From positions 831,001-895,000 of the forward strand of contig CP022585.1 of the NCBI GenBank assembly GCA_002243285.1: 64,000 bases of DNA, in the 5' to 3' direction. Within the stretch, counting starts at the first letter, position 1. Each line of letters begins with the position of its first letter. This document shows positions 1 to 64,000 of this stretch, piece by piece. This stretch comes from Candidatus Fluviicola riflensis. GTDB lineage: Bacteria; Bacteroidota; Bacteroidia; Flavobacteriales_D; Crocinitomicaceae. Under the pieces are notes generated by a model, which saw nothing but the letters and a program-made list of their open reading frames with translations, was not told the origin of the DNA and ran no database searches. Made by a program: the position numbers and the translations under genes.

Positions 1-574
1 CTTCAGCAATCATGAATCCACCCATGCGGTTGTCTAATGCCCGGCCTACAAAACGGGTTTTGTTCAATACAATGAACTCATCTTCATAAGTAATCACACA
101 ACCCACATGCACACCCAATTCTGCGACTTCATCCGCGGTAGAACAGCCCAGATCTAAACAAATATTTTTCATTGTCGGGGCTTCTTCCTTTTCGTGGCGC
201 GTATGAATGGCCGGCCAGCCGAAAACAGCTTTTACGATTCCTTTTTTAGTGTGGATATTCACGCGTTTGGAAGGCGCGATCTGGTGATCGGAGCCACCGT
301 TGCGGCGCACATACACAAAACCTTCTTTGGTAATGTAATGTACAAACCAGGAAATTTCATCGGCATGCGCTTCGATCACTACTCTGAACGGTGCATCCGG
401 ATTAATAATTCCGACTGCGGTACCGTAAGCATCCGTTTCAAATTTATCTACATAAGGTTTTAAGTATTCCATCCAAAGCTTTTGCCCTGATGATTCGAAT
501 CCGGTTGGTGAGGCATTGTTGAGGTAAGTGGCAAGAAATTGTTCTGACTTTTTAGTAATAATTTTTTTACTCAT
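1..574 (-). CDS. M42 family metallopeptidase, partial (C-terminus beyond window)
   Basis: This looks like a cytosolic M42 (glutamyl aminopeptidase/endoglucanase-M type) metallopeptidase. 191 codons are visible. The family metal-site motif HADE is at residues 70-73, and the second one, RALDNR, is at 178-183, where Asp181 would bridge the two metals. The conserved stretches between them (GG at 93-94, a KG turn at 110-112, LGV at 153-155) also match the family. The start ATG lies one base after the stop of the large secreted protein upstream (TAA-C-ATG), so the two are probably co-transcribed. There is no signal peptide. The C-terminal part of the fold is outside the window, so completeness cannot be judged. 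Confidence 0.85.
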   Translation of the reverse strand, partial: MSKKIITKKSEQFLATYLNNASPTGFESSGQKLWMEYLKPYVDKFETDAYGTAVGIINPDAPFRVVIEAHADEISWFVHYITKEGFVYVRRNGGSDHQIAPSKRVNIHTKKGIVKAVFGWPAIHTRHEKEEAPTMKNICLDLGCSTADEVAELGVHVGCVITYEDEFIVLNKTRFVGRALDNRMGGFMIAE

Positions 575-575
575 G

Positions 576-3500
576 TTAACGAATTAGTGTAATGTTTCCT
601 TTGATAATGGATTGTTCGCCACCAGTACAGATAGCCTCTAAGTAATAATCGTAAGTGTCTGGATCGACCAGTTTTCCGCGGAATGTTCCATCCCAGCCGT
701 TGTTTAGTGATTTGCTTTCAAAGATCATTTCACCCCAGCGGTCAAACACACGGAATAAAATTTCGGTGGTGATTGCACTGCGAACATACAACACATCATT
801 TTCGCCATTGCCGTCAGGTGAAAAAGCGTTCGGTACATATACGAAACGCCCATCGCAGAGAACTTCCAATGTTTTTACGGTAACGGAACTGCTTTGCGTA
901 CAAATACCATCGGTTACGGTAACGGTGTATTCTGTTGTCTGGTCAACTGTTGCCTGTGTAATTTGCGCGTTCGGATTGCTCAAACCGGTAGTTGGTGACC
1001 AGCTGTAACTGAACCCCGGCGGCAAAGCAGTTAATGTAGATGTTTCACCTGGTAAAACAACCGACGGAAGCGCCGTAGCAGTTACCAGGCCACCTAAATT
1101 CCCGACCTGAATGAAAATCGAATCCTGGGCAAAACAACCGTTTGATCCGTTGGCTGTTACGTAAATCCATGAATCGACTGTCGGAGTTGCGGTGACCACG
1201 TTGTCCTGCGCAGTAGCGGTGAGAATATTCATGGGTGACCAAACGTAATCGAACGTAACTCCAGGAATGGAAATGTCGGCCGTCAGCGTACTTGTTTCAC
1301 CGATGCATAAAGTCGAATCACCCGAAATATTCAGCGCGCCTGAGACGAAGAAGACCGTGACACTATCTATCCGGCTGCAACCGAGATTGGAAATTTGGAC
1401 ATAATAAGTGGTTGACTGGCCGGGAGTGACAGTTAATGTAGAATCGCTTGTTGAAACATTCAGTGTATCGGAAAACTGATTGCCACTTGACCAGATAAAT
1501 GTACTGGCTGTGCCGGATGAATTCGCCGTAAATGTCAGCGGAATTGGTGAGCAAAGAATGGTGTCGTTGGAAACCTGCAATTGTAAAGCGGGCGTTACGG
1601 TAATGGTGATTTCTGCCGTGTCGGTCAATAAACAAACACTGTCGGTCACGGTCAATGTCACGACATAAATTCCTGGTTGATCATAAGTGATTGTCGGATT
1701 GTAAATAATCGAGGTTGTATCGCCGTTGCCAAAATCCCAAACATAACTGTCGGAAGGAGGACTGGTGTTTTGCAACGTAACTTCATAGGAAGCACAACCC
1801 AATAAATCGTCGGTAAAGAATTCCGCTTCAGGAATCAGTTCGAAATCGAATTTAAAAACCAGGTTGTTGCAGTTGGAACTCAGATTAGTGTTTGACCACG
1901 CATTGGTTGTAGTGGGGAAATCGCTGTTTCCACCGCATCCGCCACATACTGATTGATAAACAACACCGTTCTTATCAAAGCGTGAAGTTCCGCCATCAAC
2001 ATGTTCCTGCGCAGTGTTTCCACCTAAATAAGAACCGTAAAGCAAACCGTCGAAATCGCGATCAAGTACCGCCAAATAAAAATCAAAACCGTTTGGCGCA
2101 GTCGATTGAAACGCGTTGGCTGAAATAGGCATTCCGCTCAATGGAGTTCCTTGCAGGATATTCGCTCCCCAACCTGAAATGTACATATTTCCGCAAATAT
2201 CAACCAAAAATGCCGAAGGCGAGATGTTGATTGCTCCATTTCCGTTTCCAAAAATGGTGGAGTTTTGAACGGCGGTAAGATCAGGCGTTAGCTTCGCTAC
2301 AAACTGGCTGCTGTTGGCATAACCTGTTGCATTAATGATCGGATAAGTTCCGCCAACCGATTGACCGAGCAGGAACACATTGTCCAGTCTGTCTATTTCA
2401 ACAAAAAATGCCTGGTCGTATTGGGCAGTTCCAATGTACGAAGCACGTGTGAGTGTTTGTCCGTTAGAGGTCAGTTTCCCCACAAAACCATCCGTTTTTC
2501 CGCCCATGTAATTCGGGTTAACCGCTCCTGCGGTTCCGGGAAGATTATTGCTGCTGGTTCCGCCCGCAAATACAATATTATAAGACGAATCGATTTTCAC
2601 AGAGTAACACGCATCGTTGTTACTTCCACCAAAAAAACTAGACCATTGCAAGGTCGAGAGGTCGGAGCTAAGTTTAAAGATCACACCGTCCTGCTGGCCA
2701 CCGATTACCGGTTGAAACGCATTGGAGATGGGGAAATCAGCTGACCGTGAACACGATGCGATCATGCAATCACCAACCGAGTCTATCATGATTTCACCGC
2801 GGAACTGATCACCGTAATTAGTCGTCAATGAATCGTAGGCTGCTACACTACTGTAATTCCCTGAACTCACTTTAAAGTTTACTCCGTCGTTCAGTGATCC
2901 TCCCATGTAAGTGGAACCCATCAGGTTTTGTCCATTGGCACTGAACTTAGCCACGTAAATATCTGTTCCTGTTGTTCCGAAATTGGAACCATTGAAATTA
3001 ACTGATAATGGTGTTCCGCCTCCGTGATTGGGCTGGTAACCGTTCACAATCGGGAAGTCGATGCTCGATGTGACGCCGTACATGTAAACGTTGTTCAGTT
3101 TATCGCAAATAAGACTGTGCGCCGTTTCTGTTCCTTGGGTATTGTCGCCGCCGCCGATAAAAGTGGTCCAAATCATTGTGGAACCATCCGGTGAATATTT
3201 CGATAAAAACGCATCCGTGGTAACACTATTGGCTACATTGACAACTGTGAAATTGGATGTGACGTCGTAAGCGCTGTTATCCGGTGTCGGGTAGGAATTT
3301 CCGTAAACTGTTCCGGCCGAATAGGCGGTTCCGTCGTAGCCATAAGTGGCGGTCATCCCGAAATTATCGGTCACCGAACCGCAATACGTCGCAAAAACCA
3401 GCGTCGGGTCAATGACCAACACTGCTGATTTGTTGTAACTGCCCAAATCAAATGAAACACGGTTTCCGGTGAGCTTAAACGCGCATTTTACAGGGCTTAT

Positions 3501-4133
3501 CTTCCCGTTATAAATCTGGTAAGCAATTGGAGCTTGTTCAATCAAATCACCCAATGGTGTTGAAACGATGAGGTTTCCTTTTTCATCCAGCTTCAATTGT
3601 TTGGCGCCTTTGTAATCAATCGCAATACTGTTAACAGCACTATTCGGCTGACACCATAATTCGTACTTGAATTTGGTTTCATCGTCGAACACTTTTAAGT
3701 CAACGCCGGCATAAAAATCTTTCAGAACAGCTTCGTTGTAACTATAAGCAGCTGTAGCCCATTTGTGTTGGTTGTTTCCGAGAAAATAATTGTAGTAATG
3801 TGTTCCCGGTTTATGTTTTTCAATGGAAGTAACTGTTTGTGATCCTACGAAATGAGCCGCTACGATTGTTTGTGTGTAATCTGTGTTTTCAAGGCCGTTA
3901 TCCGGATTGGCATGAGCTTTTTGCAAGACAGAATAATCCCGAATATCGAAGATAAATCCATGCTGCTGTACCCAGATTGTGTGTTTTTGCGAGCGCGATT
4001 GAAACAAAACCTGGTTATCCCATTGCCCCTTGTTTTCCGTCATTCCGTGAAACAACGAATGCGCATGATCGATTTCCTGCGAAACACCGATCAGGGGAAA
4101 GAGCAGTAAACATGCTATAAACCAAGCTTTCAT
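576..4133 (-). CDS. giant secreted SBBP/PKD protein with gliding-motility-type C-terminal domain
   Basis: An exported surface protein of 1185 residues. A signal peptide covers about residues 1-18 (cut near VSQ/E). The N-terminal region resembles the domain that often precedes SBBP beta-propeller repeats (NKGQW near residue 35). From about 250 to 750 come repeats of the type 'STYMGGSLND' and 'GNMYISGWG', typical of SBBP propellers. A PKD domain with WDFGNGD lies near residue 800. The last 85 residues hold FSPDGNGENDVLYVR and VFDRWGEMIFE, the hallmark of the gliding-motility-associated C-terminal domain, a type IX secretion signal. The predicted location is the cell surface or medium. Ligand and function are unknown. 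The M42 peptidase gene follows directly. Confidence 0.9.
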   Translation of the reverse strand: MKAWFIACLLLFPLIGVSQEIDHAHSLFHGMTENKGQWDNQVLFQSRSQKHTIWVQQHGFIFDIRDYSVLQKAHANPDNGLENTDYTQTIVAAHFVGSQTVTSIEKHKPGTHYYNYFLGNNQHKWATAAYSYNEAVLKDFYAGVDLKVFDDETKFKYELWCQPNSAVNSIAIDYKGAKQLKLDEKGNLIVSTPLGDLIEQAPIAYQIYNGKISPVKCAFKLTGNRVSFDLGSYNKSAVLVIDPTLVFATYCGSVTDNFGMTATYGYDGTAYSAGTVYGNSYPTPDNSAYDVTSNFTVVNVANSVTTDAFLSKYSPDGSTMIWTTFIGGGDNTQGTETAHSLICDKLNNVYMYGVTSSIDFPIVNGYQPNHGGGTPLSVNFNGSNFGTTGTDIYVAKFSANGQNLMGSTYMGGSLNDGVNFKVSSGNYSSVAAYDSLTTNYGDQFRGEIMIDSVGDCMIASCSRSADFPISNAFQPVIGGQQDGVIFKLSSDLSTLQWSSFFGGSNNDACYSVKIDSSYNIVFAGGTSSNNLPGTAGAVNPNYMGGKTDGFVGKLTSNGQTLTRASYIGTAQYDQAFFVEIDRLDNVFLLGQSVGGTYPIINATGYANSSQFVAKLTPDLTAVQNSTIFGNGNGAINISPSAFLVDICGNMYISGWGANILQGTPLSGMPISANAFQSTAPNGFDFYLAVLDRDFDGLLYGSYLGGNTAQEHVDGGTSRFDKNGVVYQSVCGGCGGNSDFPTTTNAWSNTNLSSNCNNLVFKFDFELIPEAEFFTDDLLGCASYEVTLQNTSPPSDSYVWDFGNGDTTSIIYNPTITYDQPGIYVVTLTVTDSVCLLTDTAEITITVTPALQLQVSNDTILCSPIPLTFTANSSGTASTFIWSSGNQFSDTLNVSTSDSTLTVTPGQSTTYYVQISNLGCSRIDSVTVFFVSGALNISGDSTLCIGETSTLTADISIPGVTFDYVWSPMNILTATAQDNVVTATPTVDSWIYVTANGSNGCFAQDSIFIQVGNLGGLVTATALPSVVLPGETSTLTALPPGFSYSWSPTTGLSNPNAQITQATVDQTTEYTVTVTDGICTQSSSVTVKTLEVLCDGRFVYVPNAFSPDGNGENDVLYVRSAITTEILFRVFDRWGEMIFESKSLNNGWDGTFRGKLVDPDTYDYYLEAICTGGEQSIIKGNITLIR

Positions 4134-4208
4134 AATGGAAAGATAGTTATTTGTTTAAAAAGGTTGCATTTGTTTGATGTGAATTCTGAGAGTATGCTTC
4201 TAATGATT

Positions 4209-4321
4209 CCCACGAATTCACGAATTTTTTTGCGCACCTAACGGACGCGCTAAGTGCATGTTATTATATCGTATAATTGTTGGCGAGTCCGTTAGGCCAG
4301 CATAATTCGTGAATTCGTGGG
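4209..4321. repeat. intergenic inverted repeat, 18-bp and 10-bp nested arms
   Basis: The 357-base gap between two divergent genes holds a nested palindrome. The outer 18-bp arms (4209-4226 and 4304-4321, core CACGAATTCACGAATT) are perfect reverse complements. A second perfect 10-bp pair, CCTAACGGAC and GTCCGTTAGG, lies inside at 4237-4246 and 4287-4296. The centre is AT-rich. There is no T-run, and neither gene ends here, so it is not a terminator. It looks like a REP-type or cruciform element. A degenerate one-arm relative (AATTGGTGAATTCGTGAGAA) lies near 9071. Confidence 0.75.
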
Positions 4322-4441
4322 GAAATAACGTCTCGGCTAGACTAACCATCAATATTCTATGGCAAAATGAATTATGTATAGTTTGTCCTTTCCTTTGAGG
4401 TAAGTGGCCACAAGTTATTTAACCCGAGTTCAGCATAAATT

Positions 4442-4471
4442 TTGGAAAAACCGCTCACTGAACTATCTTTG
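4442..4471 (+). promoter_or_regulatory. Bacteroidota-type promoter of the DinB-like gene
   Basis: TTGG at 4442-4445 and TATCTTTG at 4464-4471 are 18 bases apart. This fits the Bacteroidota TTTG / TAnnTTTG consensus. The ATG follows 20 bases after the -7 box. Confidence 0.65.
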
Positions 4472-4490
4472 ATTACCAAAACAGGAGTGT

Positions 4491-5069
4491 ATGACAACCC
4501 AGTGGGTATTGAGTGAAGTCAGATCGATTACTGAGCGCAACATTCAGGTGCTCAAACAGCGTCTTGGCGGATTAAGCGAAAAACAACTGAATTGGAAGCC
4601 CAATGAGTATACGTGGAGTGTTTTGGAGATTACAGCCCATCTGAATGAGTATGCACGGTTTTACCATGAAGCGTTTCAGCGAAGAATAGAAAAAACGCGT
4701 TTTCGCGAACCACGTGAGAATTTTGTTTCTTCTCCGTTGGGACGATCTGCCTGGGTGTCGATGAAGCTCGGAAACGCTAAAAACGTGAAACGCAAATTCA
4801 ATTCACCCAAATCTTACAACCCGACCATTGTTCCGGCGCTGACAAAGGCTGATGGATTGGAAACACTGATAAAAGGTCAGCGCGAGTTACTGGAGATCCT
4901 TGAACAGGCAGCTACGGTGAATATACGGAAAGTGAAAGTGCCGATTTCGATTTCAAAAATCATTCGTTTGCGCTTGGGCGATGGATTGTTGTTTGTAGCT
5001 TATCACAACGAACGACATGTTCAGCAAGCGTTGAATTTATTGAAATCACCTCAATTCCCGAAAAGATAA
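4491..5069 (+). CDS. DinB-like metal-binding four-helix protein
   Basis: A 192-residue soluble protein with the DinB/YfiT-like pattern. A helix carrying AHLNEYARF has a putative ligand, His50, and a C-terminal YHNERHVQQ has His172 and His176, giving the usual three-histidine site. WSVLEITAHLNEY is the most characteristic stretch. Members act as thiol-dependent transferases or have no known reaction, so the substrate is unknown. The stop codon shares its last base with the start of the next gene (TAATG), so the two are probably translationally coupled. Confidence 0.75.
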   Translation: MTTQWVLSEVRSITERNIQVLKQRLGGLSEKQLNWKPNEYTWSVLEITAHLNEYARFYHEAFQRRIEKTRFREPRENFVSSPLGRSAWVSMKLGNAKNVKRKFNSPKSYNPTIVPALTKADGLETLIKGQRELLEILEQAATVNIRKVKVPISISKIIRLRLGDGLLFVAYHNERHVQQALNLLKSPQFPKR

Positions 5070-5821
5070 TGGAAGGCCTGGCTTATTGTAAAGTAGCTGT
5101 TTCTCCTGTGAGAGCAAGCGCTTCCGACCGTGCTGAAATGGTGACGCAATTGTTGTTCGGTGAAGTTCTGGAAATCCTGGGAAACGATCAGCAGTGGCTT
5201 CATATCCGTACCTATTTAGATAATTACGAAGGCTGGATCGACGGAAAACAAGTGCGATCACTAAGCCAGAAAGAAGTAAACCGCTGGCTCGACAGCAATA
5301 CGATTGAATCTTCTTTGACGCGTGAATTGGAAACTCCCTGGGGAAAACAGATCATTACGCGCGGTGCATTTGTTCCGTTGGAACAGGCCGGGGAATTTAA
5401 CATTGGCCGCGATGAATTTCGTATATCAGGCGAACCATCATTTACACCCGAAAGCATTCCTGAATTGGCATTGAGTTATGAAAACACGGCTTATTTATGG
5501 GGCGGAAAAACACCTTTTGGCATTGACTGCTCTGGATTGATGCAATCGGTTCACCGACGCTTTGGGATCAATTTACCTCGCGATGCAAGTCAGCAGGTTT
5601 CACTCGGAATGGATGTTCCGTATGGCGAACACGCAGCCGGCGACCTGGTTTTTTTTCAAAACAAGGAAGGAAGAGTGCATCATGTAGGTTTGTTACTTGA
5701 TGAATCAACTGTGATTCATGCAAGTGGCTGGGTGCGAATGGATGATTTCATGGATAAAGGGATTGTTCGCCGGACGGATAATGAACTTTCTCATCATTTT
5801 TATGCCATCAAACGCCTGTGA
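5069..5821 (+). CDS. NlpC/P60 (C40) cysteine peptidase with N-terminal SH3b domain
   Basis: A 250-residue protein. Residues 1-65 form a bacterial SH3-like domain ending in EGWIDGKQV. The C-terminal half is an NlpC/P60 domain with catalytic Cys154 in GIDCSGLMQ, His205 in HHVGLLL and a likely third residue, His217. There is no signal peptide or lipobox. This points to a cytosolic enzyme that trims imported muropeptides (gamma-D-glutamyl-diamino acid endopeptidase, YkfC/DPP-VI-like) rather than a wall-cutting enzyme; that role is inferred. The start overlaps the stop of the DinB-like gene by one base. Confidence 0.87.
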   Translation: MEGLAYCKVAVSPVRASASDRAEMVTQLLFGEVLEILGNDQQWLHIRTYLDNYEGWIDGKQVRSLSQKEVNRWLDSNTIESSLTRELETPWGKQIITRGAFVPLEQAGEFNIGRDEFRISGEPSFTPESIPELALSYENTAYLWGGKTPFGIDCSGLMQSVHRRFGINLPRDASQQVSLGMDVPYGEHAAGDLVFFQNKEGRVHHVGLLLDESTVIHASGWVRMDDFMDKGIVRRTDNELSHHFYAIKRL

Positions 5822-5852
5822 AAAACTATATTTGCTGTGAAAAACACTACGA

Positions 5853-6776
5853 ATGCGAATACTAATTACAGGTGGAGCGGGATTTATTGGCAGTAACCTT
5901 ACTAAACGTTTGGTAGAAGACGGCCATGATGTCATCGTTATCGACAACCTCTTGCGCGGAAACAAACTCTCTAAAGACATTTTTGACCGTATTACTTTCA
6001 TTCATGGCGATGTACGCGATACAGACCTGATCATGCAAAAAACCGTTGGTTGTGATGTGATTTTTCACTTTGCAGCTGTATTAGGCGTTGACATTGTTGC
6101 GGACAATCCGGTAGAAACCATGGATGTGGAAGTGATCGGAACCAGGAACGTAGTGATGGCAGCTTTGGCCAACAACATCAAAAAGATCATGTATGCCTCC
6201 ACCAGTGGAATTTACGGACACTCGGCTTTCGAGAATGTATTGACCGAAGAAATTCTCGTGGACCCGCGCACTTCATACGCAATGGCGAAACGCTACAATG
6301 AGATTTACCTGGCTTCACATCACGAGGAAAAAGGAATCAACGTGGTTTCGCTGCGTTTTTTCAATGTTTATGGTTACAACCAGGACAACCGCATGGTAGT
6401 GCCGCGTTTCTTTGAACAGGCCGTTGCCAATGAACCGTTGACGGTATTCGGTTCAGGAAAACAAACCCGCGATTTTACGTACATCGATGATACGGTTGAA
6501 GCTTGTATCAGATTGATGGATGCCAAAGGATCACACATCGTGAATATTGCCAACGAGGCCGAGTGGTGCATCGATGATCTGGCGGGACAAATCAAGGAAA
6601 TTACCGGTTCCAAATCGGCTATCCAATTCATCGAAGCGCCCAAGAAACGCTACGATTATGAAGTTGAACGTCGGGTAGGAAGTTCAGATAAACTGTTGGA
6701 AATGACGGGTTACAAACCCGATACAACGTTGGTTGAAGGATTAAAGAAAATTTACGCGATCAATTACTCTGTGTAA
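5853..6776 (+). CDS. NAD(P)-dependent epimerase/dehydratase (extended SDR)
   Basis: A 307-residue nucleotide-sugar enzyme of the extended short-chain dehydrogenase type. The Rossmann motif GGAGFIG is at 7-13. The acidic Asp31 at the end of the second strand suggests NAD specificity. The catalytic set is ASTSGIYG at 115-122, Tyr142 and Lys146 (SYAMAK). FTYIDDTVEA further on is typical of UDP-glucose 4-epimerase and dTDP-glucose dehydratase relatives. The exact sugar substrate cannot be read from sequence. It lies 31 bases after the peptidase gene and 65 before glyA, with no polysaccharide cluster around it. Confidence 0.88.
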   Translation: MRILITGGAGFIGSNLTKRLVEDGHDVIVIDNLLRGNKLSKDIFDRITFIHGDVRDTDLIMQKTVGCDVIFHFAAVLGVDIVADNPVETMDVEVIGTRNVVMAALANNIKKIMYASTSGIYGHSAFENVLTEEILVDPRTSYAMAKRYNEIYLASHHEEKGINVVSLRFFNVYGYNQDNRMVVPRFFEQAVANEPLTVFGSGKQTRDFTYIDDTVEACIRLMDAKGSHIVNIANEAEWCIDDLAGQIKEITGSKSAIQFIEAPKKRYDYEVERRVGSSDKLLEMTGYKPDTTLVEGLKKIYAINYSV

Positions 6777-6841
6777 CTGATTGTATCCGAATAGCAAACT
6801 AATAATGAGGAAAGCGTTAGCGCGATCCGCAACAATACAAT

Positions 6842-8116
6842 ATGAAACGCGATCAGGAAATTTTTGATTTAATCGCTGAGGAAAAACAGCGACAGGAACA
6901 CGGAATCGAACTCATTGCTTCGGAAAATTTCGTTAGTGACGAAGTAATGGAAGCGATGGGATCCGTATTGACGAACAAGTACGCAGAGGGACTTCCCGGA
7001 AAACGTTATTACGGCGGTTGCGAGGTAGTTGATAAAGTAGAACAATTGGCCATTGATCGTTTGTGCAAATTGTTTGGTGCTACTTGGGCAAACGTACAAC
7101 CACATTCGGGAGCACAAGCTAATGCTGCAGTTTTCCTTGCATGTTTACAGCCAGGCGATAAAATCCTAGGTTTCGACCTTTCGCATGGCGGTCACTTAAC
7201 GCATGGTTCGCCAGTGAATTTCTCCGGAAAATTATACAAACCATTTTTCTATGGTGTCAACAAAGAAACCGGCTTGGTTGATTACGATATGTTGGAAGAA
7301 GTTGCGTTACGCGAACGTCCGAAAATGATCATATGTGGTGCTTCGGCTTATTCCCGCGATTGGGATTATGCACGGATCCGTAAAGTTGCTGACCAAGTTG
7401 GCGCGTTGATTTTAGCTGATATTTCACACCCTGCAGGTTTAATTGCTGCCGGTTTGCTGAGCGACCCGCTCGATCATTGTCACATCGTTACAACAACAAC
7501 ACACAAAACCTTGCGCGGGCCGCGCGGTGGAGTCATCATGATGCGTAACAACTTCGATAATCCGTTTGGATTGAAGTGGAACAACGGAAATCCGAAATCG
7601 ATGGCTGCTTTATTGGATGCCGCGGTTTTTCCCGGAATTCAAGGCGGACCGTTAGAGCATGTGATTGCAGCAAAAGCAGTTGCATTCGGTGAAGCGTTGT
7701 CTGATAATTACAAAACCTACATGGCTCAGGTGAAGAAAAATGCAGCGCTTATGGCGGCAGAATTCGCCAAGCTGGGTTATACAATTATTTCAGGAGGAAC
7801 CGAAAATCACAGTATGCTAATCGATTTACGTTCGAAAGGTGTAACCGGTAAAGATGCTGAGAACACGCTTGTAAAAGCAGATATTACGGTGAATAAGAAC
7901 ATGGTGCCGTTTGATACCGAATCACCGTTTATTACCTCAGGAATTCGTGTCGGAACATCAGCGATTACTTCGCGTGGCGTTTCCGAAGCTGAAATTCCCG
8001 TAATCGTTGGATTGATCGACCGTGTGTTGATGAACATCACCGACGAAGCCACAATTGAGGCCGTGAAAAAAGAAGTAAATACCATGATGAACGGCCGTCC
8101 GCTGTTTAAATGGTAA
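6842..8116 (+). CDS. glyA: serine hydroxymethyltransferase
   Basis: A full-length (424-residue) PLP enzyme that interconverts serine and glycine with tetrahydrofolate, the main cytosolic source of one-carbon units. Landmarks are ELIASENF (23-30), [14 protein letters not shown] (47-60), PHSGAQAN (87-94) and the PLP lysine, Lys222, in [14 protein letters not shown]. The ATG at 6842 places the N-terminus as in known family members. A clear hairpin terminator follows 22 bases after the stop, so this is the last gene of its transcript. Confidence 0.97.
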
Positions 8117-8138
8117 TCCTATAACTGGTAAAAATCAG

Positions 8139-8174
8139 AAAGCCGTCTCAGTTATAATTGGGACGGCTTTTTTG
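8139..8174 (+). terminator. intrinsic terminator after glyA
   Basis: The stem AGCCGTCTCA / TGGGACGGCT (8141-8150 and 8159-8168, one G-T pair) has an 8-base loop and is followed by a run of T. The rest of the gap up to 8348 shows no further structure that I can support. Confidence 0.9.
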
Positions 8175-8348
8175 ATTTTGTTATTATCACATCTCTAAAT
8201 GCTTGTAATAAAATTAGGAGGTTCAACGTATAATTGCAATAGGTATAAATACGTGTTTATAATTGGAAGATATTTATACTGAGATGATTATAGTGCTATC
8301 TGATTTTAAACAAAATCCGGTTATGGCTTTCATCCGTATATAGAACAT

Positions 8349-9038
8349 ATGAAAACACGACTGACTTTTTTAATTCTATTATCCATCAGTATTTGTGCAA
8401 GATGCCAATCCGGCAATTCTCAAACCGACACAACGCAGGTGCAATACAATTACCTCGCGCTGGGTGATTCTTACACCATTGGCGAAAGCGTTGAAGAAAA
8501 CGAACGTTATCCTAATCAACTGGCCAAAGCCTTATCTGACGCGTATAGTTCAACATTCAAGGCTGAAATCATTGCGCAAACCGGTTGGACAACTGCTGAT
8601 CTGAAAAATGCTATTCGCGAAGCAAAGCTTGGTAACCGAAAATTTGATTTGGTAACATTACTCATCGGTGTCAATAATGAATTTCAGCAACGCAGCGAAG
8701 AAGAATACACTTGCGAATTCAACCAATTACTCACACAGGCCATCGGTTTTGCTGATGGTAATGCTAATAGAGTAGTGGTGATTTCTATTCCGGATTATGG
8801 CTACACACCTTTTGGTTCAGGTCGACAAGCAAGTATTTCCTCGAGAATTGATCGCTTCAACAACATCAACAAAGAAATCGCTGAAACCATGAATGTAAAG
8901 TACGTTTCGATTACCGAGATCTCACGACAAGGATTGGTGAACCCCGATTTGGTTGCAGCTGACGGTTTGCATCCTTCGGGAATGATGTACAAAAAATGGG
9001 TGGATTTGTTGTTAGCTGAGCTGGAAGAAGCTTTTTAA
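8349..9038 (+). CDS. exported SGNH/GDSL hydrolase
   Basis: A 229-residue predicted esterase or lipase of the SGNH fold, exported by an N-terminal signal peptide (about residues 1-18). Block I GDSYTIGE has the nucleophile Ser41. Block III is GVNNEF near 106-111. Block V is DGLHP with Asp205 and His208. All catalytic blocks are present, so an active hydrolase of an envelope or extracellular ester is likely, but the substrate is unknown. The Cys at position 19 does not sit in a good lipobox, so I do not call it a lipoprotein. It stands alone between glyA and fahA. Confidence 0.85.
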   Translation: MKTRLTFLILLSISICARCQSGNSQTDTTQVQYNYLALGDSYTIGESVEENERYPNQLAKALSDAYSSTFKAEIIAQTGWTTADLKNAIREAKLGNRKFDLVTLLIGVNNEFQQRSEEEYTCEFNQLLTQAIGFADGNANRVVVISIPDYGYTPFGSGRQASISSRIDRFNNINKEIAETMNVKYVSITEISRQGLVNPDLVAADGLHPSGMMYKKWVDLLLAELEEAF

Positions 9039-9166
9039 CATTGTAAAACCAAGGTAAAAGCGCGAGCAAAAATTGGTGAATTCGTGAGAACCATTACGAA
9101 AATAGTCCGCCGCAGATGAAGAGTAAAAATCTATTCATCCGTAGGGAGCAATGTCTCCCGAAATCC

Positions 9167-9174
9167 TATCTTTG
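9167..9174 (+). promoter_or_regulatory. -7 element of the fahA promoter
   Basis: TATCTTTG matches the Bacteroidota TAnnTTTG element and ends 24 bases before the ATG at 9199. It falls after an in-frame upstream ATG (9151), so that earlier ATG would be outside the transcript; this decides the start. No clear -33 box is seen. Confidence 0.6.
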
Positions 9175-9198
9175 TGTTTCAATCCGAAATACAAACAA

Positions 9199-10479
9199 AT
9201 GAGCACCATTGCAGCAAACGATCCGGCCCATACTTCGTGGGTAGAAGTTCCTCAGAATTCAGATTTCCCGATTCAGAATTTACCCTTTGGTATTGTAAAA
9301 ACAGGGCAGCTTACACCGCGTGTTGCTTCGCGTATAGGTGATTTTGCGATCGATTTGAAAAGTTTGTTTGTACTCGGCTACTTAGAGAATTTACCGTTTG
9401 AACACAGCGATTTTGATTGCGCGTCACTCAACACGCTCATGAAACGTGGCAAAAAAGCGACGCGTGAATTACGCAATCGCCTGTCGAAATTGTTTGATAC
9501 GAATTATACGGACCTTCAAAAAAATCAGGTTCATGTAGAACAAGTGTTGATTCCAATCGACCAGGTTACCATGTGTATGCCGGTTGAAATTGGCGATTAC
9601 ACCGATTTTTACTCGAGTCGTGAACATGCGACCAACGTTGGAACCATGTTTCGTGATCCAGCCAATGCACTATTACCGAACTGGTTGTGGTTACCTGTTG
9701 GTTATCACGGTCGATCAAGTTCCATTATCATTTCCGGAGAGCCGGTTCGTCGCCCGAAAGGACAAATCAAACCCAATCCGGAAGAACCGCCGATCTATGC
9801 TGCTTGCCGTAACCTCGATTTCGAATTGGAAATGGCATTCATTACCTTCGATGGAAAACCCTTGGGTGAGCGCATTTCTACCGACGAAGCCGAAGACTTT
9901 ATTTTCGGAATGTGTTTGTTCAACGATTGGTCTGCCCGCGATATGCAAACCTGGGAATATGTTCCGCTCGGACCTTTTTTGGCCAAGAACTTTGCTTCTT
10001 CCATTTCACCCTGGATTGTAACGTTGGATGCTTTACAGGCTTTCAAAACAGACGGACCGGAGCAATCGCCTGAAGTGTTGTCCTACCTTGAATACAAGGA
10101 CCAAAAATCGTATGACATTCAACTGGAAGTGTACATTCAACCCGAAAATTCCGGTGAAACAAAGATCTGTACTTCTAATTTCAAATACATGTACTGGAAC
10201 ATGGCCCAGCAATTGGCTCACCATACTGTAAATGGCTGCAATATTCGCTGCGGTGATTTGATGGGGTCAGGAACCATTTCCGGTCCCACTCCCGATTCTT
10301 ACGGTTCCATGCTCGAATTGGCATGGAAAGGCACTAAACCTGTTCCAATGAATGATGGTTCCGAACGGAAATTCATCCAGGATGGTGATACAGTGATCAT
10401 GAGGGGATTCTCTTCCAAAGATGGAGTAAGAATTGGGTTTGGTGAAGTTTCAGGGAAGATTTTGCCGGCTGTAGACTAA
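9199..10479 (+). CDS. fahA: fumarylacetoacetase
   Basis: The last step of tyrosine/phenylalanine degradation: hydrolysis of fumarylacetoacetate to fumarate and acetoacetate. The 426-residue protein has the family's signature regions: YTDFYSSREHATNVGTMFR, GYHGRSSSI, FGMCLFNDWSARDMQ with the following EYVPLGPF, and GSGTISGPT. I start at 9199, not at an in-frame ATG 48 bases earlier, because the best promoter element lies between the two and the length then fits the family. No other gene of the tyrosine pathway is in the window, so here it is a stand-alone gene. Confidence 0.95.
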   Translation: MSTIAANDPAHTSWVEVPQNSDFPIQNLPFGIVKTGQLTPRVASRIGDFAIDLKSLFVLGYLENLPFEHSDFDCASLNTLMKRGKKATRELRNRLSKLFDTNYTDLQKNQVHVEQVLIPIDQVTMCMPVEIGDYTDFYSSREHATNVGTMFRDPANALLPNWLWLPVGYHGRSSSIIISGEPVRRPKGQIKPNPEEPPIYAACRNLDFELEMAFITFDGKPLGERISTDEAEDFIFGMCLFNDWSARDMQTWEYVPLGPFLAKNFASSISPWIVTLDALQAFKTDGPEQSPEVLSYLEYKDQKSYDIQLEVYIQPENSGETKICTSNFKYMYWNMAQQLAHHTVNGCNIRCGDLMGSGTISGPTPDSYGSMLELAWKGTKPVPMNDGSERKFIQDGDTVIMRGFSSKDGVRIGFGEVSGKILPAVD

Positions 10480-10494
10480 TATTGCCTCTGGCAA

Positions 10495-10620
10495 ATGTTG
10501 AATGCTTAATTTTTGATGTTGAATTGGATTCTTTGTAAATGTGGGAGTTCAGTTAACATAATCAACTGATTTTAGTTGCAGCAATCCAACATCAAAAATT
10601 AAGCATCAAACATTCAACAT
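10495..10620. repeat. long imperfect inverted repeat between fahA and the RelA/SpoT gene
   Basis: The left arm starts at 10495 (ATGTTGAATGC...) and runs to about 10529. The right arm, 10582-10620, is its reverse complement except for a 6-base insertion and one mismatch. The loop is about 50 bases. No T-run follows, so it may act as a weak transcript end or be a REP-like copy. Confidence 0.65.
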
Positions 10621-10692
10621 CTTTGAGAAGTTAAATAACCACCCATTGTTAACACTTACTGAAACTTTTTTTCAGCAGCAAGACTTTCACTT

Positions 10693-10700
10693 TATCTTTG
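10693..10700 (+). promoter_or_regulatory. -7 element of the RelA/SpoT promoter
   Basis: TATCTTTG is a perfect TAnnTTTG match, 30 bases before the ATG. No convincing -33 box is seen. Confidence 0.6.
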
Positions 10701-10730
10701 TTGTGATTAAATAAAGTTCTTACAGAATCT

Positions 10731-12944
10731 ATGGAAATGCAAATCGATCTGGAGCAGGAACGCAAAGAAATCCTTTCGGCTTTTCGGGGATTGTTGCGCG
10801 CAACCAAAAATCGTACTCGTCAGGATACCAATCTCATCAGAAAGGCATTTGACGTAGCGGTGGAAGCCCACAAGGAAATGCGCCGTAAATCAGGAGAACC
10901 TTACATTTATCACCCAATTGCCGTTGCGCGGATTTGTGCCGAAGAAATGGGATTGGGGGCCACTGCCATTGCCTGCGCATTGCTCCATGATACGGTTGAA
11001 GATACACACATTACCTTGCAGGATGTGGAAGATTTGTTTGGTGCCAAAGCGCGGCGAATCATAGACGGATTGACGAAAATTCCGGAAGTATTTGACGAAA
11101 ATGCGTCAATCCAGGCCGAGAATTTCAGAAAGATGTTGCTCACCATTTCCGACGATTTACGTGTGGTGCTCATCAAACTGGCTGATCGCCTGCACAATAT
11201 GCGTACGCTGCAAAGTATGCGGCCGGAACAGCAGTTGAAAATTGCTTCCGAAACCAAGTTTTTGTATGCTCCATTGGCTCATCGTTTGGGGTTGTATTCC
11301 ATCAAAACGGAATTGGAAGATTTGGCCATGATGTACACCGAATCAGAAGTGTACAACATGATCCAGGCCAACCTGAAATCGACCAAAGATGTGCGGAATC
11401 GCTTTATTCGCCGGTTTGTAAATCCTGTGCGCGAAGCTTTAACTAAAGAAGGATATAACTTCGATATCAAAGCCCGTACAAAATCCATTTCGTCTATCTG
11501 GCGCAAAATGCAATCGAAAGATTTGCCTTTTGAAGAAGTGTTTGACCTGTTTGCCATTCGGATCATTCTGGATGTGCCGATGGATATGGAAAAGGCCGAT
11601 TGTTGGCGCGTTTACTCAATTGTAACTGATTTTTACCAGCCAAGCCCTGATCGTTTGCGCGATTGGATTTCAACACCACGCGCTAATGGATATGAGTCTT
11701 TACATACAACCGTAATGTCCCCACAGGGAAAATGGGTGGAAGTGCAGATTCGCACCAAACGGATGGACGAAATTGCAGAAAAAGGTTTGGCGGCTCATTA
11801 TCGCTATAAAGAAAATTCGAAAGACGATTCCAAATTTGACCGTTGGATTTCCGAGATCAGGGAACTGATGGAAAATCCGGATGTGAATGCTATGGATTTT
11901 GTGGATGAGTTCAAAATGAACCTCTTTCACGAAGAAATTTATGTATTTACACCGAAGGGAGAATTACGTGTATTACCCACTGGTTCTACGATTCTCGATT
12001 TTGCCTACGACATCCACAGCGACATCGGAAACAAATGTATCGGTGCCAAAGTGAACAACAGGTTAGTTCCGCTGAGTTACCAATTGCAAAACGGTGACCA
12101 GGTCGAAATCATCACTTCGTCGAAACAAAAACCGCACGAAGAGTGGCTACGCATCGTAGGATCGGCCAGGGCAAGAAATAAGATCAAATCAGCGCTCAAC
12201 GAGCAACGCAAGCTGATTGCGCAGGACGGTCGCGAAATCCTGGAACGTAAATTCAAGCAGCATAACATTCGCTTTGCTTCCGAGAATATTACCGTTTTGG
12301 AGAAATTTTACGGTTTTCATTCGGCCACCGAGTTGTATTTCCGCATCGCCAAAGGCAAGATAGATCTTTCCAAATTGCGGGAAATCGAGAATGTGCACGG
12401 AATGCTGCAGCTCGAGAAAAAAGTGTCAACCGTTCAGAAAGACAAGCACGAACTGGATGTGTATCCGAAAATCAACAAGAAAGAAGATACCATCATCATC
12501 GGTGAGGATTTCATGAATATCCAATACCAAATGGCGCGTTGCTGTAATCCGATTCCGGGCGATAAAGTGTTTGGATTCATTACTATTTCAGAAGGAATCA
12601 AAGTGCATCGTAATAACTGTCCGAACGCCGAGCATTTACAATCGAAAATGGCTTATCGTTGTGTGAAAGCGCGCTGGAGAAGCCAGGATCTGATCGAACG
12701 TGTGGCTGCCATCCGTTTGATTGGAATCGATGACGTGGGAATCGTGAACAAGATCACCGAGGTTATTTCCAAAGAACACAACGTCAATATGAAATCCATT
12801 TCCTTTGAAACCGTCGACGGCTTGTTCGAAGGGAAAATCAAACTGCTGGTTTACGATACCGAACATTTGGAGCAATTAATGCGTAAGTTCGAATTGGTTG
12901 ACGGCGTAAAACGCGTTGAACGCTGGGATACGGGGGAAGAATAG
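10731..12944 (+). CDS. rsh: bifunctional RelA/SpoT-type (p)ppGpp synthetase/hydrolase
   Basis: The stringent-response enzyme that makes and degrades (p)ppGpp. Its 737 residues fit a long Rel/SpoT protein. The HD hydrolase domain has IYHPIAVA and LLHDTVEDT with His86, Asp87, Glu90 and Asp91, so hydrolase activity should be intact. The synthetase domain has ANGYESLHTTV near 318-328. A TGS domain (VFTPKGELRVLPTGSTILDF) follows at about 405. A conserved-cysteine/zinc-finger-like region with RCCNPIPGD lies near 604-612, and a C-terminal ACT domain covers about 660-735. The order is canonical. It has its own promoter element and no close partner gene. Confidence 0.95.
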   Translation: MEMQIDLEQERKEILSAFRGLLRATKNRTRQDTNLIRKAFDVAVEAHKEMRRKSGEPYIYHPIAVARICAEEMGLGATAIACALLHDTVEDTHITLQDVEDLFGAKARRIIDGLTKIPEVFDENASIQAENFRKMLLTISDDLRVVLIKLADRLHNMRTLQSMRPEQQLKIASETKFLYAPLAHRLGLYSIKTELEDLAMMYTESEVYNMIQANLKSTKDVRNRFIRRFVNPVREALTKEGYNFDIKARTKSISSIWRKMQSKDLPFEEVFDLFAIRIILDVPMDMEKADCWRVYSIVTDFYQPSPDRLRDWISTPRANGYESLHTTVMSPQGKWVEVQIRTKRMDEIAEKGLAAHYRYKENSKDDSKFDRWISEIRELMENPDVNAMDFVDEFKMNLFHEEIYVFTPKGELRVLPTGSTILDFAYDIHSDIGNKCIGAKVNNRLVPLSYQLQNGDQVEIITSSKQKPHEEWLRIVGSARARNKIKSALNEQRKLIAQDGREILERKFKQHNIRFASENITVLEKFYGFHSATELYFRIAKGKIDLSKLREIENVHGMLQLEKKVSTVQKDKHELDVYPKINKKEDTIIIGEDFMNIQYQMARCCNPIPGDKVFGFITISEGIKVHRNNCPNAEHLQSKMAYRCVKARWRSQDLIERVAAIRLIGIDDVGIVNKITEVISKEHNVNMKSISFETVDGLFEGKIKLLVYDTEHLEQLMRKFELVDGVKRVERWDTGEE

Positions 12945-13018
12945 GGCTTGATTTTTAGATTGTTAAAAAGTTGTTAATCAGGCACGGAATTTGCTGATGT
13001 CGGCGCAATCAAATAACA

Positions 13019-13900
13019 ATGAAGCGACTGCTGCCCATTTTGTTTTTTATCGGATTTGCTTGTTTGGGTTTTTCTCAGGATGAGACTGATCCTTTTGATT
13101 TCGAAGTTTCCAAACCAAAACGGACCCAACTCATCGATAAACGGTTGCGCTTTGGTTATGGAATCCAGGTGCCGATTGCAACAAGCTCAACTTTTCAGAC
13201 AACACCCAATACGCTTTACACCGATGACAGCTGGCTAACGAAGAATCCGGTTCAGGTTATTGATATTGGACTCATGCTTGGTTTTCGTGAAAACTGGACG
13301 CTTGGGCTCACGATGACTAGTCAGCGACTCGGTTCGTCACGGGAAAAGTTTGAATATCAACCTAGCGCCGATGCGGTTTTCTATTACCCGTTAAAGACGA
13401 TCTACAGTACAATCGGACGTGTTTATGGCAATACCGTTTATGCCGAGCGACGTTTGTATTCTTCCTACAACGATAGATTCCGTGTGTTTTCACGAGTTGA
13501 TGTCGGTTTTAACCGGTATTCGGCCGTTGCGAAAATCCAGTATAAGGATGAAAATGATACCTGCAACTGTAACAGAGTACTCATGAAATCAAGAAGTGGG
13601 ACGACTGTTTTGGCTGCGGATCTGAGCGTTGGCGTTCAATACATTCGCCAGTTTTTGGGTGTGAAGTTTTCCGTTGGTTACCGCATTCAAACGCCGGGAA
13701 AACTAATCATGAAGGATGAACTCGAAAATTGGAACTATAATTTCAACGAAGAAGAATACGATTATAACGGTGATCCGGATAAAAAGCTGTTTTCGATCAA
13801 TCGTCCTGCAGCGGAACGGGCCGAAATCATGCATCAGCGATTGTATGCCCAGTTTTCACTACTTATGGTACTTGGTAAGCGCAGTTATCCTTTTCGTTAA
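13019..13900 (+). CDS. exported protein of unknown function, possible outer-membrane beta-barrel
   Basis: A 293-residue protein with a signal peptide (about 1-19, cut near GFSQ). The rest is rich in alternating aromatic and polar residues (for example YPLKTIYSTIGRVYGNTVY, VGVQYIRQFLGVKFSVGYR), and a GKRSYPFR end. This suggests an outer-membrane beta-barrel, but I recognise no family. It lies between the RelA/SpoT gene and the Fur-family gene without evident operon linkage. Confidence 0.6.
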   Translation: MKRLLPILFFIGFACLGFSQDETDPFDFEVSKPKRTQLIDKRLRFGYGIQVPIATSSTFQTTPNTLYTDDSWLTKNPVQVIDIGLMLGFRENWTLGLTMTSQRLGSSREKFEYQPSADAVFYYPLKTIYSTIGRVYGNTVYAERRLYSSYNDRFRVFSRVDVGFNRYSAVAKIQYKDENDTCNCNRVLMKSRSGTTVLAADLSVGVQYIRQFLGVKFSVGYRIQTPGKLIMKDELENWNYNFNEEEYDYNGDPDKKLFSINRPAAERAEIMHQRLYAQFSLLMVLGKRSYPFR

Positions 13901-13973
13901 CAAGGATTCTGTATAAATAGCCATTGTTAACAGTTTGTGAATAACCTGCGTCCGTACTTCGGGGAATAATCAT

Positions 13974-13981
13974 TACTTTTG
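13974..13981 (+). promoter_or_regulatory. -7 element before the Fur-family gene
   Basis: TACTTTTG matches TAnnTTTG. It overlaps an in-frame TTG codon (13979), which therefore cannot be the start; the ATG at 14000 is used instead. Confidence 0.55.
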
Positions 13982-13999
13982 CCCTTTCAATTCGGTCGC

Positions 14000-14458
14000 A
14001 TGCAACAGCAGGATCTTCAGGACACGGTTCGTAACATTTTCTCGGCTTATCTCGAGCAGAATGGTCACCGTAAAACACCCGAACGTTTTGCCATTCTGGC
14101 AGAAATCTATAGCTATGAAGGGCATTTCGATATCGAATCACTGTACATCAAGATGAAGAATCAGAATTACCGTGTTTCGAGAGCAACGTTATACAATACC
14201 ATCGAATTATTACTGGCTTGTAACCTGGTGCGTAAACACCAGTTCGGGAAAAACATCGCTCAGTTTGAAAAATCGCACGGTTCCAAACAACACGATCATG
14301 TCATTGTAACCGATACCGGCGAAGTCATCGAATTTTGTGATCCGCGCGTACAAAGTATCAAAGCAACCATCGAGGAGATTTTCAACGTGAAGATTCAGCA
14401 CCATTCGCTGTATTTCTATGGCGTACGCAACCAACCCACTACAGAAAACGACAAATAA
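14000..14458 (+). CDS. Fur-family metal-responsive transcriptional regulator
   Basis: A 152-residue Fur/PerR-type regulator. Residues 1-80 form the winged helix ([14 protein letters not shown], then [19 protein letters not shown] as recognition region). The hinge [15 protein letters not shown] at 98-112 is the family metal-binding segment. The CxxC that normally holds the structural zinc is replaced here by Val103 and Thr106; only Cys74 and Cys113 remain. Binding of regulatory metal is still plausible. Whether it senses iron, zinc or peroxide cannot be read. It is followed without a gap by the STAS gene and then purA. Confidence 0.88.
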
Positions 14459-14812
14459 GTGCAATTAACATCCAACATAACTGTGATGCCAACTTATGCT
14501 GTTCTAAAGCTAAGTGGTCGCATACTCTCCGATGAAGGACTCTCCGAAATTCTTTCACAAGTAGAAACAACCATTGCTGCCGGTTCTAAAAACTGGTTGT
14601 GCGATGTGAGTGAATTGACTTATTGCAACAGTACCGGATTGAATCTTTTTGTACGGATCTTAACCAAATCGCGCAGTGCAGGCGGCGATTGTGCATTGGT
14701 AAACCTGCAGCCGGGCGTTCAGAAATTGTTCGAACTGTCCAAATTAAACGAAATTTTTACCAGCTACGCTTCCATTGAAGAAGCAATGGAGCGATATAAC
14801 ACAATTTCATGA
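14459..14812 (+). CDS. STAS-domain protein (anti-sigma factor antagonist type)
   Basis: A 117-residue single STAS domain, SpoIIAA-like, expected to bind a regulator kinase or anti-sigma factor. The strand AVLKLSGRI and the phospho-acceptor region NSTGL (Ser58-Thr59) are seen. The GTG at 14459, right after the Fur-family stop, is preferred because an ATG at 14486 would leave very little before the first strand; this start is not certain. The stop overlaps the purA start by four bases (ATGA). No RsbW/RsbU-type partner is in the window. Confidence 0.82.
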   Translation: MQLTSNITVMPTYAVLKLSGRILSDEGLSEILSQVETTIAAGSKNWLCDVSELTYCNSTGLNLFVRILTKSRSAGGDCALVNLQPGVQKLFELSKLNEIFTSYASIEEAMERYNTIS

Positions 14813-16080
14813 AAGTAGATGTTCTTTTAGGATTACAATGGGGTGACGAAGGAAAAGGAAAGATTGTTGACGTCCTTACACCGAACTATGATATTATTGC
14901 ACGTTTTCAAGGTGGGCCGAATGCCGGTCACACATTGGAGTTTGAAGGTGTAAAACATGTGTTACATACCATCCCGTCGGGCATTTTTCATGCAAATGTG
15001 ATCAACCTGATCGGTAACGGAGTCGTAATTGATCCGGTGGTTTTCCAAAAAGAACTGGAAAAATTAGCGCCCTTCAACATCAACATTCAAGAGCGGTTGG
15101 TGCTTTCGAAAAAAGCGCATTTGATTTTGCCTTCACACCGTTTGTTGGATGCAGCTTCTGAAACAGCCAAAGGAAAAAACAAGATCGGTTCTACGTTGAA
15201 AGGAATCGGACCGACATACATGGACAAAACCGGTCGCAACGGTTTGCGCGTAGGTGATATTTTCTTACCGACGTTCAAGCAGAAATACGATGCATTGGTA
15301 GAGAAACATATCGGAATGCTCAAACATTACGAAGGGTTTGAATACAACCTTGCAGAGTTGGAAGGCCCGTGGATGGAAGGAATCGAAATCCTGCGTGGTT
15401 TGAAAGCTGTTGACAGCGAACATTACCTGGATCAGGCATTGCGTGCAGGAAAGAAAATTCTTGCCGAAGGCGCTCAGGGAACAATGCTCGACATTGATTT
15501 CGGAACGTATCCGTATGTAACGTCATCGAACACGGTTACCGCAGGAACCTGTACCGGATTGGGAGTTGCTCCATCGAAAATCGGAAATGTAATCGGGATT
15601 TTCAAAGCTTACTGTACACGTGTCGGCAGCGGCCCTTTTCCAACAGAATTGCTGGATGAGGTAGGTGAACAAATTCGTCAGGAAGGCCGTGAATTCGGTT
15701 CTACAACCGGTCGTCCGCGTCGTTGCGGGTGGATCGATCTTCCGGCAATCAAATATGCGATCATGATCAACGGCGTTACCGAACTGGCCATGATGAAATC
15801 GGATGTGCTCGACAAATTTGATACGATCCGTGCGTGTACCAAATACCGCATCAACGGCGAAGAAATCGATTATTTGCCGTACGATATTGATGGTGTAACC
15901 ATCGAACCGATTTGGGAAGATATCCCGGGTTGGGGACAGGATTTGACCGCATTAACATCTTTTGGCGCTGCTCCGCAGGCATTAAAGGATTATGTAACAT
16001 ATTTGGAACGACATTTGGAAGTGCCGATCACGACCGTTTCAGTTGGTCCGGACCGCAAACAAACATTGGTAACACGATAA
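14809..16080 (+). CDS. purA: adenylosuccinate synthetase
   Basis: Joins IMP and aspartate with GTP hydrolysis to form adenylosuccinate, the first committed step to AMP. The 423 residues fit the family. The N-terminal P-loop-like LGLQWGDEGKGKIVD has the catalytic Asp13. NAGHTLEF has His41. GIGPTYMDKTGR and the C-terminal GRPRRCGWIDL are conserved, and SVGPDRKQT forms the guanine-binding end. It is translationally coupled to the STAS gene upstream. The OstA-like gene begins 5 bases after its stop. Confidence 0.97.
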   Translation: MKVDVLLGLQWGDEGKGKIVDVLTPNYDIIARFQGGPNAGHTLEFEGVKHVLHTIPSGIFHANVINLIGNGVVIDPVVFQKELEKLAPFNINIQERLVLSKKAHLILPSHRLLDAASETAKGKNKIGSTLKGIGPTYMDKTGRNGLRVGDIFLPTFKQKYDALVEKHIGMLKHYEGFEYNLAELEGPWMEGIEILRGLKAVDSEHYLDQALRAGKKILAEGAQGTMLDIDFGTYPYVTSSNTVTAGTCTGLGVAPSKIGNVIGIFKAYCTRVGSGPFPTELLDEVGEQIRQEGREFGSTTGRPRRCGWIDLPAIKYAIMINGVTELAMMKSDVLDKFDTIRACTKYRINGEEIDYLPYDIDGVTIEPIWEDIPGWGQDLTALTSFGAAPQALKDYVTYLERHLEVPITTVSVGPDRKQTLVTR

Positions 16081-16085
16081 GATTG

Positions 16086-17636
16086 GTGAAAACACTCCAA
16101 CATACCTTTAAAGTTGCGCTTATTTTGAGCGCAATTTTTTTGTGTCGACTCTCCGCCTGGGCACAGACGGATTGGTTGGAGTTATTGCCGGGGGCCAACC
16201 AGCTTTCCTACGATGAAAAAACGGGCATTCAGCGCCTTACCGGAATGGTGAATTTTACCTATCAGGGAAACACTATGTACTGTGATTCGGCGCATTACAA
16301 AGCTAAAACGCAGGAAGTCTGGGCTTATGGAAAAGTACATTTAAACAAACGCGATACACTCAACCTGTTTTGCGATTCCCTGTATTACAACGGTAAAACC
16401 CGCATGGCAAAATTGTGGGGAAATGTTCGGGTGCGTGATCGGGAATACAAACTCACTACAGATACGCTTGAATACGATGCAAGGAAATCCCGTGCGATTT
16501 ACCGCTATGGTGGCCGTATTGAGAATATTACCACAAGCGAAGTACTTACAAGCCGTGTTGGTTATTTTAACCCCAATACCGAAGAAAGTTTTTTCCGCGG
16601 AAATGTGGTGTACAAATCGCCCGACCTGAAAATGACCACCGACACCTTGCAGTACAATTATCTCAAGCACCGGGTTTACTTTTTCGGTCCAACCAACGTT
16701 ACCCAAAAAGAAACCAAATTGTACTGTGAAAAAGGTTGGTACGATGTGCAAACAGAAGAAGGCGTTTTGCAGGGAAATGCTTTCATAGATCAGAAGCCAC
16801 GGCTCATTCATGGCGATAGTTTGTATTACAATCCCAAACAGAAAATTGCCATTGGAAGCGGACACATTTCTGTGCTGGATACTGCGCAGAAAGTCGAATT
16901 CAGAGGCGGACATTTTTATTCCAATGAACTACTGGGTAAAGATGTGCTTTCCGACCAGCCTTGGGTACGTTTGATGAAATCAAAAGACACGGTTTATTTT
17001 CGAGCCGATACGCTGATTCATCTGCGCGATACGCTCAACAAAACGCTGAGTGTTTCCGGTAAATGCAATGTAAAGATCTTCCAGGATAAAGTTCAGGGAA
17101 TTGCCGATAGTTTGTATTACGACAAGGCCTCCGGATTCATGGATATGTGGGGAAGTCCGCATTTTTGGAGCAACAATTCCGAACTGAGTGGCGACAGCAT
17201 TCGCGTATACGTGAAAAACGATTCGATCATTGAAAAAGTGCACTTGCGCTACAATGCTTTTGCCGCCAATGAAGTCGATTCAGGTAATTATTACAACCAA
17301 CTGGCGGGGAAAGAAATCTGGGCTTTTTTCAAGGAAAATGAACTGGTAAAAGCGCAGGTACTGGCCAATGCACGAACTGTTTATTTCCCTACTGATACGG
17401 TAAAAACGGATACTTCGGTAGTCATCGACCGGAAAGGAATGAACCGCATTTACGCCGCTGATTTAAACGTTTACCTCGACAGTGGAGAAGTAACCGGGAT
17501 TACCTTTATACGTCAACCCGAAGGCATTTTCTACCCGATGGACCAGCTTGATCCGCAGGAACAATTTTTACAAGGATTTACCTGGAGTCCGCTACTCAGG
17601 CCAAGAAGCTGGCGCGAGATTACCGGGGAGTGGTAA
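16086..17636 (+). CDS. OstA-like protein (LptA/LptD N-domain type), exported
   Basis: A 516-residue envelope protein built from OstA/LptA-type beta-jellyroll repeats. Recurring phrases such as DSLYYNGKTRMAKLWGNVRV and LYCEKGWYDVQTEEGVLQGN mark the repeats. The family helps move lipopolysaccharide to the outer membrane, so that role is likely but inferred. I start at a GTG (16086), 5 bases after purA, because it begins a good signal peptide (to about AWAQ); an open frame further upstream only reads antiphase through purA. A TTG just before is an alternative. Confidence 0.82.
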   Translation: MKTLQHTFKVALILSAIFLCRLSAWAQTDWLELLPGANQLSYDEKTGIQRLTGMVNFTYQGNTMYCDSAHYKAKTQEVWAYGKVHLNKRDTLNLFCDSLYYNGKTRMAKLWGNVRVRDREYKLTTDTLEYDARKSRAIYRYGGRIENITTSEVLTSRVGYFNPNTEESFFRGNVVYKSPDLKMTTDTLQYNYLKHRVYFFGPTNVTQKETKLYCEKGWYDVQTEEGVLQGNAFIDQKPRLIHGDSLYYNPKQKIAIGSGHISVLDTAQKVEFRGGHFYSNELLGKDVLSDQPWVRLMKSKDTVYFRADTLIHLRDTLNKTLSVSGKCNVKIFQDKVQGIADSLYYDKASGFMDMWGSPHFWSNNSELSGDSIRVYVKNDSIIEKVHLRYNAFAANEVDSGNYYNQLAGKEIWAFFKENELVKAQVLANARTVYFPTDTVKTDTSVVIDRKGMNRIYAADLNVYLDSGEVTGITFIRQPEGIFYPMDQLDPQEQFLQGFTWSPLLRPRSWREITGEW

Positions 17637-17656
17637 TTTCTTCTAATGAAATAAAA

Positions 17657-18238
17657 ATGGAACTTTACAACGATCAATTGCCTGGTATAAAACAAAAAAT
17701 CGTTTTTGAGGAATTGGTTTTAACTGGAAAAAGACCGCCATTAATACCATTGATTATCTTGGGGACTTTCACGTTGGTTTTCTTGCTTTTTGTGCCTCTT
17801 TTGATTATAATATTAATTTCAAGTAACGGTTTTCATCCCAAACTTTTATTCGGAGTAGCATTGGCCGCACTTCCCGGAGTGTTTTTCCTGAAGCTTTTTC
17901 TTTGGAATCTTTACGGAAAGGAAATTATCCAAATAGAAGCAGATGGCATTCGTTCTTTTTGTGACTACAAGTATTTCATTGGAAGAAAAAAACACCTTTC
18001 AGGAGTTCTCTTTTATTGTGATATCATTGAAATGGAGCATTCTGAAAACCGAACAACCGATGTGATTGATGAAATACAGGAAGAAGCGGGTGTTAAATTC
18101 GGGATCAGAAACGATGAAGCAATGATACTATCACATTTTTCAGTTCCAATTGCTGAACTTGTTCGATTCATTGATCGTGTAAATTCGTTGGAAGAAAAGC
18201 TACCCAAAATTAAATTGGGCGACGAAGAAGAAGTCTAA
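17657..18238 (+). CDS. membrane protein of unknown function with two transmembrane helices
   Basis: A 193-residue protein that I do not recognise. Two hydrophobic helices (around residues 30-52 and 65-85) precede a cytoplasmic-looking tail rich in charged residues (KLGDEEEV end). The ATG at 17657 is preferred over a GTG at 17630 that overlaps the OstA-like gene. It follows that gene by 20 bases and could be co-transcribed with it. Its last four bases overlap the end of the convergent membrane protein gene. Confidence 0.6.
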   Translation: MELYNDQLPGIKQKIVFEELVLTGKRPPLIPLIILGTFTLVFLLFVPLLIIILISSNGFHPKLLFGVALAALPGVFFLKLFLWNLYGKEIIQIEADGIRSFCDYKYFIGRKKHLSGVLFYCDIIEMEHSENRTTDVIDEIQEEAGVKFGIRNDEAMILSHFSVPIAELVRFIDRVNSLEEKLPKIKLGDEEEV

Positions 18239-19512
18239 AACTGAAAGTACTGAAACGGAAGTATGTTTTGGATTTGCTGATAAGCGCTGTACATGTACAC
18301 CCACATGATGAGTGAAATGCCCATCCAAATTAGTTGCGCTATTGCCCATTTCCGGATCAATTCTTTGGTAGAATCCGTTGCCCATACAATCAACATTATT
18401 ATTCCGATGATAGGAACGGCGATGATTAGGAAGTTCCCAAGCCAGGTTCCCAAAGTTGGATTTTCATCATCTTCGAAATTGGGTAATTGCTGGAAATAGT
18501 TGTAAGTGAGTACGCTGGAAATGATGACCATAGCGAGAAAGAGGAGTGTTAGAATCGTGAAGATCCCGGATAAGTTATCATAAAAATCGAGGATGCCTCC
18601 AAAAAACAAAACATTTAAACCCATTCCGACAGTCCCTGCCCAAAATTGCATAATCGCCCAGTTTCTCCGAACCCTGTTTTGGTGATCACTTCCCCAAATA
18701 ATCAATAAAACAAACCCCGCAACAGGAATGGCGGCCAACAGAAAATTACCTAACCATTGTATTGGTGATATTGCGGTGACTGTCTTGGTTTTCTCCCATT
18801 TGTCGAGTGTGTCTTCACGTTCAACTTCCTTGTCTTCCGTTGTTTTTTTATCCAGTTTATTGTAACTGCTAATGGCAAATGCAATGATTGCGGCAGAAAA
18901 AGGAACTGACAGAATATTCAGAATTAGCCGGATAGAAGTATAGAGTTCACTGCCAATAGAGCTAACAGCTCTGTTTTCCATGGTTTGCATATAAAAATCC
19001 ATGAACAGATTCGCCAGATCTGCAAACAGGAATACGAGACCGCCGATGAGCAACCAAACAAGCGCTTTTTTTCTTCGGTCATTATTTGTTCCGTAAAATG
19101 CAATTCCGGTAAGTAATAATGCCAGTGGAGTGACTAATAAAAACAATCTGTAACGGAACAAATCTATCCACGCACTCAAACTGGTTAAGCGATTTAACCA
19201 ATCCTTGTCTTCAAACAAGTTGTAAAGATCAATTCCCAACCAAAGTCCTGAAACGATGGCCAGAATGAGAGCCGTATTTTTCCGGGCATTTTCGTTGCTG
19301 TTATACAGGAATAATCCAAGCAATCCAAGCGTAAAATAAGTGCACAGGATCGTGAAAATATTCACCCATGACAAAAGCGATAGTTGTGATTCTGCGTATT
19401 GCGCCTTATAAACCAAATGATGGGCAACGATCAATAAACAAGATAACCATGAGGTTATGGATAAAAAGAGAGCAGCTGAACTTTTATTGAGCATACCATT
19501 GTGTTTAAGCAT
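18235..19512 (-). CDS. multispanning membrane protein with an internal duplication
   Basis: A 425-residue protein of unknown function with about nine or ten hydrophobic segments. A polar linker (KKTTEDKEVEREDTLDKWEK) separates two halves. Its C-terminal half contains two related units. One has WLGNFLLAAIPVAGFVLLII followed by a WG-SD motif and WAIMQFWAG. The second has WLGNFLIIAVPIIGIIMLIV followed by WATDS and WAIAQLIWMG. This points to duplication within the gene. The start is set at the ATG 19512; a TTG lies two codons earlier. Confidence 0.6.
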   Translation of the reverse strand: MLKHNGMLNKSSAALFLSITSWLSCLLIVAHHLVYKAQYAESQLSLLSWVNIFTILCTYFTLGLLGLFLYNSNENARKNTALILAIVSGLWLGIDLYNLFEDKDWLNRLTSLSAWIDLFRYRLFLLVTPLALLLTGIAFYGTNNDRRKKALVWLLIGGLVFLFADLANLFMDFYMQTMENRAVSSIGSELYTSIRLILNILSVPFSAAIIAFAISSYNKLDKKTTEDKEVEREDTLDKWEKTKTVTAISPIQWLGNFLLAAIPVAGFVLLIIWGSDHQNRVRRNWAIMQFWAGTVGMGLNVLFFGGILDFYDNLSGIFTILTLLFLAMVIISSVLTYNYFQQLPNFEDDENPTLGTWLGNFLIIAVPIIGIIMLIVWATDSTKELIRKWAIAQLIWMGISLIMWVYMYSAYQQIQNILPFQYFQF

Positions 19513-19556
19513 TACCAAAATACATAAATTAGAAACGCTGAGTTGTTTTCACTTAC

Positions 19557-20936
19557 TTATACCACAATTTCATCATGGTTAACCGGCAGCACAAACTCAT
19601 CCAGGAAATCGATTATTTCTGCTAATTCTTTTCGTGAATCGCGGTTGAGTATCGAACGTTCAACCGGGTGCCGGAGGCGTTTTACATCCCGGAACAGCAA
19701 TTGGGTTACTTTTCCTTTTTTCACCGTCGCGTCAAGGTAAATGGCCTTTAGCTGAATTCCCGTTATATGTGTGCGTTTTTCTCCGTTGATGGTTCCCTTG
19801 CTGATTTCAAGTTTGGCCATGAGCGGTGCGTGACACCATTTGAAAATATCGTAAGCTACAAAATCGCCCAATGAATAGATGATCAGACTTTGTCGCTCTT
19901 CTCCTGTTACCGGATCATGGAAGTTGTAAAACGAAAGCGGTTGCGGGTTGTGTGGATGTCCGCCCAAAACCAAATCAATGCCTGCTTCACGACAAATGCG
20001 CTGCATGGTATCAATAATTTGTTGATCCGGATAGGGCTGATAAGCGCACCCCATGTGCAATGACGCAGCTATCAGATCGGCGCCACGTTCACGTGCCAGT
20101 TTGGCTTGTTGGATAATCGATGAAATATTCGGATTTGGTTCGTTCAGACAAATGTGATTGCACAACCACGGTGTTTCGGCCGGAACGGTTTCCATGTTCA
20201 GTGAAAAAGTGTACGCCAGAAATGCAATCCTGATTCCGTTTCGTTCCAGGATAGGGAAATCGTTGTATGCTTCAGCTGTTTTGGCTGCTCCGGTGTAAGC
20301 AATACCTTTTCCGGTGAGAAAATCGAGCGTGTTTAAAAGTCCACCGGATTGCTGATCAAGTGAATGATTATTCGCCACCGACAGAACATCGTATCCACCG
20401 TATTTCCCGAAAGCTGAAAACACATCAAAGAGTTCGGAATCCCCGTTGAAATACATATTGCTGAGCATTACTTCCGGCACTGACGACGGCTTTTTGTTCG
20501 GATCAATCGGTGTTTCAAGGTTCGCAAATACAAGATCCGACGAAAAGAAAAATTCGCCCACCTGGTCCCACAACCGTCCACAAGTTTCTTTGTTGATACA
20601 GGTGTAAGGCATCAGATCGCCACCTGCGCTTAGTGTGATCGCGGTTTCAGGCACAAAGTTTTCAGGAATATGTGGTCGAAGCGGAACCTTGAATTGTTTA
20701 GCTATTCCAGAGTTTTCTTCCGCCTGAACAATAGCTTTGTAGTAATATTTGTAACCGAGATACAAACGCTCGCCGGTCGACATTTTAAGTGGATCTTCGT
20801 GATGGCCTTTGAGCGGATAGACATACTTTTTTCCGAAAATGGAACGAATCCGAAAACCGAAACGAACCAGGCGTGTAAGTAACTTTCCTTTCAGCGAAAT
20901 GGCCCGTGTAGGATTGTAGGCAGTGTAATCGATCAT
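19557..20936 (-). CDS. CapA-family (poly-gamma-glutamate biosynthesis type) metallophosphatase-like protein
   Basis: A 459-residue protein of the CapA/PgsA fold, a calcineurin-like alpha/beta domain. Metal-site-like stretches are SAGGDLMPY, VFANLETPI, VLSVANNHSLDQ and LGGHPHNPQP. CapA proteins assist poly-gamma-glutamate capsule export in Bacillus, but many Bacteroidota copies lie outside capsule loci, as here, and their job is unknown. No signal peptide is evident. The N-terminal 100 residues have no motif I recognise. The upstream gap carries a palindromic element. Confidence 0.85.
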   Translation of the reverse strand: MIDYTAYNPTRAISLKGKLLTRLVRFGFRIRSIFGKKYVYPLKGHHEDPLKMSTGERLYLGYKYYYKAIVQAEENSGIAKQFKVPLRPHIPENFVPETAITLSAGGDLMPYTCINKETCGRLWDQVGEFFFSSDLVFANLETPIDPNKKPSSVPEVMLSNMYFNGDSELFDVFSAFGKYGGYDVLSVANNHSLDQQSGGLLNTLDFLTGKGIAYTGAAKTAEAYNDFPILERNGIRIAFLAYTFSLNMETVPAETPWLCNHICLNEPNPNISSIIQQAKLARERGADLIAASLHMGCAYQPYPDQQIIDTMQRICREAGIDLVLGGHPHNPQPLSFYNFHDPVTGEERQSLIIYSLGDFVAYDIFKWCHAPLMAKLEISKGTINGEKRTHITGIQLKAIYLDATVKKGKVTQLLFRDVKRLRHPVERSILNRDSRKELAEIIDFLDEFVLPVNHDEIVV

Positions 20937-21000
20937 GTTCGGTTTCCAATATTTCGATGACTAAGATACTTTTTTTCGGATCATCGGTATACAGTATTTA

Positions 21001-21166
21001 CAGTCCCGTAGGGACGAAATATGGTAGAAATAAAGATTTATAGTTGGTTTTTACCCCGTAGGGGTAAGACATTTACCATGTTATTTGATTGTTCTACCCC
21101 GCCTCAGGCGGGTAGATGTTTGGTGTAGAGTGGCTTTGTCACCATATTTCGTCCCTACTGGACTTT
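21001..21166. repeat. REP-like palindromic element with terminal inverted repeat and internal hairpins
   Basis: The 311-base gap between the CapA-like and sigma-factor genes contains this block. Its ends (21003-21025 and 21141-21163) are reverse complements at 22 of 23 bases (core TCCCTA / TAGGGA, ACGAAATATGGT). Between them are two more hairpins: TTACCCCGTAGGGGTAA at 21051-21067, and the CTACCCCGCC / GGCGGGTAG stem at 21094-21114. The small stem GTCCCGTAGGGAC is at 21003-21015. No coding sequence is visible. Confidence 0.8.
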
Positions 21167-21247
21167 CTAACCACCGCAATAATCTGAATTTTCGCCCAAA
21201 AATAGTTACCTTTCGTAGACGATTACATTAAAGAGAAAACAATTCGA

Positions 21248-21814
21248 ATGACTGATCAGGAAATCATCTCATCCATACGCAAAGGCGAGCGCGAACAAGC
21301 GATTCGGTTTTTGTACCAGGAGTTTCCTAAAATCAAAGCATTGATTCTCAAAAGTGGCTTGAATGAAGTGGTGGCGAAAGAAGTGTTCAATGACAGTTTG
21401 TTGCTCCTGATCGAAAAATTACAGGACCCGAATTTTGAATTGACATCGAAGCTAACGACTTATTTGTATGGGATCAATCGGTTTATGGTGAAAAACGAAA
21501 TGCGCCGGCAAAACAAAACGGCTTACGAATTGGAGTGGAGTGACACGCTTATTATTTCGGATGCTGATTTGGGCTACGATGTTGAAAAGGAAGAGCGTTT
21601 GAGTCAACTGGATAAGATTCTTAGCCAGGTTTCCGAAAAATGCCGTCAGATATTTGAATTATTTTATTTCCGAAAACAATCCATGGAACATATTTCCAAG
21701 ACCTTGAATTATTCAAGCGTCAACTCGGCGAAAACGCAGAAATACAAGTGTATTGAGCAAGCGTACCAATTGGCCCAAAAGCATGTTTCTCACCCTGAAT
21801 CGTTATTACCATGA
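21248..21814 (+). CDS. ECF-type sigma-70 family RNA polymerase sigma factor
   Basis: A 188-residue sigma factor. Region 2 covers about residues 10-90 (YQEFPKIKALIL to GINRFMVKNEMRR). Region 4 covers about 130-185, with helix-turn-helix sequence SMEHISKTLNYSSVNSAKTQ. The next gene overlaps by four bases (ATGA) and looks like its membrane regulator. The promoter set it controls is unknown. TACCTTTC near 21207 resembles a -7 box with one mismatch. Confidence 0.9.
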   Translation: MTDQEIISSIRKGEREQAIRFLYQEFPKIKALILKSGLNEVVAKEVFNDSLLLLIEKLQDPNFELTSKLTTYLYGINRFMVKNEMRRQNKTAYELEWSDTLIISDADLGYDVEKEERLSQLDKILSQVSEKCRQIFELFYFRKQSMEHISKTLNYSSVNSAKTQKYKCIEQAYQLAQKHVSHPESLLP

Positions 21815-22815
21815 GATCATCGCTGGAACAATTTGAACGCGTTTCCGACTATGTTTCGGGAAAACTGACAGAATCACAACGCAGTCTGTTTGAACTGGAA
21901 ATGAGTAATGATCCGTTTTTACAGGAACAGGTTGACTTTCAGAAAGACATGGTACGCGTGGTAGAGCGCAGAGCTTTACGCAGCGAAATCGGTGCAGTAG
22001 CAGGTTCGTATGCCACAGCCGGCATGAGTTTAATGAGTAAATTATTGCTCGGGGCTGGTGGCGCAATTATGGTTGGAGTAGTCGGCTATTTTTTCCTGGT
22101 AAACCCGGAAACGGAACAAAAATCGAAACTGGCAGCGACTTCAACAAAACAATCGCCTGCCGGCCAGTCAACAGAAGTTCTTTCGGATTCGATTACAAAT
22201 GAAGATGTAATTAAATTTGAGCCTCAATCGAATCCGGTTTCATGGAATTTATTCAACCGCAGTACTGTTCACTACATGCCTCCGTTTTATAGCGTTTATG
22301 CCAGTGATATGCCTTCTAATCTTGAATTATTGCCGGGTTCGGAAGACAATGCAGGTTTTGTTTCTGTGGAAGAAGATTCGCTGATGCGGGAATTGATTCC
22401 AACAATCGAACAAAACCGCGCTTATGTCGGATCATGGCGTACAAACCCGATGTCGCGTGCCAAAGTGAGTAAAATTCCGGGACTGAGAAAGCAGGTCAAG
22501 TCTCGTAAAAAAGCAGCAACCGTATATGTTACCGATGAAGAAGGAAACATTCTCAACAACGCGAAAATGACCTATTCTTACTTCGGTGAGCAGCGGGTTG
22601 TAGCCATCAACGGCGTGTATGCATTCGATTTGTACAGTGATATCAAAACAACAGTAGTGATCGAATTGGAAAACGGTGATAAAGCGTTGATTGAAAATGT
22701 TGATTTTAAACCGAGATATGCTACCTACATTGAAATTGACGGTTATACAGCGGTTAAAAAGGAAAAAGCAACATCCCCGGAGATTAAAAGCGAACCAAAA
22801 CGGATAACGGATTGA
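21811..22815 (+). CDS. membrane-anchored protein, putative anti-sigma factor of the preceding ECF sigma
   Basis: A 334-residue single-pass membrane protein. The first 68 residues are cytosolic and include LSQRSLFELEMSNDPFLQEQ-type sequence found in Bacteroidota anti-sigma proteins. A transmembrane helix (about 78-98, LLLGAGGAIMVGVVGYFFLV) follows. The periplasmic part is rich in charged residues and contains VYVTDEEGNILNNAKM near 240, which resembles a carboxypeptidase-like/Ig fold. The role as anti-sigma factor rests on the four-base overlap with the sigma gene and this topology. No zinc-binding HxxxCxxC motif is seen. Confidence 0.65.
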   Translation: MRSSLEQFERVSDYVSGKLTESQRSLFELEMSNDPFLQEQVDFQKDMVRVVERRALRSEIGAVAGSYATAGMSLMSKLLLGAGGAIMVGVVGYFFLVNPETEQKSKLAATSTKQSPAGQSTEVLSDSITNEDVIKFEPQSNPVSWNLFNRSTVHYMPPFYSVYASDMPSNLELLPGSEDNAGFVSVEEDSLMRELIPTIEQNRAYVGSWRTNPMSRAKVSKIPGLRKQVKSRKKAATVYVTDEEGNILNNAKMTYSYFGEQRVVAINGVYAFDLYSDIKTTVVIELENGDKALIENVDFKPRYATYIEIDGYTAVKKEKATSPEIKSEPKRITD

Positions 22816-23844
22816 TTAAATCTTTCCTTTCTCGGAAAGCAGGATGGCGATAGGCCGGGTTTTTGAAAATTGGGAGAAAATAATGATCATGATTACCGTG
22901 ATCGGAACGCTCAAAAACATACCTGTTATTCCCCAGATCGTTCCCCAAAGCGCCAATGCAATAATAGCAACCAGCGGACTGATATTGAGTGAGTTTCCCA
23001 TGATTCTTGGTTCCAGGATATTTCCCACGATGAATTGAACCGTTCCCAGCGAGATCAATGTCGCAATGCAAGGACTAAACGATCCGAATTGTACCAGGCA
23101 AAACGCTGCAGGCAACAAAACACTGATGAACAATCCGATGAGTGGAATAAAATTGAGTAAAAATACCAGGAACGCCCAGAAAATTGGTGTGTCCACTCCG
23201 ATGATCAGCAAAACAATAAAGCTGATAACAGCCGAAATAAGATTCACTAGTGTTTTCAAACCGATGTAATTGGCAACGGATTTCTCTATTTTTTGAATGA
23301 GTACCAATACACGCAGATAGCGCTGAGTTCTGGGAAAAATCCCATGTAATTTGACGGGGAAATTGCTTTCTTCCAGGAAAATAAAGACCACATACAACAG
23401 CACAACAATGGTATTCTCAACCATTCCTCTAAGTGATGAAAAGATAGACGAAAACAATGTTCCAAAATTGAAATTACCGGCATATTCTTCGAGCAACTTC
23501 ATCGTATCAATATTGAAAATCTTGTTGATATCGTTGGTAACGATGGTCACATTGACGCCGTATGTTTCATACGATTTGGCCAGGATTTCAATGTTCACTG
23601 CCAATAGCCGACCTATAAAAGTGAATGCTGCAAAGATCAATCCCGACATAATGATATTGGTGACCCATCCCGGGAACCAGTGGCGAATAAAGGGAATCTG
23701 ATTGAGTTTCGATTTTATTTTCCGAACCAGTAACCAAATCAACAAAGCGAAAATGAGGGGAATGAGAAGTCGCTGCCCGAGAATCAGTGTAACCACCGAA
23801 AGGGAAAGTACAATCATTAATGCTGCGGCATTCCGGATATTCAT
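22816..23844 (-). CDS. AI-2E/PerM family transporter
   Basis: A 342-residue membrane protein of the AI-2E exporter (UPF0118/PerM) family. It has paired N-terminal helices, a soluble middle region (about 90-170) and a cluster of C-terminal helices with FLLNFIPLIGLFISVLLPA and VGNILEPRIMGNSLNISPLV, both family hallmarks. Members export small molecules or sodium; the substrate is unknown. It directly abuts the convergent anti-sigma gene end to end. Confidence 0.85.
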   Translation of the reverse strand: MNIRNAAALMIVLSLSVVTLILGQRLLIPLIFALLIWLLVRKIKSKLNQIPFIRHWFPGWVTNIIMSGLIFAAFTFIGRLLAVNIEILAKSYETYGVNVTIVTNDINKIFNIDTMKLLEEYAGNFNFGTLFSSIFSSLRGMVENTIVVLLYVVFIFLEESNFPVKLHGIFPRTQRYLRVLVLIQKIEKSVANYIGLKTLVNLISAVISFIVLLIIGVDTPIFWAFLVFLLNFIPLIGLFISVLLPAAFCLVQFGSFSPCIATLISLGTVQFIVGNILEPRIMGNSLNISPLVAIIALALWGTIWGITGMFLSVPITVIMIIIFSQFSKTRPIAILLSEKGKI

Positions 23845-23870
23845 TGGTCGAAGATAGGAAAAATTGAGTC

Positions 23871-23925
23871 TTTAAGTTTCTTGAGTTGGTGGGTTTCTAA
23901 GTTATTCAGTTCTTAAGTTTCTAAG
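23871..23925. repeat. low-complexity AAGTTTCT/GAGTT phrase repeat
   Basis: Degenerate tandem phrases (TTAAGTTTCTTGAGTT, TTTCTAAGTTATTCAGTTC, TTAAGTTTCTAAGG) run between the AI-2E gene and the GNAT gene. The run includes the GNAT stop codon at 23921. A second copy lies near 25473. Confidence 0.6.
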
Positions 23926-24388
23926 GAGTCGCTGCTCCAAAAATTCCCTCAGCAGATTTTACGAGAATTTTTTCCATTTCATAATGCTGCAGCACATCAA
24001 ACAACTTATACGACGGTCCCAACAACGCATATCCCAGCTTTTCGTAAAACGGTAATGCATAATCACGGGCATGGAGAATCAGCTTGGTATAACCTTCTTC
24101 GACGCCACGTTTTTCAACTTCGTCCATAATTCTTTTGCCTAAACCTTTCCCTTGAATAGTGGTTTCTACCGCTACAAACCGTACCTGGCAAATGAGTTCA
24201 CTTACTTTGTCCAAGCGGGCAACTGCCAGGATCGATTCACCGTCGAACAACGCGAAATGAATTCCGGTTGCATCGCCATCATTGCGTTCCGAGCTGCGTT
24301 CTTTTCCCAATGGTTCACGCAAAACACGGTAACGTAAATCGTAATACGCCTCCCATTCGGCGTCGGTTTGTGGCGTTCTAATTTCCAT
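23921..24388 (-). CDS. GNAT-family N-acetyltransferase
   Basis: A 155-residue acetyltransferase. The acetyl-CoA-binding stretch VRFVAVETTIQGKGLGKRIM (about 77-96) includes the R/QxxGxG/A-type motif QGKGLG. ALPFYEKLGYALLG near 120-133 is the typical late strand. The substrate is unknown. The start is taken at the ATG 24388, giving the usual MEIRTPQT beginning, rather than nine codons earlier. It overlaps the CoA-transferase gene upstream by 11 bases, so the two are probably translated from one message. Confidence 0.85.
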   Translation of the reverse strand: MEIRTPQTDAEWEAYYDLRYRVLREPLGKERSSERNDGDATGIHFALFDGESILAVARLDKVSELICQVRFVAVETTIQGKGLGKRIMDEVEKRGVEEGYTKLILHARDYALPFYEKLGYALLGPSYKLFDVLQHYEMEKILVKSAEGIFGAATP

Positions 24389-25442
24389 GGCGTTTAAAAG
24401 CAATTGAAGTAACACGTTTTGTGGTTTTCCCGTCGATGACTTCTGTTCGCACCAACGATTGAGCTACCGGATCGGTAAAAACTTCATCTAATGAACGGAT
24501 AATTCCGAAAGGAATGTGTTGTGCCAGCATGGCCTGATTCAAATTTTCTGAAGCAAACTGTAAAATAACCGGTTGCAGGATTTCAAACAAAGCAGTTCTG
24601 TTTTTTACACGATGCACATTGGCTGAAAAACGTTCGTCAGTAATCAGTTCGGGTAAACCGAGAAAAGTACACAATCCTTCAAAATGGCGATTGCTTCCGA
24701 TAGCAAACGTGACCTGTTTCTGATCATCAGTTGTAAACAATTCGCCATAAGGAGCAATGTTCGGGTGTAAGCTCCCGATTCGCTGCGGAACCTGGCCTTC
24801 CATCAGATAATTGGATGCCTGGTTTACCAATGAAGAAACAGCAGCGTCGTATAATGAAACAGAAACTTCGCGGCCTTTTCCGGAAATCTGGCGTTCGATC
24901 AACGCGACCAATAAACCTTCTTTTAGGTGATGAGCTGCGAGCACATCAATAAATGCAACCGGCATTTTCACGGGCCCCGACTCAGGTGTTCCGTTCATCG
25001 ACATCAATCCTGATTCGGCTTGTAAGATCAAATCATAAGCAACACGATCACTATCATCACCGAAACCGGTTATTTTTCCGATCAAAATCTGTGGATTGAT
25101 GGCAAGTATTTCATCACTTGTCAAACCGAATTTAATGTCATCACCTTTTTTGAAATTCAACAGCAAAATATCGGCTGTTTTGATCAACGCCCGAATTTCT
25201 GCAGTTCCTTCCGGAGAAGTTAAATCGATCTTTTGATACTGTTTACGGTAATTAACAGATGAAAAATAAGCTGAAACCGGATCCTGATCATTTTCGGAAG
25301 GTAATTTCCATGAACGCGTGACATCAGGTAATGACGGATGTTCAATTTTGATGACTTCCGCGCCCAGTTCCGCAAAAAACATTCCCACTGCCGGACCAGC
25401 CAGAACGGTTGCCAACTCTATTACTTTCAGCGATTCAAACAT
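24378..25442 (-). CDS. family III CoA-transferase (CaiB/BaiF type)
   Basis: A 354-residue protein of the CaiB/BaiF CoA-transferase family, which moves CoA between organic acids. The N-terminus (VIELATVLAGPAVGMFFAELGAEV, split here over residues 7-30) and YDLILQAESGLMSM near 138 are characteristic. The catalytic Asp of the family is expected in the AFIDVLAAHHL stretch near 163. The donor and acceptor acids are unknown. It probably shares a transcript with the GNAT gene, whose start lies inside its last codons. Confidence 0.88.
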   Translation of the reverse strand: MFESLKVIELATVLAGPAVGMFFAELGAEVIKIEHPSLPDVTRSWKLPSENDQDPVSAYFSSVNYRKQYQKIDLTSPEGTAEIRALIKTADILLLNFKKGDDIKFGLTSDEILAINPQILIGKITGFGDDSDRVAYDLILQAESGLMSMNGTPESGPVKMPVAFIDVLAAHHLKEGLLVALIERQISGKGREVSVSLYDAAVSSLVNQASNYLMEGQVPQRIGSLHPNIAPYGELFTTDDQKQVTFAIGSNRHFEGLCTFLGLPELITDERFSANVHRVKNRTALFEILQPVILQFASENLNQAMLAQHIPFGIIRSLDEVFTDPVAQSLVRTEVIDGKTTKRVTSIAFKRHGN

Positions 25443-25472
25443 ACTTCAAATGTACTAAATGCTTCTGAGGTG

Positions 25473-25517
25473 ATTGAGTTTGGAAGTTTCTTAGTTGCTC
25501 AGTTTTTGAGTTCTCAC
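25473..25517. repeat. second low-complexity AAGTTTCT/GAGTT phrase repeat
   Basis: TTGAGTTTGGAAGTTTCTTAGTTGCTCAGTTTTTGAGTTC (approximate span) repeats the same phrases as the block at 23871. The two flank the CoA-transferase/GNAT operon. Confidence 0.5.
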
Positions 25518-25541
25518 TCTTGAAACCAAACAAATCTAACA

Positions 25542-26018
25542 CTATCTGGTAACCTCTTCAATCGTAACCTTGGCAACACCGTTTCGCACGAAATTCAATT
25601 GTTTGGCACCGGCTAAACTCAAATCGAGAATATGGGGTGATTTTCCCATTCGGTCGGTTACTTTTACGATAACTACCGAATCATTGGCCAGGTTGGTAAC
25701 GCGTAAAAGTGTTCCGAATTTGAGTGTTTTGTGCGCAGCTGTCAGACTGTCTTTGTGGTAAAGAGCACCCGAAGAAGTTCTTCTGCCGTGAAATTTATTC
25801 GCATAATAACTCACATTTCCGGTTTTAGTATAACCGTTCGGAACAATTGTTACCGAATCTGTGGGGTGAAAATGAATCGTTTTTAATTGTTGTTCTGCAT
25901 TTGCGAAAAAGGAAGTCTGTTCCGTTTTATCAGCCGGTGTTTTCACCTGGGAAAACTGCTCCGCAACTGTAAAGCTGAGAAGGGCTGCTATTGTGAAAAT
26001 CAAAAAAATAGTTTTCAT
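25542..26018 (-). CDS. RlpA-like double-psi beta-barrel protein, exported
   Basis: A 158-residue secreted protein. The signal peptide spans about residues 1-20. The C-terminal domain has the RlpA signature: GNVSYYANKFHGRRTSSGALY, then AAHKTLKFGTLLRVTNL and VKVTDRMGKS..ILDLS. In other bacteria such proteins cut naked glycan strands of peptidoglycan; whether this one is active is not shown. The start at 26018 gives the signal peptide at the very N-terminus; an ATG 54 bases earlier adds an implausible polar leader. TATATTCG upstream resembles a -7 box. Confidence 0.82.
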   Translation of the reverse strand: MKTIFLIFTIAALLSFTVAEQFSQVKTPADKTEQTSFFANAEQQLKTIHFHPTDSVTIVPNGYTKTGNVSYYANKFHGRRTSSGALYHKDSLTAAHKTLKFGTLLRVTNLANDSVVIVKVTDRMGKSPHILDLSLAGAKQLNFVRNGVAKVTIEEVTR

Positions 26019-26101
26019 AACTTTTTGTTGAGGGGACGAATATACACCCAAAAAAACGGTCTTCGGGTTCATTTACAATTCGTTAACAAAATAGAAGTTA
26101 C

Positions 26102-26146
26102 AAAAAAAGCCTTCCAATTGATCCGTAAATCAGCTGAAAAGCTTTC
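26102..26146 (-). terminator. weak intrinsic terminator of the 26163 T9SS gene
   Basis: Read on the minus strand, an imperfect GAAAGCTTTTC / GGAAGGC stem is followed by seven T. Its loop shares CAGCTGATTTA with the terminator at 27101, which suggests common origin. Confidence 0.55.
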
Positions 26147-26162
26147 AAAATGAGTGGAGTAA

Positions 26163-26882
26163 TTAGTTCTGGACGACGAGTTTTTGCGATTGAATTCCGT
26201 GTTCGGTTTCCAGGATGATTTCGTAGATTCCATCACTTAAATGAGCAATCGACAGTTTGTTGTTGCTAATTTTCACGTCACCGGAAACACATTTTCCATT
26301 GAGGTCGAAGATATAAGCGGCCGTAATTTGTGCTCCGCTAAACTGTATGGCTGCTTTGGATGGATTTGGATAAACCGTTATACTTTCGGTTGATAACTCA
26401 TTCGTGGAAAGCACTCTTGAAAGATAGACGTCTACACTATCAAGCGGTGTTTGGTCATTCATAAAATAATAACGATAAACACCATCGCCGGTTTCCTGTA
26501 ACTGGAAATAATCAACGGTAAGCTTTGCAACTCCATTATCAGGCAATACAACACTTCCAATAGTTGTCCACGGATTCGCTGCATTCGGCGGGTAATGTAT
26601 TCCCTGGAAATCAGGATCGGGATCAGGTTGCCAGCCAATTGCATCCATCCAGGTAGCCGGAACATCCAGTTTTAACCGTTTCACAGTTACTTCCTGCGTA
26701 TCGCCTGAATGGTTGATCAGCGAAAAATAAGTTGATAAAGTGGTGTCAGGCGAAAGATTCGAATAATAAATCGTCGTACCCGAAACATCGGCTGGATCTA
26801 AGCCGTGCGTGATATCAAAACTTTGGGCTGAAACAAACGACACGAGGAAAATGCTGATTAAACTGGCGGAAACTATTTTCAT
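26163..26882 (-). CDS. T9SS type A sorting-domain protein
   Basis: A 239-residue exported protein. A signal peptide covers about residues 1-19. The middle (40-150) has a beta-sandwich-like pattern without a family I can name. The last 70 residues are a type IX secretion type A sorting domain: ITVYPNPS, then AYIFDLNGKCVSGD, LSIAHLSDGIYEIILET and QSQKLVVQN. The protein should be delivered to the surface or medium. The tail closely resembles that of the neighbouring 27162 gene, down to the terminator, so the 3' ends are probably duplicates. Confidence 0.85.
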   Translation of the reverse strand: MKIVSASLISIFLVSFVSAQSFDITHGLDPADVSGTTIYYSNLSPDTTLSTYFSLINHSGDTQEVTVKRLKLDVPATWMDAIGWQPDPDPDFQGIHYPPNAANPWTTIGSVVLPDNGVAKLTVDYFQLQETGDGVYRYYFMNDQTPLDSVDVYLSRVLSTNELSTESITVYPNPSKAAIQFSGAQITAAYIFDLNGKCVSGDVKISNNKLSIAHLSDGIYEIILETEHGIQSQKLVVQN

Positions 26883-27100
26883 GGATGGTTTTTTACAAAG
26901 AATGGAAAAAAAGAAGTTGCTTCAACACATTCCGTGAAGTTGAAAAAAGAAAGGAATGCAAGAATAGAAATGGTTTGGCACTGCTGTTCCACTCCAATTG
27001 ATTCGTTTCATTTCACCGAAAGAATGATTGCCAAATTAATCACTGGAATCCGTAGAGATTTGAAAGTGCAAGAGTTTGACGTTAATTGAGTGTTTTATCC

Positions 27101-27143
27101 AATAAAAAAGCCTCTCAACCGAATAAATCAGCTGAGAGGCTTT
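27101..27143 (-). terminator. intrinsic terminator of the 27162 T9SS gene
   Basis: A perfect 11-bp stem AAAGCCTCTCA / TGAGAGGCTTT (27107-27117 and 27133-27143) has a T-run on the minus-strand side. The 15-base loop includes CAGCTGATTTA-type sequence. Confidence 0.9.
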
Positions 27144-27161
27144 GTGTTAAACAATCGATAA

Positions 27162-28874
27162 TTATTTGCGCACTACCAATTTTTGTGTCTGAATTCCCTG
27201 AGCGGTTTCAATCACTACCTGGTACATTCCATTATCTAAAGACGCTACGGAGAGTTCGTTATTGATTACTGATGAAGCATCAACCACTAATTTTCCAGCC
27301 ATGTCGAAAATACGCACAGCTACAACTGTTGCACCGTTGAAACGGATGTCAGAAGTTGCAGGATTCGGATACATGGAAATTGTTTCGGTTGTTAACTCAT
27401 TTGTCGCCAACACTGCATTGATGTTGTATGTAGTATTGGTAATGATCGGTGCATTGAAATCGAAGTAGATGTATGCTGTGTTTTCAATTTCGGTACCAAC
27501 TGCCAAACCTGTATTCTCACGGATGCTGTATACCACATAACCTTTGCTGTCTTCTTCGTTTTGAGAAGCAGGAACAAGGTTGATTTCGTTGAATGAGAAT
27601 GTTACGACACGCGTAGCCATATCAACTGTAGTTGCAATTCCGTGTTTAGCACCCAATACATTGAAGGTAGCCAAATCAAGGTTAGCTGAAATTGTATCGC
27701 GGATCACAACATCCAATGCAGCCATGTTTCCTTCATTCTGGAAGTTGACCACATACTGCAATGTTTCGTCTTCGTTGGCATTGATATTGGTTGCTTTGTT
27801 CACGATCTTGTTGTTCGGGTCATACGAGTTAAGAACAACTGTATACATTGTATCCGTATTATTAGAAAGCTCGGTATCGTTCGGTGCAGAAATAGTCACA
27901 TAGAATTCCAGTTCAGTTCCTGCAGGAGTATTGCCCGGGAAGGTAAATGGAATGTGTGTATACAGACAGTCACTTAAACCCAACACGTCAAATGTCAATA
28001 CATTACCATTCACCATTGCATTGGTTAATCCAGCCGTGTTTGGTGTGAAACCAGCCGGGAATGTTAATGAAACCTGGGCGTCAGTTGTGTTGTTACATGC
28101 ATAATTGCAGATGTTTATATTGACATTACCTGTTTGTAAAGGAGCCACAAATGCCCATGCATACGAATAACTGATCGCGGCATCAGGATCTGCTGCAGCA
28201 ACCGCGCAATCAACTTCTATGCTGGCCTGACCCGGAGTTGCCATTCCACCTGCTGTAAATCCGGTGATTGTTATGTCTGAAGAAACCTGAACAAGTCCGT
28301 TATTAGCAAGCCATGCGTCATTTAAACTTACGGTATAAGGCGCATTTGCAACATTCAATCCGCTGTACCCCCAAAATGAATTCGGGTTGGCGCTTTGTGA
28401 AATAGTTGTGGTAACACCGTTGACATCTGTAAAGTCATACATTGCATTTGTATAAGACATCGAAGGTGATTGCTGGAACGTACTGATGTAAATATACCCG
28501 CAATTCGAAGGATCGTTTGCAGAAAGGTTCACCGTTTGAGGAACACCTACATTTGAACCTGAAGTTGTGCTGTAAAGTTCAACCGAAGCAATGTAATTTC
28601 CGGCAACAGAAAAACCGTGCTGGAATGAAAAACCAAGGCTTTGTCCTGCATTCGATGTAAAGTTCTCAGTCTCAGAAGAACCGTCACCCCAGTTAATCGT
28701 GATGATTCCATCAGTTTCGGCACTCACACCGGTACCTACCTGAACATAAATTTGTTCAACACATCCCGTAATCGAATCGGGATAATCGTAAACCGTATAA
28801 GCATTTGCCTGCGCAAAAGCCGAATTACCTGCGATCACCGCCGCAAAAAGTAATAAAGTAGAAAGTATTTTCAT
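27162..28874 (-). CDS. T9SS type A sorting-domain protein with DUF11-like/conserved-repeat domain
   Basis: A 570-residue exported protein. The signal peptide ends near residue 21 (AFAQ). The segment 340-480 (SYDPNNKIVNKATNINANED, then LQYVVNFQNEGNMAALDVVI and TAYIYFDFNAPI) is the conserved domain common in T9SS cargo. The C-terminal sorting domain is ISMYPNPATSDIRFNG, VRIFDMAGKLVVDA, LDNGMYQVVIET and QTQKLVVRK. Its ligand or role is unknown. It sits upstream on the same strand as the smaller 26163 gene, separated by a strong terminator. Confidence 0.88.
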   Translation of the reverse strand: MKILSTLLLFAAVIAGNSAFAQANAYTVYDYPDSITGCVEQIYVQVGTGVSAETDGIITINWGDGSSETENFTSNAGQSLGFSFQHGFSVAGNYIASVELYSTTSGSNVGVPQTVNLSANDPSNCGYIYISTFQQSPSMSYTNAMYDFTDVNGVTTTISQSANPNSFWGYSGLNVANAPYTVSLNDAWLANNGLVQVSSDITITGFTAGGMATPGQASIEVDCAVAAADPDAAISYSYAWAFVAPLQTGNVNINICNYACNNTTDAQVSLTFPAGFTPNTAGLTNAMVNGNVLTFDVLGLSDCLYTHIPFTFPGNTPAGTELEFYVTISAPNDTELSNNTDTMYTVVLNSYDPNNKIVNKATNINANEDETLQYVVNFQNEGNMAALDVVIRDTISANLDLATFNVLGAKHGIATTVDMATRVVTFSFNEINLVPASQNEEDSKGYVVYSIRENTGLAVGTEIENTAYIYFDFNAPIITNTTYNINAVLATNELTTETISMYPNPATSDIRFNGATVVAVRIFDMAGKLVVDASSVINNELSVASLDNGMYQVVIETAQGIQTQKLVVRK

Positions 28875-28930
28875 AATCGTTATTTTCTTTCAGTTACTAC
28901 CGTAGTTTTGAAAAGGTTGCCCCAAGGGAG

Positions 28931-29069
28931 AATTTAAAATTTAAAATGGAAAATTTAAAAGGGAATTATGAATGATAAAGTTATGAATTATCAAGGTGCT
29001 GATAAACAGCCCGTAAGGTTTCCCTGGAGATGTTTTTTTTAAAGTCTTTTCAATTTTATATTTTCCATT
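28931..29069. repeat. AT-rich intergenic inverted repeats upstream of tex
   Basis: AATGGAAAATTTAAAA (28945-28960) pairs with TTTTATATTTTCCATT (29054-29069), 15 of 16. Inside lies AATTATGAATGATAAAGTT with GAATTATCAAGG (28964-28996), whose phrases recur after tex at 31276-31331. No coding sequence or clear function. Confidence 0.55.
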
Positions 29070-29156
29070 CCCGGCGTGGTTTCCTGAAATGATACTTTTC
29101 CCCAAATCCTCTTTTCAATTTTACATTTTCAATTCACAATTACTAATATTGCGTTT

Positions 29157-31268
29157 ATGCAAAAAAATGACTTCGTACAATCCAATTCAGGGCTTCAGCC
29201 AAAAGCAATTTTACAAACCATTCAATTACTGGAATCAGGTGCTACCGTTCCGTTTATTGCCCGTTACCGGAAAGAACAAACGGGTGGTCTGGATGAGGTG
29301 GAAATTGCACTGATCCGCGATTTGGCGAAGAAACACGACGAACTCATCAGCCGTCAGCAAACGATTTTGTCTGCAATTGAAGAACAAGGAAAGTTAACAC
29401 CCGAATTGAAGTCAAAAATCGAAGACTGTTTTGAATCGAATGTTCTCGAAGATTTGTATTTGCCTTATAAACAAAAGCGTTTGACCAAAGGTGAAAAAGC
29501 CCGTAAACTGGGATTGGAACCGCTGGCGCGTATGATTATGTCACAACGTGGCGGTGATCCCGAGCAAATGGCAGAGCGTTTCCTGAAAGGTGAAGTGTTT
29601 GATGAACAAATGGCCATTCAGGGGGCGTGTGATATTATCGCCGAATGGATCAACGAGAATGCCGTGGCGCGTGCACGTATGCGAACCACTTTTCAGCGCA
29701 AGGCTATTTTACAATCGAAACTGGTGAAAGGAAAAGAAGAAGAAGGTGCCAAGTACCGTGATTATTTCGATTTTTCGGAACCGCTTTACCGCACGGCTTC
29801 ACATCGTTTCCTGGCATTGTACCGTGCCGAACGCGAAGGAATTATTTCCCTGAAAGCACAACCCGAAAAAGAAGCAGCGATTGATCAATTGGAACGCTTT
29901 TTTGTAAAAGGCGATGATGCCTGCGCTGATTTGGTGGCAGATACCTGTAAAGATGCTTACACGCGATTGATGTGTCCTTCCTTGGAAAATGAAGTGCTGA
30001 ACGAAGCGAAGGAAAAAGCGGATAAAGAAGCGATTAAAGTTTTTTCGACCAACCTGCGACAATTATTGTTGGCTCCGCCGGTTGGTTCCAAACGCATTCT
30101 GGCCATCGATCCGGGATTCAGAACGGGTTGTAAAGTCGTGTGTTTGGACGAATCCGGCTCCCTGCTTACCAATGCAACCATTTACCCGCATGCACCACAA
30201 AACGAGACAGATAAGGCCATGGCGAAAATTTCGCAGCTGGTACAGGCCTATAAAATAGAAGCAATTGCCATTGGTGACGGAACGGCCGGGCGTGAAACCG
30301 AATCGTTTATCAAACGTGTGCGTTTCGACCGCGATTTGGATGTATACGTGGTGCGCGAAGACGGCGCTTCGATTTATTCCGCAAGTCCGATTGCACGCAA
30401 AGAATTTCCTGATTACGATGTTACCGTGCGTGGTTCGGTTTCTATCGGACGTCGTTTGATGGACCCGCTGGCGGAGTTGGTGAAAATTGATCCGAAATCG
30501 GTTGGAGTTGGACAATACCAGCACGAAGTGAACCAACATCAACTCAAAGACGCGCTTGATGACGTGATCGTTTCCTGTGTAAATGCCGTTGGCGTTGACT
30601 TGAATACCGCGTCGCCTTATTTATTGAGCTATGTCTCGGGACTTGGACCTGCTTTGGCTGAAAATATTGTTGCTTATCGCAGCGAAAATGGTGGTTTCCG
30701 TTCACGCGAAGAATTAAAAAAGGTAAAACGCCTCGGTGATAAAGCCTATGAACAAGCAGCCGGATTCCTACGGGTACGCGATGGTGAAAATCCACTGGAT
30801 AACTCTGCCGTTCACCCTGAAAGTTACAAAGTGGTCAATTCAATCGCTAAAAAAGCAGGACTGAAACTCACTGAACTGATCGGCAATGAAACGACCCTGA
30901 AAACCGTCAATAAGACCGAATTCCCTGAAATTGACAGCTATACATTCGATGATATTCTGCGTGAGTTAAAGAAACCGGGACGTGATCCGCGCAAGCAGGC
31001 CAAAGTGTTGGAATTTGACAGCCGCATTCGCACCATGGACGATTTACGCGTAGGAATGAGTCTCACTGGAATCGTGACCAACGTCACCAATTTCGGGGCT
31101 TTTGTCAATATCGGGATCAAAGAAAACGGACTCATCCATAAATCGAACCTGGCTGATGTGTATGTTGAAGATCCGTCGCAATTTATTGCCTTGCACGAAC
31201 ACGTAGATGTGCAGGTAATTGAGATTGATGTTCCGAGAAAACGTGTTGGGTTGAAGCGATTAGTGTGA
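29157..31268 (+). CDS. tex: Tex-family RNA-binding transcription accessory protein
   Basis: A 703-residue nucleic-acid-binding protein of the Tex family, linked to transcription and expression of surface genes in other bacteria. The Tex N-domain helices are followed by an RNase H-like (YqgF) domain starting at LAIDPGFRTGCKVVCLDESG near 315. Helix-hairpin-helix repeats (TASPYLLSYVSGLGPALAEN near 485) follow. An S1 domain forms the C-terminus (GMSLTGIVTNVTNFGAFVNI near 630). The order is canonical. The S1 end stops with KRVGLKRLV, a little shorter than many homologs. Confidence 0.95.
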   Translation: MQKNDFVQSNSGLQPKAILQTIQLLESGATVPFIARYRKEQTGGLDEVEIALIRDLAKKHDELISRQQTILSAIEEQGKLTPELKSKIEDCFESNVLEDLYLPYKQKRLTKGEKARKLGLEPLARMIMSQRGGDPEQMAERFLKGEVFDEQMAIQGACDIIAEWINENAVARARMRTTFQRKAILQSKLVKGKEEEGAKYRDYFDFSEPLYRTASHRFLALYRAEREGIISLKAQPEKEAAIDQLERFFVKGDDACADLVADTCKDAYTRLMCPSLENEVLNEAKEKADKEAIKVFSTNLRQLLLAPPVGSKRILAIDPGFRTGCKVVCLDESGSLLTNATIYPHAPQNETDKAMAKISQLVQAYKIEAIAIGDGTAGRETESFIKRVRFDRDLDVYVVREDGASIYSASPIARKEFPDYDVTVRGSVSIGRRLMDPLAELVKIDPKSVGVGQYQHEVNQHQLKDALDDVIVSCVNAVGVDLNTASPYLLSYVSGLGPALAENIVAYRSENGGFRSREELKKVKRLGDKAYEQAAGFLRVRDGENPLDNSAVHPESYKVVNSIAKKAGLKLTELIGNETTLKTVNKTEFPEIDSYTFDDILRELKKPGRDPRKQAKVLEFDSRIRTMDDLRVGMSLTGIVTNVTNFGAFVNIGIKENGLIHKSNLADVYVEDPSQFIALHEHVDVQVIEIDVPRKRVGLKRLV

Positions 31269-31275
31269 TCATCTA

Positions 31276-31331
31276 AATTATGAATTAAGGAATTATCAAT
31301 GATAAAGTTGCCTCCTTGATAATTCATAATT
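31276..31331. repeat. AT-rich inverted repeat downstream of tex
   Basis: The right arm TTGATAATTCATAATT (31316-31331) is the reverse complement of the left arm (31276-31299), which contains an AAGG insertion. TTTTC follows, so it may also end transcription. AATGATAAAGTT is shared with the repeat before tex. Confidence 0.6.
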
Positions 31332-31402
31332 TTCGCCATTTATAATTCAAAACATCCCCTCATCAGGTGGTATGATTTTACCCTCCTCCGGCTGTTGTTT
31401 AG

Positions 31403-31422
31403 AATTGTTTTAAATAACAATT
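31403..31422. promoter_or_regulatory. palindrome at the TonB receptor promoter, candidate operator
   Basis: AATTGTT-TTAAAT-AACAATT is a perfect 7+6+7 palindrome. It overlaps the best -7-like sequence (CAATTTTG, 31418-31425) 24 bases before the receptor ATG. A repressor bound here would block initiation. Whether it is a Fur-type site is inference. Confidence 0.4.
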
Positions 31423-31449
31423 TTGCGGCGTTAAAAAAACACACAGTTT

Positions 31450-33849
31450 ATGAGATCCAATATAACCAGAGCAATTACCACCGTGTTGTTGCTTGTGAGC
31501 GTAAATGTTTTCGCGCAGACAGGAAACGTAAAAGGCATCGTTAAAACTTCCGACGAACAACCGGCAGAATTTGCTACCGTAGGTTTGAAAGGAACAGGTA
31601 ACGGAGCAAACACCAACAGGAAAGGGGAGTTTGAACTAAAGAATATCGAAGCGGGAAATTACACCTTGATCGTGTCGCTTTTCGCTGTAGAACAGCAGGA
31701 AATTTCCATCTTGGTAAAAGAGGGCGAAACAACCATTGTACCAGATGTTATACTGAAGGAAGATGCAAAAACACTGAATGAAATCATTGTTTCATCAGAC
31801 CGTAACAAGTACAATAAAACCACGCCTTCCACTTCTTTGAGATTGAATGAACCGTTGATCGAAATTCCTCAAAACATTCAGATTGTGACTAATGATGTGT
31901 TGAAAGATCAGCAGGTTATCAGCATGAGCGACGGTTTGATGAAGAACGTGAGCGGGCTAACCAAATTTGAACACTGGGGCGATCTGTACACCAATATCCA
32001 AACACGCGGATCGCAATTGCAGGCTTTCCGTAACGGATTTAATGTTGTCAATTCAGGCTGGGGGCCGCTTACCGAAGACATGAGTTTTGTCGATCACATC
32101 GAATTTGTAAAAGGGCCGGCCGGATTTATGCTTTCGAGCGGCGATCCGAGTGGTTTGTACAACGTAGTAACGAAAAAACCGACCGGAATCAACAAAGGCG
32201 AAGCGTCGCTGACATTGGGAAGTTTTGACCTGTACAGAGCCACGCTCGATTTGGATGGAAAACTGAGCAATAATGGAAGATTGCTATACCGCCTGAATGT
32301 TTCGGCACAGAACAAGAAATCGCACAGGCCCAATGAATACAATGATCGTTATGCAATTGCTCCCGTAATTTCGTATCAGCTGGATGCAAAAACAAAATTG
32401 ACCGCTGAGTACAATTACCAGCGCTCAAACATGAGCAATGTTGGTTCTTATTATGTGTTTACGCCGGATGATTTTGCCACCTTACCTGTAAACGCTACCG
32501 CATTACCGGCAGGCATGCCTGGAACTGAGATCAACGATCATAGTTTTTACCTGAATCTTCAGCATGATTTCACCAAAAACTGGAAAATCACCGCGCAGCT
32601 TTCGCAGTTTTTATACAACCAGGTCGGTTCATCTATGTGGGGAGGAACGGTAAATCCCGACGGAACGTATGTTCGCAATGTGAGCATCTGGGATGCGAAA
32701 AGCGCCATGACGATGGGACAGGTGTTTGTAAACGGCGATGTGACCACAGGCCCGGTTCGTCACCGAATTCTGGTAGGACTGGACATGGCAAATAAAAACT
32801 ACATGGCCGATTGGGGACAAGGGCACGATCTGGATTCCATCAACGCACCTTTTGATCCGAAAAACCCGAATTTGGGAATTCCGGCAACCGGTTACCCGGC
32901 TTTCGACAGAGTAACATCTTTGGAAGAAAGAGCGCAACTTGTCGGAGGCTTAATGGCATTGCGATACAGCAGTTTGTATGTACAGGACGAACTCGGCTTT
33001 TTCGAAAATAAGTTGAGAGTAACACTTGCCGGAAGATATACGTACTTAATTCAGGAAAACTGGGGCGGAAAACCGGATACGGCGCAGCATTTTACACCAC
33101 GTGTGGGAATCAGCGGTTCCATAACAAAAACGTTCTCGGTTTACGGATTGTATGATCAGGCGTTTATCCCGCAGTCGGGCCGATTGGCAGATGGTGGCAA
33201 AGTACAGCCGATTACAGGAAACAACATCGAATTCGGTTTAAAGAAAAGCTGGTTTGGCGGTAAATGGAATACCACATTGGCCGCCTACCGGATTCTGAAA
33301 AACAATGAATTGACTGCCGATCCGAACAGTCCTCCAAGTTCCGGATTGAGTGTTGAACTCGGTCAGAAACAATCGCAGGGAATCGAATTTGATCTTCAGG
33401 GTATGATTCTTCCCGGACTTGATCTGATTGCCAACTACGCGTTCACCGATTCGAGAGTTGTACGCGTAGCCGATGGCGTTACTGCTTACAAGGAAGGCGA
33501 CAATCTTCCCGGTTATGCCAAACATACGGCCAACTCATGGTTGAGCTACAAAGTACAAAGCGGCTTCTTCAGTGGAATCGGAATTTCTGCCGGAACAACG
33601 ATCCAGATCGACAGAACATCGGTTGGTGACAGTTACTGGGGATCACCAAACACCAAAAGAATGAAAGACTATTTTAAACTCGATGCCGGATTGTTCTTTG
33701 AAAAAGAAAAATTCAGAATTACGGCAAACGTGTTTAACGTATTGAACGAATACTTATACAGCGGAGCTTATTACCAGTATAGTTCGGCTTATTACTACCA
33801 AACTGAGGCACCGCGCAATGTGCGTGTATCGATTACTTACAAATTCTGA
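31450..33849 (+). CDS. TonB-dependent siderophore receptor
   Basis: A 799-residue outer-membrane receptor. A signal peptide (1-23, FAQ) is followed by a carboxypeptidase-like regulatory domain (VKGIVKTSDEQPAEFATVGL, about 27-110). The plug domain starts near 115 (PLIEIPQNIQIVTNDVLKDQ; RGSQLQAFRNGF; FVKGPAGFMLSSGDPSGLYN). The 22-strand barrel ends with VRVSITYKF. The plug wording resembles ferrichrome/ferrioxamine-type receptors, so a ferric siderophore is a likely ligand, but this is not specific. The PepSY gene starts four bases after the stop. Confidence 0.92.
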   Translation: MRSNITRAITTVLLLVSVNVFAQTGNVKGIVKTSDEQPAEFATVGLKGTGNGANTNRKGEFELKNIEAGNYTLIVSLFAVEQQEISILVKEGETTIVPDVILKEDAKTLNEIIVSSDRNKYNKTTPSTSLRLNEPLIEIPQNIQIVTNDVLKDQQVISMSDGLMKNVSGLTKFEHWGDLYTNIQTRGSQLQAFRNGFNVVNSGWGPLTEDMSFVDHIEFVKGPAGFMLSSGDPSGLYNVVTKKPTGINKGEASLTLGSFDLYRATLDLDGKLSNNGRLLYRLNVSAQNKKSHRPNEYNDRYAIAPVISYQLDAKTKLTAEYNYQRSNMSNVGSYYVFTPDDFATLPVNATALPAGMPGTEINDHSFYLNLQHDFTKNWKITAQLSQFLYNQVGSSMWGGTVNPDGTYVRNVSIWDAKSAMTMGQVFVNGDVTTGPVRHRILVGLDMANKNYMADWGQGHDLDSINAPFDPKNPNLGIPATGYPAFDRVTSLEERAQLVGGLMALRYSSLYVQDELGFFENKLRVTLAGRYTYLIQENWGGKPDTAQHFTPRVGISGSITKTFSVYGLYDQAFIPQSGRLADGGKVQPITGNNIEFGLKKSWFGGKWNTTLAAYRILKNNELTADPNSPPSSGLSVELGQKQSQGIEFDLQGMILPGLDLIANYAFTDSRVVRVADGVTAYKEGDNLPGYAKHTANSWLSYKVQSGFFSGIGISAGTTIQIDRTSVGDSYWGSPNTKRMKDYFKLDAGLFFEKEKFRITANVFNVLNEYLYSGAYYQYSSAYYYQTEAPRNVRVSITYKF

Positions 33850-33852
33850 TTG

Positions 33853-34995
33853 ATGACAATAAAAAAAGCAATCGGAAAACTTCATCTATGGCTCGGATTT
33901 ACGTCCGGGCTTTTAGTTTTTGTAATCGCAGTCACCGGCTGCATTTATGCTTTCCAGGAAGAAATTCAGAATGTCAGCCAGCCTTATCGTTTTGTAAAAG
34001 AACAGCATAAAGCCTTTTTACCGCCATCCGAAATCATGGAAATCGCGCAAAAAAAGCTTCCGGGAAAACAGATTCACGCTGTCATGTACCAGGGCAAAAC
34101 AAAAACTGCAAAGGCGATTTTTTATGGAAATGATGGCAACGAGGATTACTATTATTTTGTTTACATCAATCAGTATTCCGGAAAAGTGTTGCAGGTAAGT
34201 AACGAGAATGCCGGTTTTTTCCGTTTCATCCTCGATGGACATTATTACCTATGGTTGCCACCCGAAATTGGTAGCCCGATTGTTGCTTCGGCCACGCTGG
34301 TGTTTTTTGTTATGGTCATTTCAGGGATCATTTTGTGGTGGCCACGTAACAAAGCCGGAAGAAAACAACGCTTCAAACTCAAGTGGAATGCGCGTTGGCG
34401 GCGAAAGAATTACGACCTCCACAATGTGCTCGGTTTTTATGCGTCGTGGCTCGGGCTCATTTTTGCCATTACCGGATTAGTCTGGGGTTTCCAATGGTTT
34501 AACGCAACCTATTACACCGTTATTTCCGGTGGAAAAGATTTTGTGGAATACGAGGAACCACTATCTAAAGTGCAATTAACAGACACTTCCGGGTTAGCGC
34601 CGATGGATAAATTGTGGACAAAACTCATGCGTGAATGCCCGATCGAAGGATCTATTGAAGTTCACCAACCCGAAGATTCAACGTCATGCCTGGCGGTAAA
34701 TATCAATCCCGATCCAACCACTTACTGGAAAATCGATTACCGGTATTTCGATCAGTATAGCCTGGAAGAGCTTTCTGTAAAGCACCTATGGGGACGCTAC
34801 AAAAACACGTCTGCTTCGGATAAACTCATGCGTATGAATTACGACATTCATGTAGGCAGTGTGTTGGGGTTAACTGGTAAAATTCTCGCTTTTTGCGCCA
34901 GCCTGATCATTGCATCGCTTCCAATCACCGGTTTTCTGATCTGGTGGGGAAGGAGGAACAAGCCGAAAAAAGAACCGGTGAAAAAGCAGTTCTGA
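33853..34995 (+). CDS. PepSY-associated membrane protein (siderophore uptake partner)
   Basis: A 380-residue inner-membrane protein with four transmembrane helices (about 14-33, 150-171, 195-216 and 345-366). It has conserved histidines and a PepSY-like stretch in the periplasmic loop (GDYYFVYINQYSGKVLQVSN-type sequence). Family members such as PiuB sit next to TonB receptors and may help take iron from siderophores in the periplasm or cytosol, possibly as ferric reductases (inferred). The ATG at 33853 lies 3 bases after the receptor's stop; a TTG at 33850 is possible. Confidence 0.87.
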   Translation: MTIKKAIGKLHLWLGFTSGLLVFVIAVTGCIYAFQEEIQNVSQPYRFVKEQHKAFLPPSEIMEIAQKKLPGKQIHAVMYQGKTKTAKAIFYGNDGNEDYYYFVYINQYSGKVLQVSNENAGFFRFILDGHYYLWLPPEIGSPIVASATLVFFVMVISGIILWWPRNKAGRKQRFKLKWNARWRRKNYDLHNVLGFYASWLGLIFAITGLVWGFQWFNATYYTVISGGKDFVEYEEPLSKVQLTDTSGLAPMDKLWTKLMRECPIEGSIEVHQPEDSTSCLAVNINPDPTTYWKIDYRYFDQYSLEELSVKHLWGRYKNTSASDKLMRMNYDIHVGSVLGLTGKILAFCASLIIASLPITGFLIWWGRRNKPKKEPVKKQF

Positions 34996-35106
34996 CTTGT
35001 CATTTTCGGTCATAGAATAGTATAAAAACGAGTTTGATTGAAACGTTTAGTGTAATCATTTAGCGATTTTTGCGTTACATTGGTTGCTTACTTTGAAATT
35101 CAACCT

Positions 35107-38100
35107 ATGCGCACAGTCTTTTTCATCTATTGCTGGCTTTTCGCCGCCTCTTCGGTTTTTTCACAACGACCTGATTCCGTGCAGGTAAACGGCAAATGGT
35201 ATTTCGTGTACCCGATCAAAATGAAGTTGGAACCCACGGACAATTATTTGCGTGTAGTCGGGTTAACAGAGACCGAATTTGAACAATACCGCGATTGGAC
35301 ACAAGCCGGTGATTCGAGATTGAACCTGGAAAAAGATTCCCTGATCAAAGTCCTGCGAAAATCAATTGTTGATGATAAGATCTTAACCGCTGCGCAATAT
35401 GATGAACTACTAGAGGAGTATTCGGAGAAACAGATTCACCGTCATCGCACTTTTATTCGAACAACGAAACGACATAGCATTCGCCGCAAGTTACGCAACG
35501 CAGTCAGGGGATCTCACCGTTATCAAAGCACCAAGGTATTTAGTGTAAAACGCCTGGTGAATCGGAAAGATTTGCGTAAGGCTTTGCTTAAATCACCTTC
35601 AAATCAACATAGGACACAATTTTATTCGAATTACATGCTTCCGCCCAGTGAAAAGGACTTGCCCAATGGCAACTATATTCTGTATTTCGATGATTTCTTT
35701 TCAGCAGACGACTGGAAAGAATGGAAACTGAACCCGCTTCATACTGCAGCCACTTTCTCTCTTCAGAACAATTTGCTGCACGGAGAATACAGCGTTTTCA
35801 CGTATGAAGGCAGTCAACTGGTATCAGGAACCTACGAAAACGGGTTACGTCAGGGAAGCTGGCTGATCAGAAGAGAGATCGGTTCAGGTATTGACTATAG
35901 GGAAGGCTGGTGTTTTAACAGGAAATACAAGCCAGGAACAACCTCAAAGGATAGCTTGCTGCTTCAGTTTAATTATGACCTCCTACAGGGTGAAAACAGC
36001 AGTTTTTCACATTATGGATACGGGTCATATGTAAAAGACTGGACCGGTGAGTTTATAGCCGGATTACCAAATGGAGAATGGGAGCATGATAAATTCAGAG
36101 GATACACCTTCAGAGGTGATGTAAAAGCAACACGCGATTCTACCAATAGCGTATATGAACATCGGTGGGTCGACCTGGAACTACCATCTTCCGATTCCAT
36201 TTATGACTTTTCAGGATTCACTGACTATAACGACATTGATCTGTGGTCATTAAAGTCGGCAAAATGCGTCGAAAATTCAGGACTGGAAAGCATTTCTAAA
36301 ATAAGTGATTATCCGCTGTCAGAGTTCATGCAGTTACAATTCCCTGTAAAAACAGAGTTTTCATATTCTCCATTCAATAACCGGTGTGAGATCTGGAACA
36401 AAGAACCAGACAGCAGCTGTGTAGCACGTTTTTACCGTAATCACGCATTGAAAATCGTTGTGGGTTCTCGCTATTTCAACAACGGGGTATTGTTCGATAC
36501 TTGCGGATTTGATGAGCAGGGACAATTGGTCTACAAGCAATTTGACAATACCGGAAAATTATACCGCACTTCTCAGCTCAGTTCAAACGGGCGTATTTTG
36601 AGTACGGTTTTTACACATCCGCCGAAAAAAATGATCATTGATGGCTATGAAGTGATGCCGTCTTATTCAAAGGGTTTTTCCTGGGAAGGAGATACGCTGG
36701 TAGCGAATCGCAGGATTTTTGAATTGAAGTGGAGCGAACACTATAAATTGAACTTCGAGAATTATTACGATAAAGACCTACAGCAATTTGTAGAGAAATC
36801 ATACGATAACAAAACAGGTGAAACGCTTTTGACAATAACCACTCCCTTCACGAATGAAGAATTAGCTGTGATTGATTCAACCTATCAGGATGAAAACCAG
36901 AGATACTCGAAAGCCTATGTTCTACGCTCACGCAGGCACATGGCAAAGATTGATGCGTATGAAAAACGTGCCGTTTGGGGCGATCTCACCATACTTGAAG
37001 AATACAGCCACGGACAAAGAAAGGTCACGTTTTTTGCAGACGGAAAACCTTATGCCGGTACTGTGGAAGTGAAAACATACAGCGATGGATCTGATCGGTA
37101 TAAACTGAAGCGAAAAAAACTGGTCATTGAACTCAACCAATCATACCCTTTTGGTGGGAGAAAGCATATAATAAGACGCCCACGATGGATGAGATCGAGA
37201 ATCCCTTATGTGCTTTCAGATGCAATTCTGGAAGAACTCCCGTTGTTGTTTCAATTGAAAATTCATGAAAGGGATGAATTCAAGCAATCGGTAGAAAATA
37301 GTTTTCCTTACGAATTCAGTTCAGGTAACTTCATAAACGGTGTTCCGACGGGAAATTGGACGTTTATGAATAATGATAAAAAAGTAACGGCCGAAGTGAC
37401 TTATACTGGTAAAGCATCCAGTGGTTTTTTGTTTGAATATTGGATAAGAGCCGCAGATACGAAAGCAGAAAAGCTGGAGTACCTCACGGACCCGCTAAAA
37501 GAGCGCTATGAACCAGCTTGTAAGAAAAGCACCGATTATATCTATAAGAAAATAGCCATTGCCAACGGCCGCGAAGATGGTACTGCCGTTACCTTTAATC
37601 ACAAGGGAGATACCATTGCACTGGTCCACTACAAACAAGGAGAACTGCATGGCGATCAATGTTACATCTTTCCACACGATTATTACTCCGAAAAGGCGAA
37701 TAAATACCTCATTGGTACATTTGATGAAGGAAAACCGGTTGGCAAACAAATTGCGGTAAAAAAAGAATATACATCGGAAGAAGGCGGCGGTAAACTGGTA
37801 GTTGATACGATGGCTGTTGTCCATTTTGTAAACGGAAAAAGAGAAGGCAGAGCAAGGTTTCCGTACAAAACGCTTTCGTATGATCTAACATTTTCCAATG
37901 ATTTACCGGATAGGGAAATGGTCGTTAAAAACAATCGATCGGAAACAGTCCAGCGCTTTACTTTTATGTTTGGATATTTGCACCAGATGCAGCATTTCAA
38001 GGAAAACACCCTTTCGTATGAATACGAAATTTCACCACTCGATTCATTGAAGCTGGATATTGGCTATCTCTATGATGCTACCGAACCAGTAGATGAAGAC

Positions 38101-38805
38101 AATACCTATAATTGGGAATCCAGAGGTTTTGCAGATGAATTTATCAAACGCGATGAAACACCGAAACAAGCCGTGTTCACTAAATTTTACCCGAATGGTA
38201 CCATTGCACGCAGCGGTGAGTTGATGAAGGAAAAGAAACTGGGCCGGTGGACGTACGCAAGCGAAGATCAAAGCAGTTGGTATACGATTGATTATAAAGA
38301 CTCAATCTATGTTCAAAACGGTGATACGTTTTCAATCATCGGTGTGCAAACTCAGCTGAATGTTGACGGAAAAAGACTCAAAAAACAACTGGTGCTCGAA
38401 GAGAAAGACTTTTACAAATGCACCAGCGATGAATATTATTCCATTCGCGAATACATAGTACCTGAATTCTCCGCTTCTGGTGAAGATGCACTCAATTATT
38501 ACGACAACGGTGCGCTCATGAGCAAAGGGAAATTGACAAACGGCCTGCCGGATGGTTTGTGGCAATTTTACAACCAGCAGGGTGGGTTGACCCGAATGGG
38601 AATTTACAAAAACGGTAAAAAGATTGGCCGCTGGCTTGAAGGCGATCTCACCACCAAAGCATACCTCGGCGATATCTGTTTGGATGAATCAAATCCTGAT
38701 TTGGATGTAATCATCAGCCAGCTCGAGCGCGGAAAGAAAATCGAAGCAACGATTTACCGGAACGGAAAACCGGTGTCGAAACAAACCTACGAGTCCTCTA
38801 AATAA
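35107..38805 (+). CDS. large secreted MORN-like repeat protein, paralog 1
   Basis: A 1232-residue exported protein of unknown function. A signal peptide covers about 1-20 (SSVFSQ). The N-terminus RPDSVQVNGKWYFVYPI matches its paralog at 43044. Many short repeats of the form NG..G.W (for example SGTYENGLRQGSWLI, YYDNGALMSKGKLTNG, GLPDGLWQFYNQQGG) resemble MORN/YwqK repeats. No lipobox or T9SS tail is seen. ATG 35107 is preferred over the earlier TTG 35080, which lies upstream of a -7-like TTACTTTG (35088-35095). Its stop codon TAA is the first half of the transposon target duplication. Confidence 0.8.
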   Translation: MRTVFFIYCWLFAASSVFSQRPDSVQVNGKWYFVYPIKMKLEPTDNYLRVVGLTETEFEQYRDWTQAGDSRLNLEKDSLIKVLRKSIVDDKILTAAQYDELLEEYSEKQIHRHRTFIRTTKRHSIRRKLRNAVRGSHRYQSTKVFSVKRLVNRKDLRKALLKSPSNQHRTQFYSNYMLPPSEKDLPNGNYILYFDDFFSADDWKEWKLNPLHTAATFSLQNNLLHGEYSVFTYEGSQLVSGTYENGLRQGSWLIRREIGSGIDYREGWCFNRKYKPGTTSKDSLLLQFNYDLLQGENSSFSHYGYGSYVKDWTGEFIAGLPNGEWEHDKFRGYTFRGDVKATRDSTNSVYEHRWVDLELPSSDSIYDFSGFTDYNDIDLWSLKSAKCVENSGLESISKISDYPLSEFMQLQFPVKTEFSYSPFNNRCEIWNKEPDSSCVARFYRNHALKIVVGSRYFNNGVLFDTCGFDEQGQLVYKQFDNTGKLYRTSQLSSNGRILSTVFTHPPKKMIIDGYEVMPSYSKGFSWEGDTLVANRRIFELKWSEHYKLNFENYYDKDLQQFVEKSYDNKTGETLLTITTPFTNEELAVIDSTYQDENQRYSKAYVLRSRRHMAKIDAYEKRAVWGDLTILEEYSHGQRKVTFFADGKPYAGTVEVKTYSDGSDRYKLKRKKLVIELNQSYPFGGRKHIIRRPRWMRSRIPYVLSDAILEELPLLFQLKIHERDEFKQSVENSFPYEFSSGNFINGVPTGNWTFMNNDKKVTAEVTYTGKASSGFLFEYWIRAADTKAEKLEYLTDPLKERYEPACKKSTDYIYKKIAIANGREDGTAVTFNHKGDTIALVHYKQGELHGDQCYIFPHDYYSEKANKYLIGTFDEGKPVGKQIAVKKEYTSEEGGGKLVVDTMAVVHFVNGKREGRARFPYKTLSYDLTFSNDLPDREMVVKNNRSETVQRFTFMFGYLHQMQHFKENTLSYEYEISPLDSLKLDIGYLYDATEPVDEDNTYNWESRGFADEFIKRDETPKQAVFTKFYPNGTIARSGELMKEKKLGRWTYASEDQSSWYTIDYKDSIYVQNGDTFSIIGVQTQLNVDGKRLKKQLVLEEKDFYKCTSDEYYSIREYIVPEFSASGEDALNYYDNGALMSKGKLTNGLPDGLWQFYNQQGGLTRMGIYKNGKKIGRWLEGDLTTKAYLGDICLDESNPDLDVIISQLERGKKIEATIYRNGKPVSKQTYESSK

Positions 38806-38822
38806 AATAAGGCACTTATACC
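38803..38822. repeat. target duplication (left) and left terminal inverted repeat of the transposon
   Basis: TAAAATAA at 38803-38810 is identical to 43035-43042. Then the perfect 12-bp terminal repeat GGCACTTATACC runs 38811-38822. Pairing with the right end continues imperfectly for about nine more bases (7 of 9). The first three bases of the duplication are the stop codon of the upstream gene. Confidence 0.92.
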
Positions 38823-38914
38823 ATACAAACAGTTTAAGTTATAACTGATTGGTAATGTGCTGTTTATGTGTTTGTAAATTAATTTCATACTTAGTTGATT
38901 AAAATTCACTGGAT

Positions 38915-39241
38915 ATGGAGAACCAAAATGTTACTGCTGGAGATGTACTTAAACACTATCTTGAAACTATAAGTAAAGAAAGTAAGATATTAGAGGATGA
39001 AATAGACCTGCTATTCTCTAATCAACCTACCCAATCTGAAATTCAATCTTTATTTAAGAAAGTCAAACAGTTTTATAAGGAATACTCCGGCACAGTTCCA
39101 AAACTGATCGCAAATATTGGTATGATGAATTTCAGATCATTTATTAATACGCTCGATATAGCCACAAAGTTGCAACAACATTTTGATTCTAAACTTCGTC
39201 AGTTTTTGGATGAAAATGCTGACTCCACTCTTTCCAGTTAG
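38915..39241 (+). CDS. small protein of unknown function in the transposon
   Basis: A 108-residue soluble protein that I do not recognise. It appears mostly alpha-helical, with charged helices (ISKESKILEDEIDLLF, IQSLFKKVKQFYKEY). It lies 92 bases inside the left end of the transposon, on the same strand as the transposase. AT-rich composition matches the element, so it is a passenger gene or accessory factor. Confidence 0.6.
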   Translation: MENQNVTAGDVLKHYLETISKESKILEDEIDLLFSNQPTQSEIQSLFKKVKQFYKEYSGTVPKLIANIGMMNFRSFINTLDIATKLQQHFDSKLRQFLDENADSTLSS

Positions 39242-39374
39242 TTGAATCTTCATTAGGCACTATGTAAACTTTAATGGGACAATTTAGAGTTATCATTAGT
39301 ATGTTTAACTCTATCATCTGATTTCTTATAAAATCAGCTACTACCATTTTTTGGTGGTCTGAATAATTTTCCAT
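39189..39374 (-). CDS. possible 61-residue protein, antisense in the transposon
   Basis: An ATG-started frame in the 213-base gap between two plus-strand genes, overlapping the tail of the first by 53 bases. The sequence looks protein-like (IKVYIVPNEDSTNWKEW) but shows no motif. Without homologs it could as well be a chance frame in AT-rich DNA. Confidence 0.25.
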   Translation of the reverse strand: MENYSDHQKMVVADFIRNQMIELNILMITLNCPIKVYIVPNEDSTNWKEWSQHFHPKTDEV

Positions 39375-39454
39375 CTTAAATAAATATTAGTTAAATTGTT
39401 TTAAGTTAAAGAATTTATTTTGTAACATTGTAGACGAATCAAAAATGTTATGTT

Positions 39455-39823
39455 ATGAATTATGTTCAAGGATTAAAGTTTAGGCGTGATGAGTTAAAGG
39501 CGGTTAAAGATGAACTCGAAGCTAAATTAAAACCTGTACTTAAAGAGTACGACGCGATTATGAACCTTCTTAAAGTTGTTGAAGCTGAAAAGTATGTTCA
39601 GAACGACTATCCTTTAAAAGGTAAATTACAAGACAAGGTTTTATTTGCTGTTAACGAACTAAAGAAAGCAACTGCCCACCAAGTTATTGATTTCATGCGC
39701 CAACATGAAAGCGATATTTCCGAATCTTCGGTTGTTGTCACCTGCTCCAAGCTGTTTAAAACAGGAATTCTGCAAAAGGATAATGACAAAGGAAGAGAAA
39801 GCATTTACACGATAAAGCTGTAA
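39455..39823 (+). CDS. coiled-coil plus winged-helix protein in the transposon
   Basis: A 122-residue protein. Residues 5-45 form a charged coiled coil (FRRDELKAVKDELEAKLKPV). Residues 60-122 look like a winged helix (LFAVNELKKATAHQVIDFMR; SSVVVTCSKLFKTGILQKDN), suggesting DNA binding. It precedes the transposase gene and has its own terminator, so it may regulate transposition or be cargo. Family not recognised. Confidence 0.65.
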   Translation: MNYVQGLKFRRDELKAVKDELEAKLKPVLKEYDAIMNLLKVVEAEKYVQNDYPLKGKLQDKVLFAVNELKKATAHQVIDFMRQHESDISESSVVVTCSKLFKTGILQKDNDKGRESIYTIKL

Positions 39824-39828
39824 TAAAA

Positions 39829-39854
39829 AATCCCCTTGCGCCAACAGGGGGATT
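39829..39854 (+). terminator. hairpin between the winged-helix gene and the transposase
   Basis: A 7-bp stem AATCCCC / GGGGATT (39829-39835 and 39848-39854) follows 6 bases after the stop of the winged-helix gene. The T-run is weak (TCTCTTC), so termination may be partial. Confidence 0.6.
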
Positions 39855-39899
39855 CTCTTCACTTTCTTAACTCAATAAAGAATCAAAATTGTAAATGTT

Positions 39900-40823
39900 A
39901 TGTCTTACAAATATACGATTTCCAACTTTAGAACTGATTTCCCTGACGACAACACCTGTCTTGATAAGGTGTTTTCTCTTCGCTACGGATCACAAACCCA
40001 TTGCACAAAATGTGATAACGTGTTTTCCTATACAAGAGTAAAAGGTAGACAATGCTATCAGTGTGATAAATGTTACTATCAAATATATCCTTGCGCCGGA
40101 ACTGTGTTTGAAAATACAAAGACTCCATTGTTGTATTGGTTCTACGCAATATATTTGTTTACAGCTTCAAAAAACGGTGTCTCCGCAAAAGAAATAGAAC
40201 GCCAACTAGGAGTTACTTACAAATGTGCTTGGCGAATGCTAAAGCATATCAGAATTTTAATGGGTTCGCAACAGGTAAATATGTTTGAGGAGTCATCAAT
40301 TGTAGAATGTGATGAAACTTTTGTAGGTGGCAAGAACATAAACAGACACAAGGACAAAAAAGTAGAAAAATCACAAGGTCGGTCTTTCAAAGATAAAACC
40401 CCTGTATTTGGAATGTTTGAACGCAAATCAAAACAGGTTAAAGCGTTTGTAGTTCCGGACACAAAAGGTAAAACTCTAAAACCAATCATTTACAGCCAAA
40501 TTGAGACAGGCGCAAACGTATATACTGACGAATGGATCGCTTACCGTGGCATAGATAAATACTACAACCATCAATTTGTTGACCACAGCAAAGGACAATA
40601 TGCTGACGGTGATAACTCAACCAACCGAATAGAAAACGTGTGGAGTTGCTTTAAACGAACAATAAAAGGAAGCTATATAAAGGTTTCACGTAAATACCTA
40701 CAACTATACGTTGATGAGTCTGTGTTCCGTTTCAACAACAGGAACAAACCTATTTTTTACGAACTCGTGAACCTTTTGGGGTTAGAACCGAATCAAGAAC
40801 TTTGTCGAACTCAGACTTTGTGA
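39900..40823 (+). CDS. IS1595-family (ISXO2-like) transposase
   Basis: A 307-residue DDE-type transposase. A zinc ribbon lies at the N-terminus (Cys35, Cys38, Cys55, Cys58). A helix-turn-helix-like segment (SAKEIERQLGVTYKCAWRML) follows at 95-115. The catalytic core is ISXO2-like: Asp138 in VECDETFVGGK, Asp210 in VYTDEWIAY, His229, and STNRIENVWSCFKRTIKG with Asn242 or Glu245 as third residue. All key residues are present, so the enzyme looks intact. Its last 74 bases overlap the antisense 51-residue gene. Confidence 0.93.
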   Translation: MSYKYTISNFRTDFPDDNTCLDKVFSLRYGSQTHCTKCDNVFSYTRVKGRQCYQCDKCYYQIYPCAGTVFENTKTPLLYWFYAIYLFTASKNGVSAKEIERQLGVTYKCAWRMLKHIRILMGSQQVNMFEESSIVECDETFVGGKNINRHKDKKVEKSQGRSFKDKTPVFGMFERKSKQVKAFVVPDTKGKTLKPIIYSQIETGANVYTDEWIAYRGIDKYYNHQFVDHSKGQYADGDNSTNRIENVWSCFKRTIKGSYIKVSRKYLQLYVDESVFRFNNRNKPIFYELVNLLGLEPNQELCRTQTL

Positions 40824-40905
40824 CTGGCTTAACTTGTTGTTTACGTTCTAGTTCCTCAAAGCCTTTCGTTAGTTCGTCTACTGACTTTGTTTTAGGCTTT
40901 TTCAT
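40750..40905 (-). CDS. 51-residue charged protein following the Xre regulator
   Basis: A short lysine- and glutamate-rich protein (KTKSVDELTKGFEELERKQQ, KPVTKSEFDKVLDSVLTPKG, ending VRKK) encoded on the minus strand. It starts 17 bases after the stop of the Xre gene, so the two likely form one operon. Its 3' part is antisense to the end of the transposase gene. The composition looks like a real small protein, possibly an antitoxin-like or DNA-associated partner, but that is inference. Confidence 0.6.
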   Translation of the reverse strand: MKKPKTKSVDELTKGFEELERKQQVKPVTKSEFDKVLDSVLTPKGSRVRKK

Positions 40906-40922
40906 AGTACAAATGTATGGGA

Positions 40923-41240
40923 TTATTTTGATTTGGACTTTTCCCAGTTTATTGGGGTTGGCATCCTATTTTTCAAGTCGGCTTTCATGTTTCTCATGGT
41001 TTCAAGATAAAGTCGTTCTTCGTCGTCCTCTAACAACAAGAATTCAACACTAGTTTCTAAAGCTTCACTGATCTTAAAAAGAGTTTTGATAGTTGGGTTA
41101 GTTCGTCCAGATTCAATTCTTCTGAGCGCGGAATCTTCTATGCCAATTAAAGTGGCTAACTCTATTTGCTTGATACCTTTTTGATTACGTAGGGACTGAA
41201 TGGTTTTTCCAATTCTTTTGATGTATTCGTCCTCGTTCAT
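40923..41240 (-). CDS. Xre-family helix-turn-helix regulator
   Basis: A 105-residue regulator with a Cro/C1-type helix-turn-helix at about 10-65 (IGKTIQSLRNQKGIKQIELA; IEDSALRRIESGRTNPTIKT). A charged tail (LLLEDDEERLYLETMRNMKA) follows. It is divergent from the lipoprotein gene at 41337. The spacer has an ATCAAAA / TTTTGAT pair (41260-41266 and 41292-41298) that could be its operator. It may control the passenger genes or the transposase. Confidence 0.88.
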   Translation of the reverse strand: MNEDEYIKRIGKTIQSLRNQKGIKQIELATLIGIEDSALRRIESGRTNPTIKTLFKISEALETSVEFLLLEDDEERLYLETMRNMKADLKNRMPTPINWEKSKSK

Positions 41241-41306
41241 TCAGTGAAGTTATCGCGAGATCAAAATAATTTTCAGAACATTTATGATCGGTTTTGATTT
41301 TTCTCC

Positions 41307-41314
41307 TACATTTG
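41307..41314 (+). promoter_or_regulatory. -7 element of the passenger lipoprotein promoter
   Basis: TACATTTG is a full TAnnTTTG match, 22 bases before the ATG at 41337. No good -33 box. It lies just after the possible Xre operator pair. Confidence 0.55.
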
Positions 41315-41336
41315 CTTTGTACACAAAACCAATAAC

Positions 41337-41723
41337 ATGAAAAAACTAATCTTGTTCACTGTGCTATTAGCACTCTTCACATACTCCTGCAAGAAAGACG
41401 AGAAGAAAGACAGGACTATCACCTTCGACTACCAATTAGCTGACATGGATCATTTTGATGTGTCAGTTAAAAAGAATGGTGACATCATGTACGGTTACTC
41501 TGACGAGAAGTACACAGCTTACCCGCAAGGTGATGGTACATATTTGATGGGTTCCACTGAGTTCAAAGCCAAGAAAGGTGACCAAATAGCTGTTTACGTA
41601 GTAGACAACTTTGGATCAAATGAGCCTGTTAGTTTCACACTCAAAGTGAATGGTTCAACAGTCTCCACCACTGACGTAAACTCAATGGAGTCTGCTATCA
41701 GCATATCCTATACAGTGGAATGA
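41337..41723 (+). CDS. passenger lipoprotein of unknown function
   Basis: A 128-residue lipoprotein. Its signal peptide ends in the lipobox FTYSC (Cys18), followed by a lysine-rich stretch KKDEKKD. The mature part looks like a small beta-sandwich (FDVSVKKNGDIMYGYSDEK; SFTLKVNGSTVSTTDVNSM). No family recognised. It starts a run of four same-strand genes inside the transposon; the next gene overlaps its stop (ATGA). Confidence 0.7.
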   Translation: MKKLILFTVLLALFTYSCKKDEKKDRTITFDYQLADMDHFDVSVKKNGDIMYGYSDEKYTAYPQGDGTYLMGSTEFKAKKGDQIAVYVVDNFGSNEPVSFTLKVNGSTVSTTDVNSMESAISISYTVE

Positions 41724-41905
41724 GCACAGTTGGTTGGACCGTTTTTGTTATAGTCTCTGTTGTCATGGTTGTTCCGGGGCTTATAATCACTTTTAGTGAA
41801 AACAAGGAAAAGATCAATACCTCCATCAAAACATGGTTGCCCATAGTATTATTGATTTGGCTTATAATAGGTTCGATATGGGTATTTTCTGACATGAAAA
41901 GCTAA
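41720..41905 (+). CDS. small two-helix membrane protein
   Basis: A 61-residue protein that is almost entirely two transmembrane helices (WTVFVIVSVVMVVPGLIITF and WLPIVLLIWLIIGSIWVF) joined by a charged loop. It overlaps the lipoprotein stop by four bases, which supports translation. Function unknown. Confidence 0.6.
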   Translation: MSTVGWTVFVIVSVVMVVPGLIITFSENKEKINTSIKTWLPIVLLIWLIIGSIWVFSDMKS

Positions 41906-41910
41906 TAATT

Positions 41911-42270
41911 ATGAAAGCATTACTAACTTCTATATTCCTAATTTTCTCATTTGTTTCAACCGCGCAAGATGATTATTACAAGGATATCTCAGCTTCACAA
42001 ATAGTTTCTGTAATAGATAAAGTAGGTTTCTCTCCAACCAAGATAACAAAAGACGTTAAGGCTTTTAAAATTGTCATCTTACAGTTAGGAACTAATGAAA
42101 TAAAACAAGTCAACATAGATAGTTGGTGGTTATGTAACAACCGAAAGGATGATAATTTCACCATATACAATATGCTTTATAAAGAAGTGACAAAGGAAAC
42201 CTTTGATTTATACTGTAAGGAGTTAATTTCCCTAATGGTTTGTGATGGAACAGCGACACAGACAAACTAG
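41911..42270 (+). CDS. exported passenger protein of unknown function
   Basis: A 119-residue protein with a signal peptide (1-18, FVSTAQ). The rest holds two cysteines and aromatic residues (NIDSWWLCNNRKDDNF) but no known motif. It lies five bases after the membrane protein gene, so it is probably part of the same passenger operon. Confidence 0.6.
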   Translation: MKALLTSIFLIFSFVSTAQDDYYKDISASQIVSVIDKVGFSPTKITKDVKAFKIVILQLGTNEIKQVNIDSWWLCNNRKDDNFTIYNMLYKEVTKETFDLYCKELISLMVCDGTATQTN

Positions 42271-42290
42271 ATGTTAATCTTTCTATCTGA

Positions 42291-43001
42291 ATGAATATTC
42301 TTAACTTAGTGAGTAAATCTCACATAATGAAGTATATAAACATACTACACTATTTTCTAACCATTGGGCTTATCATTACTGTCATTGTCCTTCTATTGAA
42401 CCAAAACAAAATACAAAACCAACTATCTGATGACTCAGTAATCGAAAGCGTCAATTATCCGTTTGAAGAAAGAAATATGACGCTTATCCTCACTCTTATC
42501 GGAGTTGGGTTTGGTCTTTTCGCCCTCTTTACTTTTGGTGGGGTTAAACAACTCTTTGATGCAAAGGTTGAAGAAGTAAACGAACGCTATAACAAAGCAA
42601 AAAAGGATAATGAGACTCATCATAAAAGAATGAATAGGTTAGAGAAAGATTTGAACTATCAGCTGGCTGAAATACTATATGACAAAGCGTCTACACTAAG
42701 AAGTGGTGATTCGCCAAGTGTTTATGTTATGGTTGCTCTAGCAGCATGTGAAAAATACACACAAGTCCTGTCAGACTGCGAGGATGAGAATCAAAAATTT
42801 ATAGGGGGTGTCAATACCAGAGTTAGTAGTTTACTTGATGAAATAACAAAAGTAATTGGTATAACCAACAGAGATGTTGAAACTTCCAGTATTGATTTCG
42901 ATAGGTTTAAAAAGAGAGTCGAAAGAATATCAGCCCAGCTTAACAGTATCGACTTCGCTAAGTTTAATCATATTGTAAGTAAAATCAAGATTATTGATTA
43001 G
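42291..43001 (+). CDS. membrane-anchored coiled-coil passenger protein
   Basis: A 236-residue protein with two N-terminal transmembrane helices (about 18-37 and 63-84). A coiled coil follows at 85-130 (AKVEEVNERYNKAKKDNETH), then a helical domain. No family recognised. An ATG at 42327 is an alternative start that trims 12 residues. It is the last gene before the right end of the transposon. Confidence 0.6.
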   Translation: MNILNLVSKSHIMKYINILHYFLTIGLIITVIVLLLNQNKIQNQLSDDSVIESVNYPFEERNMTLILTLIGVGFGLFALFTFGGVKQLFDAKVEEVNERYNKAKKDNETHHKRMNRLEKDLNYQLAEILYDKASTLRSGDSPSVYVMVALAACEKYTQVLSDCEDENQKFIGGVNTRVSSLLDEITKVIGITNRDVETSSIDFDRFKKRVERISAQLNSIDFAKFNHIVSKIKIID

Positions 43002-43022
43002 ATTTTACGCACATGTTTTTAA

Positions 43023-43042
43023 GGTATAAGTGCCTAAAATAA
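43023..43042. repeat. right terminal inverted repeat and target duplication (right)
   Basis: GGTATAAGTGCC (43023-43034) is the reverse complement of the left end. It is followed directly by TAAAATAA (43035-43042). The start codon of paralog 2 follows after one base. Confidence 0.92.
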
Positions 43043-43043
43043 T

Positions 43044-46000
43044 ATGAAGCAACGAAGTTTACTGCTCTTATTTCACCTCATTACAGTCACCGTTATTGCC
43101 CAACGGCCCGATTCGGTGCAGGTAAACGGACAATGGTATTTTGTGTATCCCTTGCAGGAAAAAGTCGAGCCGACCAATGCCATTTTAGATAAACTGGATC
43201 TTTCGGAAGCACAGTTTAAGTTATTTAAAGAATGGAAACTAAGCAACGATCCACGCCTGAAATTATCCAAACACACCATGATCGATTCGCTGAACCGGGA
43301 ATTGATTCGCATAAAAATCACAGTGTCGAAAGAACAGAACAGGTATGAGTGGCGCAATGCGACCGAGGCTCCGAAAGTCAGCTGGCCAATGCTCCTGATG
43401 CGAAAAAAACACTGGTACAGAAAGTATCCCGAATTAATGCTTGTCCAGGATATCGATCAAAATCGCGACCTCGTTCCGGCAGTGCAGAATTTACCTAACG
43501 GAAAATACATCCAGTATTTCGAACCGGTGCTGAGCTACCACGGATGGAAAAAAAGTTCAGAACTTCCAACCAGGGTTGCAGCTATATTCGAGCTGAAAAA
43601 CAACCTGCCCGAAAATGAATTCACACGCTTTAACTACAAAGGTGATACTGTGCGTCATGGTTATTTCACTGACGGATTAAAAGAACGGCAATGGACCGTG
43701 AGCGATAGAGGAAGCCGGTTCCATACCGGAATTCATGGTTTGAGAGAAAACAGAACATTTTATAATTACAATTCTTCCATTCGGGTCAACCTGGAAAAAG
43801 GTATTCTCGAAGGAACGTTTTACAAATGGATTTCAGGTTCTTATCAACCGGTCGGCTACTTTAAAAACGGTTACGCCGATAGTATCTGGAAAACAGATCC
43901 TTATTACGCCTGGCGGACCAACGAAATAATTGACTACAATTCAATATTGGACAGTAATTACAATCAACCGCTTTCACTTGCAATTTTGCCATCAGTAAGT
44001 CTTTACAAACGATATGACGGGTTTGATTTCAAAGAGAAAAAAAACAGATACCTCACAATCTCGTATTTTAATTTACAGGAAGATCGCTACGAACAAGGTG
44101 TGCCTGCTTTACCGTTATCCGGGTTTGAGGATTTGTTTAGCATGCCAATGCGTACCGGTTTGAACGGCTTAAGAACGGTGAATGAAACCGATGGTTATAA
44201 TAGAAATACCGGTCAGGTCAATTTTCACGGTACCAAACAAATTTTCGAAGGAACCAGGCTCACCGAAAGATATACTTATCTGCCCGGTTTAGGCACGATT
44301 GTATATGCACGCTTCTTCAAAAACGGTGCGTTATTCGATACGCTTGGTTACGAGCCTCAAAACAAGTTGTTTGTACACAATATATATGATGTCAACGGAA
44401 AATTGTTTCAAACAACCACTTATAATACTTCCGGCGGACAGGTGCAGCAAATCAATTATTTCAAGCAAAAAGAAAAGAAGGTTCGCTATAAAAAACCAGT
44501 CGTCATCGACGGATTTGAAACTGAATATGTTTATTATTTCGGAACGAAACTTCGTGAGTGGGAAGGCAGCCGGGTTGTAGACGGAAAACAGTATACCCGG
44601 ATCAGATGGACGAAAACAAAAAGACGGCGTTCCGAAACGTACAAAGATCTGAGCGATTCTTTGGAGCATCAAGTGACGTTTAACCGAAAAGGGGAAATAG
44701 CTTTGGATGAGGCGTCGTTGCAGATAGGAATTGATTCGTCCCGAGGCTACAACAAAGGAATTTATGCAACACGCAATACGGTACCATATAAAGAAATGAA
44801 ACTGATTGAGGAGAACGAAAACGTTACAGATTCACCTATTGTGTTGACCTGCGCTGATCAACCTTATTCAGGACGAATGAGTATCAATTTTTCGAAGAAT
44901 AGGCTGAAACTGGATGATCAGCCAGCCGACGGATTAAACTGGACTATTCCATCAGATGAATCTTCTCGAAGCCTGCGCAAACAATTCATGGGGCTTTATA
45001 CGCCTGATGATTATTATCCGATGTCAATGAGTGAGCGGCCTTATTACCTCAGAGATAAAGATTTCGAAACCCCGTTCTCACATGTGATGGACAGACTGTT
45101 TCACGATCAGTTCAATTTGTACCTGGTAGATCGAATGGAAGGCGAATTTCAAAACGGACAACCTTCTGGTAACTGGAACTATTACAACAAAAAAGGTGAA
45201 TTGGTCTTTACGTTGAATTTTGTGAACGGCTTGCCAAATGGAGATGTTATCGTTTTTGGAGAATATGTTGGTCCTAATAAGTACGACCGGAAATACCACC
45301 AGGATGAACCCTATTATACATTCCTGTTTTCGAAAGATGCTCCGAAAAATTACCGCAGGGAAACCTATCATTTTACCGATGGTAAGTTAGACGGCCCCAA
45401 AGTAACGTATACGGCAATGGGTGACACGCTCGAGATTGAAGTTTACAAAGCTGGTCAACTTCACGGGAAAACCTGGCGACGTGAGGACGACGATGTGTTC
45501 CTGGAGGAATACCAAAATGGGAAACTCCATGGGTTGGTGCTCGAGGGCAGGCTGGAATACAACGAGAGGGATGAGGTTGTGATGGATACCTTGAGTTTTG
45601 CGCATTATAAAAATGACCTTTTACATGGCGATTGTTATTTTGAGTTCTATGAAAACAATTATGATCGCGAAGATTATGGCGATGAAAGAAGAGGATGGGG
45701 TTATAACCGTAGTTATAAGCAGGCACTGAAAACAGTAAAATGTCAGTTTCACGAAGGATTGCCTCATGGTAATTATGTTCAGCGGTTGGAGTCCGGTGAG
45801 ACTGAATTTGCTGTATCACTCGCCAAAGGAAAAGTTGACACGCTGACGTTTTTCGAAAATGGTGCTCCTTCTTATTACTATGATTACGTTGAACAAGAGC
45901 GATTGCAGCCTTATTCATTTTCCGATTCTGCTCGTTTAGGCTTTAAAACACGCTTTTTCCGTGATGAGAATCTGGAGAGCAAGTTTAGTAACGGGCTTAT

Positions 46001-46739
46001 AGTTGAGTACGGAAACAATGCTGACGAACTTAACATTTATGGCGGTTACAGGAATCCTACAATCGAAGATTACAAACAAGGGCGTTTCACCAAACTGTAT
46101 CCCAACGGAAATATTGCCCGTCGTGGTTATCGAATCGGGGATAAGAATTGGGGCGACTGGGATTTTTACAACTACAACGGCCAACGTTTGTATTCCATCG
46201 ATTATGGAACAATGACAATTGTCATGCATGGGATTACTTATACTGAATCGGAGATAAAAGGTGTGTATATAGAATACGACAGCCTTGGCGAACAAATTTG
46301 CAGAGGAGCATTGATCGAGGAGCTGGAAAAATACGATTGCGCGCATTCCGATTATTATGCCATTCGCCAGTTCATTATTATCGAAGACAGGCAAGATGAA
46401 TACGAGCGAACCAATGGCCCCATGAAGTATTACTTCGACAACGGAATGCTCATGAGCGAAGGAACCTTGAAAAACGGAATGCCGGATGGTGTTTGGATGT
46501 TTTACACGCCCGACGGCAAACTCACCCGGATCGGGAAATACGTCAACGGCAAAAAAGAAGGCCGCTGGCTTAAAGGCGATCTCGGCGATAAGAAATACAT
46601 CGGTGAAATTTGCCTGAACCCCGATGATCCGTTACTGGATTTTCACATAGCCGAACTGGAACGCCTGCGCGATGTGGAAATTGTGATTTATAAAAACGGC
46701 ACGGCTCAAATCGAGCAACAATACGAGGTAACAGATTAA
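43044..46739 (+). CDS. large secreted MORN-like repeat protein, paralog 2
   Basis: A 1231-residue paralog of the 35107 protein. A signal peptide covers about 1-19. RPDSVQVNGQWYFVYPL follows as in the paralog, and the C-terminal part also aligns (YYFDNGMLMSEGTLKNGMPD, GVWMFYTPDGKLTRIGKYVN, GKKEGRWLKGDL). Repeats of the MORN/YwqK type run through much of it. Function unknown. Before the transposon arrived it started six bases after paralog 1, so it was probably the second gene of an operon; it now needs read-through or a promoter in the element's right end. Confidence 0.8.
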   Translation: MKQRSLLLLFHLITVTVIAQRPDSVQVNGQWYFVYPLQEKVEPTNAILDKLDLSEAQFKLFKEWKLSNDPRLKLSKHTMIDSLNRELIRIKITVSKEQNRYEWRNATEAPKVSWPMLLMRKKHWYRKYPELMLVQDIDQNRDLVPAVQNLPNGKYIQYFEPVLSYHGWKKSSELPTRVAAIFELKNNLPENEFTRFNYKGDTVRHGYFTDGLKERQWTVSDRGSRFHTGIHGLRENRTFYNYNSSIRVNLEKGILEGTFYKWISGSYQPVGYFKNGYADSIWKTDPYYAWRTNEIIDYNSILDSNYNQPLSLAILPSVSLYKRYDGFDFKEKKNRYLTISYFNLQEDRYEQGVPALPLSGFEDLFSMPMRTGLNGLRTVNETDGYNRNTGQVNFHGTKQIFEGTRLTERYTYLPGLGTIVYARFFKNGALFDTLGYEPQNKLFVHNIYDVNGKLFQTTTYNTSGGQVQQINYFKQKEKKVRYKKPVVIDGFETEYVYYFGTKLREWEGSRVVDGKQYTRIRWTKTKRRRSETYKDLSDSLEHQVTFNRKGEIALDEASLQIGIDSSRGYNKGIYATRNTVPYKEMKLIEENENVTDSPIVLTCADQPYSGRMSINFSKNRLKLDDQPADGLNWTIPSDESSRSLRKQFMGLYTPDDYYPMSMSERPYYLRDKDFETPFSHVMDRLFHDQFNLYLVDRMEGEFQNGQPSGNWNYYNKKGELVFTLNFVNGLPNGDVIVFGEYVGPNKYDRKYHQDEPYYTFLFSKDAPKNYRRETYHFTDGKLDGPKVTYTAMGDTLEIEVYKAGQLHGKTWRREDDDVFLEEYQNGKLHGLVLEGRLEYNERDEVVMDTLSFAHYKNDLLHGDCYFEFYENNYDREDYGDERRGWGYNRSYKQALKTVKCQFHEGLPHGNYVQRLESGETEFAVSLAKGKVDTLTFFENGAPSYYYDYVEQERLQPYSFSDSARLGFKTRFFRDENLESKFSNGLIVEYGNNADELNIYGGYRNPTIEDYKQGRFTKLYPNGNIARRGYRIGDKNWGDWDFYNYNGQRLYSIDYGTMTIVMHGITYTESEIKGVYIEYDSLGEQICRGALIEELEKYDCAHSDYYAIRQFIIIEDRQDEYERTNGPMKYYFDNGMLMSEGTLKNGMPDGVWMFYTPDGKLTRIGKYVNGKKEGRWLKGDLGDKKYIGEICLNPDDPLLDFHIAELERLRDVEIVIYKNGTAQIEQQYEVTD

Positions 46740-46746
46740 GTAGGCG

Positions 46747-46879
46747 TGGGACGCATCCCGCACCAATCTGTAACGACAGGGTATTGAATTCGGGACCCAT
46801 CCCGCACCAATCTGTACGAGTTAGATTCCGGTATTCGGATCCAGGACGCATCCCGCGCCTAACACGTGCCTACGTGTTA
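46747..46879. repeat. three copies of a GGGACGCATCCC palindromic repeat plus a hairpin
   Basis: The unit GTGGGACGCATCCCGCACC..TCTGTA occurs at about 46747. It recurs at 46792 (GGGACCCATCCCGCACC..TCTGTA) and partly at 46843 (AGGACGCATCCCGCGCC). TAACACGTGCCTACGTGTTA (46860-46879) is a hairpin with 7-bp arms. A further copy lies at 55751. It fills the gap between paralog 2 and the lipoprotein genes. Confidence 0.75.
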
Positions 46880-46947
46880 GATGTGATTCCATCTCCATGC
46901 ATCCTTGTAAATGAGTTGGTTAGATTACCATCGTTCCCCAAAAATGT

Positions 46948-46955
46948 TAACTTTG
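46948..46955 (+). promoter_or_regulatory. -7 element before the 46975 lipoprotein
   Basis: TAACTTTG is a full TAnnTTTG match, 19 bases before the ATG. Confidence 0.55.
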
Positions 46956-46974
46956 ACACATCAAAACGAATTAA

Positions 46975-47463
46975 ATGCGCTATTTAATCTTACTGCCATT
47001 CATGTTTTTAGTGTTTACTGCCTGTCAAAAGACAGACCGGGAAAAGCTTAATGGTATGTGGCTTATCAGCGAGATCAGGGTCAACGGTGAACAAATGTTT
47101 TCCACAGAGAAGGCCGAACAGCAAAAAATAATCGATCGTGTGATCAACGAACAAATGGCGCAACTGCCACCCGAAGCACAGGGTCAGGAAGCAATGATGC
47201 GCAATTTGTTTAGCCGACAAATGGCAATCAGCGCCAAAACCACGCTTGAATTCAAAGAAGATGGTACTTTTGTTTCTATTCGTTATAATGGCAGCAGCCA
47301 GGTAGAAACAACCGGACAAATCACCCTTGATGAAGCGAAGAAAGAAATCAAAATGAAAAGTGATTCCGATGAGCAATTCACCTACGAATTGAAAGAGGAG
47401 CTACTAAAGCTTTCGAATTATTCAGACGGTGAGAAAATTGAATTGTCCTTCCGGCGAAAATAA
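46975..47463 (+). CDS. small lipoprotein, lipocalin-like pattern (family member 1)
   Basis: A 162-residue lipoprotein with lipobox FTAC (Cys16). It begins with DREKLNGMWLISEIRVNGEQ, the KLxGxW opening typical of lipocalin-like Bacteroidota lipoproteins. EQQKIIDRVINEQ and the closing LSFRRK relate it to the two genes that follow. A central helix holds AQLPPEAQGQEAMMRNLF. Ligand unknown. Confidence 0.7.
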   Translation: MRYLILLPFMFLVFTACQKTDREKLNGMWLISEIRVNGEQMFSTEKAEQQKIIDRVINEQMAQLPPEAQGQEAMMRNLFSRQMAISAKTTLEFKEDGTFVSIRYNGSSQVETTGQITLDEAKKEIKMKSDSDEQFTYELKEELLKLSNYSDGEKIELSFRRK

Positions 47464-47535
47464 AGAAGGTCGCCATCGTCTTGAATCTTTTTGAAACAAG
47501 CGCTCAAAATCGGCTCCTTTTAACGAGGAAAACTG

Positions 47536-47543
47536 TATATTCG
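47536..47543 (+). promoter_or_regulatory. -7-like element before the 47555 lipoprotein
   Basis: TATATTCG differs from TAnnTTTG by one base and lies 11 bases before the ATG, rather close; a start at MRYILIV, three codons on, would space it better. Confidence 0.35.
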
Positions 47544-47554
47544 CCAATATTTAA

Positions 47555-48043
47555 ATGAAAATCATGCGTTATATCTTAATTGTAGTTGCTGCGTTGACAG
47601 TATTAGCGAGTTGTTCTAAGAGCGATAAAGAATTGTTATCAGGTACTTGGGGAATTCAGGAAATGAAAAAAGACGGCGAAGTGGCAATGTCACTTGATCC
47701 GAAAGAACAACAAAAAATTATTGACAAAGCGTGGGCGAAAGACGGCGCTATGATGGAGCAAATGGGGATGGACAAAGCGGCACTTGCAAAAAGCATGGAA
47801 GAGCAGTCTAAAAACCTTGCGAAAGTGACTTTTGTTTTCGGTGAAAACGGTAAAGTAAAAGTTTCTGCTAACGATGGTAAATCGAAAGACGTTTTCTCCC
47901 CTTACACAATGAACGAAGAGAAAAAAGAAATCACGATCGAAGAAGAAAACAAAGATAAATTGACGTACACGTACACAATTTCTGACGAGCAATTGATCTT
48001 GAAACAGAAAAAAGACGAATTGATCTTTAAACGTAAGTCTTAA
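47555..48043 (+). CDS. small lipoprotein, lipocalin-like pattern (family member 2)
   Basis: A 162-residue lipoprotein, lipobox LASC (Cys20). It has the KELLSGTWGIQEMKKDGEV opening and the segment AMSLDPKEQQKIIDKAW shared with the next gene. KVTFVFGENGKVKVSANDGK and the closing ELIFKRKS also match. It is clearly a tandem duplicate of 48144. A strong terminator follows. Confidence 0.75.
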   Translation: MKIMRYILIVVAALTVLASCSKSDKELLSGTWGIQEMKKDGEVAMSLDPKEQQKIIDKAWAKDGAMMEQMGMDKAALAKSMEEQSKNLAKVTFVFGENGKVKVSANDGKSKDVFSPYTMNEEKKEITIEEENKDKLTYTYTISDEQLILKQKKDELIFKRKS

Positions 48044-48075
48044 TAAATAAGACAAAAGCGTTGAAAAACGAATTT

Positions 48076-48113
48076 AAAGTCCGATTCGCCTCTGGTGGAT
48101 CGGACTTTTTTTT
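48076..48113 (+). terminator. intrinsic terminator after family member 2
   Basis: A perfect 10-bp stem AAAGTCCGAT / ATCGGACTTT (48076-48085 and 48099-48108) is followed by T8. Confidence 0.92.
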
Positions 48114-48116
48114 GTT

Positions 48117-48130
48117 ATTTGTGGTACGAT
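48117..48130 (+). promoter_or_regulatory. promoter-proximal block before the 48144 gene
   Basis: ATTTGTGGTACGAT includes a -7-like TTATTTG end. The identical 14 bases occur before the 48716 gene (48674-48687), which suggests shared control. Confidence 0.5.
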
Positions 48131-48143
48131 AAAGAATCAATTC

Positions 48144-48650
48144 ATGAAAAACCAGATACTTACTTTTCTGCTATTATTTGTTGCAACAGCTGCCATTGCA
48201 CAGGCTGACTCTGACGATAAAACACGCCTGCGGGGTTCATGGGGAATAGTTGAAATGGCGAAAGACGAAGATCTTGCGATGTCGCTTGACCCCCAAAAAC
48301 AGCAAAAAATCATTGATGATGCGTGGGTGCAAGACAGCGTTATGATGCTCGAAATGGGAATGAACAAAGCAATGCTTACAAAAAACATGGAAGAGCAGTC
48401 GGAATTGCTCTCGAAAGTCACGTTTGTTTTTGATAAAAAAGGCAAAGTAACCGTTTCGCCTAACGATGGTGTCTCGGCAGACGTTTTCTCACCTTACACA
48501 CTAAACGAGGCGAAAAAAGAACTGACAATTGAAGAAGAAAATGGAGATAAATTGGTCTACAATTATCTGATTACTGATAATGAACTGATCCTGAAACGGG
48601 AAAGTGATATGTTGATTTTTAAACGCAAATCAACCATCAATAAGCATTAA
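48144..48650 (+). CDS. secreted, non-lipidated member of the small lipoprotein family (member 3)
   Basis: A 168-residue paralog of 47555: LRGSWGIVEMAKDEDLAMSL, QQKIIDDAWVQDSVMMLEMG and the ending LIFKRKS align closely. Its signal peptide ends AAIAQA with no cysteine, so it should be released by signal peptidase I rather than anchored by lipid. It thus probably differs in location from member 2. Confidence 0.75.
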   Translation: MKNQILTFLLLFVATAAIAQADSDDKTRLRGSWGIVEMAKDEDLAMSLDPQKQQKIIDDAWVQDSVMMLEMGMNKAMLTKNMEEQSELLSKVTFVFDKKGKVTVSPNDGVSADVFSPYTLNEAKKELTIEEENGDKLVYNYLITDNELILKRESDMLIFKRKSTINKH

Positions 48651-48670
48651 GCTTTGCTCACAGAAAGGAT

Positions 48671-48687
48671 TATATTTGTGGTACGAT
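48671..48687 (+). promoter_or_regulatory. promoter of the 48716 gene
   Basis: TATATTTG (48671-48678) is a full -7 match, 37 bases before the ATG. ATTTGTGGTACGAT (48674-48687) repeats the block before the 48144 gene. Confidence 0.6.
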
Positions 48688-48715
48688 TACTGCTTATGAA
48701 CTAAAAACAACAACT

Positions 48716-49150
48716 ATGAAAACACGGATAATTGCGTTGATGCTGCTAATGATTGGATCGGTTGCAGCTTATGGTCAAACCTACGACAGTGGAGACAAAG
48801 AGTTGGATACACAACTCAAAACCATTAATACGGAAGCCAAAAAAGATTTAGAGCAGTTTAAAACAGATGTTTCAAAAAAGTACAGCACAACCATCGATAA
48901 AATTGAAGCATTAATAAACCTTGGCATGCAAGCAGCAGATATTATTATGGCGCATGAAGTGTCGGCAATCGTACTAAGACCGGTTGACGATGTAGTTGCC
49001 TGTTACGAAAAAAACAAAGGAAAAGGTTGGGGAGTAATTGCCAAAGAAATGGGCATCAAACCTGGTTCTGCCGAATTTCATCAGCTGAAAGGCAACTGCA
49101 AAAACAAATCGAATAACGGTAAGAGTAAAGGTAAAGGCAAGAAAAGCTGA
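48716..49150 (+). CDS. exported protein of unknown function with lysine-rich tail
   Basis: A 144-residue protein. The signal peptide ends near AAYGQ (residue 21). A charged helical part (LDTQLKTINTEAKKDLEQFK) follows. The end is basic (NNGKSKGKGKKS). VVACYEKNKGKGWGVIAKEM is a hydrophobic-charged segment without a known motif. Not clearly related to the three preceding lipocalin-like genes. Confidence 0.65.
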   Translation: MKTRIIALMLLMIGSVAAYGQTYDSGDKELDTQLKTINTEAKKDLEQFKTDVSKKYSTTIDKIEALINLGMQAADIIMAHEVSAIVLRPVDDVVACYEKNKGKGWGVIAKEMGIKPGSAEFHQLKGNCKNKSNNGKSKGKGKKS

Positions 49151-49172
49151 AATATTTCTTCTTTAAAATAAA

Positions 49173-49200
49173 CAAAGGTCGGTATTTGCCGGCTTTTTTT
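49173..49200 (+). terminator. probable terminator after the 48716 gene
   Basis: An imperfect AAAGGTCGG / CCGGCTTT hairpin is followed by T7. Confidence 0.5.
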
Positions 49201-49247
49201 GTTTTTACTCAATTGGATACGGACAAAGATTATGGAAAAATAATTGG

Positions 49248-49350
49248 GCCACAGATGGCACAGATTTTCACAGAGACTGATCCAAATTAATTTCCGTTTG
49301 CAAGGAATGCAATTGCATTCCTATCTGTGTTCATCTGAGTCATCTGTGGC
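49248..49350. repeat. intergenic inverted repeat with central 18-bp palindrome
   Basis: Outer arms GCCACAGATGGCACAGAT (49248-49265) and 49333-49350 are complementary at 15 of 18. The centre GGAATGCAATTGCATTCC (49304-49321) is a perfect palindrome. No T-run directly follows, and A8 lies after the right arm, so it could also stop transcription from the minus strand. Confidence 0.65.
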
Positions 49351-49397
49351 AAAAAAAATGGTTGATTCATCCGATATGATCGTTGGATTTTAAAGTG

Positions 49398-50102
49398 TTA
49401 TTTTTCATACTGCAAATAAATCCCATCCTTAAACGCCGTCCACACACAAGCACGTTGCCCGCACGATTTCAATGCGCTGTTCGCCCAAGAATTGCAGGTA
49501 TACATGAGTCCGTAAGAACGATTGGCTTCGAAAAAGTAATGACGGCTTCCATACGTGTGTTTTTCAATCAACTGATATTCCCCATCCTTTTTAGAAAAAC
49601 TGCCTTTCACATAAGCAATGAGCGCTTTGTATTGTTTGGGTGAAAGTGACAAACGAATCGTTTGTTTGTCGGAAACATCAGGTTCAGCTCGTTGCACCAA
49701 ATGCATCGCCGAACTTCCCAAATGAAACGTTGCTTTCAGCGCAACACTCACTTTCAGATCCGCCCAATCTTCGGTTTCAAGGAAAAAACCTTTGTCACCC
49801 CAGCCAATAGCCAAATGCGTATAAACCGAATCGGTAAGTAAACTATCGTTAAGTCCTAATTCATGCGGCCAGTTGATATACTCATTTTCCAGCGGAACCA
49901 CCAAATCCGTGTGAATTCCACTCGAAGTAATGTAAACTGTTGTATGCTCTTTCCCCGATTCGTCACTTGCCAGCGGCCCCACACCAATCCGGGATAATAC
50001 CATAGCACAACACCAAAAGATAAGCAACAACCCGAAAAAACATTCGAGAAAGATGCGTATCGTTCGCCAGGTTATTCTTGAAGCTTTTTTCAGGACTTCC
50101 AT
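49398..50102 (-). CDS. DUF2459/TIGR02117-like protein
   Basis: A 234-residue protein with one N-terminal transmembrane helix (about 15-38). The rest matches the DUF2459 (TIGR02117) pattern: VYITSSGIHTDLVVPL, HLAIGWGDKGFFLETEDWAD and the late CNSWANSALKSCG with a conserved Cys. Members look like NlpC-type or amidase folds, but no activity is established. Confidence 0.8.
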   Translation of the reverse strand: MEVLKKASRITWRTIRIFLECFFGLLLIFWCCAMVLSRIGVGPLASDESGKEHTTVYITSSGIHTDLVVPLENEYINWPHELGLNDSLLTDSVYTHLAIGWGDKGFFLETEDWADLKVSVALKATFHLGSSAMHLVQRAEPDVSDKQTIRLSLSPKQYKALIAYVKGSFSKKDGEYQLIEKHTYGSRHYFFEANRSYGLMYTCNSWANSALKSCGQRACVWTAFKDGIYLQYEK

Positions 50103-50158
50103 GAAGCTAAAAATAGAAAAAGGAATTGATTTGAAGGAATTGGCTATAGTATGATGAT

Positions 50159-51406
50159 CTAAATCTCAATTTCAGGAACCTCTTCCTCTTCTACAAAGTT
50201 TACGTATTTGTAAAGCGGCTTTAAACCGGTGTTCTCATTCGGTCTGTTTTTCTGCAGTTTTTCAATACACTTTAGCCAAATTGGAACTGTTATGGGAATT
50301 TTGCCTTGTTGGTAATCTCCGCGCAGACGAAGGCCCCAATCATCACTAATACAGCGGATACCGATGGTGAAATCGTCAGTAATCGCGATGAAAAAGCCAC
50401 CTGTATTTCCTGATCCGAACCCGGCAAAGTTCCCTATAAAATCAGGGGCATTGGGGAAATGACGATGAACGACTGTTCCACGCCCCAAATGTGTATAATA
50501 ATCCAGTAGATGCAGCATTTCTTCGGCCGTTTGTTCATTCATTATCCTTGTTGAATGTACCTTGCGACGATATAATTCCTTGCCTTTAAAATCGACAATG
50601 TGATTGATGACTGTTGGTTCTTTTCTGATTCCTTTATTGTAAAAAGCCGACCAGGTCTTTGTTAAATCAAGAAGAGATAATTGAGCATCAAATAAAAAGA
50701 TTGAATTGGAATAATTCTCGACATGCTCTCGGAATAACATATACAATTGAGTATACGCCAGTTTCTGAGAATATCGCTTGGCTAAACCTATTGATGGAGT
50801 TCCACCGAACGCAATCCCGAATGTTCTCAGGAAGCTTCGGTTGATACTCGAATCAGGAACCATATCGTCATAGTCACCACCCGGGATTTGTTTCATCTGA
50901 GGATAACGATTATGGGGTGTGAATTCTTGTTGCATTGCCAGCGTATAGAGCAAGGTTTTGTTCATTCCACCTATTGTACCGCGGTTAGTTACAAAATCTC
51001 CTGAAGGGCCACTTTTACTGGAATAATGTACTACCACCTGACCTGTTTTATTGTCAATTGCCACTACACCTGCATTCAGAAATTGATTGAGCGCCTTCAA
51101 TGAATCCATCAACGCTTTTGTTTCATGATGTTCCCATTCAATTCGCGGATAAATAGAATCTTGCAACCGGATTACTTCGTTGGTTAGAATGTCTGATAAA
51201 CCTGGTTCCAGCGATGTATACACCTTAATATCTGCCGAATCGATGCGTTCCTGACTCAATAAATTCGGAAGTTTCCGGTAAATGAGGTTCAAATGCGTAG
51301 AATCGGTAATGAGCGTACCATCCGCATAATAGCAAAGTACTTTTGGACGTTGGATGCAACAGGATGTAACAACCAATCCAATTAAGAAAGCAAAGACCCA
51401 TTTCAT
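50159..51406 (-). CDS. lipoprotein resembling a penicillin-binding transpeptidase, catalytic residues lost
   Basis: A 415-residue lipoprotein (lipobox VTSC, Cys16). It keeps class-A PBP landmarks: VYTSLEPGL near 62-70, VVAIDNKTGQV near 115-124, and SxN as SSINRSFLRTFG (Ser187, Asn189). The SxxK serine is Gly147 (GGMNK), and the KTG lysine is replaced by Asn (GSGNTGG, near residue 335). So it is expected to be catalytically dead and may only bind glycan strands or peptides. Its start overlaps the stop of the M1/M61-like peptidase gene upstream (ATGA), so the two are coupled. Confidence 0.75.
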   Translation of the reverse strand: MKWVFAFLIGLVVTSCCIQRPKVLCYYADGTLITDSTHLNLIYRKLPNLLSQERIDSADIKVYTSLEPGLSDILTNEVIRLQDSIYPRIEWEHHETKALMDSLKALNQFLNAGVVAIDNKTGQVVVHYSSKSGPSGDFVTNRGTIGGMNKTLLYTLAMQQEFTPHNRYPQMKQIPGGDYDDMVPDSSINRSFLRTFGIAFGGTPSIGLAKRYSQKLAYTQLYMLFREHVENYSNSIFLFDAQLSLLDLTKTWSAFYNKGIRKEPTVINHIVDFKGKELYRRKVHSTRIMNEQTAEEMLHLLDYYTHLGRGTVVHRHFPNAPDFIGNFAGFGSGNTGGFFIAITDDFTIGIRCISDDWGLRLRGDYQQGKIPITVPIWLKCIEKLQKNRPNENTGLKPLYKYVNFVEEEEVPEIEI

Positions 51407-52908
51407 TTCTTCAACATCAAATAAGCTTCTTTAAAAACACTTTCCGTTTCGGTAAATTCCAATTGAGGAAAGCCATCCTCCGTTTGATTTAGAGCAATCC
51501 CGTCGGCCATTGTCAGTTTACTCCAATCAAAATCAACCCCCGAAATCACGTACTTCTGAAAAAAGTAACACCAATCTTCGCCGGTTTGTTGTTGAAGCAG
51601 GTCGAGAAACAATTCGTCGGTGAACAAAACCTCATTTTCCGTACAATGGATCAGCAGCGTGCGCATGAAATCATCCAATGACGTTTTTCCATTCGAGGAA
51701 ACCAGTAATTGCTGGTCCAGCCAAAAAGCGAAAAGAGTTCCTCTTCTGTAAGGCAGTTTTTCGATGTTGTAATTTGTCCAGAAATCGTCTTTGATCCGGT
51801 AATTTGGTTCATTTCTCTCCGGATTTATGTAATGCGCTTTCAACACATCTTCATTGAATTTAGCGCGCCATTCTTCCGGTGTAAGTGCTCCGTTGCGCAA
51901 TTGATTTTTGTAAGCGTAATAATCTGTAAAACCTTCACTGAACCAATAATTCAGCTCTTCGTGAGCCATGGTGATTTTTCCACCGATCCAATCGTGCATC
52001 ATTTCATGGTTGAAAATGTACTTGATCGTACCAAGGTCGTTGAAAGGGTTGTTGGTCGACTGAATCATGAATCCGTTGTAAATACGCGAACCATTGACAC
52101 TTTGTCCGGGATACATTATTGAATCGTTCGATGTAAGCGTCGGAGTCATGATCACGGTATAATAATCGAAATCCTGGTCGTTCCAGAAATCGCGCTGTGT
52201 GATCAATGTTCGTTGGAAAAGCGCAAGAAGCTGGTCGTCCTGAAAAGTTGTCCAGTTTCCGCGAATGGCGAAATACACTTTTTTGTTCTGGTGTTCAAAC
52301 GAATGAATGCGGTAATCGCCACCCACAAATAAAGTGTTGTAGAATTCGGTCCACAATTTCCCGTTGAATGACTGGTGCAGTTCCTGCGATCCGAGCATGT
52401 TGTGAATGGCAAATTCTTTCGGGAAACCAATCCAGTCGATCGTTGCGTCCATTTCAGGATCTTCTTTACCGCTTTCAAAAACGGCTTCGGGCATCACAAA
52501 TAAACTTTGTCCCAATGCATGAAAAAAAGTTGGTTGCAGCCGCGGCCGCGCAAAAATATTCGGTGAATCGCCCGGGTAATCCTGCCGAACGGTATAACTG
52601 AATGAAACAGTTGTTGCCGTTGGATGATAGACCACTATGCGATTACTATCGGGCACCATCCTGAAGCGATAACCTTTACCAGCGCCTTTGAAATTCGAAA
52701 TAGATTGAAACAAATTCTCTTCGCCCCAGATTTCATTGGCATAATAAAAGTAACTGGAATCTGCCGGTTTACTGAGAGTAGTTGTAACCGTAATCGTTAA
52801 ACCCGATTTGGGCATGTTTTTGGCGTAATTCACCTGGTATTTCACAGTTTGTGCCGCGTTGGAAAACAACGAGAACAGACTTAGCATAAAGGTCAATGCA
52901 ATCTTCAT
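51403..52908 (-). CDS. M1/M61-like zinc metallopeptidase, exported
   Basis: A 501-residue secreted gluzincin. A signal peptide covers about 1-19. The zinc motif HEMMH is at 301-305, and the third ligand is Glu325 in WFSEGFTDYY. The spacing after HExxH is 19 residues; M1 enzymes have 18, and the LWF/FSEGFT wording resembles M61, so family assignment is open. No PDZ domain follows. It forms an operon with the PBP-like lipoprotein. Confidence 0.8.
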   Translation of the reverse strand: MKIALTFMLSLFSLFSNAAQTVKYQVNYAKNMPKSGLTITVTTTLSKPADSSYFYYANEIWGEENLFQSISNFKGAGKGYRFRMVPDSNRIVVYHPTATTVSFSYTVRQDYPGDSPNIFARPRLQPTFFHALGQSLFVMPEAVFESGKEDPEMDATIDWIGFPKEFAIHNMLGSQELHQSFNGKLWTEFYNTLFVGGDYRIHSFEHQNKKVYFAIRGNWTTFQDDQLLALFQRTLITQRDFWNDQDFDYYTVIMTPTLTSNDSIMYPGQSVNGSRIYNGFMIQSTNNPFNDLGTIKYIFNHEMMHDWIGGKITMAHEELNYWFSEGFTDYYAYKNQLRNGALTPEEWRAKFNEDVLKAHYINPERNEPNYRIKDDFWTNYNIEKLPYRRGTLFAFWLDQQLLVSSNGKTSLDDFMRTLLIHCTENEVLFTDELFLDLLQQQTGEDWCYFFQKYVISGVDFDWSKLTMADGIALNQTEDGFPQLEFTETESVFKEAYLMLKK

Positions 52909-53061
52909 TTAGTAAATCTTTGGTGGCTAAAAAACACAATTTTTCGGAGCTTCTGACGTGTTTAACAAATATTGACTTCGAAGTATGATTCCCTAGCTCC
53001 CTAATTCCCTGTATTGAGCGAAACAAAGTGAAGTCGAAATATCTAGTTTCCCTAGTTTCAT

Positions 53062-53069
53062 TACCTTTG
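53062..53069 (+). promoter_or_regulatory. -7 element of the valS promoter
   Basis: TACCTTTG is a full TAnnTTTG match 32 bases before the ATG. Confidence 0.6.
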
Positions 53070-53101
53070 TCGCTTACTTAAATAAAAACAAGATTAACAA
53101 C

Positions 53102-55732
53102 ATGGAAATTCCAAAAACGTATGATCCCCGTTCAGCAGAAGAACGTTGGTATAGTCACTGGATGACTAAGGGTTACTTTCATTCCGAACCAGATGATCGT
53201 GAGCCGTTTACCGTCGTCATTCCGCCGCCAAACGTCACGGGAGTCTTACACATGGGACATATGTTGAACAATACCATACAGGATGTATTGGTGCGAAAAG
53301 CCCGCATGGAAGGTAAAAACGCCTGCTGGGTTCCCGGGACCGATCACGCATCCATCGCTACTGAAGCCAAAGTGGTGCAGAAACTACGCCAGGAAGGCAT
53401 TAAAAAGTCAGACCTTTCGCGCGATGAATTCCTGAAACACGCCTTCGACTGGAAAGAAAAGTACGGTGGCGTTATTTTGCAGCAATTGAAAAAACTCGGT
53501 GCTTCCTGCGATTGGGAGCGCACGGCGTTTACCATGGATCCTGATTACTCGGATTCGGTCATCAACGTGTTCATCGATTTATACAACAAAGGAAAGATTT
53601 ACCGCGGCGTTCGCATGATCAACTGGGATCCCGAGGCACGTACCGCTCTTTCCGATGAAGAAGTAATTTACAAGGAAGTGAATTCGAAACTCTTCCACGT
53701 ACGCTATAAAATTGCAGGTTCTGACGATCAGTGGCTTACCATTGCGACCACGCGGCCTGAAACCATTTTGGGTGATTCTGCTATTTGTGTGCATCCCGAC
53801 GATCCGCGTTACAAACACCTGCACGGAAAGTTTGCCATTGTACCGATTGCCAATCGCACCGTTCCGATCATTACCGACGAATACGTTGAAATGGAATTCG
53901 GAACAGGTTGTTTGAAAGTAACACCGGCGCATGACGTAAACGACTACGAATTGGGCAAGAAGCACGATTTGGAAACGATTGATATTTTCCACGATAACGG
54001 AATTGTCAACGAAAACGGTTTGCATTATGCGGGGAAAGACCGCTTCGAAGTACGGAAGGAAATCGCTAAAGAACTCGACGATAAAGGCTATTTGGTGAAA
54101 GTGGAAGACCACATCAATAAAGTTGGTTTCTCTGAGCGCACCGATTCGGTAATCGAGCCGCGTTTGTCATTGCAGTGGTTTGTTTCGATGAAAGAACTGG
54201 CTGCTCCGGCGTTGGAAAACGTTATGAACGGAAACATCAAATTTCACCCTGACAAGTACAAAAACACGTACCGTCACTGGATGGAAAATGTGAAAGACTG
54301 GTGCGTTTCGCGTCAGTTGTGGTGGGGACACCGCATTCCTGCATTTTTCTATGGAAGCGGAGCCGATGAATTTGTTGTCGCTAGAACAGCCGATGAAGCA
54401 TTGATTGCCGCGAAAGCGAAATCAGGAAACAATAACCTTGCAGCTGCCGACTTGAAACAAGACGAAGATGTATTGGATACCTGGTTCTCTTCGTGGTTGT
54501 GGCCGATTTCGGTTTTCAAAGGATTGACAGAACCGGGCAATGCGGAAATCAAGTACTACTATCCGACCAATGATTTGGTGACGGCTCCTGAGATTATGTT
54601 CTTCTGGGTAGCGCGTATGATCATCGCCGGATACGAGTATATGGGCGAATTGCCGTTCAAAAATGTATATTATACAGGAATCGTTCGCGATAAACTCGGT
54701 CGGAAAATGTCGAAATCGTTGGGGAATTCTCCCGATCCGATTGATTTGATCGAGAAATACGGAGCCGATGGCGTGCGAATGGGAATTTTGATTTCTTCGC
54801 CTGCCGGAAACGATTTGCCTTTCGACAGCAGTCAGTGCGAGCAGGGACGTAATTTCACCAACAAAGTGTGGAACGCGTTCCGTTTGGTTACAGGCTGGGA
54901 AGTTCGTCCGATCGAACAACCGAAATCGTCACAAAAAGCCATTGAGTGGTTCGAAGCGCGTTTCAACCAGGAACTGGCCAACATTAATGAATTGATGGAT
55001 AAATTCAAGATCAGCGAAGCGTTGATGGCGATTTATAAATTGGTTTGGGATGATTTCTGTGCCTGGTATTTGGAGATGATCAAACCGGGTTACGAACAAC
55101 CGATTGATCAGGCAACGTTGGACCAAACGATTGTGTTCTTTGAGCAATTATTATCGCTGATGCAGCCGTTTACGCCATTTGTTGCCGAAGAAATCTGGCA
55201 TTTGCTGCGCGAGCGAAAAGACGGTGACGATATCATTATTGCACCATGGCCGAAAGTGAAAGCCTTTGATCAAGCCGTATTGAAACAATTTACGGTAGCC
55301 GAAGAAGTGATCATCAATATTCGCAACGTTCGCAAGAAAAACAACATTGCCAATAAAGTACGCATTGACTTGTTCGTGAAGAAAAATGCTGACATTGATC
55401 CGGCCTTCGATCCGGTGATCGTGAAAATGGGGAATTTGTCCCAGATGGAATACACCACCGAAAAAATCGGCAATGCGAACTCGTTCCTGGTAAATTCCAA
55501 TGAATTTTTTGTGCCGTTTGGTGAATTGGTGGATGTTGAAGCTGAAAAAAGCAAAGCGGAAGAAGAATTGACGTATGTAAAAGGCTTTTTGAACAGTGTT
55601 CAGAAGAAACTGCAAAACGAAAAATTCGTAGCCGGTGCGCCGGAACAGGTTTTGGCCAGCGAACGCAAAAAAGAAGCGGACGCCTTGCAGAAGATCGCCG
55701 TTTTGGAAGAGAAACTGGCAGGATTAAACTGA
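53102..55732 (+). CDS. valS: valyl-tRNA synthetase
   Basis: Charges tRNA-Val. The 876-residue class I synthetase has the HIGH motif as HMGH at 50-53 ([14 protein letters not shown]) and KMSKS at 535-539 ([14 protein letters not shown]). The editing domain ([20 protein letters not shown] near 218) is present. The C-terminal tail (about 805-876) is a charged coiled coil that contacts tRNA in ValRS. A complete, canonical enzyme. It ends five bases before a palindromic repeat and a bidirectional terminator. Confidence 0.97.
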
Positions 55733-55750
55733 TTTATGTGGTTGTGTAAG

Positions 55751-55770
55751 CGCGGGACGCATCCCGCGCC
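55751..55770. repeat. fourth copy of the GGGACGCATCCC palindrome
   Basis: CGCGGGACGCATCCCGCGCC repeats the core found three times at 46747-46879. Confidence 0.7.
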
Positions 55771-55793
55771 ATACATAACACACATACATAAAC

Positions 55794-55830
55794 AAAAAAC
55801 GGCCTTGCAATTAATTGCAAGGCCGTTTTT
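55794..55830. terminator. bidirectional terminator after valS
   Basis: A perfect palindrome AAAACGGCCTTGCAATT / AATTGCAAGGCCGTTTT with A- and T-runs on either side. It serves both valS and the convergent small gene. Confidence 0.93.
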
Positions 55831-55853
55831 CATAACGGATCAATCTATTTCCA

Positions 55854-56201
55854 TCAGCAACTCGTTCGTGCTGAAACATACATTGAATAAAAATCGCGGT
55901 GTTCTTCGCGCAGGAATTTCACAAAGCTGTCGATACTTGTACGTAGCAGAGCATCAATCTCAAACAATAGCTTCCGGATATGCTCACCGATCAGGGCTTT
56001 GTTTTGGTTCTTCCCGATTTCACGCGCCAACGGATCGGCGGTTGTTTCGTCGGTGAGTAAATCCAATTGCGCCACTTTTACCGCAAAGCGCGAAAAGGCA
56101 CTTCCAAACTCAGGCAATGTGTTCCATTCCCCGTGATGCTGCATACAAACGGTTTCTACCGCTTTGTACATGTCCAGTTTTGTTGCTGCTTGTGTATCCA
56201 T
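55854..56201 (-). CDS. 115-residue soluble protein of unknown function, possibly C-terminally shortened
   Basis: Begins MDTQAATKLDMYKAVETV. It is helical and charged, and ends FYSMYVSARTSC with no hydrophobic end. The frame stays open 114 codons further upstream, but that part is low-quality and includes the repeat region, so I start at the ATG 56201. The abrupt end after SARTSC looks like a shortened C-terminus. Nothing in its neighbourhood suggests a function. Confidence 0.55.
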   Translation of the reverse strand: MDTQAATKLDMYKAVETVCMQHHGEWNTLPEFGSAFSRFAVKVAQLDLLTDETTADPLAREIGKNQNKALIGEHIRKLLFEIDALLRTSIDSFVKFLREEHRDFYSMYVSARTSC

Positions 56202-56561
56202 GGCGTTTTTGATTAGTAGGAGGCAACTTCGCCTTCGTATTACCAATAACGTCATTAATTGCCGAAAGTTGTAAGAGAAACAGGCAGAAAAACCCGAAGT
56301 GTGGTATCGGTAGAATAAAGTGTAGGAAATTGGGAGTGAAATGGAAAAATTAACTTTTTGGGGACTCTTTTCGGCCTTACATCCATAGCGTAAGAGAACA
56401 AAACAGAATGGAACGTAGCCAAACCCCTGTCTGAGCTCAGCCCGCCTCAGCGGACGTTTGCGAGTTGGGGTGAGGCAGTGAAATGAAGTGTAGTTCTCAA
56501 GCGAAGGATGTACAGCCTTGACTTTTTGGTTCTTTTGTGTCAAGACAAAAGAACAGAAAAC
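56202..56561. other. gap with REP-like phrases and a hairpin
   Basis: No gene is supported here. GTTCTTTTG / CAAAAGAAC (56529-56537 and 56546-56554) forms a hairpin just after the OmpA-like gene and may end its transcript. CCCGCCTCAGCGG-type sequence near 56439 looks like an intergenic repeat. Confidence 0.5.
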
Positions 56562-57374
56562 TCACTTCTCCAAAATCTCAATCTCCACTCTCCGATGCCG
56601 CGGATCAAACAAATCCTTATTGTACTTCGGGTGCGGACTTTTATTACTATAACCTTTAAATGTCATTCGGGTATCCGAAATGCCATTGCGGACCAGGTAA
56701 CTGTAAATTTTCTGCGCGCGTTTTACCGATAAATCCATCGCGGGAGCGCAGCAGACATGGCCTTTAATGTGAATGCGCATATTCGGGTTTTTCTGCATCA
56801 CCGACAACAATTGGTCGAGCTCTTTGTATGAGTCGGTCATGAGAATGGTCTCGTTGATCTCGAACAGAATGTTATTGAGTACCAGGACATCGCCTTTCGT
56901 CATCACGCTGTCCGGATTAAAATTCCGTGGAATTATCACTACAGCCCGGGCCGGTTCATCAGCGTTTGGTGTTCCTGAAATGGTAGCGGTCGGATTGGGT
57001 TTTACACCTCTTTTTGCCATGAGTTTGACTTCCACACAGCGTTCTTTTTCCGATTGATAGTTGGTCAGGTTGGCTTTCGTTTCACCGAGAATGGAAGTTT
57101 TCCCTGTTTTGAAATACCGTTGCTTTGCGATAAGATTTTTCACGGCTTTGAGCCGGAAATCTGCCAGATCGTGGTTATAGGAAGCATCTCCGGTGGTATC
57201 GGTTTTGGCTGTCAGCGTCGCAACCGGATTCCAACGCGTGGTATCGATTTTCAAAAACGGATTTACTTTCGATTTTGGAACATACGACCCATGGTTGAAA
57301 TAGATTTTTACAATCGTGTCGCGCTGCGAAAAAGCAGTGAAACACCAAAACAGCAGGAAAAAGGAGAGACGCAT
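56562..57374 (-). CDS. OmpA-family outer-membrane/periplasmic protein
   Basis: A 270-residue exported protein. The signal peptide is about 1-17 (FTAFSQ). The C-terminal OmpA domain binds peptidoglycan: LFEINETILMTDSYKELDQL, RIHIKGHVCCAPAMDLSVKR and FDPRHRRVEIEI. The N-terminal half (IYFNHGSYVP, ADFRLKAVKNLI) looks like a second, degenerate OmpA-like fold. No barrel is evident. Confidence 0.82.
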   Translation of the reverse strand: MRLSFFLLFWCFTAFSQRDTIVKIYFNHGSYVPKSKVNPFLKIDTTRWNPVATLTAKTDTTGDASYNHDLADFRLKAVKNLIAKQRYFKTGKTSILGETKANLTNYQSEKERCVEVKLMAKRGVKPNPTATISGTPNADEPARAVVIIPRNFNPDSVMTKGDVLVLNNILFEINETILMTDSYKELDQLLSVMQKNPNMRIHIKGHVCCAPAMDLSVKRAQKIYSYLVRNGISDTRMTFKGYSNKSPHPKYNKDLFDPRHRRVEIEILEK

Positions 57375-57390
57375 GTTGTAAGGTTTACTT

Positions 57391-57398
57391 CAAATATA
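57391..57398 (-). promoter_or_regulatory. -7 element of the OmpA-family gene
   Basis: On the minus strand TATATTTG, a full TAnnTTTG match, 17 bases before the ATG at 57374. Confidence 0.6.
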
Positions 57399-57800
57399 CT
57401 GATTGATAATTATATCGGTATAACTGAAAAAAGAGAGTCGGTTACGGTTCGAAAAAGGAACTTCCACAGATGCATCAGGCGTGGTGGGAACCATAACGGC
57501 AGCGCTAATTATTATTCTCATCAATTTAAAAAAGATTTTAATAATGAACCGAGATCTGAAGACGGCGCATTGGTGAACAAGATCGGGTACCTGTGCGGTA
57601 AATGACGTTGATTTTTCCGTCTGTTTGAGGAGGAACGACGAGTTTAAGGAAGAGAAAATAATGTTTTCGAAGACCAAGCGTCAGCGCTGGGAATACGTCA
57701 TGCCCCGCTAACAGGTCGATTGGTTTACCGCGCCTAGCCTTTTCTTCAAAAGCTTAGCTTTTTCTCTATTTGCGCAATGGGAAAAAGTAGAGAAAGCGTA
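57399..57800. other. intergenic region without a supported gene
   Basis: Two open frames here show no protein-like pattern. TTTCTCTA / TAGAGAAA (57755-57800) could be a weak terminator for the M1 gene on the minus strand. Nothing else is supported. Confidence 0.45.
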
Positions 57801-59747
57801 TCAGGGCTTATAATGCAACGTCTCATCCATGGAACCCACAGCAACCGGATGGTAATTCTTTCGCGCTTCTTTATAAACACTCAGTGCCCATTGCAAATCT
57901 TCGCCTTTGGCAGCGTAATATTCTTCATAAATCGGCCAGATGAATTTTCGTCGTCCGGTTTTCAGGAGCATTTTTTTGATTTGTGGTCGCGGATCTGTGT
58001 ACCCAGAACGAATGCTCAGGCAGAACCATTCCGTGGCAACTTCAGCATTTCCCCAATTCTTAAAATCGAGTTTTTCATCGATCAACGCCAAGCGTTCAGG
58101 ATCCATTTTCTTCGGTAACTGGCGAATAAATACCTGCCATTCCTGTGGCGTGTATTGATCTCTGGCCAAAGCCGGTTCCTGTTTTTTGCCTTTCTTTTTC
58201 TTCGGTTTCTTGAAAATGTCTTTCCCGGCAGCAAATTGATCTGCCAACAACTGTACTTTTTCAAAACGCGGTGAAGTAATGGAGATACAATTTTTTGGTA
58301 AACCCGGTTCATACAACCACGCGTCGACGTTGAATTTGATGTTATTCGGTTTCAGTAATTTCTCCGTGAGGTATTTTTTAAACTGCTCGGTAGTAAGTGT
58401 TTGGAACTGATGGTCTTTAAAATAACCTTTCAGGAATTCGTCGAAACGTCTTCTGCCGAAATCTCGTTCCAGTGTTTTCAGGAAAAACGCACCTTTTACG
58501 TAAGCGATATCAGTCATTCCGTCGTCGGGATTCCTGCCGTTGAGACTCAGTTTCAAATGCGTGTCTTTCTCCTGGCCATTCTTCATGAACTTGTCTATCT
58601 CCACTTCCAGTTCCTGGAACTCGATCAGCGCTAACATATCGGCGGTTTCTTTACCGTATAATTCCTCCATGATGCGGTTCTCGAAATAAACCGTAAAACC
58701 TTCGTTGAGCCAGAAATCGTCCCAGGTCGCGTTGGTTACTAAGTTTCCTGACCACGAGTGCGCCAATTCATGTGCGATGACCGAAACGGCACTTCTATCT
58801 CCTGCCAATAAAGTAGGGCTCGCAAACGTCAGGCGTGGATTTTCCATTCCACCGAACGGGAAAGAATATGGAAGAACAATCACATCGTATTGATCCCATT
58901 TATAAGGACCATACAAGTTTTCGGCGGCGGTGATCATTTTGTCCAGATCGGTGAATTCCCAGGCCGCTTTTCCAACCATTTCAGGTTCTGAGTAAACACC
59001 GCAATTTTTGCCCAGCGAACGATATTCCAGGTTTCCGACTGCCAACGCAATCAGGTAAACAGGAATGGGTTGTTTCATTTCGAAATGATACTTGCCGTCT
59101 TCTGACCGTTCCTTCGGATTGGAAGCACTCATGAGCGCCATCAAATCTTTCGGAACTGTTACGTCAGCCGAATAAGTAATACGATTCGCAGGTGTTCCTT
59201 GCACGGGAATCCATGTACGCGTTAAAATCGCCTGGCCCTGCGTATATAAATAAGGATGCTTTTTTCCTGCAGTCAATGAAGGATCAAGCCAATCCAATGC
59301 ACCGGCATCTTCCGTTGTTTTGTAATAAATATTGATGTATTTGGTATCCCGGTTGATTTTTACGCTCAATGGCTGGCCGATAAATTCTTTTTTGGTACCG
59401 ATGATAAAATCGGTTTCTTTCTCATTGCCTTTTTTGCCAAGCGTTACTTTTTGGATTTCAGGTCCGTTGATGTCAAAAATAGCCGTATCAGTATTTTTTA
59501 ATTGTTCCATCGTATGACGCGCAACACCATAAATGGTTTTGTTATCGAAGTTCACATCCAGCTCCAAATCGATGTGCTTGGTTCTGATTTCGTTGGTATT
59601 GGAAAATGAATGGGCGTCCTCAATCGAAACATTTCCGGTAACATCCGCCTGGTCGTCTGCTACATTGCTGTCAGGTGCAGAATCACATGAAGCAACGAAG
59701 AAAAGAGATATGGTCGAAATGACCGCTATAAGTGAAAATTTATTCAT
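57801..59747 (-). CDS. M1 aminopeptidase lipoprotein, leukotriene-A4-hydrolase-like
   Basis: A 648-residue lipoprotein (lipobox VASC, Cys21). It has the substrate motif FGGMENPRLTF and the zinc motif HELAH (His326, Glu327, His330) with Glu349 in FWLNEGF, 18 residues on, as in M1. The C-terminal 190 residues match the LTA4H-type helical domain. It likely trims peptides in the periplasm or at the outer membrane. Confidence 0.92.
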   Translation of the reverse strand: MNKFSLIAVISTISLFFVASCDSAPDSNVADDQADVTGNVSIEDAHSFSNTNEIRTKHIDLELDVNFDNKTIYGVARHTMEQLKNTDTAIFDINGPEIQKVTLGKKGNEKETDFIIGTKKEFIGQPLSVKINRDTKYINIYYKTTEDAGALDWLDPSLTAGKKHPYLYTQGQAILTRTWIPVQGTPANRITYSADVTVPKDLMALMSASNPKERSEDGKYHFEMKQPIPVYLIALAVGNLEYRSLGKNCGVYSEPEMVGKAAWEFTDLDKMITAAENLYGPYKWDQYDVIVLPYSFPFGGMENPRLTFASPTLLAGDRSAVSVIAHELAHSWSGNLVTNATWDDFWLNEGFTVYFENRIMEELYGKETADMLALIEFQELEVEIDKFMKNGQEKDTHLKLSLNGRNPDDGMTDIAYVKGAFFLKTLERDFGRRRFDEFLKGYFKDHQFQTLTTEQFKKYLTEKLLKPNNIKFNVDAWLYEPGLPKNCISITSPRFEKVQLLADQFAAGKDIFKKPKKKKGKKQEPALARDQYTPQEWQVFIRQLPKKMDPERLALIDEKLDFKNWGNAEVATEWFCLSIRSGYTDPRPQIKKMLLKTGRRKFIWPIYEEYYAAKGEDLQWALSVYKEARKNYHPVAVGSMDETLHYKP

Positions 59748-59786
59748 TAGTCGGTTCTACTTAAGTGTGCTAAGATAGGTTTTTCT

Positions 59787-60542
59787 TTACGATTGCAAAT
59801 TGTCGGAAAGCTTCTTTCGGTCTTTTTTACTCAGATATCTGATCACATCAGCTGCGCCCATTAACCCGAAAAGCGCCGGCATATAACTCACTGTTCCATA
59901 AAAGGAACGCTTAAAATTACTGCCATCAGTCATTTTCAACGACTCTTTTTGCTGCAATTCGGAAGAGAAAACACAGCGTACGTTTTTGAACTCCACGTTT
60001 TTCTTCTTCAATCGTTTTTTCACGTGATGTGCCAGCTGACAATTATGACTATTCGGCAGATTGGTAACCTGCACACGGCTCGGATCGGTTTTTCCGCCGG
60101 CTCCCAAATGCGAAATGATTTTGATTCGCAAACGCTTGGCAGCAATGATCCATTCCAGTTTCGGCGCCAGGCTGTCGATGCAATCCATTACGTAATCGGG
60201 CTGGTATTCTTTCAGCAATTCCCAAACGCGGGTTGGAACCACAAATTCTTCCACCACATTTAAAGCCACGTCGGGATTGATTTCGCGAATGCGTTCTGCC
60301 AAAACCACCGCTTTGTTGCGCCCGATGGTAGAATCCAATGCTGTGAGTTGCCTGTTTTTATTACTCGGATCAAAAACGTCACCATCGATTAAGGTAATGG
60401 TTCCGATTCCCGACCGGGCAATGAATTCACCGGCAAATGATCCTATTCCACCTAAGCCTACGATCATTACATGTGCCGATTTCAGGCGATCCATTTCTGT
60501 TTTTCCGAGGATCAACTCGGTACGTTCAAGCCAACTAGCCAT
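59787..60542 (-). CDS. tcdA: tRNA threonylcarbamoyladenosine dehydratase
   Basis: E1-like enzyme that cyclises t6A in tRNA. In 251 residues it has the nucleotide-binding GLGGIGS at 29-35, DGDVFDPSNKNRQ, and VMDCIDSLAPK near 114-124. The late basic part is typical. Its start overlaps the end of the TatD gene by eight bases. Confidence 0.93.
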   Translation of the reverse strand: MASWLERTELILGKTEMDRLKSAHVMIVGLGGIGSFAGEFIARSGIGTITLIDGDVFDPSNKNRQLTALDSTIGRNKAVVLAERIREINPDVALNVVEEFVVPTRVWELLKEYQPDYVMDCIDSLAPKLEWIIAAKRLRIKIISHLGAGGKTDPSRVQVTNLPNSHNCQLAHHVKKRLKKKNVEFKNVRCVFSSELQQKESLKMTDGSNFKRSFYGTVSYMPALFGLMGAADVIRYLSKKDRKKLSDNLQS

Positions 60543-61203
60543 AGCGAAATACGCGCTTAAAATTTTGAAATAACTGTTCGATAATTGCGGGCAAAGGTAA
60601 TGATTTGAGTTCGGCCAGCTTTTCGTAAAGCAGCATTAAATCCACATCGGCATCATCCGTTTCCAGGAAAATGCGGTGAGCGGGCAGTTGAGCTACGCAT
60701 TTTTGAAGCTTTTCGTCAATCAATAACGCTTTGCCGAAACTGAGGTTGGCGCCAAGATCAATGAACTTATCTGCCAGTTTTGTTTTGCGAAATCCGTGGA
60801 TGATCCATTCGGGCGCATGAAAATCCCGTTCCTTTAATAAGAGTTCTAGTTCGTTCCATCTTCCCACGCAATGAATCACCATTGGCAATTTGGTTTCTTC
60901 GGAAATAGGCATCAACATCCGGAACAAATGAAGTTGATTTTCAGTTGAAAGCGAGGAGGCTTTATCCAGTCCTACTTCACCGATGGCGAGACATTTTTTA
61001 TGGGACACTAATTCGCGGACTTTCAAAAAATCAACCGAACCATTTTGAGGCCATCCCAACGGATGAAAAGCCAGTGAGTAGAATTGATTTTCTGCGAGTG
61101 AGGATGGTGAAAACGAATCAAAATTCTGATAATCAACCGACAACACTTCAGTAATTCTGTTAGAATTAAAGTGGTGTGTATGAATATTAACCGGAAGTGA
61201 CAT
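60535..61203 (-). CDS. TatD-family metal-dependent hydrolase
   Basis: A 222-residue TIM-barrel nuclease-type hydrolase. NIHTHHF (His8, His10) is the first metal site. AIGEVGLDK (about 88-96), PMVIHCVGRW and IFLETDDADV follow, as in TatD. It is short for TatD, so some loops are missing. The ATG 61203 is chosen because the best promoter element (61240-61247) leaves little room for earlier ATGs. It overlaps tcdA. Confidence 0.82.
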   Translation of the reverse strand: MSLPVNIHTHHFNSNRITEVLSVDYQNFDSFSPSSLAENQFYSLAFHPLGWPQNGSVDFLKVRELVSHKKCLAIGEVGLDKASSLSTENQLHLFRMLMPISEETKLPMVIHCVGRWNELELLLKERDFHAPEWIIHGFRKTKLADKFIDLGANLSFGKALLIDEKLQKCVAQLPAHRIFLETDDADVDLMLLYEKLAELKSLPLPAIIEQLFQNFKRVFRYG

Positions 61204-61239
61204 ATCTACTGGTCTTTTTGCAATATTGTTCATTTTATA

Positions 61240-61247
61240 CAAACTTA
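61240..61247 (-). promoter_or_regulatory. -7 element of the tatD-tcdA transcript
   Basis: TAAGTTTG on the minus strand is a full TAnnTTTG match, 36 bases before the ATG 61203. Confidence 0.55.
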
Positions 61248-61256
61248 ACATCTCCG

Positions 61257-61287
61257 TTTGTTTATTGAGTTTATTTAAGCATATTTG
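61257..61287 (+). promoter_or_regulatory. promoter of the POT transporter gene
   Basis: TTTG (61257-61260), a 19-base spacer, and CATATTTG (61280-61287) fit the consensus with one mismatch. The ATG lies 24 bases on. It is divergent from the tatD promoter. Confidence 0.65.
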
Positions 61288-61311
61288 TGCCCCATCAAAA
61301 CTTAAATTAAA

Positions 61312-63252
61312 ATGGAAGCTACACCCCAAAAAGGACACCCGAAAGGACTGTACGTTTTATTCATAACTGAAATGTGGGAGCGTTTTTCGTACTACGGAAT
61401 GCGTGCCTTGCTTGTTTTATTCTGTACAAAAGCTTTGCTTTTTGATAAAGAGAGTGCTTCAGATGGAATATACGGATCTTATACAGGTTTAGTTTACTTA
61501 ACACCACTTATTGGTGGTTACATGGCTGATAGATATTGGGGTAATAGAAAATCGATTGTTATTGGAGGTCTCATGATGGCCATTGGTCAGTTTTTCATGT
61601 TCTTGTCGGGAAGCTTTTACGACCAAACAGGATTTGCAACAACACTAATGTTTGTGGGGCTTGGCTTTTTGATTTTTGGGAATGGTTTTTTTAAACCGAA
61701 CATTTCAACAATGGTTGGGCAGCTTTATGTTCCGGGAGATAAGCGTGTAGATTCTGCATTCACTATTTTCTACATGGGAATTAACTTGGGTGCGTTTTTG
61801 GCACCTTTGGTTTGTGGAATTCTTGGTGACACAGGTAATCCGGCAGATTTTAAATGGGGATTTTTAGCAGCTTGTGTTGGTATGACAATAAGTACAGCTT
61901 TATTTGTTTGGCTTAAAAATCATTATATAGTTACACCTGAAGGCAAAGCCATAGGTATGCCTCCTGAAAAAGCAACCAATAAAAAAATCGAAGTGGATGG
62001 ACTGCTTGATTCTGCCTCAGACGTTGCTGAAGTTCAAAAAGGTTTTTCTAGCGGAATGGTTGCTACCTGGCTACTTATAGAAGTCGTACTGTTTTTCTTG
62101 TTTTGGCTGGTACTTGACCAAGGAATTATTGGTGGTTTTATTTTCTCACTTTGTATAGCTGCTCCTGGATTTATTATCTCGGATAGAACCTTAAGTAAGG
62201 TCGAACGAAGTAGAATTTGGGTTATTTATATCATTGCCTTCTTTGTTATATTTTTCTGGGCTGCGTTTGAACAAGCTGGCGCCTCATTAACCTTCTTTGC
62301 AGAAGAACAGACTGATCGTGTTGTTAATCTGAGTCTTTCAAAAACAGTTTACACCGTTATCAATCTTATTTTGGCGAGCATCGTTGCTTATTTTACCTAC
62401 CGTGTATTCTCAAGAATGAAGGATGAGCAAAAAGGAGTTAAGGAATTAATTCTGTTACTATTGTTGGGAGCATTGGCCTATTTCATTTATGCGGCATTCA
62501 CGTCCAATGGATTATTTATTGATGAAGCACCGGCAGCTTGGTTTCAATCAGTTAATGCGATTGCGATCGTATTATTTGCACCATTGTTCTCAGTGCTTTG
62601 GACTTTCCTAGGCAAGAGAAACATTGAGCCTTCTTCACCATATAAACAATCAATAGGATTGTTCTTGTTGGCTTTAGGATATTTGGTAATCGCTTTAGGA
62701 GTAAAAGGTGTTGATCCTTCAACAAAGGTTAGTATGATGTGGCTTATCAGCTTATACACAATTCATACTTTTGGTGAACTTTGCCTTTCTCCAATAGGTT
62801 TATCGATGGTAAATAAATTGGCACCATTGAAATTTGCATCCTTGTTAATGGGAGTTTGGTTTTTATCTACGGCTTGCGCGAATAAATTTGCAGGAACGTT
62901 GAGTGCTTATTATCCGGCAACAATGGTTCTGGTCGAAAATGTCAAAGAAATTGAGGCTGAGTCAAACACGAAGTTGGTAGCAACTTATGAAACCGCTGAA
63001 AAAATTGATAATAAAGAATACATTTCAATTGATATCGTTGCAACAGGAGAAATAAAAGATAAAGAAGTGAAAGCTTCGGTAATAAAAGACGTTTTTGAAG
63101 GCTCTATTATTAAAGAAAAAAACTTCCTGGGCTATAAAATTGATAGTTTGTATTCCTTTTTCATGCTGTTTGTTTTTATGGCAGGTGCGGCTTCAGTCGT
63201 CTTGTTTATCTTATCAAGCAGGCTCATGAAAATGATGCATGGAATAAAATAA
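61312..63252 (+). CDS. POT/PTR2 family proton-dependent oligopeptide transporter
   Basis: A 646-residue inner-membrane symporter for di- and tripeptides. The POT signature is clear: ITEMWERFSYYGMRALLVLF near 19-38 (ExxER type), GNGFFKPNISTMVG near 123-136, and FYMGINLGAFLAPLV near 154-168. About 14 helices are visible. A long hydrophilic insert near 540-610 (KEIEAESNTKLVATYETAEK) precedes the last helix, as in some Bacteroidota members. Confidence 0.93.
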   Translation: MEATPQKGHPKGLYVLFITEMWERFSYYGMRALLVLFCTKALLFDKESASDGIYGSYTGLVYLTPLIGGYMADRYWGNRKSIVIGGLMMAIGQFFMFLSGSFYDQTGFATTLMFVGLGFLIFGNGFFKPNISTMVGQLYVPGDKRVDSAFTIFYMGINLGAFLAPLVCGILGDTGNPADFKWGFLAACVGMTISTALFVWLKNHYIVTPEGKAIGMPPEKATNKKIEVDGLLDSASDVAEVQKGFSSGMVATWLLIEVVLFFLFWLVLDQGIIGGFIFSLCIAAPGFIISDRTLSKVERSRIWVIYIIAFFVIFFWAAFEQAGASLTFFAEEQTDRVVNLSLSKTVYTVINLILASIVAYFTYRVFSRMKDEQKGVKELILLLLLGALAYFIYAAFTSNGLFIDEAPAAWFQSVNAIAIVLFAPLFSVLWTFLGKRNIEPSSPYKQSIGLFLLALGYLVIALGVKGVDPSTKVSMMWLISLYTIHTFGELCLSPIGLSMVNKLAPLKFASLLMGVWFLSTACANKFAGTLSAYYPATMVLVENVKEIEAESNTKLVATYETAEKIDNKEYISIDIVATGEIKDKEVKASVIKDVFEGSIIKEKNFLGYKIDSLYSFFMLFVFMAGAASVVLFILSSRLMKMMHGIK

Positions 63253-63274
63253 ATTCATATTAAGGGCATAATTT

Positions 63275-63309
63275 AAATCCTGTTTCCATCCTGGAAGCAG
63301 GATTTCTTA
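63275..63309 (+). terminator. hairpin between the two POT genes
   Basis: The stem AAATCCTGTTTCC / GGAAGCAGGATTT (63275-63287 and 63293-63305, one G-T pair) is followed by a weak T-rich stretch. Confidence 0.75.
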
Positions 63310-63319
63310 TTTTAGTAGC

Positions 63320-64000
63320 ATGAAAAAACAACGCAAGCACCCCAAAGGATTACCGTATTTATTTCTTTCCGAAATGTGGGAACGATTCGGTTATTACCTG
63401 ATGATTGGAATCTTCACGTTTTATCTGAAAGATCCCAAACAAGGATTTGAAATGTCAGAAGCTGAATCAGCCAATTTGTATGGAACGTTTATTGCGTTGG
63501 TGTTTTTCACGCCATTTATTGGTGGTTTACTTGCTGATCGCGTGTTTGGATACAGACCGCCGATCATTTTCGGAGGTATAGTCATGGGAGTCGGTTATTG
63601 CCTCATGGGAATTCATACTTATCCAATGCTCTACACAGGAATGATACTTGTGATCCTGGGAAATGGTTTATTCAAACCCAATATTTCCACCTTACTTGGT
63701 AATCTGTATAACAATCCGCAGTTTATCAATCAAAAGGATGAAGGCTACAACATTTTCTACATGGGAATCAACATTGGGGCTTTTGTCTGCAACATTGTTT
63801 CGGCTTTCCTTATTAATAAGTATGGTTATTCGGTGGCGTTTATCGGCGCTGGAGTCGGAATGTTTATTGGCGTAGGTGTGTTTTTAATGGGGAACAAACA
63901 TTACGTAGAAGGCGATGTCCGTAAGAAAGCTGTTCCGGGTGAAAAACCGTGGTGGATTGATTTAGGAATCGTTGTTATTCCGGCGGTGTTGTTTGCGTTC
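63320..64000 (+). CDS. POT/PTR2 family peptide transporter, partial (3' end beyond window)
   Basis: A second POT transporter; 227 codons are visible. LSEMWERFGYYLMIGIFTFY near 17-36, GNGLFKPNISTLLGNLY and FYMGINIGAFVCNIV are the family landmarks. It starts 67 bases after the first POT gene, with a hairpin between. It is a different subgroup from its neighbour. Confidence 0.92.
   Translation, partial: MKKQRKHPKGLPYLFLSEMWERFGYYLMIGIFTFYLKDPKQGFEMSEAESANLYGTFIALVFFTPFIGGLLADRVFGYRPPIIFGGIVMGVGYCLMGIHTYPMLYTGMILVILGNGLFKPNISTLLGNLYNNPQFINQKDEGYNIFYMGINIGAFVCNIVSAFLINKYGYSVAFIGAGVGMFIGVGVFLMGNKHYVEGDVRKKAVPGEKPWWIDLGIVVIPAVLFAF

Follow-up and report, generated by a model that had tools for sequence, protein, structure and literature searches.

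The locus and its insertion site

The window (the whole 64,000-nucleotide stretch of DNA analysed) contains an element of 4,224 bp, at positions 38811-43034, flanked by a tandem pair of paralogues, each about 1,240 codons long (35080-38805 and 43044-46739). These limits were read directly from the sequence, and the coordinates proposed in the initial annotation are exact to the base. The features, from one target-site duplication to the other, are:

38803-38810: left target-site duplication, TAAAATAA; its opening three bases form the upstream gene's stop codon
38811-38822, forward strand: left terminal inverted repeat, GGCACTTATACC, with imperfect pairing on to about 38831
38915-39241, forward strand: P1, a 108-aa protein with no function assigned and no family above its cutoff
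39455-39823, forward strand: P2, 122 aa, an N-terminal long helix and a MecI/BlaI-like winged helix; recurs in related elements
39829-39854, forward strand: strong RNA hairpin that separates P2 from the transposase gene (z = -2.8)
39900-40823, forward strand: transposase, 307 aa, with zinc ribbon C35/C38/C55/C58 and catalytic triad D138, D210, E245
40750-40905, reverse strand: P4, 51 aa, convergent with the transposase gene and overlapping its 3' end
40923-41240, reverse strand: P5, Xre-family (HTH_3) regulator (HTH_3 5.6e-16), divergent from P6
41241-41336: intergenic region of 96 bp from which P5 and P6 diverge, a likely operator
41337-41723, forward strand: P6, a 128-aa lipoprotein (MKKLILFTVLLALFTYSCKK)
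41720-41905, forward strand: P7, a 61-aa two-helix membrane protein, overlapping P6 by 4 bp
41911-42270, forward strand: P8, a 119-aa exported protein with a signal peptide; no relatives found
42291-43001, forward strand: P9, 236 aa, with a coiled coil and, near the N-terminus, a pair of hydrophobic helices; no relatives found
43023-43034, reverse strand: right terminal inverted repeat, the reverse complement of GGCACTTATACC
43035-43042: right target-site duplication, TAAAATAA

The two ends start with GG and carry the 12-bp perfect inverted repeats that had been reported, GGCACTTATACC being read at 38811-38822 and inverted at 43023-43034. The partial pairing claimed beyond them is also present, in imperfect arms of about 22 nt that are 91% complementary, and 20 of the 24 end bases pair. 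Among 70 decoy placements elsewhere in the window, the best reached 11/14 + 14/24 end matches, against 13/14 + 20/24 for the element. Its G+C content is 35.0%, compared to 42.9% in the remaining window, where no second such stretch occurs. The element occurs once in its own genome; the other 13 congeneric genomes examined lack it, and in none of them was the same region found in a different context.

The target was an AT-rich 8-bp site. A search for empty sites in related genomes, suggested by the initial annotation, found one in G112, a member of the same genus in which the orthologues of both flanking genes are adjacent. The G112 junction consists of a stop codon, AGCACT and ATG; when the element and one copy of the duplication are removed from its own genome, the junction consists of a stop codon, AATAAT and ATG, and the joined flanks align to G112 without a gap over the junction. 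The pre-insertion state is preserved there as an orthologous empty site, which agrees with the 8-bp duplication noted earlier (TAAAATAA at 38803-38810 and 43035-43042). Scar and empty site together demonstrate insertion via cut ends and an 8-bp staggered cut of the target. Neither flanking gene was broken by the event; the second now lies apart from the first.

Transposase, candidate accessory proteins and cargo

The transposase had been described as intact and ISXO2-like, and its reading frame (39900-40823) is indeed intact, with the DDE domain and zinc ribbon of the IS1595 family (Pfam DDE_Tnp_IS1595, 1.4e-43, and Zn_ribbon_IS1595, 6.1e-7; NCBIfam transpos_IS1595, 5.5e-60); D138, D210 and E245 are invariant in the alignment of eleven relatives. 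This family has seven named groups: ISPna2, ISH4, IS1016, IS1595, ISSod11, ISNwi1 and ISNha5. An N-terminal zinc ribbon is found in all of them except IS1016, and the family duplication length, 8 bp, does not differ from that observed here (PMC8101967). The element combines a DDE domain, an N-terminal zinc ribbon, an 8-bp duplication and a single transposase gene, as expected of the family, with P1 and P5-P9, which are unrelated to transposition and lie within exact ends, as expected of a transporter IS (tIS). Family, duplication, ends and empty site concur with the earlier description of a complete IS1595 element with passengers. A composite transposon was ruled out: the ends are arms of about 22 bp, there is only one transposase, and no IS copies flank the locus. 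A peptide-pattern search of genome contigs returned distant transposases only, and Bacteroides plasmids hold relatives at 44% identity whose ends were not resolved.

P2 matches Pfam Penicillinase_R (9e-6), and its AlphaFold model (pLDDT 84) has MecI as best fold match (E 2e-3). When 11,049 ORF fragments were searched with an HMM built from five class-wide element proteins, P2 excluded, P2 was the sole additional match (E 6e-5). Once P2 was added, the HMM gave one further match in fresh genomes, inside the bounded element L224 (E 2e-8), and none outside elements; P2 is present in a minority of elements. The hairpin that follows P2 could be a terminator shielding the transposase from read-through; RNA family searches gave no match. 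In the sister element L162, a homologue of P4 occupies the equivalent convergent position (alignment score 68; shuffled sequences 29 +/- 5.5, 0/1000). Because both recur in related elements, P2 and P4 are probably parts of the element and not random cargo. A tail motif near the 3' end of the transposase gene, F[DN]xxLxx[AILVM], picked post hoc from examples, was enriched in the discovery set (13/242 versus 32/6,100, p 6e-9); it occurred in 0/109 cases in fresh genomes and was therefore dropped as a general feature, the homology between P4 and its L162 counterpart being independent of it.

The initial annotation had placed an 'Xre pair' next to the transposase. P5 is such a regulator, but its 51-aa neighbour P4 has no helix-turn-helix match, so that the pair comes down to one Xre protein. 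In the region that separates P5 from P6, a TAnnTTTG-type -7 box match was located at 41307, such boxes being no rarer in shuffles. P6 to P9 probably form one operon, since P6 and P7 overlap by 4 bp and the following gaps are of 5 and 20 bp; an internal ATG at 42327 is a possible alternative start for P9, whose predicted structure is poor (pLDDT 51). The operon has no relative in anything searched. A phage or plasmid origin of the cargo was considered and rejected, as searches of plasmids (P2, P6 and P9), phages (P8) and viral contigs (P1 and P9) all came back empty.

Related elements and their passengers

Related elements were sought as an exact duplication combined with inverted ends, a scan in which reversed-arm decoys gave none. 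The genome that harbours the element showed the same construction at two further sites (lengths 3,158 and 2,864 bp). The construction was also found in genomes G030, G060, G059, G131, G185, G096 and G075, with lengths of 1.4-5.6 kb, whereas more distant IS1595 transposases of the same bacterial family belong to plain elements of 0.96-1.05 kb. The two located in the element's own genome, L047 and L048, likewise have exact ends, passengers and 8-bp duplications (AAAAATTA and TTAATCAA), and L047 also has a divergent Xre gene; their transposases are, however, only 43% and 36-38% identical to that of the element, and their cargo differs, with a KilA-N protein and an 88-aa protein in L047 and four unknown proteins in L048. 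L162 (genome G482; 3,458 bp), which carries the sister transposase in the tree, shares exact ends, an 8-bp duplication, the convergent P4 homologue and an exported-protein cargo, but has other cargo genes, and neither Xre nor P2 was found in it.

Elements with transposases as close as 73-89% identity still carry different cargo: L047 has the KilA-N and 88-aa proteins and Xre, L050 has RadC and RhuM-type proteins, and in L051 a protein of 241 aa occurs with Xre and an exported protein. The cargo of related elements is mostly unannotated. Among the annotated examples, L161 combines a methyltransferase and a type I specificity subunit, L173 has a methyltransferase, L163 a MazF/PemK-like toxin gene and L198 a ClpP-like protease; P63C and KilA-N proteins also occur. 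Six elements of the family bear an Xre gene, and in every one of them it is divergent from a cargo gene, mostly one for a lipoprotein or exported protein. Xre density was 171 per Mb inside elements versus 7 outside in the family (p 4e-4), and 49 versus 5 in the class sample (p 0.004), but no difference was seen in the fresh phylum sample (p 0.6), and Xre was not retained as a general core gene.

How often elements carry passengers was surveyed by running a profile of eleven transposases, with E up to 1e-85, on 396 genomes from the class. Boundaries were obtained for 36 of 59 transposases (decoys 1/118), and 34 of the 35 distinct elements exceeded 1.2 kb. For replication, the first order chosen offered only 3 genomes and the second 26; a fresh phylum set of 30 loci yielded 20 bounded elements, all longer than 1.5 kb (decoy 1/33). 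When the two samples, class and phylum, are taken together, 54 of the 55 elements that have related transposases and exact bounds were longer than 1.2 kb, the length by which an element was scored as cargo-bearing, internal ORFs not all being confirmed as genes; IS1595 elements that are named or more distantly related measure about 1 kb. Nesting may account for the longest elements (8.6 and 11.7 kb). A tree of 123 transposases placed every one of the 68 rows derived from elements of cargo length in one clade (bootstrap 94/88), in which 3 plain elements were nested, while 10 other plain ones lay outside, as did eight of the nine named elements (IS1595, ISPma1, ISKpn3, ISPepr2, ISRm32, ISCsp2, ISAcr1 and ISH4, all found in plasmids). 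Loci had been picked by similarity to cargo-bearing transposases, so the survey describes this clade and not the IS1595 family; it suggests that, in the sampled Bacteroidota genomes, passengers are the rule within the clade.

Interpretation and comparison with known elements

We conclude, with a probability of about 0.93, that the locus holds a complete, autonomous, cargo-carrying IS1595-family transposon, or transporter IS, made of a transposition-linked part and an exchangeable cargo. Its ends, its duplication, the intact residues of its transposase and the empty site are direct observations; we infer that it still moves, in the way suggested for other IS1595 elements. The transposase would recognise the 12-bp ends and about nine further, partly paired bases, and the 4,224-bp unit entered the AT-rich 8-bp target between the tandem paralogues, duplicating TAAAATAA. 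The transposition-linked part would comprise the transposase, P4 at its 3' end and P2, which probably tunes transposase expression or the use of the ends. The exchangeable cargo would be P1 together with an envelope operon, P6-P9, for a lipoprotein and for membrane, exported and coiled-coil membrane proteins; P5 probably acts at the 96-bp region between P5 and P6 as a repressor of both the operon and itself.

One could suppose instead that a plain IS1595 element trapped extra genes by chance and that the outer repeat is coincidental, as plain elements of 0.96-1.05 kb do occur in the same bacterial family. Yet the inverted ends, the 8-bp duplication and the empty site in the orthologous region all mark exactly the same limits, 38811/43034, no decoy matches the end score, and related elements of 1.3-5 kb are built alike; we give this account practically no credence, and the empty site already refutes it. 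It is also very improbable that the element is mobilizable in the manner of MTnSag1 or tISCpe8, with a transfer origin and conjugation machinery borrowed to pass between cells. Two IS1595-type elements are known to do so (PMC5704250), and the element is species-restricted and of foreign composition, but its nine ORFs include no relaxase or mobilisation gene.

What the cargo does is a separate matter. Xre proteins are common in defence and toxin-antitoxin modules, and elements of the clade carry restriction-modification genes (L161 and L173), a MazF/PemK-like gene, RadC, KilA-N and RhuM-type proteins. The main competing reading is that of a defence or toxin-antitoxin module, with P5 as antitoxin or repressor and P9 or P1 as membrane-acting effector. 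We consider it rather improbable: PADLOC matched P5 only, as a generic helix-turn-helix, and none of P1 and P6-P9, and Xre proteins are too common to be diagnostic of such a module. Our best guess, at roughly even odds, is that P6-P9 form an Xre-gated envelope operon, which would most likely alter the cell surface or periplasm to the benefit of the host; as P1 and P6-P9 are without annotated relatives, this role is deduced from signal peptides and helices. More broadly, and tentatively, with the odds against it, the element may represent a large, undescribed lineage of Bacteroidota transposons that carry cargo by means of an IS1595 transposase; proteins of the P2 and P4 types would be dedicated to transposition control there, Xre would gate the cargo, and the cargo (envelope genes here, restriction-modification elsewhere) would be freely swapped.

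IS1595 elements are mostly recorded as insertion sequences of 1 kb, and passengers are viewed as exceptions. One clade suggests the reverse, since almost all of its elements with established bounds contain additional DNA, most of it unannotated. A gene-sized shuttle that swaps its cargo would help explain the spread of small unknown genes, and of some restriction-modification genes, in the phylum; the exact ends offer a ready way to delimit such passenger genes, and the recurrence of P2 and P4 makes dedicated control proteins in these elements a testable idea.

The kind of element is already known, given that 'transporter ISs', as IS copies bearing passenger genes are called, came to be recognised along with the IS1595 family (Siguier et al. 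2009, cited in PMC3129680) and that mobilizable IS1595-type elements, MTnSag1 and tISCpe8, are described in PMC5704250. Neither the element, its cargo nor the clade-wide pattern, nor any report of cargo as the rule for Bacteroidota IS1595 elements, was found in the literature searched, which did not cover the 2009 family paper. The element is real, complete and new as an IS1595 transporter IS, the function of its cargo being a prediction. MTnSag1 and tISCpe8 share with it an IS1595-family transposase, a passenger gene and 8-bp duplications, but they are mobilizable and have 25-bp ends, whereas its perfect ends are of 12 bp; tISCpe8 bears a lincomycin resistance gene (title of ref. 29 in PMC5704250), while no resistance gene is present at 38811-43034. 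Like other transporter ISs of the IS1595 family, the element has a transposase with zinc ribbon and DDE domain, an 8-bp duplication, ends that start with GG, and passengers unrelated to transposition; unlike them, it extends over 4.2 kb, with nine ORFs and a passenger set without annotated relatives.

Elements with two transposases

Three of the loci bearing IS1595 transposases hold two paralogous transposases inside one pair of shared ends (GATAATTAT.CCC), and these elements, which are spread over three genera, are flanked by exact 8-bp duplications.

Two-transposase elements (coordinates within each locus)
L049, 5796-11381, genome G096
L052, 7556-12160, genome G075
L170, 694-12435, genome G501

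In the transposase tree, L049_9209, L052_8093 and L170_8600 group together (100/96), as do L052_9185 and L170_7441 (100/81), with L049_8202 nearby; the paired transposases divide into two old lineages. Because the tree separates the pairs in this way, each pair seems to have been kept together. Catalytic residues are intact in all four paired transposases checked, and the idea of a transposase made of two proteins could be tested in these elements.

Cargo and state of related elements

Related cargo elements with exact ends also occur outside Bacteroidota, on the Geminicoccaceae plasmid CP122394 (L124:5932-8458) and the Treponema succinifaciens plasmid NC_015386 (L129:5331-7299), which suggests transfer between phyla. 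A 3,951-bp element (L161:4654-8604; ends identical at 24/24 positions) encodes a methyltransferase alongside a type I specificity-like subunit, so that here a restriction-modification module is the IS1595 cargo. Another (L051:8030-11150, genome G060) has exact ends and a duplication, yet its transposase contains an internal stop (TAA); it is probably defunct, though recently inserted.

Flanking genes and Xre placement

The window's element is flanked by tandem paralogues of about 1,240 aa each with MORN-like repeats (35080-38805 and 43044-46739). The same pair is found in G112, the congeneric genome with the empty site, and each of the genus's 14 genomes holds further relatives.

At L174, L187 and L200, a 69-70 aa Xre protein is encoded immediately 3' of the transposase on the same strand (4-bp overlap or 1-3 bp gap), unlike the arrangement in the window's family, where the Xre gene is divergent.

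What the first reader, a model, noticed from the sequence alone, without database searches (positions are those of the whole stretch)
50159..52908. Catalytically dead PBP-like lipoprotein coupled to a zinc peptidase
The lipoprotein keeps PBP landmarks, including SxN at 187-189, but the SxxK serine is Gly147 and the KTG lysine is Asn. Its gene is coupled (ATGA) to an M1/M61-like peptidase whose HExxH-to-Glu spacing is 19, not 18. A peptidoglycan-sensing or adaptor role for the pair is possible.
Basis: partly seen in the sequence, partly recalled or inferred. Interest (0 to 1): 0.53.

Follow-up and report, generated by a model that had tools for sequence, protein, structure and literature searches.

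The report
Dead cell-wall enzyme turned lipoprotein
This gene makes a membrane-tethered relative of the enzymes that cross-link the bacterial cell wall, but the parts needed for the reaction are gone, so it probably works by binding something; it belongs to a small, patchily distributed family, and its pairing with the neighbouring protease gene is not conserved.

Summary
The 415-aa lipoprotein is homologous to the transpeptidase (TP) half of class A PBPs: 92 bits against an HMM of 75 catalytic TP domains, and its AlphaFold model matches PBP1A at Z 27. The nucleophile is Gly147; Lys150 is kept.

It belongs to a small family of dead PBPs: 8 of 240 Crocinitomicaceae genomes, and only its own genome in a sample of 395 from the phylum. 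Three Fluviicola members give omega 0.06-0.13, though dS is saturated.

The pairing with the M61-like peptidase is not conserved: in sister genome G010 the gene is cleanly absent at the ATGA junction, and no other member was seen beside this peptidase. Four Fluviicola members do sit directly upstream of a different HExxH protein: suggestive only. The HExxH-to-Glu spacing of 19 is normal for this peptidase group.

Most likely a non-catalytic, periplasmic PBP-derived binding protein; partner unknown.

The parts
50159..51406 (-). Dead PBP-derived lipoprotein, 415 aa: signal peptide and Cys16, N-terminal linker segment (about 22-105), TP-like domain (about 106-390). Gly147 in place of the SxxK serine (Lys150 kept), Phe327 in place of the KTG lysine.
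51403..52908 (-). Secreted M61-like zinc peptidase, 501 aa, HEMMH at residues 301-305 with Glu 19 residues further on. Upstream gene of the ATGA-overlapping pair.
   Evidence: (PDB 7xyo_A, E 4e-19 over 51-457)
51403..51406 (-). ATGA: stop of the peptidase gene overlapping the start of the lipoprotein gene; also close to the boundary at which the sister genome G010 lacks the gene (homology resumes at 51419).
49398..50102 (-). DUF2459 / TIGR02117 protein, 234 aa, downstream neighbour and syntenic in G010. Context only, probably not part of the system.
50137..51418 (.). 1282-bp stretch absent from G010, which has an unrelated 328 bp here

Best explanation
The gene encodes an intact pseudo-PBP: a class A PBP derivative that lost the glycosyltransferase domain, has a lipid anchor at the N-terminus, and lost the acylation machinery. 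Because the catalytic serine is gone it should neither cross-link peptidoglycan nor bind beta-lactams covalently, so it most likely acts by non-covalent binding in the periplasm. The likeliest targets are the cell's own PBP1A or another class A synthase, through surfaces it inherited, or the peptidoglycan stem peptide, so that it tunes or tethers the synthesis machinery. This would be similar in kind, but not in descent, to OM-lipoprotein regulators such as LpoA/LpoB. The neighbouring peptidase is probably just co-transcribed in this lineage. SHOWN: homology, loss of motifs, family distribution, gene presence/absence, low omega in three members. INFERRED: lipidation, periplasmic location, binding function, partner.
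For: HMM of 75 catalytic class A TP domains: 92 bits, E 9e-30, residues 96-390; motif columns. AlphaFold model pTM 0.70, pLDDT 65; Foldseek top rows are PBPs, mostly PBP1b, E 2e-15 at best; VIA Z 27.4 to 3ue1_B, 318 aligned, model 21-395 against chain 27-729, i.e. passing over the GT51 domain. In the alignment of seven members the invariant residues (N119 G122 D247 L248 T251 G259 T347 G349 K396) include none of the catalytic positions. Six members fall on one side of a branch against 30 catalytic PBPs, SH-aLRT 94.5. Omega 0.06-0.13 among three Fluviicola members. Four ordinary PBP genes (open frames 634, 704, 803, 855 aa) are present in this genome and a matching set in G010, G012 and G013, so this one is supernumerary. 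No K-(D/E)2 or Q-A-(D/E)2 surface-export signal (abstract of PMC5080379) follows Cys16 (C-I-Q-R-P-K or C-C-I-Q-R-P-K), which suggests a periplasmic rather than surface location.
Against: There is no direct evidence of any binding partner. The model was built with class A PBP sequences in its alignment, so its fold is not independent of the homology. Stretches around the active site (132-136, 141-144, 171-201, 306-329, 332-336) have pLDDT under 50. dS is saturated (1.7-2.4), and no close orthologue of the window gene itself was found (one search found none), so selection on this copy is untested. The three short Fluviicola members show little TP similarity on their own (best domains 5.9, 3.6 and 1.0 bits; no PF00905 hit; hhalign of the trio probability 8.5). 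P0001 has an N-terminal helix and no lipobox. Patchy distribution fits an accessory role better than a core wall regulator. SH-aLRT 94.5 is below the starred level, and the branches are long.
Confidence: 0.45

Rival explanations
1. Functional pair: the pseudo-PBP presents, anchors or regulates a zinc metallopeptidase (adaptor or built-in inhibitor), with different peptidases recruited in different lineages.
For: ATGA overlap in the window. In G007, G009, G013 and at a contig edge in G002 the dead PBP lies directly upstream of an unrelated secreted ~475-aa HExxH protein. With five distinct loci and an assumed per-locus chance of 3-9%, two or more such neighbours would occur in 0.8-7% of cases (post hoc, rough).
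Against: G010 has the same peptidase without the dead PBP. The HEMCH protein occurs in 9 of 14 Fluviicola, and at 5 of these 9 no dead PBP was found at that locus. No HExxH frame of 100 aa or more in the loci held for G012, G022 and G399. The order differs: peptidase upstream in the window, downstream in the others. The two peptidases are unrelated by BLAST (E 0.34).
Confidence: 0.17
2. Accessory decoy or immunity-like factor: a dead copy of a PBP soaks up a toxin, inhibitor or phage/bacteriocin that recognises class A PBPs, which would explain sporadic presence with conserved fold but no active site.
For: Patchy presence (8 of 240 family genomes); clean presence/absence between sisters; low omega in three members; lost catalysis with retained TP core.
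Against: No toxin, phage or defence gene was identified beside it; no PADLOC match; divergence between members is large (18-23% identity to the window protein), more than expected for a mimic of one target.
Confidence: 0.12
3. Decaying remnant with no function.
For: All catalytic motifs lost; long branch (3.54); lost or never gained in G010; the G399 copy lies on two contig pieces and may be broken.
Against: 415-codon open frame with signal peptide here and open frames of 331-461 aa in the five other full-length members despite very high divergence; low omega in the Fluviicola trio.
Confidence: 0.13

Closest known systems
Class A penicillin-binding proteins (PBP1A type; TIGR02074, PF00912+PF00905)
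   Same: TP-domain homology over about 290 residues, same fold in the model, probably the N-terminal strand before GT51 (model residue 21 aligns with PBP1A residue 27).
   Different: No GT51 domain, no catalytic Ser, no KTG Lys, no SxN Asn; lipobox instead of a membrane helix; about half the length.
OM-lipoprotein activators of class A PBPs, LpoA/LpoB of E. coli
   Same: Non-catalytic lipoproteins of the wall compartment; similar proposed role only (recalled; PMC9593243 and PMC4632607 seen in a search listing).
   Different: No sequence or fold relation was tested or is claimed; no partner known here.
M61 aminopeptidases (PDB 7xyo) and M1 (PF01433), for the neighbouring peptidase
   Same: E 4e-19 over 51-457 to 7xyo_A; PF01433 and PF05299 just over their cut-offs; HExxH plus Glu.
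   Different: Spacing 19; I count about 24 in the 7xyo_A alignment shown and recall 18 as usual for M1.

Membership tests
Class A PBP | TP (PF00905) fold and homology | tested here: met
   29 bits against cut-off 22.1; 92 bits to 75-domain HMM; Z 27.4
Class A PBP | SxxK nucleophile serine | tested here: not met
   Gly147, highest posterior
Class A PBP | SxN motif | tested here: inconclusive
   Gap in HMM alignment; S213-Q214-K215 in MAFFT; neither alignment keeps the Asn
Class A PBP | KTG lysine | tested here: not met
   Phe327 or Gly331
Class A PBP | GT51 glycosyltransferase domain (PF00912) | tested here: not met
   No PF00912 match in the protein at E 1; the two PF00912 genes of G000 are elsewhere
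Class A PBP | Covalent penicillin binding | not testable with these tools
   Needs purified protein
Bacterial lipoprotein | Signal peptide with lipobox cysteine | tested here: met
   Residues 13-16 V-T-S-C read; no prediction program was run; lipidation itself not tested
LpoA/LpoB-type PBP activators | Homology to LpoA or LpoB and binding to a class A PBP | not tested
   No direct comparison was made; Pfam scan gave only PF00905
M61/M1 gluzincin (neighbour) | HExxH followed by a zinc-binding Glu | tested here: met
   HEMMH plus Glu after 19 residues

The most novel reading that the evidence does not exclude
A previously unnamed family of dead class A PBP lipoproteins in Crocinitomicaceae serves as a non-enzymatic regulator or decoy in the cell envelope and has been repeatedly placed beside zinc metallopeptidases, forming a pseudo-PBP/peptidase envelope module with interchangeable peptidases.
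Probability: 0.12. Interest if true: 0.68.

Novelty: new variant of a known kind. Interest (0 to 1): 0.42.

Why it matters
I found no description of a dead, lipid-anchored PBP in the papers I could search (searches returned nothing on such a protein). A pseudo-PBP kept in some genomes would suggest that the TP fold can be used purely for binding. If it touches PBP1A, it would give a tractable regulator of wall synthesis in Bacteroidota, where my two searches for class A PBP lipoprotein activators turned up nothing relevant.

Tried and rejected
Rejected: SxN at 187-189 and Asn334 as the KTG position (alignments). Rejected: spacing 19 as an anomaly. Rejected: strong recent foreign origin by composition; GC 0.409 is the sixth lowest of 33 ORFs of 200 aa or more. 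Rejected: remnant of the gene in G010 (tblastn best E 0.32). Rejected: homology of the two HExxH neighbours.

Led nowhere: single-protein scan of genome contigs (nothing found); PADLOC; Pfam, NCBIfam and PDB for the HEMCH protein; repeats around the locus. A profile of the N-terminal segments of six members matched full-length class A PBPs only weakly (best E 3e-5, Spirochaetes), so the claim that the N-terminal strand comes from before GT51 rests on the structure alignment. Literature: searches returned no paper; one search returned two (S. aureus), three that name both Fluviicola and penicillin-binding, three, a broad list; of all these I saw the search listings only. Of PMC5080379 I read the outline and abstract; PMC9593243 and PMC4632607 only in the search listing. 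The PF00905 genome search did not list the window gene among its four matches in G000, so that search is not a full census of divergent TPs.

Rows dropped: one search examined 15 of the 22 loci. The 75 catalytic domains were chosen by having GSxxKP and KTGT, so their motif content is by construction. The tree used 30 of those 75. G399 and G002 were left out of the HMMs and the tree because their copies are fragments. Of the HEMCH loci, L132 and L135 were not examined for an adjacent dead PBP.

Full report
The locus. On the minus strand of the window, a 501-aa peptidase gene (52908-51403) overlaps a 415-aa lipoprotein gene (51406-50159) by ATGA, followed by a DUF2459 gene (50102-49398). The window's genome is in the same genus as G012, whose contig (length 651605) corresponds to Fluviicola chungangensis MAH-3; NCBI places that species in Crocinitomicaceae, Flavobacteriales.

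What the lipoprotein is. Pfam gives PF00905 (E 8e-7) and NCBIfam PBP1A (TIGR02074, E 8e-16, far below its curated cut-off). BLAST against the genome's own 838-aa PBP1A gives 26% over residues 100-387, E 7e-15. An HMM from 75 catalytic class A TP domains scores 92 bits over 96-390. PDB sequence search is weak (best E 0.016). The AlphaFold model (pTM 0.70, pLDDT 65; 15 sequences, 13 of them class A PBPs, so the fold is not independent of them) matches class A PBPs in Foldseek (best E 2e-15) and VIA-align (3ue1_B Z 27.4, rmsd 3.4, 318 aligned; model 21-395 on chain 27-729). The chain range means that the GT51 domain is passed over, consistent with excision of GT51 from a class A ancestor while the N-terminal strand stayed; a sequence profile of that N-terminal segment does not show this by itself. 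A second model, of the F. chungangensis member (pTM 0.64), also matches PBPs but with low TM-scores, 0.36-0.50 by query length.

The active site. SxxK: Gly147 replaces Ser, Lys150 stays. SxN: gap by HMM, S213-Q214-K215 by MAFFT; the S-I-N at 187-189 is not it. I could not inspect model coordinates, so a substitute Ser/Lys pair in the cleft is not formally excluded.

The family. Profiles of the family found dedicated members (no full-length PBP frame) in 8 of 240 Crocinitomicaceae genomes: G000, G002, G007, G009, G012, G013 (6 of 14 in the genus), G022 and G399 (14 of 240 genomes matched at E 1e-10, and the six others are hits in full-length PBP frames of 834-868 aa). In 395 genomes across the phylum only the window's own was a dedicated hit (3 matched; two are frames of 755 and 838 aa). 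In seven aligned members the invariant positions include none of the catalytic residues. The profile of six members matches the TP profile with probability 98.6, while the Fluviicola trio alone gives only 8.5, so the trio's link to PBPs runs through the other members. On a tree the six members stand apart from 30 catalytic PBPs with SH-aLRT 94.5; branches are long and attraction cannot be excluded. Omega among G007, G009 and G013 is 0.06-0.13 with saturated dS.

The neighbours. The sister genome G010 (about 82-85% DNA identity in the flanking blocks) has the DUF2459, peptidase and valyl-tRNA synthetase genes in the same order but no PBP-like gene: homology stops at 50136 and resumes at 51419, with 328 unrelated bases in G010 and no trace of the gene. 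Full-length relatives of the peptidase occur in G010 (78%), G058 (48%), G044 (47%), G040 (31%) and G021 (26%) among 99 genomes; none of these five genomes had a dedicated member. In G007, G009 and G013 the dead PBP lies directly upstream of a secreted ~475-aa HExxH protein, and in G002 a fragment lies at a contig edge before the same protein. That HExxH family is present in 9 of 14 Fluviicola and 13 of 240 family genomes; in the other five Fluviicola no dead PBP was found at the locus. No HExxH frame was found near the G012, G022 or G399 copies in the DNA held. A rough, post hoc chance estimate for HExxH neighbours at two of five distinct loci is 0.8-7%. I take the pairing as suggestive, not shown.

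The peptidase. It is M61-like (7xyo_A E 4e-19), with the spacing of 19 shared by all five relatives in which the motif script found a match (window, G010, G058, G044, G040), out of 19 loci given to it; the G021 relative gave no match.

Cell wall background. G000 has four PF00905 matches (frames 634, 704, 803, 855 aa) and two PF00912 genes, the same numbers as G010, G012 and G013, so the dead PBP is an addition to a normal set.

Mechanism. With no nucleophile, a binding role is the most economical reading; Lys150 and the TP core remain. The absence of the surface-export signal described in PMC5080379 (abstract seen) after Cys16 suggests that it faces the periplasm. Which partner it binds is not known; PBP1A and peptidoglycan are the first candidates because the surfaces are inherited from a class A PBP. 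Rivals and tests are given in their sections.

Noticed in passing
L082:3742-4087 (G010): The interval that replaces the gene in the sister genome contains an open tail ending LSAGIYYMELNNLVNKIVVQH*, resembling a type IX secretion C-terminal domain (recalled resemblance): perhaps a remnant of another gene at a turnover spot.
   Followed up: partly
L080:3033-4463, L079:3122-4549, L081:5203-6684: Secreted ~475-aa HExxH (HEMCH) protein family in 9 of 14 Fluviicola with no Pfam, NCBIfam or significant PDB match; a candidate undescribed metallopeptidase family.
   Followed up: partly
window 46975-48650: Three tandem small lipoprotein or secreted paralogues of 162-168 aa with similar sequence.
   Followed up: no
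window 35080-46739: Two large proteins of 1241 and 1231 aa with near-identical N-terminal motifs (RPDSVQVNG.WYFVYP) flank a gene at 39900-40823 that looks like an IS1595-type transposase (recalled).
   Followed up: no
window 57801-59747: A second HExxH protein (HELAH, 648 aa, lipoprotein-like start), probably an M1 aminopeptidase (not scanned).
   Followed up: no
L128/L133 1-340 (G002) and L049, L078 (G399): Fragmentary copies of the dead PBP at contig edges; whether they are intact cannot be told.
   Followed up: partly
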